A DNA stretch of 34,324 nt, taken from IMG/VR virus record IMGVR_UViG_3300017923_000007, positions 1 through 34,324 of that record; one strand, given 5' to 3'. A program made the translations under genes and the position numbers. Shown piece by piece: positions 1-34,324 of this stretch. Within the stretch, counting starts at the first letter, position 1. Every line of letters starts with the position of its first letter. Under the pieces are notes generated by a model. It made no database searches, had not been told where the DNA came from, and saw only the letters and a program-made list of their open reading frames with translations. This DNA comes from a virus.

Positions 1-8
1 ATCATATA

Positions 9-30
9 CCCCCCGTAAATTTGAACCAGT
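9..30 (+). repeat. iteron of origin region B (first copy after the window join)
   Basis: A C-rich run followed by GTAAATTTGAACCAGT. The same element occurs as a cluster at 20765-20886 and, in variant form with ATTTACGAACC, at 34277-34320. Read across the end-to-start join, this copy continues the cluster at the end of the window. Being upstream of a replication initiator gene fits an initiator-binding iteron; binding itself is inferred. Confidence 0.75.
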
Positions 31-112
31 CTATTTTATTAGTTTTAACCCCTATTTTCTCCTTTTTAAATTGTCAGAAAATTTTTACTTTGACTTTTTT
101 TTAAAAAAACCC

Positions 113-140
113 TTGAATTAAAAAATAGATAGTGTATAAT
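113..140 (+). promoter_or_regulatory. sigma70-type promoter upstream of the replication operon
   Basis: TTGAAT at 113-118 and TATAAT at 135-140 with a 16-base spacer. It lies between the iteron at 9-30 and the first + strand gene, so it could drive the ribbon-helix-helix gene and the replication genes behind it. Confidence 0.5.
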
Positions 141-201
141 ATTAAATATAGTGATTGGAAAAGATTTCTTTAAAATAATTAAAATAAATCAAAAGAAATG
201 T

Positions 202-231
202 TTGACAACTGATATATATATATGTTATACT
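202..231 (+). promoter_or_regulatory. sigma70-type promoter, TTGACA with TTATAC/TATACT
   Basis: A perfect -35 TTGACA at 202-207 is followed 17 bases later by TTATAC (or 18 bases later by TATACT). The spacer is an alternating TA tract. It is the closer of two promoters preceding the gene at 322. An imperfect inverted repeat, AGTAGGA at 248-254 with TCCTGCT about 20 bases on, sits downstream and could be an operator for the small DNA-binding protein encoded next. Confidence 0.6.
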
Positions 232-321
232 ATTATTAACGATAGAAAGTAGGATATATTTTTTTAAATTCCTGCTTGATAAATATCACGAACAGTTAAT
301 TACTGGAAGGAGGGATTGATA

Positions 322-618
322 ATGAAAAGGCAATTATATTCAGCAAAATTTGATAACAGGCTGTGGAGGAAAATGAAAGCTCTTGCTTCGCTTCAGGGAC
401 AAAAAATTGACGAATGGTTGGATGAAGCTATTGAAGAAAATATTAAATCTATTAATATTCACTATTATAATGAAGATCAAAATTATAAAAGTAAAAGATT
501 TAAATTGAGAAAAGACCTTCATCAAAAAGTCAAAAATCAAGCTTATATTGGAGAATATCATATGCGAGATATTATCCAATCAGTTATTGAGAAAGAAATT
601 GAGAAGGCTGGTTTATAA
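322..618 (+). CDS. tandem ribbon-helix-helix DNA-binding protein, putative copy-control or partition regulator
   Basis: I start at ATG 322 because AGGAGG lies 7 bases before it; an upstream in-frame TTG at 316 would sit on top of the ribosome site. The protein is about 98 residues and contains two similar units: a short strand (RQLYSAKF) followed by two helices, then again a strand (SKRFKLRKD) followed by two helices. That is the Arc/CopG/MetJ-type ribbon-helix-helix pattern twice in one chain, a built-in dimer. Single-copy RHH proteins next to rep genes usually repress rep or act as centromere-binding proteins. The position between two promoters and the initiator gene fits that role, but function is inferred from fold and position only. 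Confidence 0.6.
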   Translation: MKRQLYSAKFDNRLWRKMKALASLQGQKIDEWLDEAIEENIKSINIHYYNEDQNYKSKRFKLRKDLHQKVKNQAYIGEYHMRDIIQSVIEKEIEKAGL

Positions 619-693
619 ATTGAATCGGGGAAAATACACTATTAAGATATACTAACCCCACAAAAAAATATAAAAAGGAAGGTGGTGATTTGA

Positions 694-1605
694 TTGGAAG
701 AAAAAAGATTAAAAGATAAAAGGGTATATATTGATCCACTAATTAATAATCAAAGTGAAGACTTTTTCAGGATTGAAAAAAAATATCTTTCTGGTTTCTG
801 GGAACTTTCTGATACAGAAATGCTTATCTATCTCAATCTTTGGTTATATAATAAGGAAGAAAATCAATATCAAATAAGCAATAAAGAACTGCAAACAATG
901 AAATTTAAAGGAGATACTTTTCAAATATCAAAATCAAATACTTATAACATTTTGCATAAACTTGAAGAATTAGGTATGGTTAATATTGAAGGAGAAAGAT
1001 ATAATCGAAAGATATTCTACAATTATACTAAAAATGAAAATTACAGAAATATACCAATCCAAAGTGTTCTTAATTATCTACAATCTCAAGGAAAACACAA
1101 TATCAAATTATATATCTATTTCCTCTTCAAATTCTACAATATGAAAAACCTGAATACTAAAGAACACGGATTGAGAAAATTCTCTATCTCTTATTCAAAA
1201 ATAAAAAAAGAATTAAATATTAAAACTAACAAAACTATTAGAAAGTTTCTTCGAAAAATGAAAGAAGAACAAATGATATTAGTTGAAGAAGTTAGTGGAA
1301 AACCTAATAGATATTATCTTCCAATCATTCTTAATAGTGTTGGTCTCTTCAAGGGAAAAAATGGAGAAAAAATTATTGCAAGAGAAAATATAGAGAAAAA
1401 GCAAAATAAAAAGCAAAATTCAAAAGAGGTTTCAAATTCAAAAAATATGTGGGTTGATACTACTACTGAAAAAAACGAAATCAGAAGTCTTCAATACTGG
1501 AATCGAAAATATGGAAAAGAAACTGTGAAAGACTTTCAGAAAAAAGGTTGGTTGGTTAGTTTGGAAGAATTTCAAAAAAAACAAAATGAAAGGAAAGTGG
1601 TTTAA
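694..1605 (+). CDS. replication initiator protein with two winged-helix domains
   Basis: A TTG start at 694 follows AGGTGGTGA by about 5 bases. The 303-residue protein has two predicted winged-helix domains. The first (about 35-115) runs from LSDTEMLIYLNLWL to the HKLEELGMVNIEG wing; the second (about 135-210) contains FSISYSKIKKELNI and FLRKMKEEQMILVEE. The C-terminal 70 residues are a Lys/Asn-rich linker and a small helical tail. Two tandem winged helices are typical of iteron-binding plasmid initiators and of DnaD/RepA-like phage initiators. It directly precedes a helicase loader and helicase, and iterons lie upstream. I see no catalytic motif. Its last codons (ERKVV then stop) are echoed at 32950 on the other strand (see findings). 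Confidence 0.7.
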   Translation: MEEKRLKDKRVYIDPLINNQSEDFFRIEKKYLSGFWELSDTEMLIYLNLWLYNKEENQYQISNKELQTMKFKGDTFQISKSNTYNILHKLEELGMVNIEGERYNRKIFYNYTKNENYRNIPIQSVLNYLQSQGKHNIKLYIYFLFKFYNMKNLNTKEHGLRKFSISYSKIKKELNIKTNKTIRKFLRKMKEEQMILVEEVSGKPNRYYLPIILNSVGLFKGKNGEKIIARENIEKKQNKKQNSKEVSNSKNMWVDTTTEKNEIRSLQYWNRKYGKETVKDFQKKGWLVSLEEFQKKQNERKVV

Positions 1606-2403
1606 GTGAAAAAACAAAAACAAAAAGAAAAAGTTTGTCCTATTTGTGGTGGAGACGGTTATGTAAGAGGAAAAACTGGAATGATAAGGTGTCAGTGTGT
1701 CAAAGATGAGCTATATAAAAAGCTCGGGAAATTCTGTAATATGTCTGTGGATCAGTATGAGACAGAAGTTAATTTTGAAAATTATAATATTAAAACAAGC
1801 CAGGGTACAGAATTGAGTTATAAACAATTAATGAATTATATTCTCTTGCACTATAAGGAAAAAAAGAAATTGGAGTTATATTTTCAGGGCCCGAGAGGGG
1901 TTGGAAAAACCCTTTTTGCCAACAAGTTAATTGCAAAAATTGTAAAAATGGTTGAAAGGAAAAAGAATTTTGAAGATGGATATAGCATCAAAAAACAGGC
2001 TCACATTATCAGTAATGTCAACCTCCTGTCTCTCTATGGAAAATTTAATGATCAAGAAAAGCAACGACAGGTTGAAGAAATTAGAAAAAAAAGAATATTA
2101 ATTATTGATGGATTCCTTCAAAATATTGATATGCAAAACTTCAAGAAAACATTTATGAATGAATTAATCAAGGAAAGATCTTCTGATAACTATATAACTA
2201 TCCTTATCTCTCAAAATTCTATTATAGAATCTATCAATGAAATTAATGATAAGAAAAAAAGACTTCAAGATGTTCTTTCTGAATATCAAATTGTGAAATT
2301 CCGTGGAAACCTATATGATAGTTATCGGGGAAAAAATAAGAAAGATACCCTTGATAATGTCGATCTAAATAAACTGGAAGGAGTGGATGTTAGTGAAATA
2401 TAG
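1606..2403 (+). CDS. DnaC/DnaI-like helicase loader, AAA+ ATPase
   Basis: The GTG start directly abuts the stop of the initiator gene and uses AAAGGAAAGTGG as ribosome site. The 265-residue protein begins with a small zinc-binding motif (Cys11, Cys14, Cys29, Cys31), as in DnaI and phage loaders. Walker A is GPRGVGKT at 95-102 and Walker B is ILIIDGF at 164-170; residues beyond that fit the sensor region of an AAA+ fold. DnaC/DnaI proteins bind the replicative helicase and load it on single-stranded DNA melted by the initiator. The next gene encodes the partner helicase and overlaps this one by 17 bases, so the three genes form one operon. Confidence 0.85.
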   Translation: MKKQKQKEKVCPICGGDGYVRGKTGMIRCQCVKDELYKKLGKFCNMSVDQYETEVNFENYNIKTSQGTELSYKQLMNYILLHYKEKKKLELYFQGPRGVGKTLFANKLIAKIVKMVERKKNFEDGYSIKKQAHIISNVNLLSLYGKFNDQEKQRQVEEIRKKRILIIDGFLQNIDMQNFKKTFMNELIKERSSDNYITILISQNSIIESINEINDKKKRLQDVLSEYQIVKFRGNLYDSYRGKNKKDTLDNVDLNKLEGVDVSEI

Positions 2404-4069
2404 TGATATCGGTCAGGTAATTGTTGGTAGGTTGATTAACCCTCTTAAGGAAGATGACCAAGAAAAAATAATGAAGTATGTTAGAAAAGATGACTTTCAG
2501 GTGTTCTCTCAAAAGTTTATATTTGAGTATGCTCGGGAGAAATATGAAGAAAGAGGATATATTCTTGAAGCTGAAGAACTGGCTATACAGCCCGATTTAG
2601 CTGTCAGATTACTAAATACTTCAGATAGGCTTAAGAAACAGTATGGAAAGAAAAAGGGTTTCAAAACTAAAGAAATTAGAGATATTTTTGAAGAACCAAT
2701 GGGTCCAGAAAACTCGAGTAAAGAAGCTCTGATGCAGTCAGCAGAAAACCTGCTTAATAATGAAGTAAATTACGATAAGACATATAAACATGACATTATG
2801 TACTATATTGAGAAATTAAAGGAAATAAAAAAAATAAATAAGATTAAAAATACACTCAATACTGCTTCTCAAAAACTAAATGAATTGATTGATAATGGAG
2901 AAGAATATTCAGTTGAGAAGGTTTTTCCGAATGGAATTAAATCTATCCTTCCACAAAGCAATATTGATAATAAGAGTTTTTGGGATATAGTTGAAGAAAT
3001 AAGGGATCAAGCCAGAAATGGTGGAATTGTACCCTTCTATTTTGACCAATACGATGAAAGATTTCTTAATGGTGGTTTTAGAGAGGGTCAATTAGGGATA
3101 ACTGGAGCTAATACAGGAGTCGGAAAAACCACCTTTGGAACAAATGTATTTTATCGACAAATCATAAATGGAAAAAATGTATTCTATTTGACGCTTGAAG
3201 AAAGTAGAAAAGAATTAATGCAACGATTAGCAGTTATTCACTCAAATTATAGTGAAAAATTTGAAAATCTTAAAGTTACCAAACAAGAATGGTCTGATAT
3301 GGGTCTCAACTCTGATAGAATGAACAAAATAAATGAGATACTTCAAGACATGGAACAATATGGTTTTGAGAAGAAAATTATTGATATGAGTGGGGATAAA
3401 TATTATAATAGTGTTATGACACAACTAATGAATTTGTCGATTAGAAAAAGGCAGGGAGAAAAAATAGCAATGGTTCATATTGACCATATTCACAATATGA
3501 AAAAAAGAGGTTCTGGTGGAAAGGCTGAAAAAACTGGAGATATTGCAGATGGAATGATGTCTTTTGCAAAAGAGTCTGGAATAGTTATTCACTTATTAGC
3601 TCAACTTAACCCGTTAAAAGATGATGAAAAACCAAAAAAAGAACAAATTAGATGGTCTGCTGATTTCGCCCAAAATGGTTATATTGTGAACCTATTATAC
3701 AGAAAAGATTATGGACTAACCAAGGAAGAAAGAGAAGAACAGGGATTATTGAATGAAAAAACTATTGAGATCATAGTGGATAAGAATAGAATTTCTGGAG
3801 AAATGGGTTCAATAGAGCTATATATCGACTGGAAATATGACTATATGGCTACTATCGGGACAAAAGAAGAAGAACTATTACAGCAGAATATGTTGGAGCA
3901 GGTAGAGGATTTAGAAAAAAGAAAGAAAAAGATTGAAGAAGAAGGAACTACTGTTCAAACTTTTGCTGAAGCTCGGGCTGAAAAAAGAATGAAAGAAAAA
4001 CAAGAAGAAAGTCCAATGATTTCACTTGATGAATTAACTCAAGAAATGGAAGAAGAGGTAGATGTATAG
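2387..4069 (+). CDS. dnaB: DnaB-like replicative DNA helicase
   Basis: The protein is about 560 residues from ATG 2387, or 558 from GTG 2393, which has the better spacing (9 bases) from GGAAGGAG. The N-terminal 180 residues are helical, as in the DnaB collar. The RecA-like C-terminal domain has Walker A GANTGVGKT (240-248), Walker B MVHIDHIHN with Asp366, the motif-3 glutamine in LLAQLNP (Gln406), and a KNR motif (466-468) matching the nucleotide-sensing loop KNRxGxxG of DnaB. The last 60 residues are a charged coiled-coil tail. It unwinds the fork and would be loaded by the preceding protein. There is no linked primase, so the host enzyme is presumably used. Confidence 0.88.
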   Translation: MLVKYSDIGQVIVGRLINPLKEDDQEKIMKYVRKDDFQVFSQKFIFEYAREKYEERGYILEAEELAIQPDLAVRLLNTSDRLKKQYGKKKGFKTKEIRDIFEEPMGPENSSKEALMQSAENLLNNEVNYDKTYKHDIMYYIEKLKEIKKINKIKNTLNTASQKLNELIDNGEEYSVEKVFPNGIKSILPQSNIDNKSFWDIVEEIRDQARNGGIVPFYFDQYDERFLNGGFREGQLGITGANTGVGKTTFGTNVFYRQIINGKNVFYLTLEESRKELMQRLAVIHSNYSEKFENLKVTKQEWSDMGLNSDRMNKINEILQDMEQYGFEKKIIDMSGDKYYNSVMTQLMNLSIRKRQGEKIAMVHIDHIHNMKKRGSGGKAEKTGDIADGMMSFAKESGIVIHLLAQLNPLKDDEKPKKEQIRWSADFAQNGYIVNLLYRKDYGLTKEEREEQGLLNEKTIEIIVDKNRISGEMGSIELYIDWKYDYMATIGTKEEELLQQNMLEQVEDLEKRKKKIEEEGTTVQTFAEARAEKRMKEKQEESPMISLDELTQEMEEEVDV

Positions 4070-4130
4070 AAAAAAGGATTTTGGAATTAATTTCCCAAAA
4101 CCCCTTAATCTAATGAATGTCTTATATGTT

Positions 4131-4171
4131 GAAGAGTTGGGATTCCGTGTCCCTTCTCTTCTCCTTTTTTT
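4131..4171 (+). terminator. rho-independent terminator of the replication operon
   Basis: GAAGAGTTGGGAT pairs with GTCCCTTCTCTTC (4149-4161) around a 5-base loop with one internal TT/TT mismatch, followed by CCTTTTTTT. It ends the + strand operon 60 bases after the helicase stop and lies between convergent genes. Confidence 0.8.
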
Positions 4172-4266
4172 ATGTCTTTTATATTATACCATAATTTATA
4201 TTTATGTTCAAAACCTCTTTTGTTTTTAATAGTATGTTTGGAAAACGGTTTCCTCCCGTACTTTTC

Positions 4267-5205
4267 CTACATATTAATATAGTTTCCTCTTCCAAAGTTC
4301 ATACTTTCAAGAGGATTTTTTCTCTTATTCCTTTTGCTTTTCCCAAACTGCTGCACATATTCCCTTGTTACATCCATAGAAGTATGGTCTAATAATCTTG
4401 TAAGGGTATAAGCATCTCCTCCATTTTCGATCCATATTGAAGCAAATGTTCTCCTAAAAGCGTGAATACTGGTCTTGTTAACACCACGAGCCTTGTTATA
4501 CCTTTCAATAGCTGAACGAATACCTGAAGCTGTTATTTGCCCTCCGTGTTCAGTACAAAAAAGAAAATCTTCAGGATCTCCTCTTCTTATTTCTATATAT
4601 CTCTTCAAAACTTTTCTTAATTTTGGGTAAAGGTCAACCTGATATTCTCTTTTTGCCTTAAAATTATATAGGTTAATTATTTCTCTTTGAAAATTAATAT
4701 CATTATTTTTCACATTAATTAAAGTTTTCTTCCTTACTCCTGTTGCTAAAAAGAAGTTGATCATAACCCAATTTCTATATTCTGAAAATCTAACCTTTTT
4801 TATTTTTGGTTTTTTAAGTAATTTTTCCAACTCGTCTTTATTATAAATTTCTTTCATTTTATTCTGACTATCTGGAAGCATTTTAATCTTAAATTCTGGA
4901 ATCTGAATACTGAAGTGTTCCTGCATCCAATAAATAAAAACTCTTATTGCTCTTAATGTTGTATTAGCACTTGTGGTATTATAATCCCGATTACTATCTA
5001 ACCACAACAAAAACTGTTGAATAGTCTTCTTATTAATTTCATCAGTATTCTTTATTTTTAGACTATTTTGACAAAAATTTAAAAAAAGTCTATTATTATA
5101 TCTATAGTATTTAATTGTCGCTTCTGACTTCTTTTCTGACTTCTTCTCCAACATAAAATCTTCTAAAGCTTCTTTTATACTTTTTTCTTTAACATTTGAA
5201 ATCAT
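4267..5205 (-). CDS. int: tyrosine recombinase (integrase)
   Basis: I start at ATG 5205, 9 bases after AAAAGGGG; an upstream in-frame TTG at 5229 lacks a ribosome site. The 312-residue protein has an N-terminal SAM-like core-binding domain (about 8-100) and a C-terminal catalytic domain with the full set: Arg158 in ATGVRKK, a hairpin lysine near FKAKRE, HAFRR with His248 and Arg251, His274 in LLDHTS, and the nucleophile Tyr283 in REYVQQF. It is XerD-sized and I see no separate N-terminal arm-binding domain. It lies beside an intact tRNA-Arg gene flanked by repeats, the expected attachment locus. The probable transcript starts at the consensus promoter 5613-5641 and reads through the tRNA. Confidence 0.92.
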   Translation of the reverse strand: MISNVKEKSIKEALEDFMLEKKSEKKSEATIKYYRYNNRLFLNFCQNSLKIKNTDEINKKTIQQFLLWLDSNRDYNTTSANTTLRAIRVFIYWMQEHFSIQIPEFKIKMLPDSQNKMKEIYNKDELEKLLKKPKIKKVRFSEYRNWVMINFFLATGVRKKTLINVKNNDINFQREIINLYNFKAKREYQVDLYPKLRKVLKRYIEIRRGDPEDFLFCTEHGGQITASGIRSAIERYNKARGVNKTSIHAFRRTFASIWIENGGDAYTLTRLLDHTSMDVTREYVQQFGKSKRNKRKNPLESMNFGRGNYINM

Positions 5206-5294
5206 CTCAACAACCCCTTTTCTAATCAAATTCTAATCTAATTTTAATCTTTTTTACCTCTTTTTCCTCCAAAAATACATCCTTAAACAAAAAT

Positions 5295-5338
5295 AGAGCG
5301 TATGATCTCCTTTATTTTTCAAAAAGATCATACACTCT
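5295..5338. repeat. inverted repeat arm, left side of probable attP
   Basis: AGAGCGTATGATC (5295-5307) and its inverse GATCATACACTCT (5326-5338) match at 12 of 13 positions and are separated by 18 bases. The same 13-mer recurs on the other side of the tRNA at 5586-5598. They lie between the integrase start and the tRNA, where arm-type recombinase sites or an operator would be expected. Confidence 0.6.
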
Positions 5339-5380
5339 TAATTATAAATTTATTTAATTTTAGTATTGGATCTCCTGGTC

Positions 5381-5400
5381 TTTCCCCCCGATTTTTCGGT
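5381..5400 (+). repeat. direct repeat left of tRNA-Arg (copy 1)
   Basis: TTTCCCCCCGATTTTTCGGT recurs as TTTTCCCCTGTTTTTTCGGT at 5539-5558, one on each side of the tRNA gene. Together with the AGAGTGTATGATC elements this makes a two-class repeat array around the tRNA, resembling a phage attachment site. Confidence 0.5.
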
Positions 5401-5425
5401 CTTTATAGGGCTTCAATTTAAAAAA

Positions 5426-5502
<77 letters not shown>

Positions 5503-5538
5503 CCGTTCAAGTTCTTATTGTGGGGGGCTTTTCTTGTG

Positions 5539-5602
5539 TTTTCCCCTGTTTTTTCGGTGTGGCTGAGTGTATGACTTTTGATTAGAGAGTGTATGATCAT
5601 AC
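5539..5602. repeat. repeat cluster, right side of probable attP
   Basis: Contains the second TTTTCGGT-type direct repeat (5539-5558), GAGTGTATGAC (5565-5575), AGAGTGTATGATC (5586-5598) and the perfect 12-bp palindrome GTATGATCATAC (5591-5602). The palindrome lies at about +4 to +15 of the promoter at 5613-5641, so it could be an operator instead of, or as well as, a recombination arm. Confidence 0.6.
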
Positions 5603-5612
5603 AGCAATTATT

Positions 5613-5641
5613 ATTATAAAGGGTTTTTTGTGGGTTGTCAA
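5613..5641 (-). promoter_or_regulatory. consensus sigma70 promoter for tRNA-Arg and integrase
   Basis: On the minus strand, TTGACA (5641-5636), a 17-base spacer, then TATAAT (5618-5613): both hexamers are perfect. The transcript would start near 5606 at the palindrome GTATGATCATAC, pass through the tRNA-Arg gene and reach the integrase. Confidence 0.8.
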
Positions 5642-5650
5642 GAGTTTATT

Positions 5651-5791
5651 TTATTTGTTTTCTTTCCTCTTTTTGGTTTGAATGAAAAAGTATAAAACTG
5701 CTATATATGATATTACTATATTAATTCCTGTCCAGGTCAATAATTCAAGATTGAAAAGATTATTAATAGATGCCCAAATTTCGCTTAACAT
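5651..5791 (-). CDS. 46-residue single-span membrane peptide
   Basis: ATG 5791 follows AAAGGATGA by about 7 bases. The peptide has an amphipathic start, one hydrophobic segment (about residues 21-37, INIVISYIAVLYFFI) and a strongly basic tail (TKKRKENK). I do not recognise a family. Small hydrophobic peptides with basic tails are seen among type I toxins, holin-like proteins and membrane regulators. The gene has its own perfect consensus promoter (5857-5885), a long perfect hairpin in its 5' leader, and stops 10 bases before the -35 of the next promoter. That much dedicated control suggests a real, regulated product. Function unknown. Confidence 0.6.
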   Translation of the reverse strand: MLSEIWASINNLFNLELLTWTGINIVISYIAVLYFFIQTKKRKENK

Positions 5792-5815
5792 TTTAATCAT
5801 CCTTTCTTTTTTTTG

Positions 5816-5847
5816 ATAATAAACATTTAAAAGGGGATGTTTATTAT
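5816..5847 (-). promoter_or_regulatory. 11-bp perfect inverted repeat in the 5' leader of the 46-residue peptide
   Basis: ATAATAAACAT and ATGTTTATTAT are perfect complements separated by 10 bases. The element starts a few bases after the probable transcription start and ends about 25 bases before the start codon. No U-tract follows it on the minus strand, so it is not an obvious terminator. It could be a repressor operator or a 5' mRNA hairpin affecting stability or translation. Confidence 0.65.
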
Positions 5848-5856
5848 GTTAATTAG

Positions 5857-5885
5857 ATTATATCATATTTTTCTAATTTTGTCAA
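5857..5885 (-). promoter_or_regulatory. consensus sigma70 promoter for the 46-residue peptide
   Basis: TTGACA (5885-5880), 17-base spacer, TATAAT (5862-5857), all on the minus strand and both hexamers perfect. It points directly at the small membrane peptide gene. Confidence 0.8.
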
Positions 5886-6523
5886 TATTTTTAATATTTT
5901 TAAATCCCCTTTTTCTTAAGTTTTCTTTGGGAGGGGTAAACCGTTTATTTAATTATGTAAATTAAAAGATTCATATATTCAGTTGAGATATTTAATGTTT
6001 TATTTTAAAAAAAAGGGGTATAGGCTTCACATATATATTGTTTTAGTGTGTTTTCACTATAACAATGAAGACCACCTTATCACCAAACAGCAGGGTTTTG
6101 CTAATAAGGTACAATTATATGTTTTGAAATCTCAAATCATTAATTCTTTCTATTATTGAATATGTTTGTCTCTATTCTCTCTTTTATTAATTATATCTTT
6201 TAATTTAAAACCTCTTTTAAATATTTATGTTTTGATATTTTGTGTTATAATCTGTCTTACAGGTTAATCCTTAATATATAGAGCTTCTTTGATATTTTTA
6301 ATTGAAATCTTCTTACAAATTGTGATAAATTCTCGTTTTATGTTCCGATTTTTCAACTTTAAAAAATCACTTGTGTTAAAATTGACTTTCCAAAATTAAT
6401 ATAATGCCTTGCTATGTAAGGGTTGAAGGATTTAATACAAGCATTTTACTCAAGTATTACAAATAAATAAAAAAATACCTGATTTCCCTCCAACCTCAAT
6501 GAAGTCCTTGTATCACAGAAAAA
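5886..6523. other. non-coding region of about 640 bp
   Basis: No open frame with a ribosome site was found on either strand. The AT-rich stretch contains the folded segment 6023-6110, annotated separately, and a small inverted repeat CCTT-GCTATGT-AAGG near 6407. It lies downstream of the lysis genes and upstream of the small-peptide promoter. It may hold the 3' end of the late transcript and one or more small RNAs. Confidence 0.5.
6023..6110. ncRNA. candidate structured RNA: two adjacent strong hairpins
   Basis: Hairpin 1 (6023-6073): TTGTTTTAGTG (6038-6048) pairs with CACTATAACAA (6055-6065) with a single T/T mismatch; below an 8-base bulge, CTTCA (6025-6029) pairs with TGAAG, and GG with CC. 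Hairpin 2 (6074-6110): ACCTTAT pairs perfectly with ATAAGGT and encloses AGCA-GGGTTT-TGCT. No frame is open through it. A run of eight T lies just beyond it on the minus strand (about 6007-6014), favouring a minus-strand RNA ending there, and a TATAAT on the minus strand at 6119-6114 would start it at hairpin 2. The -35 is poor, so the direction is uncertain and no known RNA family is recognised. Confidence 0.45.
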
Positions 6524-6880
6524 CTATAAATTTCCAACCAAATAACCAATTACTGCAGCAGTACCAACATAAAAAACCGTCTTTACTTTATTTGCCCGAA
6601 GTTCTTTATTTTTATTTTTAATTATCTGATCTTTTATTTTATTTTCTTTTTCCAGTCCTCCAATTATATCATCTGCTTCTTTTCTTTCTATAATAATTCT
6701 GTCTTCTAATGTATCAACCTGATTTTCCAATTCTATATTCTCACTTTTCAACTCCATAATGTTTCCTGCCAATTTGATTTTTTCATCTTCAGTCAATGAA
6801 AGACCATCAGCTAATACAAAATTACTCGTCAATGAAATCATGAATAATATCATCAGCAGTATCGCTATCAATTTTTTCAC
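6524..6880 (-). CDS. spanin-like periplasmic coiled-coil protein (second partner)
   Basis: I prefer GTG 6880, which has AGGAAGGTG six bases upstream and begins a clean signal sequence (MKKLIAILLMILFMISL, cleavage near VLA-DG); a longer frame opens at 6922. About 118 residues: signal peptide, long coiled coil (about 30-90), then a hydrophobic C-terminal segment (VFYVGTAAVIGYLVGNL). The gene overlaps its upstream neighbour by 59 bases in another frame, as Rz/Rz1 spanin genes often do. There is no lipobox cysteine, so it is not a classical o-spanin. The C-terminal hydrophobic segment could anchor it in a membrane. The role in outer-membrane disruption is inferred from position and architecture. 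Confidence 0.5.
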   Translation of the reverse strand: MKKLIAILLMILFMISLTSNFVLADGLSLTEDEKIKLAGNIMELKSENIELENQVDTLEDRIIIERKEADDIIGGLEKENKIKDQIIKNKNKELRANKVKTVFYVGTAAVIGYLVGNL

Positions 6881-7127
6881 TGGTTTCACCTTCCTTATTT
6901 TCCTTGTTGTTATCAAATTCATCTATTATCTGATCTGTCTTTTCTCTTTCAGTTTCCAATTCTTCTTTATTTATTTCGGTTTTCTTTTCTTCTTTTTCTA
7001 ACTCTTTTTCTAATTTTTTATTTTCCTCACTTGCTTCATTTTCTTTTCGGCTAAAAAATAAAAAACCTAATAGTGCTGCAATTACAGAAACTATCCAAAA
7101 CAAAACCTCTTTTAATTTTTTCTTCAT
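6822..7127 (-). CDS. i-spanin-like membrane protein with coiled coil
   Basis: 101 residues: an N-terminal membrane segment (about 8-26, LFWIVSVIAALLGFLFF) followed by a highly charged Glu/Lys coiled coil (about 30-75) and an acidic tail. This is the layout of an inner-membrane spanin (Rz-like). AAGGAGG lies 8 bases before ATG 7127, which overlaps the stop of the preceding micro-gene in the form TAATG, so translation is probably coupled. It sits last-but-one in the lysis cassette, after holin and endolysin, and its 3' end overlaps the second spanin-like gene. It could also be an unrelated small membrane protein. Confidence 0.55.
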   Translation of the reverse strand: MKKKLKEVLFWIVSVIAALLGFLFFSRKENEASEENKKLEKELEKEEKKTEINKEELETEREKTDQIIDEFDNNKENKEGETSEKIDSDTADDIIHDFIDE

Positions 7128-7252
7128 TAAAAAAACCTCCTTATTTTATAATAAACCTTTAAAAATTTGTCTCTTATAATTTCTGATAAACTTCTTTTCT
7201 TTCCATAAATTAACCAACCAAAAAAAGCTACAAGAATAAAAATAGGTTCCAT
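7127..7252 (-). CDS. 41-residue membrane peptide in the lysis cassette
   Basis: ATG 7252 lies downstream of AAAGGGGAAATGAC. The 41-residue peptide opens with a hydrophobic segment (PIFILVAFFGWLIY) followed by a basic, partly hydrophobic tail ending KIRRFF. Its last codons contain the AAGGAGG ribosome site of the next gene and its stop overlaps that gene's start. It could be an antiholin or second holin, as small one-span proteins next to endolysins often are. No family is recognised. Confidence 0.5.
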   Translation of the reverse strand: MEPIFILVAFFGWLIYGKKRSLSEIIRDKFLKVYYKIRRFF

Positions 7253-7307
7253 GTCATTTCCCCTTTATATAGTTTAGAGTTTTAAAAAAAATAAAAAAAG
7301 AAGGGTA

Positions 7308-7835
7308 TTATAACCCCTCTTCTATAATTACTCTATGTCTCAACCAACCTCTAATAAATGATTTATATTTATTGTCGTTTTGTGTTAACTCAATGTAATA
7401 TGCTCCCTGAAGAACATTCATTGCCTTGAAAATATCATTGCTATATATACTATTATTAACTGCCTTCAGCGTTTGATTTCCTACTATCCCGTCAACTTGT
7501 ATGACTTGATAATGTATTGCATTGTATGCTTTTTGCAGGTGTCTAACGGCTCGGTGCTGTCCCATATTAACCCCTTGTTCAAAGGCTTCATACTGTATTT
7601 TTGGATCAGTTAATAGGTGAAATTTTGGTTCTATAATATACTGGCTATAATATATTTCTCTTGCTGTTTCCACAGGTAAATCTTTCATATCTCCCTTATA
7701 ACCATATTTTCTGGCAATTCTTTTTGTTATACCATATTTTGTTTCTCCACCTGGATCATTCGGGTGGTCAACATAGCCACCCTCTATATCTATAATATTA
7801 TTTATTTGTCTTTTTATTTTCTTTGGTATTTCCAT
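7308..7835 (-). CDS. endolysin, GH108-type N-acetylmuramidase
   Basis: I start at ATG 7835, 8 bases after GGGGGTGA, giving 175 residues; a longer frame opens at 7868. Residues near 18-40 read IEGGYVDHPNDPGGETKYGI, the signature of glycosyl hydrolase family 108 with the catalytic Glu just before GGY. The C-terminal half (VDGIVGNQTLKAVN) matches the peptidoglycan-binding domain that follows GH108. It hydrolyses the glycan backbone of the host wall at the end of infection. No signal peptide is seen, so it would need the holin for export. The start overlaps the end of the holin gene by 38 bases. Confidence 0.9.
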   Translation of the reverse strand: MEIPKKIKRQINNIIDIEGGYVDHPNDPGGETKYGITKRIARKYGYKGDMKDLPVETAREIYYSQYIIEPKFHLLTDPKIQYEAFEQGVNMGQHRAVRHLQKAYNAIHYQVIQVDGIVGNQTLKAVNNSIYSNDIFKAMNVLQGAYYIELTQNDNKYKSFIRGWLRHRVIIEEGL

Positions 7836-8277
7836 TTTCTTTTTCACCCCCAAAGTCAATTCCAACAAGATCTACACTTTTCTTTCTTAATGCCTTTGAT
7901 ATTGGAAGAACATCAACTCCTGCTCCAGCAAGATGGGATAAAATATTTAGAACTTCTTTGGTGAAAATAAAACCATATATTGCTGTTGCCAACCATTTTC
8001 CCATTCCAAGATTTACAAATGCTCCAGCATGTGTTGCTATACTTGATAATATAAGATATCCAATTATTGTTGGAAAACCTTTTTTCATTGCTATATGCCC
8101 CGAAAATTCCATATCATCATTATTCATTATTTCCATAACTTTTGACAAAAAAGAGAAAAGAAAAGCCACCCAAATTGCTATAAATTGAGTATTAATTTGA
8201 ATAAAAAAACCAAATATCAGGGAAATCAAACCCCACAATTTGGCGAATATTGCACCTATTCCACTTTCAGTTATCAT
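7798..8277 (-). CDS. phage holin, TcdE/phi-type (Phage_holin_4 family)
   Basis: ATG 8277 lies 8 bases after AGGAG; a GTG at 8286 overlaps the ribosome site and is less likely. The protein is about 159 residues with several hydrophobic stretches (FAKLWGLISLIFGFFI, FIAIWVAFLFSFL, FPTIIGYLILSSIATHAG, WLATAIYGFIFTKEVLNIL) and a charged tail. The segment AMKKGF through EVLNILSHLAGAGVDVLP is typical of the toxin-secretion/phage-lysis holin family. It forms membrane lesions that release the endolysin encoded directly downstream. Confidence 0.85.
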   Translation of the reverse strand: MITESGIGAIFAKLWGLISLIFGFFIQINTQFIAIWVAFLFSFLSKVMEIMNNDDMEFSGHIAMKKGFPTIIGYLILSSIATHAGAFVNLGMGKWLATAIYGFIFTKEVLNILSHLAGAGVDVLPISKALRKKSVDLVGIDFGGEKENGNTKENKKTNK

Positions 8278-8318
8278 TTTTTTCACTCCTTATTAAAATA
8301 ATTATTAAAGAGTGATAA

Positions 8319-9035
8319 TTACATTACATAAACCTTTCTTTCCCAATCATAATTAACGGTCTCTTCAGCAGTATTTGTGTTGATTAATTTCACTTCAAAA
8401 CTGCTATCTGTCTTACTTAAAACTTCATAATCAATATTAACATTATCAAGTGTTATAACTGGTTCTCCACATATTCCTTCTGTATGAGTAATATTAACAG
8501 TTGTTTCTCCACTTACTGCAATAGTTTCAGTTCCATTTCCTGTTAATAATTGTTTTTTATTCATTTCATTTTGAAATTCAGTTAATAGGTCCTCTAATGT
8601 TAATAGTTGTTTTCTCATATCAGTAATACTAACAATACTGCCTGCACTAACTTCTATTTGATATAATTCTTGATCATAATCTCCTATATTTTCTGGAAGT
8701 ATTGATTGTTCTATTCCGTTTTCATTATTAAGATATATATAATTAGTTTCATTATCAGTAAGTGTTATTGTTTTTTCTGCTGTTAATACTACAACACCAC
8801 CAACAATTCCAGCTCCAGCAGTAAGTGTTATATCTAATAAATTTTGAGTTAATTCAAAACCCTGATATATTCCGTTTCCCAATATAACTGCCCTTGCTTG
8901 CTGATTATAGGTCTTAATATTTCCAATCTCCATTTCATTATCAACAATATTTCCCATTAGGGTTGTATTGATATTATTAAGTTTTGTTGAAGTAACTTCT
9001 TCTTTCGTATTCCAATTTTCAGGTGTTTGTGCCAT
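8319..9035 (-). CDS. tail appendage / distal tail structural protein
   Basis: 238 residues with a strong ribosome site (AAGGAGGG) before ATG 9035. The N-terminus (MAQTPENWNTKEEVTSTKLNN) is typical of phage minor tail proteins that follow the hub genes. The middle is beta-rich (ITLTAGAGIVGGVVVL, TLTDNETNYIYLN) and the last 70 residues look like a small beta-sandwich ending WERKVYVM, as in receptor-binding fibre tips. No enzymatic motif is seen. It is the last structural gene before the holin, the usual place for a host-recognition protein. Confidence 0.55.
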   Translation of the reverse strand: MAQTPENWNTKEEVTSTKLNNINTTLMGNIVDNEMEIGNIKTYNQQARAVILGNGIYQGFELTQNLLDITLTAGAGIVGGVVVLTAEKTITLTDNETNYIYLNNENGIEQSILPENIGDYDQELYQIEVSAGSIVSITDMRKQLLTLEDLLTEFQNEMNKKQLLTGNGTETIAVSGETTVNITHTEGICGEPVITLDNVNIDYEVLSKTDSSFEVKLINTNTAEETVNYDWERKVYVM

Positions 9036-9054
9036 TTAATTTTCCCTCCTTAAT

Positions 9055-9396
9055 TTACCTTTTCAAAATGTTTCCTTCGTCTAATTTCATTCCAGTATCT
9101 AAAACCAACGGATCAGGTATATCCTGTATATCTCCAATAGTAATATTGATTTGTGATTGCTGTATAATTTCAAATTCTAATCTATTAAGTCTTGAAATGA
9201 TAACTCCAGAACCCTCTGTATATTCCACTCCTGAAGAGTTCTGGACATCATATATGACATCTCCATTTCTCAACATTACATCATATGAAGTAATAAGGTC
9301 TTCATATTCTTGATTTTCATAATTAACAGTTCTAACTATTCCTAATAACTGTTGTTTGCCATAATCAACCTGTCCTTTTGCAAGGTCTTTAATCAT
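9055..9396 (-). CDS. small baseplate/tail protein of unknown family
   Basis: 113 residues, starting at ATG 9396 after AAGGGGTGGTGA, 16 bases from the end of the hub gene. The sequence is predicted mostly beta (GIVRTVNYENQEYEDLITSYDV, RNGDVIYDVQNSSGV), which would fit an OB-fold or spike-like baseplate protein. No membrane segment, cysteines or recognised catalytic residues. Its place between hub and tail appendage supports a structural role; the family is not recognised. Confidence 0.5.
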   Translation of the reverse strand: MIKDLAKGQVDYGKQQLLGIVRTVNYENQEYEDLITSYDVMLRNGDVIYDVQNSSGVEYTEGSGVIISRLNRLEFEIIQQSQINITIGDIQDIPDPLVLDTGMKLDEGNILKR

Positions 9397-9412
9397 TTTA
9401 ATTCACCACCCC

Positions 9413-11671
9413 TTATAAAACATAACCAATAACAGTTGTGCTATCCTCTGAACCTCTTACAGAATTATGAGTAACTTCTGTTACATATAGCTTCACTTGT
9501 TGCTGATATACAGGGTGATATACATTTATTATTTTTCCTGGCTGTATTCTAACATCAGAAAGTAATTTTACTTTTGTGATTTTTGATTGGATATTATTGT
9601 AAAACAATTCTTCCTCTGCTTTTGCCTGAACTTCTTCAAAATTTTGTAATAATGGATTATCTATTTCTTTTGTTATTTCTCCATATTTTGAGATAAGATT
9701 TGTATTTTCTGCTATTCCTTCAATCTGTCCTGGTGGTACTTCTGCAACTGGCTTTCCGTATATTTTTACAAAATATTGAGCATCCATAGAAAAATGCCAA
9801 CTGTTCTTGAATTTAATTTCAGTATAATAAGGATTAATTGCAACTATTTTATATTCATCTCGGTCTAAAATACCCCAAGTTATAACATCGTAAAAATCAA
9901 ACCAATCACTATCATTGTCTGCTACTTCAACTTCCACCCTAACATCAACTGCTCTTGTTTTTTGATCCTGTGAGTAATAAAATTTTTGACTTTGATCTTC
10001 TTCCAATATTACCTCTTTTTCAACTAACAATTCTTCCTTCTGCACCACCTGTCGTGGTTCTTCTACATTTCTTCCAGTAACCTTCACTCTTGTTGCTATA
10101 TCGCTATCATCCCACTCTGCATCATACCATTCGATATTGTCTGCATTACTGTAAGAATAATCTGCTGAAAGTGAAGAAAGGTTTCTTTTTGAAATTAATT
10201 CTAATTTTCCTTCATTATTAATGTTAATTTTCTTTCCCATTGTATCTGCAAGCATATTAACCATATCTATTATTTTTTCTCCAACAAATTGTATCTTTCC
10301 AACTGTTGGTGGAGGTTCTTCCATTGCTATAATATAAGGAAGTCCATCGTTGAAGCTTGTTTTAATCCCCCAGATATTTGAAAAATCAAAACCTACATAA
10401 CTGTTTTCTTCTTTCATTTCTGTTTCTGATAGTATTGTCATATTATCCTGATAATTATTCCCTGAAAGGTCTTCTCCAATCAGAAAGATATTTTGTCCAA
10501 AAGTATAATTATTTTCATAAGCTGAATCTTCTGGATATCCAACATATATATTGTTGAGAGTAAGGTCAGTTGTATTTTCTCCAATTTTTGTTGTCCAAAA
10601 ATATAATACTTCGTCAAAATTAATATTTTGTGCATATATATTTTCAATATTGATATTATTGATATAGTCCCTACTAAACGGATTAATACTTCCAAAAAGA
10701 AGACCACTTGAGGAGTAAAAAATATCATCAACTCCTGCAATGGGTCCACTTATATATATATCTTTCCAATATACATTAGAAATATCGACATGACTTGAAG
10801 TTAGCTCTTTTCCAAAAGTTGAAAAATGACAACCTCCAGAAAAAGTGTCTATATTTTCCATCGATATATTCTTGAAAACTACACTGTCAATATTAACATT
10901 GTCTCCAATTTCATTACAGAAAATATTCATATTCCCTTCATCAGATTTCATATTGATATCTGACATCATAACATTACTGATATTAACATGACTGCCTGCA
11001 AATTGTGTATCAAATACTCCCTTAATTGTTGAAGCAAATATACCCCTATAGTAATAATCAAGATAACCATTAATATTACTAATCGTGAAATTATTAATAT
11101 TGGTGTCAATTTTCCCTTCAAATCCTGAATAAGAAGAAATAGTATCTGTAATTGCAAATTTTGAAAGTGGATCTCCATCAGTTGTTATATTCTTAATTTT
11201 GATATTGTCAAGTTGACTTCCCTGAATAGTATTGAGAAGTCTAATATCCTCATATTTGTTTTTTCCTTCTATATATACATTTTGAAATGTTATATTTTCT
11301 AATATTCTACCTTCTACTCTTTGAAAGAAATTAACATCATAATCAATCGAAATCATTTGAAAATCTGAAAAAGTTATATTTTTGATTTCTGGCTGATAAC
11401 TTTCTGTTATAATTTCTTCCCAGTCATGAGGATATTCTAATTCTAACTCCCAAAAAAGACCATAACTCCCGTTTCCTTCAATTATGAAATTTGAAATTGT
11501 ATATCCGTTTCCATCAAAACTACCGTTGAAGTTATAACCAGTCCATTTTTGACCACCTAAATCTATATCTGAAACTAATTTATAATACGCTTCAGGATTG
11601 TTTTGAATATCAATCAAATCCTGTCCAGTCTCAATAAGATATGGATCAGTCTGTGTTCCTGTTCCTAACAT
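9413..11671 (-). CDS. tail hub C-terminal half fused to an N-terminal beta-helix adhesin-like domain
   Basis: 752 residues, with AAAGGTGGTGA before ATG 11671. Residues about 1-65 (GTGTQTDPYLIETGQDL, YKLVSDIDLGG, FNGSFDGNGYTISNFII) match the lead-in of GLUG/right-handed beta-helix proteins; repeated I/N-rich strands continue to about residue 430, ending with PPPTVG. From about residue 455 (GKIQFVGEKIIDMVNMLADTMG) it resembles the C-terminal part of siphovirus tail-associated hub proteins, with beta-rich segments (EYKIVAINPYYTEIKF, KIYGKPVAE, KIINVYHPVYQQQ). The N-terminal part of such a hub is encoded separately in the next gene upstream. The fold assignment is by pattern only. Confidence 0.6.
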   Translation of the reverse strand: MLGTGTQTDPYLIETGQDLIDIQNNPEAYYKLVSDIDLGGQKWTGYNFNGSFDGNGYTISNFIIEGNGSYGLFWELELEYPHDWEEIITESYQPEIKNITFSDFQMISIDYDVNFFQRVEGRILENITFQNVYIEGKNKYEDIRLLNTIQGSQLDNIKIKNITTDGDPLSKFAITDTISSYSGFEGKIDTNINNFTISNINGYLDYYYRGIFASTIKGVFDTQFAGSHVNISNVMMSDINMKSDEGNMNIFCNEIGDNVNIDSVVFKNISMENIDTFSGGCHFSTFGKELTSSHVDISNVYWKDIYISGPIAGVDDIFYSSSGLLFGSINPFSRDYINNINIENIYAQNINFDEVLYFWTTKIGENTTDLTLNNIYVGYPEDSAYENNYTFGQNIFLIGEDLSGNNYQDNMTILSETEMKEENSYVGFDFSNIWGIKTSFNDGLPYIIAMEEPPPTVGKIQFVGEKIIDMVNMLADTMGKKININNEGKLELISKRNLSSLSADYSYSNADNIEWYDAEWDDSDIATRVKVTGRNVEEPRQVVQKEELLVEKEVILEEDQSQKFYYSQDQKTRAVDVRVEVEVADNDSDWFDFYDVITWGILDRDEYKIVAINPYYTEIKFKNSWHFSMDAQYFVKIYGKPVAEVPPGQIEGIAENTNLISKYGEITKEIDNPLLQNFEEVQAKAEEELFYNNIQSKITKVKLLSDVRIQPGKIINVYHPVYQQQVKLYVTEVTHNSVRGSEDSTTVIGYVL

Positions 11672-11719
11672 TTGTTCACCACCTTTTTTAAAACAAAACC
11701 TCTTTTAAAATTAATAAAA

Positions 11720-12205
11720 TTAAAAATCTAAATCTTCATTAGTCAATCTCGTATAAGTCAACAATATATCTCTTATAATTTCAGTTGTTCTTTCATTTTT
11801 ATATTGTTTACTGGTCCTCACTTTTGACAACAATTCTTTCATTCCATCAAGTGCTGTTACTGATATTGTGGGAGCATTTCCTCTTTGATATTTTGTCTTA
11901 TAAGCATTAGTAATATAATATGTCCCAACAGGTAGTATTTGATTATTAATTCCTTTTTCGACAATAACTTTGTTGTTTAATTCCAGTAAATCGTTATTTT
12001 CTGAATTAGGGTTCATGATATCAAATTCTCCATTTTCATTAACTATCTGAAATTCCAGTCTGTTAGATTTATTATTTTCAAATTGTTTTATTTTTAAATT
12101 CTGTACCTTATCTGATATATCAACAATTTCTCCTGTTGGTTTTTCTATTTTAACAACATTATTGATTAACCTGATTGGTTTCTCTATTTCGTCTTTATAA
12201 GCCAA
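11720..12205 (-). CDS. tail hub N-terminal half
   Basis: 161 residues starting at TTG 12205, 8 bases after AGGGGG. The sequence (IEKPTGEIVDISDKVQNLKIKQFENNKSNRLEFQIVN, LPVGTYYITNAYKTKY, ISVTALDGMKELLSK) is typical of the first domain of phage tail hub/Tal proteins. It ends at EDLDF, the point where such proteins normally continue into the second domain. Here the continuation is in the next gene, after 48 non-coding bases and a new beta-helix domain. Both halves have their own good ribosome sites, so this looks like a natural split rather than a sequencing error. Confidence 0.6.
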   Translation of the reverse strand: MAYKDEIEKPIRLINNVVKIEKPTGEIVDISDKVQNLKIKQFENNKSNRLEFQIVNENGEFDIMNPNSENNDLLELNNKVIVEKGINNQILPVGTYYITNAYKTKYQRGNAPTISVTALDGMKELLSKVRTSKQYKNERTTEIIRDILLTYTRLTNEDLDF

Positions 12206-12224
12206 TTTAATACCCCCTTTTGAT

Positions 12225-12255
12225 AAAAAAATAAAGGCAGGTTTTTATACCTGCC
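12225..12255 (-). terminator. terminator or attenuator upstream of the hub genes
   Basis: GGCAGG (12236-12241) and CCTGCC (12250-12255) form a stem; on the minus strand it is followed by TTTATTTTTTT. It would end part of the transcription coming from the tape-measure side before the hub genes. Confidence 0.65.
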
Positions 12256-12266
12256 CCTCTTTCTTT

Positions 12267-12352
12267 AAGTCGTTGGCGTTTTGTTATATAAAACAAAAAC
12301 CTTTATTCTAAGTCGTTGGTGTTTTACTATTTTAAAAGTAAAAACCTATATT
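12267..12352. repeat. two tandem 43-bp repeats, each with a hairpin whose stem bases co-vary
   Basis: Units at 12267-12309 and 12310-12352 each begin AAGTCGTTGG, then T or C, then G, and end AAAAACCT. The stem is TTTTGTT/AACAAAA in unit 1 and TTTTACT/AGTAAAA in unit 2, so two base pairs change on both sides at once. The array directly abuts the stop of the upstream tail gene. Read on the minus strand each unit ends with codons for KTPTT and a stop, but unit 2 is not open upstream. Confidence 0.65.
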
Positions 12353-12736
12353 TTAAACTATCTGTTTCAATACTTTTAATTGTATTTCAACATCTTGATA
12401 ATATTCACTTAAAATCTGTTGTTCATCTCTCAATTCTCCATATGGAGTTCCTCCAAAATCAACAATTTCCACTTCATATACTTCTCCATCATTATTTTCA
12501 AATTCATATGTGTTTGCTCCGTTATTATTGTAATGTCTATTTTGTAATTCCTGAAAGAAATCTTTTTTCATTATTTTCCACTTCATTGAAATATAGTTAT
12601 CTTCTAATATGAAACCCCAGTTAATAGATTTATTGCTGGTTAATGTTTGAACATCTGTTCTTGATTTCTTTTTATTAAGCCCCGAATAATCACCAACAGG
12701 GGGATCATACGGAAAATTATAAGTTCCTAATCTCAT
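12353..12736 (-). CDS. distal tail-like structural protein
   Basis: I start at ATG 12736, one base after the tape-measure stop, using the GGAGG that lies within the last tape-measure codons; the longer frame from 12766 would begin upstream of that site. About 127 residues, beta-rich, beginning MRLGTYNFPYDPPVG and containing FGGTPYGELRDEQQ. It lies between the tape measure and the hub, the position of the distal tail protein in siphoviruses. The product is short for a Dit protein (usually over 200 residues), so only the N-terminal ring domain may be present. The name is based on position. Confidence 0.5.
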   Translation of the reverse strand: MRLGTYNFPYDPPVGDYSGLNKKKSRTDVQTLTSNKSINWGFILEDNYISMKWKIMKKDFFQELQNRHYNNNGANTYEFENNDGEVYEVEIVDFGGTPYGELRDEQQILSEYYQDVEIQLKVLKQIV

Positions 12737-12737
12737 A

Positions 12738-14849
12738 TTATACCAACCTCCCTGTTGACATTTCATTCATTCTTAACTTTCTCATTATCTCATTAACAAC
12801 CTGATCACTGACTTTCTCTTCTCCATAATTATTAATATCTCCAACATTGATAGTATAACTATTTTGGTTATTATTAGTCTGTCCAGCCTGTGTTAATAGT
12901 GAATTAAGCTGTTCTGGCTGTAATACATATTCTCCAGCCTGTGCTATTATTGGTACATCTTGATTATTATATCCTGGTACCTGTCCTCCATCGTGGAATA
13001 CTCCAAGTGCTGAACCAACAGCAGAAGCTATTGTTCCTCCAGTTCCTCCTGTGAGGAAATTCATAAATGTTATAACTGCTTTTTTTGCAAGAAATTTAAT
13101 AATCATATTTTTTAAGCTTCCGATGATATCTATAAATGTACTTCTAATAGCATCTCCTGCTGATTTTGTTCCGTCAACAATATCTGTTAATCCTTGAGAA
13201 ATAGAGCTTGTCATACTTGTTTTTATATTATTCATTAATCCATTAATCATTTCTGCTTTTGTTGCTAATTGTTCTCTAAACATTTCTAACCCTGAAGTTG
13301 CATTATTAAGAATTGAATCAGTTCCCTCTGTTGCTCCACCTACTATTTCTTTTGTTTTTTCTGCAGCAAGTTGAGTTGTTTCTCTCATTTTTCTTTGGGC
13401 TTCTTCAATTTGTTTCTGATAATCAAAAAAACCATCAGCAGAACCAGTCATATCTTTTTCTTCTCCAGTCCTTAAATCAACTATTTTTCCACCCGAGAAG
13501 TCTGGTTCTTTCATTCCATTCCATTGTTCATTCCAACCGTCTTTTATTTCTTTTGCTGTACCAAGTGTTGCTCCTTTAGCGTGTTTTAACATATCGTCTA
13601 ATAATTTTTCTGATTTATTATTTAGCTTTTCCATTTCTTCCATATTTCCTTTAAAAAGAGCGACTATTGCTTGACCAGTAATTTTAAATCCTTTTCCTAA
13701 ATCAAAAATTAAAAGTCCAAGATTTTTCACGAATTTAAATAGTGCATCTCTCATCCCTATAAAATTTGTAAAGACTCCAAGTAATGCAAGAACTCCAGCT
13801 ACTGCTATTCCGATTGAGGTTGCAAATCCTCCTCCTAATAATGCAGCTAATCCTTTTATTCCAGCTATTAATTTTCCTATTACAGCACTACCACTAATAG
13901 TTACCATTAATCCTTTAATGATAAATAAACTATTAATAAATTGCCCTAAAATTAATACAACTGGTCCAACTACTCCAACTAATGCTGCTATTCTCATTAT
14001 CCAAATTCTTGTATCTTCATCAAGATCATTTAACCAGATAAGTAATTCTTTTGCTGAAACCACTAAAGGACGAAAAGCATCTTCTATTTGTTCTCCATAT
14101 AATTCTTTAAATTTTTGCCACTGTTCTTTTAATATTTTAACCTGATTAGCAGTTTGATCTATTGTCCTCTTAAAATCATTTTGTGAAGATTCTGCATCAC
14201 CCATTAATAACATCATTCTTGTCATTATTTTTTGTTTTTCAGTCATTGCTTTGCCTTCTTCAATAATTCCTTTCTTAACTGCTTCTCGTTTTACTCTGGT
14301 TTGAGTAAGACTATAACCAAGTTTTCTTAATGGTTCTACTTCTCCAGCAATAACTCCAGAGACTATTTTTTGTTGTGCAACATCTTTTGAGATATCCTCA
14401 AAGGAAGCAATATCAATAGTTAATTGAGACATTGCTTTTGACATTTCAAAGGCATTATCTGTTTCTAATCCCATTGATTTTAACATTTTCTGAAAATTAG
14501 ATAAATCATCTTGAATCCCTGTTTCATTCCAACCCATTTTTCCCATTCTGTCTACGAATTTATTTGCTTCATTTGTTAAATTTCCAAATACTATTTCATA
14601 CCTACTTTGAACCTGTTCAGCATCACTTGCGGCATCAAACATTTTCTTTGCTATCATAACCATTGGTGCTGTGATTGCAGCTGTCATTCCTGCTCCAATT
14701 TTTGTCATATTTCGACTAACTGACTTCATTTTTCTTTCTATTTTACTGGTTTCTTTATTAATTAATCTTTTACTATCTCGAAAACCCTTCTTCATTTGTT
14801 TTGTATCAAGTCCAATTTCGGCATATATTGTACCTAAATTTTGAGACAT
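12738..14849 (-). CDS. tail tape measure protein
   Basis: 703 residues, with AAAGGGGGCA before ATG 14849. The N-terminus (YAEIGLDTKQMKKGFRDSKR) and the region near 90-190 (YEIVFGNLTNEANKFV, VSGVIAGEVEPLRKLGYSL) are typical of tape measure proteins. Hydrophobic stretches lie at about 285-355, and the C-terminus carries HDGGQVPGYNNQDVPIIAQAGEYVL, a conserved tape-measure tail motif. It sets tail length and is ejected with DNA. By the usual relation of about 1.5 angstrom per residue this length predicts a tail near 105 nm. It is the largest gene but one and follows the two chaperone genes, as expected. Confidence 0.93.
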   Translation of the reverse strand: MSQNLGTIYAEIGLDTKQMKKGFRDSKRLINKETSKIERKMKSVSRNMTKIGAGMTAAITAPMVMIAKKMFDAASDAEQVQSRYEIVFGNLTNEANKFVDRMGKMGWNETGIQDDLSNFQKMLKSMGLETDNAFEMSKAMSQLTIDIASFEDISKDVAQQKIVSGVIAGEVEPLRKLGYSLTQTRVKREAVKKGIIEEGKAMTEKQKIMTRMMLLMGDAESSQNDFKRTIDQTANQVKILKEQWQKFKELYGEQIEDAFRPLVVSAKELLIWLNDLDEDTRIWIMRIAALVGVVGPVVLILGQFINSLFIIKGLMVTISGSAVIGKLIAGIKGLAALLGGGFATSIGIAVAGVLALLGVFTNFIGMRDALFKFVKNLGLLIFDLGKGFKITGQAIVALFKGNMEEMEKLNNKSEKLLDDMLKHAKGATLGTAKEIKDGWNEQWNGMKEPDFSGGKIVDLRTGEEKDMTGSADGFFDYQKQIEEAQRKMRETTQLAAEKTKEIVGGATEGTDSILNNATSGLEMFREQLATKAEMINGLMNNIKTSMTSSISQGLTDIVDGTKSAGDAIRSTFIDIIGSLKNMIIKFLAKKAVITFMNFLTGGTGGTIASAVGSALGVFHDGGQVPGYNNQDVPIIAQAGEYVLQPEQLNSLLTQAGQTNNNQNSYTINVGDINNYGEEKVSDQVVNEIMRKLRMNEMSTGRLV

Positions 14850-14868
14850 TTATCTGCCCCCTTTCAAA

Positions 14869-15123
14869 CTAAAAATTTCCCATACCTAATTGTTTTAATC
14901 CATCAGCCCCACCTTTTTTATTGTTATTTTTATTTTGATTATTTTCTGCATTTTCTTTTGCTTTTTCATATGCTTTTTCTTTTTCTCTTAATAATCTATA
15001 AGCATACGCTTCATCAAGAAGAAACCTTTGAGTATTATTATATTCTGGACTATCTCCAAAAAGAATATTTGAAGGTCTTTCTTTATAGATTTCTGCTATT
15101 ATATTAACTCTATCTATCATCAT
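14869..15123 (-). CDS. tail assembly chaperone, second protein (gpT position)
   Basis: 84 residues, starting at ATG 15123, overlapping the preceding chaperone gene by 14 bases (ATGATGATAGATAG). The protein is short, charged and Asn/Lys-rich toward the end (ENNQNKNNNKKGG). It has no ribosome site of its own, so it is either translationally coupled or made by frameshifting. It lies directly before the tape measure gene, the standard place for the gpT partner. No typical slippery heptamer is visible in the overlap. Confidence 0.55.
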   Translation of the reverse strand: MMIDRVNIIAEIYKERPSNILFGDSPEYNNTQRFLLDEAYAYRLLREKEKAYEKAKENAENNQNKNNNKKGGADGLKQLGMGNF

Positions 15124-15526
15124 TGGATTCTTGAAATCGCTCTATCCCAACTTGATCTTCAGTAACTTTTTGTAAACCCCAGGTGCCAATTTCTGCTTTA
15201 TCAACATCAGAAAGATATTCTTCTATTTCTTCCCATTTCGGCTCAACCAATGTTATTTGTGCATAAGCTATCATTAATTGGTGGAAGTTTTTAACATTGT
15301 CTAAATCACCCAATAATTCTTCTTCTAAATTTTCTTCATTAATTTCTTCTTTTTTCTCATCATTTTTAAATAATTCTTCTAATATTTTATTATCAAGAAT
15401 ATTTTCAGCTAATAATCTTGAAGTATCAGGTTTTTCAACTAATACTCTAATTCCAGAACTTAATTCTATTTCTTCTTGTCTTTCTTTCTTTTTTTGTTTA
15501 ATTTCTTCAATTGTACTAATTGCCAT
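15110..15526 (-). CDS. tail assembly chaperone, first protein (gpG position)
   Basis: I start at ATG 15526, 8-9 bases after AAAGG; an ATG at 15535 directly touches that site. About 138 residues, acidic, with KPDTSRLLAENILD and an EEKKEEINEENLEEELL segment followed by NFHQLMIAYAQITLVEPKW. This matches the small acidic chaperones that coat the tape measure during tail assembly. It follows the major tail protein and a strong terminator, and is followed by the second chaperone and the tape measure gene. Confidence 0.65.
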   Translation of the reverse strand: MAISTIEEIKQKKKERQEEIELSSGIRVLVEKPDTSRLLAENILDNKILEELFKNDEKKEEINEENLEEELLGDLDNVKNFHQLMIAYAQITLVEPKWEEIEEYLSDVDKAEIGTWGLQKVTEDQVGIERFQESNDDR

Positions 15527-15568
15527 TTTAATCATCCTTTCATTCTTTCATTTTTTAAAAATTTCCAA

Positions 15569-15609
15569 TAAAAAAAAGGACAAACCAATAAAAGATTTTG
15601 GCTTGCCCT
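15569..15609 (-). terminator. strong terminator after the major tail protein gene
   Basis: On the minus strand AGGGCAAGCCAA pairs with TTGGTTTGTCCT over 12 positions (one G-U pair), followed directly by eight T. It would make most transcription stop after the tail tube gene and lower expression of the chaperone and tape measure genes. Confidence 0.88.
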
Positions 15610-15636
15610 ATATAAATGATTCTACCTTTTTATGCT

Positions 15637-16227
15637 TTAAGCAGGTAAAGTATCAATATCAACAAATCTTAAAACTCCTGCACTTTTTGCTTTATTTTCT
15701 GTCGCTCTTACTTCAAATTCAGGTGTTACAAATTCTCCTTCATCTATATTAAATGAAGGGAAGTTTCCCTGACAATAAGAAAGAGTAAATTGAGTATATC
15801 CAGTAATTTGTTCTTTTGTATTTTCTCCATCAGCATATTGTGCCACAAAAATATCTAATTTAAACGGTGTTTTTGCATTATTTCTCTGCTGATCAAGTGT
15901 TGGTGCTTCATAACCAATAATTTGATCTGGATTATCTGGCTCATCATAAATAAGAGTACCCTGACCTGCTATTAATTCAAATAATTCTGCTCCAAATTTC
16001 GCATTTGAAAAAGTAAAATTAATTGCATTTAAAAGATCTGGTCTCTTAAGTGCTACAACTCTTAACCCATTAACTGTCTGTTCTATTTCTTCACCTTCTT
16101 GTATTTCTGGCTCAAATCCTGCTGTTTTTGCAGTATCAATAGTATAAGTTTCTGGACTTGCAACATCGCTTCCATCAGGATTTAATTTGGTCAAATCAAC
16201 TCTTACAATTCCATTAAGGTTTTGCAT
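15637..16227 (-). CDS. major tail (tube) protein
   Basis: 196 residues with GAAAGGAGCGATAAA before the ATG. The sequence is beta-rich, for example INGIV-type start, YTIDTAKTAGFEPEIQEGEE, FTFSNAKFGAELFELIAGQG and ITGYTQFTLSYCQGNFPSF, which fits the tail tube fold. It is placed after the tail terminator gene and before the chaperones, as in most siphoviruses. The strong terminator directly after it indicates high expression, as expected for a protein needed in hundreds of copies. Confidence 0.8.
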   Translation of the reverse strand: MQNLNGIVRVDLTKLNPDGSDVASPETYTIDTAKTAGFEPEIQEGEEIEQTVNGLRVVALKRPDLLNAINFTFSNAKFGAELFELIAGQGTLIYDEPDNPDQIIGYEAPTLDQQRNNAKTPFKLDIFVAQYADGENTKEQITGYTQFTLSYCQGNFPSFNIDEGEFVTPEFEVRATENKAKSAGVLRFVDIDTLPA

Positions 16228-16254
16228 TTTATCGCTCCTTTCAAAAATTTCTTC

Positions 16255-16611
16255 TTATAAAACAACGGGGACCACTAAAGATATCCCTCTGTAAATTAAG
16301 TCTCTATCATAATCAAACAAATCTCCTGTTTCACTTATCAATTTTGGTCTATAATTGTTTCCATTAATAGAAAAAGAGGGTTTAATATTATCAAGAATGT
16401 TTTTGATTTCATTATCAATAATAGAATAATTTTTTTGCTTTGAGTAAATTAAAATATCATAATTATTTTTCTTGTTATAATTATTAACTCCTAAAGGTGC
16501 TTGATTAATAAGTGAAATAAAAATATCACTATCTGGAGTTTTTCCAATATAGCCCTGTTTAACTTCATAACCGAGGTTTGTTAGGTGTTGATATAAATCT
16601 TTTCTTAACAT
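16255..16611 (-). CDS. tail terminator / tail completion protein
   Basis: 118 residues with AGGAAGGAGGG before ATG 16611. It begins LRKDLYQHLTNLGYEVKQGYIG and ends RGISLVVPVVL, resembling the short alpha/beta tail terminator proteins that cap the tube and join it to the head. Its place between the gp10-like gene and the tube gene is the standard one. No catalytic residues expected or seen. Confidence 0.6.
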   Translation of the reverse strand: MLRKDLYQHLTNLGYEVKQGYIGKTPDSDIFISLINQAPLGVNNYNKKNNYDILIYSKQKNYSIIDNEIKNILDNIKPSFSINGNNYRPKLISETGDLFDYDRDLIYRGISLVVPVVL

Positions 16612-16625
16612 ACAAACCCTCCTTC

Positions 16626-17000
16626 CTAACTAAAGAAATTAGTATCCAAGCTTTTCCCAACAATTTCTCCATCAGCCACCTCTTCAATTGCTTTCACAAA
16701 ATCATCATAATGTTTATTGACTGTTCCTTTTAATATAGCATATTTCTTTTCGTGTGCTATTTCTAACCACTTACCATATTCAACAGAATGTGCTATAACT
16801 GCATATATTGCATCTTCATCAAATCGTGTATTTCCCTGAAGTCCCTGTCTGGCATTAGAGGTTCTATCAGTCCAGGGAGCGTTTTCTTTCGCATATCTTT
16901 CCATTTCTTCAGCTATATATTTGGCTACCCTCATTACAGCAGCCTTCATTCTTTTTTCTTCCTCTTCCATATTTTGAAAAACATTTTTCAAACCTCTCAT
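16626..17000 (-). CDS. HK97 gp10-like head-tail connection protein
   Basis: 124 residues, ATG 17000 after TTGGAGGAATT and overlapping the preceding stop as TAATG. The segment APWTDRTSNARQGLQG is the most conserved motif of HK97 gp10/neck-type proteins, and EYGKWLEIAHEKKYAILKG follows it as expected. An N-terminal amphipathic helix (about 8-42) precedes. These proteins take part in tail completion at the neck. Placement between stopper and tail terminator agrees. Confidence 0.8.
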   Translation of the reverse strand: MRGLKNVFQNMEEEEKRMKAAVMRVAKYIAEEMERYAKENAPWTDRTSNARQGLQGNTRFDEDAIYAVIAHSVEYGKWLEIAHEKKYAILKGTVNKHYDDFVKAIEEVADGEIVGKSLDTNFFS

Positions 17001-17362
17001 TATAATTCCTCCAATACCAATTCATACTTAACCAATTCGCCTTCAAACTTGTGTGGAGTAACTATTTTTACTTCAAATTCTCTATTAAGATTTAAAACCT
17101 CTTTTATGATATCTCCTCTTTGAATGTCAATATCATATTGACATAAAGCCTTTGTGGTATAAATTTTCTTTTCTCCAGTTTCATTATTAATTAATTCAGT
17201 TTTTTGATTATACAATCTGATGCTTACGCCACTATCAAAAAGAGAATAACTTTCTGTAATTCCTCCACTATCTGTTTTGGTTTCAGTTTTTCGATATATT
17301 TCTATTTCAGTTGGGTTATAATTAATATTTTGCATTGCTATAAATCTCATAATTTCATACAT
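17000..17362 (-). CDS. head closure (stopper) protein
   Basis: 120 residues with AAAGGGGG before ATG 17362. Beta-rich sequence beginning with IEIYRKTETKTDSGGITESYS and containing IQRGDIIKEVLN and REFEVKIVTPHKFEGELVKYELVLEEL, the pattern of SPP1 gp16/phage head closure proteins (GDII-type turn followed by the C-terminal strands). It seals the DNA exit below the portal and adaptor. The gene lies between adaptor and gp10-like genes, the usual order. Confidence 0.65.
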   Translation of the reverse strand: MYEIMRFIAMQNINYNPTEIEIYRKTETKTDSGGITESYSLFDSGVSIRLYNQKTELINNETGEKKIYTTKALCQYDIDIQRGDIIKEVLNLNREFEVKIVTPHKFEGELVKYELVLEEL

Positions 17363-17376
17363 TTATTTAACCCCCT

Positions 17377-17697
17377 TTAAAAAATATCCTCTGGCTCGGA
17401 AAAACTATAACTACTGGTATTTACTTCAACTTTTGATTTATATTCTGCAATCATTTCTTTCAAATAATCAATATAAGAATCCATATTTCCAGAAATACTT
17501 TCGTCTCCAAGTTTATAATTTACACTATTTAATTCAGAAACTCTCATTAATTTAATTTTTAAGCAATCTAATATAGTCTGTTCTTCATTTCCATTATTTT
17601 TGTATAATAAAGTATTTATTTGTTCAGTAGATATAGAGAAGGAGGGGTTCTTATCCCCTCCGTTTACTATCATTTCAATATATTCAACTGTTTCCAT
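17377..17697 (-). CDS. head-tail adaptor protein
   Basis: 106 residues, mostly helical (TVEYIEMIVNGG, SISTEQINTLLYKNNG, QTILDCLKIKLMRVSEL, MDSYIDYLKEMIAEYKSKVE), as in gp6/gp15-type adaptors that dock below the portal. The start ATG 17697 follows AAGGAGGAGGGGAAATA. A perfect GGAGGGG/CCCCTCC hairpin (17641-17661) lies within codons 12-19; placed just after the capsid gene it may slow ribosomes or reduce readthrough from the highly expressed capsid message. Confidence 0.6.
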   Translation of the reverse strand: METVEYIEMIVNGGDKNPSFSISTEQINTLLYKNNGNEEQTILDCLKIKLMRVSELNSVNYKLGDESISGNMDSYIDYLKEMIAEYKSKVEVNTSSYSFSEPEDIF

Positions 17698-17725
17698 TAT
17701 TTCCCCTCCTCCTTTCCCTTATCTA

Positions 17726-18718
17726 TTAAGGAAGAGTTACTTTCTGTACGATATCTTCTGCGGCCATATATACTCCAAAACGACCTCTACCAACAACTTG
17801 ATCTTCAATTAATCTTGAAAAATCTCCGTCATCAGCATCAATTCTTAAGTCGTGTTTTTCATATACAACAGCTTTTCTTTTTGGTTCTACAAGTGCAACT
17901 TTTCCAGCAGGACAACCAGGGAAGTCATAGGTTTTTTCTCCTATTTTTACACTTTCATGACCGTCATATACTATTTTTTCTGCAAATTCACCACGAAGAT
18001 CTGCTAATTTTTCTCCATCAGCAGTTCTTGTTCCTTCAAGAGCAGCTTCAACCTTGAATTTATCCTGTGAACTCATTATGAGAACTGGTTTTCCAACTAC
18101 TCCTTCTTTCTTATTATAATCAAGAATAGCTTTTTGGAGAGTTTTATTAATTCTTACAGTTTCAGCTTCATCAACTTCTCCCTGTGCTCCAGTTCCAGTT
18201 CCATTTTCAAGAACATCAAGAATTGGTGCAAATTCTACTTTATTTTTTAATTTATTATATTCAATACCAAAGTTTTTATTAATAGCTTCAATTGTATAAG
18301 TTTTATTATATTCTACCATATCTTCAGTATATTCAAGACCATTAGCATAGGTAATAATCTTTACAGTTTGTGGAGTACCTGGACTTAATTCTCCAAATTT
18401 AACTTCTCCACCCTCAACATGCTTTAAAAATACTGACTTTAATTGTGTAGTAACTTCTACCTCTACAACCTGTGGCAAGTTGTTATCACGAATTACATTA
18501 TATACACTATCTTCAAAAACCAGATCTACTTCTTCTCTTCCAGCTTCAACATCAAGAACTACTTTTTCAAGGAACTCAACTATCCCATCAGAAGAACTAA
18601 TAACTCTACTAATTGGAGTTGTGAATTGTCTTGAAACGATTTTTCCATTATCATTAATTTTTGCTTCAAAATTGTGTCTTTCTTTTCCAATTCTAAAGAC
18701 TAAATTTCTCTTTTTCAT
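17726..18718 (-). CDS. major capsid protein (HK97 fold)
   Basis: 330 residues with AAGGAGGAAATAAA before ATG 18718. It has an N-terminal arm, a beta-rich E-loop-like region (about 25-60), the spine-helix region and a C-terminal stretch RIDADDGDFSRLIEDQVVGRGRFGVYMAAEDIVQKV, which is typical of the end of HK97-fold capsid proteins. The gene follows protease/scaffold and decoration genes and precedes the neck genes, the standard head order. It forms the icosahedral shell. Confidence 0.85.
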   Translation of the reverse strand: MKKRNLVFRIGKERHNFEAKINDNGKIVSRQFTTPISRVISSSDGIVEFLEKVVLDVEAGREEVDLVFEDSVYNVIRDNNLPQVVEVEVTTQLKSVFLKHVEGGEVKFGELSPGTPQTVKIITYANGLEYTEDMVEYNKTYTIEAINKNFGIEYNKLKNKVEFAPILDVLENGTGTGAQGEVDEAETVRINKTLQKAILDYNKKEGVVGKPVLIMSSQDKFKVEAALEGTRTADGEKLADLRGEFAEKIVYDGHESVKIGEKTYDFPGCPAGKVALVEPKRKAVVYEKHDLRIDADDGDFSRLIEDQVVGRGRFGVYMAAEDIVQKVTLP

Positions 18719-18771
18719 TTTATTTCCTCCTTATAAATTTTTAATTTAAAACTTCTTTTAAATAATTACTA

Positions 18772-19134
18772 TTAATATAGATTTTGAACCATTGAGAGAT
18801 TAATTTCTATATCTTCTGCTCCACCTGAATTATCTCCAGAAGAATATAATTCAACGGATTTCCCAACATAAATATCTCCCTCATTAGCCAATCTATCATT
18901 AGCAGCGTCATAATATACCTTGTCTCCATCAACCATAGAAGTCCCAGCAACTATTGAAACGGGAACCTCTACAATACTATGACTGATATCAAAAACTACT
19001 TCTTCACCAGCTTTTGCATTATAAGGTACAATCCCACCCCAACCATTATTAGGGTTAAAATAAAGTTCTCCCTTAACAACATCTTTATCAACAACAATTG
19101 TAATACTTTTTGCATCACTAACTTTTCTTGCCAT
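18772..19134 (-). CDS. capsid decoration (cement) protein
   Basis: 120 residues with AAAGGAGGGAAATTAAA before the ATG. The core, VEVPVSIVAGTSMVDGDKVYYDAANDRL followed by GDIYVGKSVEL, matches the DUF2190/capsid cement pattern in which a GDxVYxD turn is followed by a glycine-rich strand. Such trimeric proteins bind the outside of the mature capsid and stabilise it. The gene sits between scaffold and major capsid genes, the usual position. Confidence 0.75.
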   Translation of the reverse strand: MARKVSDAKSITIVVDKDVVKGELYFNPNNGWGGIVPYNAKAGEEVVFDISHSIVEVPVSIVAGTSMVDGDKVYYDAANDRLANEGDIYVGKSVELYSSGDNSGGAEDIEINLSMVQNLY

Positions 19135-19164
19135 TTTAATTTCCCTCCTTTAAATTTTTAAAAT

Positions 19165-19662
19165 TTACTCTTTTTCAGCAGTAAACCTATATTCTTTCTT
19201 ATCCTTCTTTTGTTTTTTAACTGGTGTTTCAACCATCATTCTTCCAACCATAGATTTAATTTCTTCATCAGAAACAAACTTATCAACTTTTTCTTCAATT
19301 TCTTCATAGCTCTCATTTTCTACATCAAAACTAACCATTTTCATAGTTAATTTTTTCAAACTTTCATCTTCTGCTTTTTCTGCAATCATTTTTTCTACTT
19401 TTTCTTTTTTCTCTTCTAATTCTTTTTCTGCCTGAACTTCTTTCATTCGTGTTGCAAGAGATAATACTTCGTTTACTTCCTCAAAAACTCTGTCTTTTCC
19501 AGCTTCTTCTTCAACGCCTAATAGGTCTCTTAATTTTGCAAGCAATTCATTAGCTGGTTCTTCAGCTTTTGTATTAAGTTTTTGATTAATTTTTTCTAAT
19601 TCAATTTCTTCTTCTTCAAAAGAATCAATCATTTTTTTCAGCTCTTCCTTCTTAATTTTCAT
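19165..19662 (-). CDS. nested in-frame scaffolding protein (internal start within the protease gene)
   Basis: Inside the protease/scaffold gene, AAGGAGGG (about 19679-19672) precedes an in-frame ATG at 19662, which is codon 189. Initiation there would give a separate scaffold of 165 residues beginning MKIKKEELKKMIDSFEEEE. This mirrors the lambda C/Nu3 arrangement, in which the protease gene contains the scaffold gene in the same frame. The position of the site exactly at the domain boundary supports real use; expression is inferred. Confidence 0.65.
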   Translation of the reverse strand: MKIKKEELKKMIDSFEEEEIELEKINQKLNTKAEEPANELLAKLRDLLGVEEEAGKDRVFEEVNEVLSLATRMKEVQAEKELEEKKEKVEKMIAEKAEDESLKKLTMKMVSFDVENESYEEIEEKVDKFVSDEEIKSMVGRMMVETPVKKQKKDKKEYRFTAEKE

Positions 19663-20226
19663 AACAGTTTTTCCCTCCTTATTTTTCATTTTTGTCAAGA
19701 CCAACCCAGTATCCATTCCTTGATGATCAAGTGGTGTCCAGTCAATAGAGGATAATTCAATTTCCTGAACTAATGGTTTTTGATTCGGTCTTTCTTCAGC
19801 AACAAGCCACCCAAGAATTGAAACCTGTTTTGTTCTACCAGTTCTAATCCATCGCTTTAAATTATCCTGTGAAGCATCAATAACCCCTCTTACATATACT
19901 CTACTTTCTTCTTCCTTATATACAGCCCCAACCCAAGCAGTTGCTATATCAGGAAATTTGGTAGCTAATTCTTCATCATTTCTATGTCCAAGATAACCAT
20001 TAACAGTATTATTATTAATTTGTTTGACCATTGATTCCATAGCTTCATCAGAAAACTCATATTCATCTTCATAATCTTCTTTTCCGATATATACTATAAC
20101 CTGTAATGGATCATCATCCTGTTCTAACATTTCTTCAAGATTAACAGCTTCACTTACTGGTATATCCTCTAATTGAATATCACTGTTTTCACCAACCATT
20201 TTTGAAACTAATTTAATTTTATCCAT
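19165..20226 (-). CDS. prohead protease fused to scaffolding domain
   Basis: 353 residues. The N-terminal 165 residues form a protease-like domain: VNGYLGHR with His81 and RTKQVSILGW with Ser136 fit the His/Ser pair of phage prohead proteases of the Mu-I/assemblin type, and SSIDWTPLDHQG follows. From about residue 185 the protein changes to a charged, helical Lys/Glu-rich scaffold with a basic C-terminus (KKQKKDKKEYRF), as in scaffolds that bind capsid protein. An internal ribosome site and ATG at 19662 allow the scaffold to be made alone (next entry). ATG 20226 has GGGGTGA upstream. Confidence 0.75.
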   Translation of the reverse strand: MDKIKLVSKMVGENSDIQLEDIPVSEAVNLEEMLEQDDDPLQVIVYIGKEDYEDEYEFSDEAMESMVKQINNNTVNGYLGHRNDEELATKFPDIATAWVGAVYKEEESRVYVRGVIDASQDNLKRWIRTGRTKQVSILGWLVAEERPNQKPLVQEIELSSIDWTPLDHQGMDTGLVLTKMKNKEGKTVMKIKKEELKKMIDSFEEEEIELEKINQKLNTKAEEPANELLAKLRDLLGVEEEAGKDRVFEEVNEVLSLATRMKEVQAEKELEEKKEKVEKMIAEKAEDESLKKLTMKMVSFDVENESYEEIEEKVDKFVSDEEIKSMVGRMMVETPVKKQKKDKKEYRFTAEKE

Positions 20227-20261
20227 TTAATTTTTTCACCCCATTTATTTTTCTTTTTAAA

Positions 20262-20293
20262 TTAAAAACCTCCCTGTTGATTAGGCAGGGAGG
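20262..20293 (-). terminator. terminator-like hairpin between late promoter and protease gene
   Basis: CCTCCCTG (20269-20276) and CAGGGAGG (20286-20293) are perfect complements with a 9-base loop; on the minus strand TTTTTAATTT follows. It lies about 40 bases downstream of the predicted start of the late promoter at 20340-20382, so structural gene transcription would have to pass it. Confidence 0.8.
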
Positions 20294-20315
20294 AACAAAA
20301 AAGAAAGGTGTGTTG

Positions 20316-20333
20316 TGATATATAATTATCACT
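20316..20333 (-). promoter_or_regulatory. inverted repeat at the late promoter start point
   Basis: GTGATATATAATTATCAC is an inverted repeat of GTGATA and TATCAC. It begins right at the predicted transcription start of the late promoter, so it could be an operator or the first hairpin of the leader. Confidence 0.5.
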
Positions 20334-20339
20334 ATAACT

Positions 20340-20382
20340 ATTATACCATTTATCAATTATAGTTCTGTTTCATTCTTGCAAG
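20340..20382 (-). promoter_or_regulatory. late promoter module, copy 1 (palindrome CTTGCAAG plus extended -10)
   Basis: On the minus strand CTTGCAAGAATGAAACAG is followed by 13 variable bases and then AAATGGTATAAT, an extended -10. The same 43-base arrangement with identical spacing occurs at 30219-30261. The 8-bp palindrome sits near -45 to -38, and no good -35 hexamer lies at 17 bases, as expected for an activator-dependent promoter. It faces the head and tail genes. Confidence 0.7.
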
Positions 20383-20444
20383 AGATTTTGGAAAACCCAA
20401 GTTTTTTTATATATTTTTAGTAATTTATCATATTTAAAAATAAG

Positions 20445-20886
20445 ACCTGTATATAAACTAAAAACCTGCCCTTGATTTTCCATTCTATCCTGATCATTTA
20501 TTTTATTAATTATTAATAGCTGTTTATTTTTAGATGCCAGTTTTTAACTTATCAACGGGTTTGATTACTTGCATATTTTAATTTACAATATTTAATAAAC
20601 AATTATGATCTTGAACTTGATTACTTTTTTGACTTACAGATAGAAAAACTATAATTGGTAACCTACTTTTCTAAAATCTGCATCTCTATATCATCTATAT
20701 AGATCTATACATCTATAGTAGAATCACTCTCAACCCACCCATAGCAAGGTCTTATCGGGATTTCACCCCCCGTAAATTTGAACCAAACCCCTACCATCTA
20801 TGAACCAGTACCCCTGGTAAATTTGAACCAGTACCCCTGGTAAATACGAACCAGTCTATTTCAACCCCCCGTAAATTTGAACCAGT
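20445..20886. repeat. origin-like region A: duplicated block plus five iterons
   Basis: Non-coding. 20445-20506 matches 33918-33978; 20541-20670 matches 34051-34180 at 129 of 130 positions; 20681-20725 resembles 34191-34236. Downstream are five iteron-like copies ending in GAACCAGT or GAACCAAA (about 20765, 20788, 20810, 20832 and 20865), the first four in phase at about 22 bases. TTGACT plus TATAAT at 20629-20655 (15-base gap) is a possible + strand promoter. The last iteron ends at the stop of the next gene. Confidence 0.8.
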
Positions 20887-20888
20887 CT

Positions 20889-21905
20889 CTATAACTCATA
20901 TTCTCCATTCATTATTCTCTGATATACATTCTGATACCAATCTTCCAATTCAGGTTGACTACCTGGATTATTTCTCCACTCTTTCACTCTATTAGTGAAC
21001 TGGTCAAGAGTCTCATTGTGGACTGGTACTTGATGACACATACATTGTGGGTGGGGTATAGCAGGTTCTTCTCCCTGCTTATATATTTTCCCAGCCATCG
21101 GATCACATACATCGGGTTCAGGGTGTGCATCTGATAGTAGCCACTTAATACCATGATATGAAGGAGAAACCTGTCCTGAAGCATAAACCCCTTCCATAAA
21201 ACTCTGTGTATATTCTGTTCTTGCTAATCTCAAAGCTCTATAGTCAAGATTTTTTGGAAAGTTTTTTTGTGCAGCAAGCTCGGGTGAAATATATTGTTTT
21301 CCACCCTTAATATATTGGTCAAGATCTCTTGCTATATCAACAGCACTCCTACCCTCTGCCTGCGATAACCTAATAAAATCAACAAGGTTTTCTCCTGTAT
21401 GATTTCTTATTTTCCATATTCTATCTGAAATATTTAATCCATCGCTCCATGTCCTTGCATAAAGGGCTTCTACAGCCTTTCTGTTAATTAACCTATTAAC
21501 AGGTCTAACATTAAACCCACCTTCAATAAGGTATAATTCTACTGGTTCTGCCCCGTGTTTTGCTGATTTTCCTACATATTCTTCCAGTAATTTTAAATAT
21601 TTGTCGTCAAACTCATTTCGTAAAGTATATTCAACCTGTCTTTGCAGGTCCTTTAATTCTAATGAAGAAAGAGTGTCTTTTCCGTTATTAATATATTGAA
21701 GGTTTTTGATTCTTTTCTGTAAATCATAAACCATATTTGCATAAAGGTCTCCAATTTTTCGGTTCATTTCTAACTTTGAACCAAGAAAATGCCTTCTTGC
21801 ATCAATAACTGATTTCAGATAGGGATTTTTCTTTTGAATACCAACTATTTCTCCAGTTGTTTTTGCATTTGCTATTTCTTCGTGAACCTGCTGTAATGTT
21901 GCCAT
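20889..21905 (-). CDS. minor head protein, SPP1 gp7 / Mu gpF family
   Basis: 338 residues, ATG 21905 four bases after the portal stop. The C-terminal region YRALRLARTEYTQSF, KWLLSDAHPEPDVCDPMAGKIY and PHPQCMCH carries the conserved arginine/tyrosine helix and the Cys/His cluster (Cys near 266 and 288-292) that define the phage head morphogenesis (SPP1 gp7-like) domain. These proteins associate with the portal and enter the capsid in small numbers. The gene normally precedes the protease/scaffold gene directly, but here a 620-bp origin-like region separates them. Confidence 0.88.
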   Translation of the reverse strand: MATLQQVHEEIANAKTTGEIVGIQKKNPYLKSVIDARRHFLGSKLEMNRKIGDLYANMVYDLQKRIKNLQYINNGKDTLSSLELKDLQRQVEYTLRNEFDDKYLKLLEEYVGKSAKHGAEPVELYLIEGGFNVRPVNRLINRKAVEALYARTWSDGLNISDRIWKIRNHTGENLVDFIRLSQAEGRSAVDIARDLDQYIKGGKQYISPELAAQKNFPKNLDYRALRLARTEYTQSFMEGVYASGQVSPSYHGIKWLLSDAHPEPDVCDPMAGKIYKQGEEPAIPHPQCMCHQVPVHNETLDQFTNRVKEWRNNPGSQPELEDWYQNVYQRIMNGEYEL

Positions 21906-21908
21906 CAG

Positions 21909-23231
21909 TTATGCCCCCTTATACTGCATATATTGTGCTAAATCCTGGTCTCCATTAACTGCTTCTTTTAATATTTTCTTTTCTTCTTCTTTCCAATCAA
22001 GAGTATCTATATACTGACTAATCTTTTTGTGTGCTGTTTCCTTACTGATATATCCATCCATAATAGCTTTTTGCAGTGAAGTAGTTATTTTCTCTAACAT
22101 TTCTATCTTTTCTTTTTCATTTCTTAATATTTCAGGCCATCTAATCTTTTCTCCTAATTTTTCAGTATTAATTCTATTTCCATTTGCTTTTGTGTTAATG
22201 ATAGTAATAACTCTATTTAACAACTGAAAATTTTCTTCTAATTCTTTTCTTTTTCCTTTTATTTTTTCAAGGAACGGCAATAATTGTTCACTAACTGAAG
22301 CATTACTTGATTGAATGTGTGTACCAAAAAGAAATTCTGGTATTTCTGAAACTGCAACAATTGCGTAAAATAATAAGTGAAGTATTGATTTTGCATCTTC
22401 TGTGGTACTTTCTACCTGGATATATTCTGCATTATCATCCTGTCCCATTCTTAATGTAACCTTATTTTTGAAATTTAACTTTCCTGAAGCAATCTCTTTT
22501 TCTGAAAAATTTCTCGTTATAAACTGTTCAAGACTTTTTGCTTTAATTTTCAATTTTGGTTTACTGTTTTTCTCAAAATTATTAAGATTATCATTACTAA
22601 CAATATGGTATGACCGAATAAGATTAGCAATAGGTTTTATCTCTGACTTTTTTTCAAAATGAACGACTGGTACAAAACCAAACTGATTGTCTTTCGAATC
22701 TGTTGTTTTGCTTCCGTCTCTCTTTATGATTTTTTTCTCTGTGATTGTTTCAGTAATGTTATTTTCACCTTTAATAGTTATTTCTTTTATAATTCCGTTT
22801 TCTTTTTCATATTCTTGAATCTGATTTTCTGAATAGTTAATCATATTAAGAACAAATTTCTTTTCTGGAAATAGATTATTATTCGGGTTTTCTGAAAGAT
22901 ATAATCTGACAAATTGATCGTCTCCGATGAAAATATTTTCTAATACTTCCAGTATTGTTGATTGAAAATCTTCAAAACTCTCATTTAAAGGAACACCAAC
23001 ACTATTCCTTGTTTGATTAACTACTTTTGTGGCAAAATAATCACCAGAATAAAATTCTGATTCTCCTTGATACATTTGTCTTGCAAGTGTAGAATTATAA
23101 CTTACTTTTCCAACCTGTGTGGTTTGATAGAAACCTCCAAAATCAAAGCTTGAAAATTTACTAATCACTCCACCTTCAGGCTTGAATGAGTTTAAAACCT
23201 CTTTCATTTTTGAAACTAATTTATTTTCCAT
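21909..23231 (-). CDS. portal protein
   Basis: 440 residues with AAAGGAGGAAAAATAA before ATG 23231. Features of siphovirus portals: a mixed N-terminal clip/stem region, LHLLFYAIVAVSEIPEFLFGTHIQSSNASVSEQLLPFLEK-type wing region (about 282-320), a long C-terminal helix and a conserved end QKAIMDGYISKETAHKKI. It forms the dodecameric DNA entry channel. It lies between terminase and the gp7-like gene, the standard order. 440 residues is within the normal range. Confidence 0.85.
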   Translation of the reverse strand: MENKLVSKMKEVLNSFKPEGGVISKFSSFDFGGFYQTTQVGKVSYNSTLARQMYQGESEFYSGDYFATKVVNQTRNSVGVPLNESFEDFQSTILEVLENIFIGDDQFVRLYLSENPNNNLFPEKKFVLNMINYSENQIQEYEKENGIIKEITIKGENNITETITEKKIIKRDGSKTTDSKDNQFGFVPVVHFEKKSEIKPIANLIRSYHIVSNDNLNNFEKNSKPKLKIKAKSLEQFITRNFSEKEIASGKLNFKNKVTLRMGQDDNAEYIQVESTTEDAKSILHLLFYAIVAVSEIPEFLFGTHIQSSNASVSEQLLPFLEKIKGKRKELEENFQLLNRVITIINTKANGNRINTEKLGEKIRWPEILRNEKEKIEMLEKITTSLQKAIMDGYISKETAHKKISQYIDTLDWKEEEKKILKEAVNGDQDLAQYMQYKGA

Positions 23232-23245
23232 TTATTTTTCCTCCT

Positions 23246-23437
23246 TTACCATACGAATAACGAACCAATTATCTTTCCACTTGAATATATCTGAATAATT
23301 TTTCCTTCTTTATTATTCTTATCAAACCAAACTTCCTTCAACTCTAACCAACCTTCTTGATAACCTCCAATATGCTCTTCCTGCCCTATATTTTGCAGGT
23401 ATTTCTCCACTCTATCTGGTGGTGTATAGTAAACCAT
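23246..23437 (-). CDS. small conserved-position protein between terminase and portal
   Basis: I start at ATG 23437, ten bases after AGGAGGGA; the longer frame from 23461 would include the ribosome site itself. 63 residues: MVYYTPPDRVEKYLQNIGQ, then GGYQEGWLELKEVWFDKNN and IIQIYSSGKIIGSLFVW, probably a small beta-rich domain. No family recognised. It overlaps nothing and lies 8 bases after the terminase stop region, in the same operon, so it may take part in packaging or head assembly. Confidence 0.55.
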   Translation of the reverse strand: MVYYTPPDRVEKYLQNIGQEEHIGGYQEGWLELKEVWFDKNNKEGKIIQIYSSGKIIGSLFVW

Positions 23438-23453
23438 TATAACCAACTCCCTC

Positions 23454-25136
23454 CTACACAATAGCGTTATTTAAAGCCTGAAGTATATCCTGATCAACAG
23501 TTTCTCTTTGAACATATTTTCTCATTTGCCAGGCAATAGCATTAGCAGCCACTCTATCTTTACCATTAATAGAAGCATTATTGTCTTTATCAATTGTTAC
23601 TGATAATAATTCATTTAATAATCTCCAATCCATTATTTTAATTTCATCATTTCTGATAGCAGTATCCAGCTCATTTAACATAAGATATTTCGAATTGCCA
23701 GTTGTAAGCCACCCTTCTCGACCATCATCATCTTCAAAAATATTATAATAATTTTCTTGATTTTTTAATGTATTTAAAACTGAATGTCCAGGATTATTTC
23801 TCTCAACTGCTATCATTGCATTGTTATATTCTCTTCCAAGATCAGCCAAAACATTACCAAAACGGTCTGGAGTTATTTGATTATTATGATATACAGCAAC
23901 CTGCCTGAACGCTCTACCTACTCTATATACGGTTGCTGAAGAAGCATCTCTACCAATTCCTAATGCTACATCTGCTGCAATAATATAACTAACTTTTTCT
24001 TTTGGTTTTTCCCATATCCATGTGTGTTTTCTTTCTTCAATATAATTATTTTTTTCTATTTCATTAAGTAATAATTTAACTTTTTCACTATCAAAAAATG
24101 TATCTCCTGAAGTAAGGAAAGCATCCTCTGGTGTGTGTGGGTATTCCTGAAGTGCTTTATCTTTCTTATCTTGATATTTTTGAAACCACCAATATAATTG
24201 TTGGTATTCGACAGGATATTTTTTTCTTACTGCTCTCAACTTCTTCATTATTTTAGAAGGAACATTTTTATATCTTTTACCTTCTCTTACTGATGAAATA
24301 AAATCTTTTGCTATCTGATCTGTTTCAAATTTCATATAATATTCTGATGTTCTCCACCATTGGTAGAAGAAAGCATGATAACTATTATTTCCTTCAATTG
24401 CTTCATCAAATAATGTTTTGAAGTAATTATAACCATTAGCTGTACTCTCTAATATTAATAACCCGTCTGGTACAATAGCTTCCCCTAATCCTGCTAATTT
24501 TGCCTGTGCATCCTTCCAGAAAGCAACCTCTGAACCGTGAAGCATTTGAACGGTACTACTTCTTCCACCCTCTTTTGAACCTGCTGTACTAATAGTCCAA
24601 TGACTGTTTAAGATATCAAAAAAGTATTCTGATTTAGAATCATATTTCTTTTTGGGCTGAAATATCTCTGGTATATGCTCAAAAAAGAACTTTGCCTTCA
24701 TCTGAAATATACCTGCTGTATCCTCTCTGGTATGTGCTATTGTCTTTCCTGACATATTGCTTCTCATAATAGTATAAGCAAGTTGATAAGCTGTAATAAG
24801 TGAAGTGAACCCTTGCTGGCGACCCTTGAGTATTAATATTTTCTTTTGTTTATTCGGGTATTTTTGTTTCAACTCTTCTAACTGTTGAAGAAAATCTTTT
24901 TGAACCTTATTAAGAAAGAAAGGTACTGTTTTTCCTTTTTTATCTGAGATCTGAAACATCATTTCAATAAGCAAATATGGGTCCTCTAATAGTTCCTGTT
25001 CAACTCTCTCATTATTAGCTTCTGGATCTAAAATAAAATTTGCAATTGACTGGAGGTATTCATTATCTTTTTCGATATCTTCATTTTTATCCCATAACTC
25101 TTTTCTTTTTTGTATTATTTGTTGTGAAGTAATCAT
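23454..25136 (-). CDS. terL: terminase large subunit
   Basis: 560 residues with AAAAGGAGG before ATG 25136. ATPase domain: a Walker A variant KGRQQGFTS (104-112) with the Arg/Gln-rich form common in phage terminases, a region LHGSEVAFWKDA fitting the Walker B/coupling area, and LILESTANG as the C-motif. Nuclease domain: AADVALGIGRDASSATVY with the first acidic residue, and AVERNNPGHSVL and NAIAWQMRKY toward the end, as in RNase H-like terminase nucleases. It cuts and pumps concatemeric DNA into the prohead through the portal encoded downstream. Confidence 0.93.
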   Translation of the reverse strand: MITSQQIIQKRKELWDKNEDIEKDNEYLQSIANFILDPEANNERVEQELLEDPYLLIEMMFQISDKKGKTVPFFLNKVQKDFLQQLEELKQKYPNKQKKILILKGRQQGFTSLITAYQLAYTIMRSNMSGKTIAHTREDTAGIFQMKAKFFFEHIPEIFQPKKKYDSKSEYFFDILNSHWTISTAGSKEGGRSSTVQMLHGSEVAFWKDAQAKLAGLGEAIVPDGLLILESTANGYNYFKTLFDEAIEGNNSYHAFFYQWWRTSEYYMKFETDQIAKDFISSVREGKRYKNVPSKIMKKLRAVRKKYPVEYQQLYWWFQKYQDKKDKALQEYPHTPEDAFLTSGDTFFDSEKVKLLLNEIEKNNYIEERKHTWIWEKPKEKVSYIIAADVALGIGRDASSATVYRVGRAFRQVAVYHNNQITPDRFGNVLADLGREYNNAMIAVERNNPGHSVLNTLKNQENYYNIFEDDDGREGWLTTGNSKYLMLNELDTAIRNDEIKIMDWRLLNELLSVTIDKDNNASINGKDRVAANAIAWQMRKYVQRETVDQDILQALNNAIV

Positions 25137-25164
25137 TATTATTAATACCTCCTTTTATAAAATA

Positions 25165-25590
25165 TTAATCATTCCCATCACTTCCCAAAATAATATCCTC
25201 TATACTTCTTTTTGTTTCAACCTTTGCATCCAACTCAACTTTATTTTTCTTACCAAACTTCTCTGGATATTTCTTTTCTAATAACCAGGCTGAAGCCCTC
25301 CAATCTCCATCATCTCCTGCTTTTTTAATATTACTAACATTATTGATTTCTCCCATAGCTTCTGCTTTTTGAATATCCTGCCAGAATTTCAAATATAATT
25401 TATCTTTCTTTTTTAATTTGCTCTTTTTAATTTTTCCATTTTCAATCTTTTCTTCTATTTCCTGACCTCTATCTTTCCAATTATAATAAGTTGGTCTGGT
25501 TATTCCTTTCATTTGACAGACTGTTACTACATAGTGTCCTTCACTAACCAATCTACATACATCTTCAATAGCTTCTTCTGTTAGTTTCAT
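25165..25590 (-). CDS. terS: terminase small subunit
   Basis: 141 residues; ATG 25590 follows AGGGGGATAAGAAA. The N-terminal part is a helix-turn-helix (about 5-40: AIEDVCRLVSEGHYVVTVCQMKGITRPTYYNWKD), a helical oligomerisation region follows (KLYLKFWQDIQKAEAMGE), and the C-terminus (WRASAWLLEKKYPEKFGKK) is a motif of phage small terminases. It recognises the packaging site and hands DNA to the large subunit, whose gene is 29 bases downstream. Confidence 0.88.
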   Translation of the reverse strand: MKLTEEAIEDVCRLVSEGHYVVTVCQMKGITRPTYYNWKDRGQEIEEKIENGKIKKSKLKKKDKLYLKFWQDIQKAEAMGEINNVSNIKKAGDDGDWRASAWLLEKKYPEKFGKKNKVELDAKVETKRSIEDIILGSDGND

Positions 25591-25617
25591 TTTCTTATCC
25601 CCCCTTTCAGTGTAAAG

Positions 25618-25650
25618 TAAAAAAGAGCCTGCTAATTAAATAGTAAGCCC
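25618..25650 (-). terminator. terminator-like hairpin between glycyl-radical stub and small terminase
   Basis: On the minus strand GGGCTTACTA pairs with TAGCAGGCTC (one mismatch and two G-U pairs) and is followed by TTTTTTAC. It begins 2 bases after the stop of the 41-residue gene, so that gene may be transcribed more than the terminase genes. Confidence 0.65.
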
Positions 25651-25651
25651 T

Positions 25652-25777
25652 TTAATCCACCTTATATTCAGTTCTATCTTTATATTCTTCTTTCTTTCCA
25701 ACATTCCAGTTATTAATTGGTGAAAGATAACCAACTACTCTTGAATATACAGTGCATTTGTGAATCTTTTTGCTCAT
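25652..25777 (-). CDS. stand-alone glycyl-radical C-terminal segment of anaerobic ribonucleotide reductase (NrdD-like), 41 residues
   Basis: ATG 25777 follows AAAAGGAGG. The 41-residue protein reads CTVYSRVVGYLSPINNWNVG and continues with KKEEYKDR, which matches the C-terminal end of class III ribonucleotide reductases (RVxGYL, N-x-GK, E-x-x-x-R); Gly16 aligns with the glycine that carries the radical. The whole catalytic barrel, the ATP cone and the zinc-binding cysteines of NrdD are absent. It could act like the small glycyl-radical rescue proteins that replace a cleaved C-terminus (as YfiD/GrcA does for pyruvate formate-lyase), or be a remnant. The intact ribosome site and frame argue for expression. 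No nrdG activase is present in the window. Confidence 0.7.
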   Translation of the reverse strand: MSKKIHKCTVYSRVVGYLSPINNWNVGKKEEYKDRTEYKVD

Positions 25778-25989
25778 ATTAAATTTCCTCCTTTTACAAA
25801 ATATTACTTTTAAATCAAAAAGAAAAAGACAGCCTATTTAAAGACTGTCTTAATAAAAATATTTTCCTGTCATTACTAATAGCCATTGCACTGTTCATTG
25901 TGCTGATTTACATTTCTTTAAAATAAATCGCACTTTATTTTAAAGGTTTTTTTAAATTGTTGTTTTTTTAATAAATAATTAATTTTATA
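25778..25989. other. intergenic hairpin cluster upstream of the terminase operon
   Basis: No gene. AAGACAG/CTGTCTT (25826-25851) forms a perfect 7-bp stem, followed on the minus strand by TTTTTCTTTTT, and looks like the terminator of the HD-protein operon. GCAC-TGTTCATT-GTGC lies near 25888. CTTTAAAATAAA/TTTATTTTAAAG (25916-25945) is a perfect 12-bp inverted repeat with a 6-base loop, followed on the + strand by T7. Position directly upstream of the terminase genes makes this a candidate packaging site. Confidence 0.55.
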
Positions 25990-27126
25990 CTATAAAAATT
26001 TAATCTTTATTTTTTTACTTTCAATATTAATTTTTACTTTTAACCAGTTTTCTAAAGATTTAATTTTATTAAACCAGTTATAGTAATTAAATATTGCAGA
26101 ATCATTAATTTTTAATTTAAGATAGTTCTTTTCAATGTTTATAACAATATCAATATTTTTTAAAACATATTCAAAATTAAATTCATTAAAAAATTTTACT
26201 GGCTCAATAGTATCTAATATTCCTAATCGAAATAAAAGAGGATTTTTATCTAATGATATTCTATCTTTTTGGTCTCTTATTAGCTCGTCAAGTTCATACT
26301 TTTTATATAATTTTTTATTATTGTTTGAAAACCAAATATTATGAGAAACTATACTGTCGGAAACATAAGCATAAAGATCAATATGATTTTTTCTCCAAAT
26401 TTTTTGTCCCAAACCATTATTTTCGTCTAACTCAAAATAATTATCATTATTATATTTATTTTTATTATATTTATTATATTTATTTTTATAATTCTTTTTT
26501 AATTGGTCAAAAAAAACAACTCCAGCATTTATACCGTGATCAATACAATTATGCTCTTTAAACCTAAATTTAAAATAATTTTTTACCGTTTCCTTACTGT
26601 AGGTTGTTTTAAAATTTTTAAAATTTTTATTATTTTTATAATTACTTTTACTTTTCAATTTATGATTAAATAATAAATTTTCACATGAAATTTTATTATT
26701 ATAAATTAGATCTTTAAAATATTTTTTATTATCACAGTTATTATATTTTTTTAGAGTTTTATTATTCTTTTCTTCAATCCAATACATATCATGAAATAAA
26801 CAACTCAAAAACCATACAAGTTTATAGTTATAATTATGTTCTTTGGGTCTTATATGGTCTAAAAATTGATTAATTTTATTACTAAACAATTTTTCAGTTA
26901 AAACTCCTAAAAAATACATTGAAACAGTATGCTTATTTTTTCCCTTTTCCTTTAATTCTTTCTTCTTGTCAGGTAAAACACTATTTTTTGATGAAAGTTC
27001 AAAATATCTTTCAATAAAATTCCAAGATTTATTTGGGTCTTTAATTGGATTAAATCTATTTTTATCTTTATAATACAAAACATTATCCTTTTCTCCTAAT
27101 GCTAAAAACTCTTTATATAAATTCAT
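25990..27126 (-). CDS. HD-domain-like protein, probable accessory (cargo) gene
   Basis: 378 residues, very rich in Asn, Lys and Tyr and visibly more AT-rich than its neighbours. Spaced motifs fit a metal-binding HD fold: His66 (KHTVSMYF), His112-Asp113 (CLFHDMYW), His197 (CIDHGINAG), His262 (VSHNIW) and Asp305 (ILDTIEPVKFF), the order H..HD..H..H..D. HD proteins are usually phosphohydrolases or nucleotidases, some used in anti-phage defence. The family is not recognised with certainty. ATG 27126 overlaps the stop of the preceding membrane-protein gene (TAATG), so the two act as a pair. Low GC suggests recent acquisition. Confidence 0.5.
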   Translation of the reverse strand: MNLYKEFLALGEKDNVLYYKDKNRFNPIKDPNKSWNFIERYFELSSKNSVLPDKKKELKEKGKNKHTVSMYFLGVLTEKLFSNKINQFLDHIRPKEHNYNYKLVWFLSCLFHDMYWIEEKNNKTLKKYNNCDNKKYFKDLIYNNKISCENLLFNHKLKSKSNYKNNKNFKNFKTTYSKETVKNYFKFRFKEHNCIDHGINAGVVFFDQLKKNYKNKYNKYNKNKYNNDNYFELDENNGLGQKIWRKNHIDLYAYVSDSIVSHNIWFSNNNKKLYKKYELDELIRDQKDRISLDKNPLLFRLGILDTIEPVKFFNEFNFEYVLKNIDIVINIEKNYLKLKINDSAIFNYYNWFNKIKSLENWLKVKINIESKKIKIKFL

Positions 27127-27575
27127 TAATTGCCACTCCAGTGATGTATATCAATTAGCTTCCAATTATTTTTATTCTTTTCAAAATCCCATTCTCCGTC
27201 TTCTCTACCTATATATTCAACATCAATTTCCCAACCATCCATTATACGGTTTCTCCCAAAATCATCTACAAAATCTTCTAAAACATAGTTAACCAAAATT
27301 TGAACCCTATAAACATGTTTGCGAAATGGAAGAACATTTTTTCTGACAATATTTACTGTTCTTAATTTAACATCATCTTCTTTTTCTAAATCTTCCCAAG
27401 CATAATTCCAAGCAGCACCAAAAGCTTCTTCTTCATGTTCTCTTGTTATTTCATTAGCATAATTTTTTGGTTTATTTTCACGATTTTCAAAACTATTATT
27501 TATACCAATAAATAAAAAAATTAGAATAATAGAGAATATAGTCATTCTTAACATAGTTTTAAAGTTATAATTCAT
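27126..27575 (-). CDS. membrane-anchored protein paired with the HD-domain protein
   Basis: 149 residues: basic start, one hydrophobic segment (about 11-25, MTIFSIILIFLFIGI) and a soluble outer domain of about 120 residues (AFGAAWNYAWEDLEKEDDVKLRTV, HVYRVQILVNYVLEDFVDDFG, WKLIDIHHWSGN) that looks like a small alpha/beta domain. A lipoprotein cysteine is absent, so the hydrophobic segment is an anchor or signal peptide. The stop overlaps the start of the HD gene. Function unknown; AGAGG lies 11 bases upstream of the ATG. Confidence 0.55.
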   Translation of the reverse strand: MNYNFKTMLRMTIFSIILIFLFIGINNSFENRENKPKNYANEITREHEEEAFGAAWNYAWEDLEKEDDVKLRTVNIVRKNVLPFRKHVYRVQILVNYVLEDFVDDFGRNRIMDGWEIDVEYIGREDGEWDFEKNKNNWKLIDIHHWSGN

Positions 27576-27703
27576 TTTAAAATAACCTCTCTTTCTCTCT
27601 TAATAATAAATTCAATAAGAGGAAAGAAAATCCTGCCTTAATTAATAAAAATAAATATTTTTTCGACTATTTATCCCTATATTTATATTATTTATTTTTT
27701 AAA

Positions 27704-27856
27704 TTAAAAATCCTCTAACAATTTTCTCCCTCTTCGGAGACTCTCGTCAATATCAATCTCTGGAGTTTTTCTTCCTTTGGGATTTTCTTGCAATAAAATT
27801 TTTAATTTTTTCGTTGAATCAATCACAAATTCGTCAAAAACACTACTCGTAGGCAC
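27704..27856 (-). CDS. small protein of 50 residues, second of an overlapping pair
   Basis: Starts at GTG 27856 (an in-frame GTG at 27865 adds 3 residues) and overlaps the upstream 44-residue gene by 14 bases. It contains FDEFVIDSTKKLKILLQ and IDIDESLRRGRKLLEDF, two short helices around a basic turn. No family recognised. The overlap suggests coupled translation with the upstream gene, as in small toxin-antitoxin or regulator pairs, but there is no other evidence for that. Confidence 0.4.
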   Translation of the reverse strand: MPTSSVFDEFVIDSTKKLKILLQENPKGRKTPEIDIDESLRRGRKLLEDF

Positions 27857-27977
27857 CTCGATCACTACCTTTCAATTCTTCCCGAAATTGATCCCAGGTT
27901 TTCTTCGGGAGTTCTCCTTCTCTCATTTTCTGCATTTTAATTATTGATTCTTTCAAGCGTTCTTTTGGAGTTTCCAT
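27843..27977 (-). CDS. small helical protein of 44 residues
   Basis: ATG 27977 follows AAAGGGG by ten bases. METPKERLKESIIKMQKMRE then LPKKTWDQFREELKG: charged, probably two helices. It lies 14 bases after the 48-residue gene and overlaps the next gene by 14 bases. No family recognised. Confidence 0.45.
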   Translation of the reverse strand: METPKERLKESIIKMQKMREGELPKKTWDQFREELKGSDRGAYE

Positions 27978-27991
27978 GTATATCAACCCCT

Positions 27992-28138
27992 TTATTTGTC
28001 TTTATTAAAATTTGTAAGTTCTTTCAAACCTTCTCTCATTTCTTCCATTATTATCTTTTCTTCTCTTTCTCGTCTTTCCTTGCGTTCTTCTTTGGTTTCA
28101 TTTTTTAGGAAATCTTTATTTTTTGGTCTTTTACTCAT
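27992..28138 (-). CDS. small charged helical protein of 48 residues
   Basis: ATG 28138 follows AGGAG by 8 bases. The protein is almost entirely Lys/Arg/Glu with one long predicted helix (NETKEERKERREREEK and EEMREGLKELTNF). It starts an array of three micro-genes behind a bidirectional terminator. No known family. Confidence 0.5.
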   Translation of the reverse strand: MSKRPKNKDFLKNETKEERKERREREEKIIMEEMREGLKELTNFNKDK

Positions 28139-28212
28139 ATTATCAACTCCTATTATTAATCCTCTATATTATATTATATTTAAGATTAAAAAGAAAAATC
28201 CTTCATTAATAT

Positions 28213-28250
28213 AAAAAAGGCAACCTTTTATTTTTCAGTTGCCCTTTTTT
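28213..28250. terminator. bidirectional-looking terminator
   Basis: AAAAAAGGCAAC (28213-28224) and GTTGCCCTTTTTT (28238-28250) form a 6-bp GC-containing stem with an A-run before and a T-run after, so it can work on both strands. On the minus strand it ends the transcript of the 31-residue gene. Confidence 0.8.
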
Positions 28251-28267
28251 AATAATAATATTTAGTG

Positions 28268-28363
28268 CTATCCTTTTTTTAAAATTATGTCGTCTTTTTT
28301 ATTTATCTCTTTTAATAATTTTCTAATTTCAGGACTGATTTCTACTACCTTTGTTTCCTTCAT
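28268..28363 (-). CDS. micro-protein of 31 residues with its own promoter and terminator
   Basis: ATG 28363 follows AAGGAGTGG. MKETKVVEISPEIRKLLKEI then a Lys/Asp tail. It sits alone between a consensus-like promoter (28403-28431) and a terminator (28213-28250), an independent transcription unit directly behind ClpP. It has no recognised family. Its short strand-then-helix layout could be a partial ribbon-helix-helix, but that is a weak guess. Confidence 0.5.
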   Translation of the reverse strand: MKETKVVEISPEIRKLLKEINKKDDIILKKG

Positions 28364-28402
28364 TTTACCACTCCTTATAATTTTTATAATTTTTATAATA
28401 TT

Positions 28403-28431
28403 ATTATATATTAGTTTGTGAAATATTTCAA
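28403..28431 (-). promoter_or_regulatory. sigma70-type promoter for the 31-residue gene
   Basis: TTGAAA (28431-28426), 17-base spacer, TATAAT (28408-28403) on the minus strand. It lies just past the ClpP stop and points to the micro-gene at 28363. Confidence 0.65.
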
Positions 28432-28445
28432 ATAGTTTTTATTAA

Positions 28446-29000
28446 TTAAATTATTTCATCAATTAATCCATATTCTAATGCTTCTTCAGCAGTCATATAT
28501 TTGTCTCTCTTAAAATCCTTTTCTATTTTTTCTACTGGTTGTCCTGTATTTTTTGAATATATTTTAGTTATTCTTTCATTTAATTTAACAGCTTGTTCAA
28601 CAGCAACTTCTATATCTGTTATCTTTTTAGTATAATAACCTATACTTAATTCATGTTCCATTATTGTTGTATTTGGATAAGCATATCTTGTTCCAGTTCC
28701 TCCTGTTAATATTAATGAACCTGCTGACATTGCTTTTCCAGTTGCAATAGTATTAACCCGACAATTCATATTTTGTATTGTATCATATATACTTAAGGCA
28801 GAATATACACTTCCACCAAAAGAAGAAATATATAAGTTAATATCTTCTTCTGGATTTTCTTTATCTAACTTAATCAATTTTTTAATAATTCTTTCTGAAC
28901 TCTCTTCATTTACCCCTTCAAAAAGGTAAATATCTCTTTCTTTTGAAGCTTCCTCTTTATACAACTCATCAATCAACTTTTTAATTTTTTGTTTTTCCAT
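28446..29000 (-). CDS. clpP: ClpP-type serine protease
   Basis: 184 residues with the ClpP fold and catalytic triad: Ser92 in GKAMSAGSLIL, His116 in IMEHELS and Asp166 in FKRDKYMTAEEALEYGLID. It also has INLYISSFGGSVYSALSIYD, the strand and glycine-rich loop that bind substrate. In phages ClpP-like proteins usually serve as prohead proteases beside the capsid gene, but here it is about 9 kb from the head genes, and the head locus already has a protease. It may work with a host ClpX/ClpA partner, or replace host ClpP. It overlaps the upstream gene by one base. No ATPase partner gene is seen. Confidence 0.88.
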   Translation of the reverse strand: MEKQKIKKLIDELYKEEASKERDIYLFEGVNEESSERIIKKLIKLDKENPEEDINLYISSFGGSVYSALSIYDTIQNMNCRVNTIATGKAMSAGSLILTGGTGTRYAYPNTTIMEHELSIGYYTKKITDIEVAVEQAVKLNERITKIYSKNTGQPVEKIEKDFKRDKYMTAEEALEYGLIDEII

Positions 29001-29330
29001 TTAAATTTCACTTTCCTTTCTTTCTTGTAAATCTAAAAATTCTTCCTTAACCAACTGATCATTTTTAAATTCTTTCAATTTAACCTTTAAAATTCTATCT
29101 TTAAATATCCAAATTGTATATTTTAATTTCCCATTATTAATCAAGTCAAAACTTGTTTCTGGACAGGTTCTTCCTGCTCCACAAGTATAGTCAATTACTT
29201 TTTCTATATTTCTTTCTTCAGCTATGCTTCTTCCAAGTTTCTTCATAAGCACAATAATTTTTTGTTTACTGGTTTGGTTATAATTGCTATCTTGAATTAA
29301 TTCAGATAGTTCTTGATAAATCTTTTTCAC
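29001..29330 (-). CDS. unknown protein with CGAGRTCPET motif
   Basis: I choose GTG 29330, about ten bases after AAAGGG; a TTG at 29339 lies too close to that site. About 109 residues: helical N-terminal half (KKIYQELSELIQDSNYNQTS), then VIDYTCGAGRTCPETSFDLINNG and a beta-rich end (IWIFKDRILKVKLKEF). The two cysteines (C-x5-C) could bind metal or form a disulfide. Not recognised. It is directly followed by clpP, so the two are likely co-expressed. Confidence 0.55.
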   Translation of the reverse strand: MKKIYQELSELIQDSNYNQTSKQKIIVLMKKLGRSIAEERNIEKVIDYTCGAGRTCPETSFDLINNGKLKYTIWIFKDRILKVKLKEFKNDQLVKEEFLDLQERKESEI

Positions 29331-29365
29331 GGTAACCAAACCCTTTCTTTTTTTGTTTTTAAAAT

Positions 29366-29764
29366 CTATATCTTTTTCATTCTTTGTAATAAATGTAAAG
29401 CCAGTCTCATATAATCCTTGACTTCATATGCACCCATTAAAGCATCACAACCACTACAAGTACCATAATTATTATGGGTTTCTATATAGTCGTTAGTACC
29501 CCTAATAGGTAAATTAAAAACCAATGTTCCTTGATAATCTCCATACCTTTCTGTAGTAATATTTTTAATATCTATTTTATCCTTAATATATGGATTTAGA
29601 ACTTTTCCGACTAAAAGTTCTAATAATTCTCGATAAGATCCTATAGTTGAAATATCCCAAAAAACTATTTTTTTTCCTTCTTTCACATCTTTTATGTCTT
29701 GTTCTATATATTTTTTTAATTCATTCTTATTTTGTTCCCAAGCCTTAACATACTCTTCAATCAC
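29366..29764 (-). CDS. phage protein with YGTCSGCDAL motif, unknown function
   Basis: GTG 29764 is preferred (AAGGA ten bases upstream); a GTG at 29773 overlaps the site. About 132 residues: helical N-terminus (VIEEYVKAWEQNKNELKKY), central region with FWDISTIGSYRELLELLVG, then NYGTCSGCDALMGAYEVKDYM near the end. The TCSGCDAL motif looks like a conserved phage hypothetical family I recall, with a CxxC that may bind metal; I cannot name a function. It lies between the tRNA genes and the ClpP-side operon. Confidence 0.55.
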   Translation of the reverse strand: MIEEYVKAWEQNKNELKKYIEQDIKDVKEGKKIVFWDISTIGSYRELLELLVGKVLNPYIKDKIDIKNITTERYGDYQGTLVFNLPIRGTNDYIETHNNYGTCSGCDALMGAYEVKDYMRLALHLLQRMKKI

Positions 29765-29806
29765 ATTAATCACTTCCTTTTTTGTTTTTTTTAAAAATTT
29801 TAAAAA

Positions 29807-29893
29807 TGGTGGAAGGGGAAGGATTCGAACCTTCGTACCACTCGGGAACAGGTTTACAGCCTGCCGTTTTTAACCAAACTCAACCACCCTTCC
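29807..29893 (-). tRNA. tRNA-Tyr (anticodon GTA)
   Basis: 87 bases with a long variable arm. Acceptor GGAAGGG pairs fully with CCCTTCC, then A and encoded CCA. The anticodon loop CTGTAAA gives GTA, and the T arm is GGTTCGAATCC. First gene transcribed last in a three-tRNA cluster behind a late promoter. Confidence 0.95.
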
Positions 29894-29897
29894 ATAT

Positions 29898-29989
29898 TGG
29901 CAGAAGGAGAGGGATTTGAACCCCCGATACCCGTAAAGGTATAATAGTTTTCAAGACTACCTTCATAAACCAGACTCGAACATCCTTCT
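29898..29989 (-). tRNA. tRNA-Ser (anticodon TGA)
   Basis: 92 bases with a long variable arm. Acceptor AGAAGGA pairs fully with TCCTTCT, then G and encoded CCA. Anticodon stem GTAGT/ACTAT encloses CTTGAAA, anticodon TGA, for UCA/UCN codons. The T arm is GGGTTCAAATCCC. Confidence 0.95.
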
Positions 29990-29999
29990 GTGTTATAAA

Positions 30000-30075
30000 T
30001 GGTGGGAAGAGATAGAATTGAACTATCAACACCTGGAGCTTCAATCCAGTGCTCTACCAATTGAGCTATCTTCCC
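30000..30075 (-). tRNA. tRNA-Phe (anticodon GAA), unusual G at position 37
   Basis: 76 bases. Acceptor GGGAAGA pairs fully with TCTTCCC, then A and encoded CCA. Anticodon stem CTGGA/TCCAG encloses TTGAAGC, anticodon GAA. Bacterial tRNA-Phe normally has A at position 37, the site of a hypermodified base; here it is G. The D and T arms look normal (AGCTCAATTGGTAGAGC, AGTTCAATTCT). Confidence 0.88.
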
Positions 30076-30086
30076 ATATTAAAATA

Positions 30087-30201
30087 GGGTAGGATTTAAT
30101 CCGTTTATTTATATAATAATAGGAGGTGATTTCAGTTAATGAAGCAATTATAAAGACCTACCCAGGCAGCCAGAAGAATTGCACTTCCCGACCTCTTTAT
30201 A
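30087..30201 (-). other. non-coding leader between late promoter copy 2 and the tRNA cluster
   Basis: Read on the minus strand, TATAAAGA (30201-30194) pairs perfectly with TCTTTATA (30156-30149), enclosing GAAG-TGCAATT-CTTC. GGGTAGG (30163-30157) can alternatively pair with CCTACCC (30093-30087), a second structure that would compete or form a pseudoknot. ATCACCTCCT (30130-30121) equals the conserved 16S rRNA 3' tail. No open frame with a ribosome site on the minus strand. Confidence 0.5.
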
Positions 30202-30218
30202 TAACTTTCATTATATTA

Positions 30219-30261
30219 ATTATACCATTTCTTGAAGCTAATCCTGTTTCATTCTTGCAAG
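30219..30261 (-). promoter_or_regulatory. late promoter module, copy 2
   Basis: Same architecture and spacing as 20340-20382: CTTGCAAGAATGAAACAG, 13 variable bases, then AAATGGTATAAT (minus strand). It points at the tRNA cluster and, beyond it, the ClpP, HD and terminase genes. Confidence 0.7.
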
Positions 30262-30328
30262 AATTTTACACTTTTTCTTGAAATTCCTTCCGAAATTCTT
30301 TTTTCAGTCTATCAATTTCTTTCCATTT

Positions 30329-30622
30329 TTACTTTCTTATTCTGGCATGTCCGTTTCCGTCTCTCCACTTTTCAGAAGTTTTTTCGTATTCTTCTATTTC
30401 TAATAATGCTTCCTGTAATGCTGGTTCTTTCCCCAAATAACACATTATAATTTTACTTTCATTTTGAAAGAGAACATAATCATTTTTTTTAAACCCGATA
30501 AACTTACAAGTTCCCCTATTAATTGTTTCCTGATAACCATTATCTAAATTAATAACAACATTTTTTTTGTTTTCTTGATCCTCTTCAATATCAACAACCT
30601 GAATTAATTCATATTTTTTCAC
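30329..30622 (-). CDS. unknown small protein
   Basis: GTG 30622 is preferred, about 11 bases after GAAAGG; a TTG at 30631 is too close. About 97 residues, beta-rich N-terminal half (YELIQVVDIEEDQENKKNVVINLDNGY, CKFIGFKKNDYVLFQNESKIIMCY) then a helix (LQEALLEIEEYEKTSEKW). Not recognised. After its stop the same frame stays open for 20 more codons (KWKEIDRLKKEFRKEFQEKV) before a second stop, so the stop may be recent or read through. Confidence 0.5.
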   Translation of the reverse strand: MKKYELIQVVDIEEDQENKKNVVINLDNGYQETINRGTCKFIGFKKNDYVLFQNESKIIMCYLGKEPALQEALLEIEEYEKTSEKWRDGNGHARIRK

Positions 30623-30642
30623 ACTTATCAAAACCTTTCAAA

Positions 30643-30702
30643 TCAATCCATAAATAAGAAAACATAAATAATAAGAATATAAATATAAATTGCAGTTTCC
30701 AT
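30643..30702 (-). CDS. 19-residue hydrophobic peptide
   Basis: ATG 30702 lies 9 bases after AGGAGTTGAG. The peptide is METAIYIYILIIYVFLFMD, a single hydrophobic span. It follows the 30-residue membrane peptide and its ribosome site overlaps that gene's stop region. Too short to assign; the strong ribosome site is the main reason to report it. Confidence 0.35.
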   Translation of the reverse strand: METAIYIYILIIYVFLFMD

Positions 30703-30714
30703 TTTTCTCAACTC

Positions 30715-30807
30715 CTATAATATATATTCAAAAATGAAAGCCTGACCGATAATCATTCCAATAATCACAAAATAAGCAATAACAATTGTGTTCATTTCAT
30801 CTTTCAC
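30715..30807 (-). CDS. 30-residue membrane peptide
   Basis: GTG 30807 lies 7 bases after GGAAGGTGG. Short charged start (MKDEMN) then a hydrophobic span TIVIAYFVIIGMIIGQAFIF. It overlaps no neighbour and is followed directly by the 19-residue peptide gene, so two tiny membrane peptides stand in tandem. No family recognised. Confidence 0.4.
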   Translation of the reverse strand: MKDEMNTIVIAYFVIIGMIIGQAFIFEYIL

Positions 30808-30809
30808 TA

Positions 30810-31409
30810 TTATCCCACCTTCCTTTCTGCTTTCTGGTGGAACAACAATGCATTATCTATTTTCTTAATTTCACTTATTGGTACAGCAAACATATACTGA
30901 TCTTTGAAATTTCCAATAGTCTCATAATCAATTCTTCCTGAAAAAATTGCATTATCAACTAATACCAGGTTAATAATAACTAACTTAATTATTTGTGTTG
31001 GTGGTTTAATTATTTCTCCATTTTTTGTAATTGCATCTGTTACGATATATATCATATATTGTGCAGCTGTCTTCTCAAATTCTGCCCCACAATTAGGATT
31101 TTTCCCTGTAATAGTAATATCATCATATTTCCAAGCCTGTCTGCTTCTTGAATGTTCCTGTATATATATTTTCTTTTTCAAGCCTTTTTTGTTTTTGCAA
31201 TTAAGAGACAAATCAATTTTCAAATTTTGATCCAGTATTCTTTTTTCCTCTGTATCCTGCAACCCGTTATTTTCTATATTTTCCAGAATTATACTTTCAC
31301 TTGAAAAAATTTTTTGAACCACTACATCATAATACCCTTTTTCTTTCATTAACTCGTGAACCATGTCTCCCATATTTTTTAACTTTTCCGTGAAGTGTTT
31401 TCCACTCAT
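30810..31409 (-). CDS. unknown protein, possible nuclease-like fold
   Basis: 199 residues. The middle part KIDLSLNCKNKKGLKKKIYIQEHSRSR, KYDDITITGKNPNCGAEFEKTAAQYMIYIVTD has an Asp-containing strand followed by a second strand with acidic residues and a helix, vaguely like restriction-endonuclease-type folds, but I cannot point to a complete PD-(D/E)xK motif. Upstream, ACCCTT can pair with the AAAGGGT ribosome site, a possible translational switch. Function not assigned. Confidence 0.5.
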   Translation of the reverse strand: MSGKHFTEKLKNMGDMVHELMKEKGYYDVVVQKIFSSESIILENIENNGLQDTEEKRILDQNLKIDLSLNCKNKKGLKKKIYIQEHSRSRQAWKYDDITITGKNPNCGAEFEKTAAQYMIYIVTDAITKNGEIIKPPTQIIKLVIINLVLVDNAIFSGRIDYETIGNFKDQYMFAVPISEIKKIDNALLFHQKAERKVG

Positions 31410-31509
31410 TTATTTTCAACCCTTTCCAAATAATAAGGAGAAGGGTATAATTTCTATTTTGACTAACAATATTTTAATTTTTAATTTATAATTCCTTATT
31501 TACCATTTT

Positions 31510-32019
31510 TTAATTTTCCATTTCTTCATACTTATTTTTCGAAAATTGAACAAAATTTTCATCAAAATCAAGACTTAATAATCCAACATAGAGGGCAAAC
31601 CTCTTAATCGCTTTTTCTTTCAGTCGATAATATTTTGTTGTTCTGCTCAAATATAAGTGATTAGCTACCATTCCATCATTAACTACATTCCCGTCTTCAT
31701 ATTTAAATTTGATTAGTTTTTTTTCTTCTTCTGGTAGTCTTTCAATTGCTTGTTCAATATTATTAACTATATATTGTATATGTCTTATATCCACTTCCTG
31801 CATAATAGCTGTAACAGCGTGTTCTGCTGTACTATCTGCTATACCATATTCCTGAACTTTCTCTCTTGTATAATCAACTCCTGAAAGCTCTGAAGCCCAG
31901 GCTCTTTTTTTCTTGATTAGGTTAATTTTGTTTTTTAGGTCAAATCTTGCTTGAAGAAGACCAATTGCTTGTTCCTTGATACTGTCCGTTAATTCTAACT
32001 GATCAATGTTATTTTTCAA
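31510..32019 (-). CDS. ArpU/RinA-like late transcription regulator
   Basis: I start at TTG 32019, about 6 bases after GAAGGTG, overlapping the RuvC gene by 11 bases; a longer frame opens at 32067. About 169 residues, helical, with ADSTAEHAVTAIMQEVD, IVNNIEQAIERLPEEEKKLIKFKY and a sigma-like helix-turn-helix NHLYLSRTTKYYRLKEKAIKRFA. This is the pattern of ArpU/RinA-type phage regulators, which activate late genes. It is the best candidate for the activator of the two conserved late promoter modules, an inference. Confidence 0.7.
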   Translation of the reverse strand: MKNNIDQLELTDSIKEQAIGLLQARFDLKNKINLIKKKRAWASELSGVDYTREKVQEYGIADSTAEHAVTAIMQEVDIRHIQYIVNNIEQAIERLPEEEKKLIKFKYEDGNVVNDGMVANHLYLSRTTKYYRLKEKAIKRFALYVGLLSLDFDENFVQFSKNKYEEMEN

Positions 32020-32509
32020 GGTTAACACCTTCTTCTTTTGCCAACTGTTCTGTAATCTGATTTGCATTATCCAGTAGATAAGTTATTCCGTGTCCTATTG
32101 CATCTGTTTCGTGGTCTGTCATATTGCTTGTATCTATATCATATTTTTCCTGAAGGACTTTTTCTATTTCTTCTTTTTTTGCTCTTCCATTTCCAGTAAT
32201 AACTTTTTTCATATGCCCTGGAGAATACTTGCAGAACTTGGTTATTCCTCTATCTATACCAGTCTTGATAATTGTCCCTGAAACCTCTCTAACCTTCCCT
32301 CTTCCAAACACATTTTCATATACTATAATTTCTATATCCATTTCTTCTATGGTTTGACCAATCCAACCCGTAACCTCTGCAATTGCTTCATAGAATGGAA
32401 GTTTTCCAGTTGTAATAGTTGCAGTATCTATAATCTTTCCAGTCGCAATTTCAATAACTGCGATCCCAACATTCCGATAACCCGTATCAATAGCCAACAT
32501 ATTTTTCAC
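32009..32509 (-). CDS. ruvC: RuvC-like Holliday junction resolvase
   Basis: I start at GTG 32509, 8 bases after AAAGGTGG; the frame opens at 32521. 166 residues with RNase H-fold active-site acids: Asp8 in LAIDTGYRN, Glu65 in IIVYENVFGRG and Asp132/Asp136 in TDHETDAIGHG, the RuvC order D-E-D-D, plus VITGNGRAKKEEI matching the conserved helix before the last acids. It would resolve branched recombination or replication intermediates before packaging. It is the only recombination nuclease seen in the window. Confidence 0.85.
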   Translation of the reverse strand: MKNMLAIDTGYRNVGIAVIEIATGKIIDTATITTGKLPFYEAIAEVTGWIGQTIEEMDIEIIVYENVFGRGKVREVSGTIIKTGIDRGITKFCKYSPGHMKKVITGNGRAKKEEIEKVLQEKYDIDTSNMTDHETDAIGHGITYLLDNANQITEQLAKEEGVNLEK

Positions 32510-32510
32510 T

Positions 32511-32600
32511 TTACCTACCACCTTTCAAATTTTGAAGGGGTGGTGGTATAAATACTATTTTCTCTGTCTGGTTTAATTTCGATTTTAAAACCCCTTTCAT
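32511..32600 (-). CDS. possible 29-residue peptide ahead of RuvC
   Basis: ATG 32600 opens 29 codons whose stop is one base before the RuvC start and whose last codons contain the RuvC ribosome site. It lies 10 bases after the stop of the 112-residue gene. No ribosome site precedes it, so it would need coupling. Low confidence. Confidence 0.25.
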   Translation of the reverse strand: MKGVLKSKLNQTEKIVFIPPPLQNLKGGR

Positions 32601-32612
32601 TTATTTACTTTT

Positions 32613-32951
32613 CTATGCTGCTTTATTTTTCTGAACCTGTTCAATAATCCAATAAGCAGGAAAACCTGTAATTTCTTCTGCTCGCTCAAAGCAATACTCT
32701 ACATTTTCATTGTCATTCCAGTCTCTCAATAACCAATTTTTGATTTGAAGCATTTCTTCTGGCTGACTTTCTCTTTCCCAAGGAAGCCAGTATGATACTT
32801 TTTTCAGCACTTCCTGTCTATTATCACTTTCTAATATCTCTTGAATAACTTTCTTGCTCTTCTTTTTAAATTCCTTTTCAACCTTTTCAGCCCTAACCTT
32901 CTCAACAGTTTCCTCCATAGCAAAATGTAAACCTTCTACTTTCTTCTTCAC
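32613..32951 (-). CDS. unknown helical protein
   Basis: 112 residues from GTG 32951, after GAAAGGAAAGTGG. Charged helical N-terminal half (EETVEKVRAEKVEKEFKKKSKKV) and a tryptophan-rich middle (KKVSYWLPWERESQPEEMLQIKNWLLRDWND), ending AYWIIEQVQKNKAA. Not recognised; possibly a DNA-interacting or host-takeover protein. Its 5' end matches the start region of the helicase-loader gene at 1606 on the other strand over 23 bases. Confidence 0.5.
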   Translation of the reverse strand: MKKKVEGLHFAMEETVEKVRAEKVEKEFKKKSKKVIQEILESDNRQEVLKKVSYWLPWERESQPEEMLQIKNWLLRDWNDNENVEYCFERAEEITGFPAYWIIEQVQKNKAA

Positions 32952-33018
32952 TTAAACCACTTTCCTTTCGTTTTTTTGTTTTTTTGAAAATTCTTTCTTG
33001 AGAGTAATCAGCTCTCAT
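32902..33018 (-). CDS. 38-residue basic peptide overlapping the next gene
   Basis: ATG 33018 lies 7 bases after GGAGG, an excellent ribosome site. The 38 residues are basic (MRADYSQERIFKKTKKRKES) and the frame continues 50 bases into the following gene in a different frame before its stop. It may be a leader or a real micro-protein. A neighbouring frame here resembles the last codons of the replication initiator (see findings). Confidence 0.35.
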   Translation of the reverse strand: MRADYSQERIFKKTKKRKESGLSEEESRRFTFCYGGNC

Positions 33019-33112
33019 TCCAATCCTCCAAAATCAAGTTTTGAAGGACTGAAGGAAAACTAATCTCGAGATTTTTCTTCCTTATTTTCTTAATTTTTAA
33101 TTTTGTCTTATT

Positions 33113-33343
33113 TTAATGATCAATAAATACTTTTCTGATTAAGCTACCATTTTTCTTCTTGAAATTCTGACTTCTATTGAGTTCCTGTTGCCTTCTAACT
33201 ATATTATCTTTCCTTCTTTCTTCAATTGTGAATAATAATAGCTTGATCGGAATATATATAACTGCAATCATTGAAGCAACCCAGAACATTTGAAAAACCC
33301 ATTGTGGCATATCCAGTAGTGCACTTTTCATTAATTCAATCAT
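33113..33343 (-). CDS. small single-span membrane protein
   Basis: I start at ATG 33343, 8-9 bases after GAGGAGGAA; a longer frame opens at 33379. 76 residues: a short N-terminus, membrane segment about 16-37 (FQMFWVASMIAVIYIPIKLLLFTI) and a basic cytoplasmic-type tail (ERRKDNIVRRQQELNRSQNFKKK). First gene of the minus-strand early operon behind tandem promoters, a place often used for host-takeover or exclusion proteins. No family recognised. Confidence 0.55.
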   Translation of the reverse strand: MIELMKSALLDMPQWVFQMFWVASMIAVIYIPIKLLLFTIEERRKDNIVRRQQELNRSQNFKKKNGSLIRKVFIDH

Positions 33344-33464
33344 TTGTAATTCCTCCTCTAATTTGATTGGTATTTTCATTTCCAGTCATTTCTTCTTCGT
33401 GATATTTATCAAGATGATTTTTAAAAAAATATGTCTTATTTCCATTATTTGTTATCTTAATATT

Positions 33465-33493
33465 ATTATAGCATTCTTTATATTTAACTTCAA
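33465..33493 (-). promoter_or_regulatory. early promoter, proximal copy of a tandem pair
   Basis: TTGAAG (33493-33488), 17-base spacer, TATAAT (33470-33465) on the minus strand. It faces the small membrane protein gene at 33343 and the rest of the regulatory operon. Confidence 0.75.
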
Positions 33494-33557
33494 GAGTTTT
33501 TTTAAAGTTTTTTTACTTTTTTTCCTTTATTTCCATTATTTGTTATCTTCTACTATT

Positions 33558-33586
33558 ATTATACCCTATTTATATTTTTAGTTCAA
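33558..33586 (-). promoter_or_regulatory. early promoter, distal copy of a tandem pair
   Basis: TTGAAC (33586-33581), 17-base spacer, TATAAT (33563-33558) on the minus strand. Flanks are shared with the proximal copy, including TCCATTATTTGTTATCTT on one side and TTTTTAAA-GTTTTTTTACTTTTTT-type sequence on the other, so the two promoters lie in a direct repeat with a period of about 93 bases. Confidence 0.75.
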
Positions 33587-33600
33587 GAGATTTTTAAAAG

Positions 33601-33917
33601 TTTTTTACTTTTTTCTTAAAGTTTAAATTTTCTGATAATTTAGAGCCAATCCCACTCTTTCTTTTTTACAATTCCCTACATTATATATAGGGATTTTATA
33701 TCCTGTTATTTATAATTTTCTAAAAATTTGAAAACTATAAAATAAAAGAGATCGGCTATTTTTAATTTTAAATACTTTAATATGGTAAAGCGTGAAATTA
33801 TAAAAGTTAAACCCCCTGGTCAATGTAAAATAAATATGAATGAGTATTCATTCGTTGACGGAAACCCAACTGGTCTTTTCTCTTTAATTTTAATACTTTT
33901 TTTATTAAAAAATAAAA
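33601..33917. other. non-coding upstream region of the early operon
   Basis: No open frame with a ribosome site. Contains CCCTA-CATTATATA-TAGGG near 33682, a small inverted repeat, and the first of two TGAATGAGTATTCA palindromes (33836-33851). Confidence 0.4.
33836..33851. promoter_or_regulatory. palindromic operator candidate, copy 1
   Basis: ATGAAT-GAGT-ATTCAT, a 16-base inverted repeat with 6-bp arms. A 14-base core TGAAT-GASTATTCA recurs at 34021-34034. Located between the early promoters and the origin-like block B. Confidence 0.5.
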
Positions 33918-34320
33918 ACCTGTATATAAACTAAAAACCTGCCCTTGATTTTCTATTCTGTCCTGATCATTTATTTTAATTCCTTTATATATAATAAGGA
34001 AGAGTTTTTTTATTCAAAAGTGAATGACTATTCATAAATTAAATTCCAGGTTTTTAACTTATCAACGGGTTTGATTACTTGCATATTTTAATTTACAATA
34101 TTTAATAAACAATTATGACCTTGAACTTGATTACTTTTTTGACTTACAGATAGAAAAACTATAATTGGTAACCTACTTTTTTTAAGCCAGCATCTCTATA
34201 TTTATCTATATAAGTCTATACATCTATAGTGGAATCGGGTTCCTGCTTACAGCCACCTGGGATTATCGCAATTTGACCCCCCCCATTTACGAACCAAACC
34301 CCCCCCATTTACGAACCAGT
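33918..34320. repeat. origin-like region B: duplicated block plus iterons, adjoining the replication operon across the window join
   Basis: Contains the second copy of the 60-base (33918-33978), 130-base (34051-34180) and 45-base (34191-34236) blocks found at 20445-20725, in the same order and orientation. A possible + strand promoter lies at 34139-34165 (TTGACT with TATAAT). Two iteron variants (C-run, ATTTACGAACC) end at about 34299 and 34320. Beyond the join, the iteron at 9-30 and the replication genes follow. Confidence 0.8.
34021..34034. promoter_or_regulatory. palindromic operator candidate, copy 2
   Basis: TGAAT-GACT-ATTCA, the second copy of the 14-base palindrome; it is absent from the otherwise similar region A, so it belongs to the control of this end rather than to the replicated block. 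Confidence 0.5.
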
Positions 34321-34324
34321 ACCC

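Follow-up and report, generated by a model that had tools for sequence, protein, structure and literature searches.

Matching origin-like regions in the replication module and the head operon turn over together in two related phages, in a layout resembling that of SPP1

Results

The phage DNA analysed here, a window of 34,324 nt (positions 1 to 34,324 of IMG/VR record IMGVR_UViG_3300017923_000007, classed linear), carries two origin-like regions with common iterons, one at its replication module and one within its head operon. A related phage carries a pair at the same two places, and the iterons of both its sites have changed together, in a layout like that of the two origins of SPP1. We consider it highly likely that the pair is functional and is bound by one phage protein, and from the arrangement we infer initiator binding, origin activity, fork direction, fork arrest and a replication switch.

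The original prediction, that a 130-base block at 20541-20670 matches 34051-34180 at 129 positions, is exact, the sole mismatch lying at 20609 (T/C), and alignment found again the further matching blocks and the iterons that it had described, in the same orientation and 13,510 bp apart (Table 1). The local alignment of the two copies scores 334, against a mean of 37.7 (sd 6.1) for shuffled sequences, and the TCTATATA..TCTA..CTATAGT motif is present in all four origin copies of the window phage and its relative. The head-site cassette is non-coding, since no reading frame in 20370-20889 stays open for more than 57 codons. It is bounded by the gp7 stop codon on one side and by a promoter/terminator segment common with the relative on the other, and it does separate the gp7-like gene from the protease/scaffold gene, as had been claimed. 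The other copy had been said to adjoin the initiator gene; it adjoins the replication operon, but the RHH-like gene intervenes. Because positions 5112-5748 of the relative bridge window positions 96 and 33851, the window most likely represents a genome that is circular or circularly permuted, and to judge from the sequence a few iterons are most likely missing at its break point. Hairpins in the core fold no better than those of shuffled sequences, and GC skew, which is confounded here by gene strand, is unchanged at 20.5 kb.

Table 1. Origin-like regions, signals and genes of the window
Feature	Position	Strand	Second position	Basis or remark
Head-operon origin-like cassette (oriR-like)	20370-20889			differs from head locus of G001, flanks common
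Replication-module origin-like region (oriL-like)	33876-34324	+		runs on across contig ends into window 1-32
Outer AT-rich block	20403-20505	+	33876-33978	83%, 103 nt
Core block	20540-20691	+	34050-34201	96% over 152 nt
TCTATATA..TCTA..CTATAGT motif	20693-20725	+	34204-34236	91%, 33 nt
Head array, five iterons	20764-20886	+		consensus ACCCCNNGTAAATTTGAACCAGT; abuts gp7 stop codon
Last iteron of replication-module array	7-30	+		within window 1-32
Operator-like dyad GAATGANTRTTCAT	33838-33851		34022-34035	in G001 (L008) at 5748-5761
RHH-type (Arc-like) small protein	316-618	+		PHROG 582, E 3.5e-5
Probable initiator, 303 aa	694-1605	+		HTH matches and position; two winged-helix-like segments; 38% to that of G001
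DnaC-like helicase loader	1606-2403	+		PHROG 50, E 2e-16
DnaB-like replicative helicase	2387-4069	+		PF03796, E 5.6e-27
Tyrosine integrase	4267-5229
Protease/scaffold-position protein	19165-20226	-		PHROG 3219, E 3.5e-47
Terminator-like hairpin, on the protease-gene side of the cassette	20268-20298	-		fold z -3.2, T-rich tail
Promoter-like element	20319-20388	-		TGGTATAAT, upstream TTCTTGCAAGAA-like palindrome
gp7-like minor head / head morphogenesis protein	20889-21905	-		PHROG 1657, E 6e-68
terS	25165-25590			about 4.3 kb from head-site cassette
RuvC-like Holliday junction resolvase	32009-32521	-		PF02075, E 7e-11; PHROG 159, E 4e-15

The iteron cores of the head array lie at 20772, 20794, 20817, 20840 and 20871, with spacings of 22, 23, 23 and 31 bp, the shorter of which correspond to about two helical turns and the longest to about three. 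The replication-module array, interrupted by the contig ends, holds at least three iterons (34283, 34305 and 15). Every match listed for the main core GTAAATTTGAACCAGT that falls outside the arrays has three or more mismatches, and the iterons are confined to the two arrays in each of the two phages. The operator-like dyad stands beside the replication-module copy only, again in both phages; the two copies are therefore not equivalent, the head copy having the core and the iterons without this control element. DnaA-box-like sites are weak. An iteron pattern search of genome contigs gave two matches, both by chance and in coding genes, while in viral contigs the core pattern was not found and the TCTATATA..CTATAGT motif occurred only in both copies of the relative and in three chance matches.

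The protein that binds the iterons is most likely, as we infer from the sequence, the 303-aa product of 694-1605. Pfam places an HTH-type match at residues 77-106 (TrmB) and weakly at 167-202 of this protein, and at residues 189-220 of its counterpart in the relative; the AlphaFold model of the initiator, for which an alignment of two sequences served as input, is poor, with a mean pLDDT of 51, but has two winged-helix-like segments in its secondary structure. No known Rep family was found for it, since Pfam and NCBIfam returned generic HTH matches only and a PDB search a generic regulator. On the head side, the protein at 19165-20226 matches head maturation protease with an E of only 0.0044, and the sequence of the terminator-like hairpin is conserved in the relative.

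Searches by helicase, gp7, portal and initiator found one relative, G001 (IMGVR_UViG_3300035544_000232, 33,344 bases), so named hereafter. It has its own pair, at 5147-5550 and 18730-19134, which is 87% identical over 406 nt and 13,583 bp apart, and whose copies occupy the same junctions, beside the RHH/initiator operon and between gp7 and the protease-position gene. Its iteron is CTATCCTGTCTATATGTCCAC, with four per array and spacings of 22, 31 and 31 in both arrays; the iterons are thus wholly unlike between the phages and alike within each phage, and BLAST of either window region against G001 gave no match. In a four-way alignment of the cores (two copies from each of two phages; 197 ungapped columns), 87 columns are invariant and 65 group by genome, with none grouping by position and none crosswise. 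We attach no probability to these site patterns, because one or a few events could suffice to produce them and the sites are not independent.

The genes around the two sites show which neighbourhood the head-site copy follows. Between the window and G001, gp7 is 92%, the portal 90% and TerL 84% identical, whereas the initiator, loader and helicase are 38-39% identical and the RHH protein 57%; the head-site copy therefore tracks the replication module and not its own neighbours. Homology of the head-operon DNA runs up to the stop codon of gp7 and picks up again at about 20369, some 520 bases on. Since the flanks were kept and both copies changed together, the cassette at the head site has been exchanged for, or converted to, a form that matches the replication module. 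Such coupled turnover is what selection for a common initiator specificity would be expected to give; passive duplication followed by divergence would not predict it. From this comparison of two genomes of the group, it is very probable that the two sites function together, in the manner of the two SPP1 origins. The near-identity of the window copies had been taken to imply recent duplication, gene conversion or selection, and selection or homogenisation stands; recent duplication is not the whole story, because G001 has a diverged pair of its own at the same two places.

The pair is not a general property of the head operon. Eleven further viral contigs that share this head operon, together with the phages PM1, Youna2, BSP7 and 268TH008, showed no counterpart of their gp7-scaffold region elsewhere beyond short weak matches, which suggests that paired origins are a feature of some lineages. 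The claim that gp7 and the protease gene are normally adjacent holds in part. Among 56 loci that share this head operon, many do have the two side by side, with 19 bp between gp7 and scaffold in phiCD27-like phages, but many others have small genes inserted at this junction.

Discussion

The closest parallel is the Bacillus phage SPP1, which has two origins about 13 kb apart, each with direct repeats and an AT-rich DUE, of which oriL lies inside the initiator gene and oriR in a segment that breaks into the head genes and has transcription signals on either side (PMC6316719). Its gp38, bound at oriR, has been proposed to stall the fork and so lead to sigma replication (PMC6316719, PMC3485210). 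We examined the SPP1 group through its relatives 049ML001 and Ray17. The best repeat of the gp7-scaffold interval in 049ML001, and the sole one with E <1, pairs 4670-4716 with a stretch of the replisome organizer gene at 36020-36065. The two lie 13,888 bp apart on the circle, and the iterons are on the gp7 side with AT-rich DNA on the scaffold side, the polarity seen in the window. Ray17 likewise has common iterons at two places, one where the gp7-like gene gives way to the scaffold gene and one within the gene for the initiator. They are at about 40690-40750 and 11687-11765, which puts about 14.7 kb of the circle between them. The initiators of these two phages are 78% identical and their iterons are conserved too, whereas both differ between the window phage and G001.

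The phage described here shares with this group two distant regions with common direct repeats, one in the initiator locus and one 3' of the gp7-like gene, a spacing of about 13-15 kb between them, a candidate AT-rich element adjoining the repeats, and the order initiator, loader and DnaB in one operon, the initiator being assigned by position and HTH matches. It differs in its initiator, which shows no detectable similarity to the SPP1-type initiator (G38P in SPP1), blastp of the 049ML001 replisome organizer against P0001/P0003 having given no match. Moreover, the SPP1-type oriL lies within the initiator gene and here upstream of it, the SPP1 loader is the small G39P and here an AAA+ DnaC-like protein, SPP1 is lytic and this phage has an integrase, and the copies here have a 150-bp core in common at 96%. 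No SPP1-like recombinase or exonuclease was found among the proteins scanned. Given the lack of detectable initiator similarity, we do not claim membership of the SPP1 system, and that the pair works like SPP1 is a reading of its sequence.

We somewhat favour a two-origin system of the SPP1 type whose initiator is apparently unrelated to that of SPP1. This initiator would bind the iterons at both regions, and the loader and the DnaB-like helicase would be loaded at the AT-rich core beside them. Theta replication would begin at the copy beside the replication operon, and the fork would then move with late transcription for about 13.5 kb; in both the window and G001 the late-transcription path from this copy runs through terS, terL, portal and gp7 and then reaches the second copy iterons first. 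The fork would thus meet the iteron side of the head copy immediately 3' of gp7, where the initiator-bound site may act as a late origin, a fork barrier or both. Restart by recombination, for which a RuvC-like resolvase is encoded, could yield concatemers for packaging, as proposed for oriL and oriR of SPP1. The original prediction had also offered a packaging or lytic replication switch; a lytic replication switch is the best reading by the SPP1 parallel, but a packaging site is unlikely, since terS is about 4.3 kb off and oriR and pac are separate features on the SPP1 genome map (PMC6316719).

Several other readings were weighed. The second array could set copy number or be needed in cis, with the initiator bridging both arrays by handcuffing or looping, and be neither origin nor barrier. 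Examples of such bridging are P4 ori/crr and R6K. In satellite phage P4, the cis-acting sites ori1 and crr lie far apart and carry the same iterons for one initiator, a primase-helicase, and crr is required in cis with ori; the phage here likewise has two distant sites carrying the same iterons. R6K, P1 oriR and RK2 have iterons of the 22-bp class, an AT-rich region and an adjoining gene for a winged-helix-type initiator, as does this phage, which differs in having no Rep_3, RepA_N or TrfA family match and in carrying a complete second copy far from the first. In favour of bridging, the molecule has two arrays that match and run in the same direction, and bridging too would select for a common specificity. 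However, the head copy retains the whole core and the AT-rich block in addition to iterons, and with a tyrosine integrase present plasmid-like copy control is less needed, so that we regard this reading as doubtful, if still worth keeping in mind.

It is unlikely that the head copy serves chiefly in transcription, with bound initiator separating terS-gp7 from the protease-capsid unit and timing the latter. The promoter-like element and the terminator hairpin between the cassette and the protease gene fit such a role, as do the transcription signals that bracket the oriR segment of SPP1 (PMC6316719), but a regulator would have no need for the 150-bp core and AT-rich block, and the head copy lacks the operator dyad that stands beside its partner in the replication module. 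That the head copy is a parS-like partition site bound by the RHH protein is quite improbable. The RHH-like gene does lie beside the replication-module array, and its G001 orthologue weakly resembles ParG/PrgO; yet no ParA was found among the scanned proteins, an integrase is present, and the RHH proteins are 57% identical between the phages though the iterons are unrelated.

A mobile element, with IS21-like ends or a MITE inserted twice, is very improbable. IS21 has multiple terminal repeats, which the iterons resemble, and the loader is weakly similar to IstB. Against this origin, the initiators have no IstA/rve domain and no transposase was found; the repeats lie on one side only and in direct orientation, with no inverted ends; 72,556 plasmids have no match to either array; and the same two positions are occupied in both phages. 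An assembly artefact or a passive recent duplication is barely credible, for although the contig ends fall within the repeat, the window copies differ from each other and the G001 pair at the same junctions refutes it, unless both assemblies erred alike.

The reason for two origins in SPP1, and the question whether the second one sets off the theta-to-sigma transition, have so far depended on a single phage family and a model proposed for it. A second phage set with the same layout, a seemingly unrelated initiator and signs of joint change at both sites gives independent support for a functional second site. Tentatively, we suggest that this layout arose or persisted with an apparently unrelated initiator, that the site 3' of gp7 and the spacing of about 13.5-14.7 kb are constrained, and that the head-site origin was converted to a new specificity when a replication module was acquired. 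If this is true, some siphoviruses would use paired origins as a general modular device, and matching iterons would reveal them in sequence. The window phage and G001 also offer a natural experiment, as they combine near-identical head genes with different iteron specificities, so that sites and initiators can be compared directly.

Additional observations

In G001 (L008) an extra ORF at 10372-11160, whose product matches the C-terminal part of TerL at 47% identity over 174 residues, stands where the window has a ClpP-like protease (28446-29000). Two proteins encoded upstream of the small terminase gene, at 25990-27575 of the window, have no PHROG match and are 99% identical to those of G001; as other genes are 38-92% identical, this suggests a recent exchange. 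The promoter-like element at 20319-20388 is repeated at 30198-30267 (70 nt, 77%) and, read on the minus strand, precedes the protease-position gene in one place and a tRNA cluster in the other, so it is possibly a late promoter common to both. This cluster, at 29807-30075, comprises tRNA-Tyr, -Ser and -Phe. A tRNA-Arg at 5426-5502 lies next to the integrase gene and could mark the attachment site.
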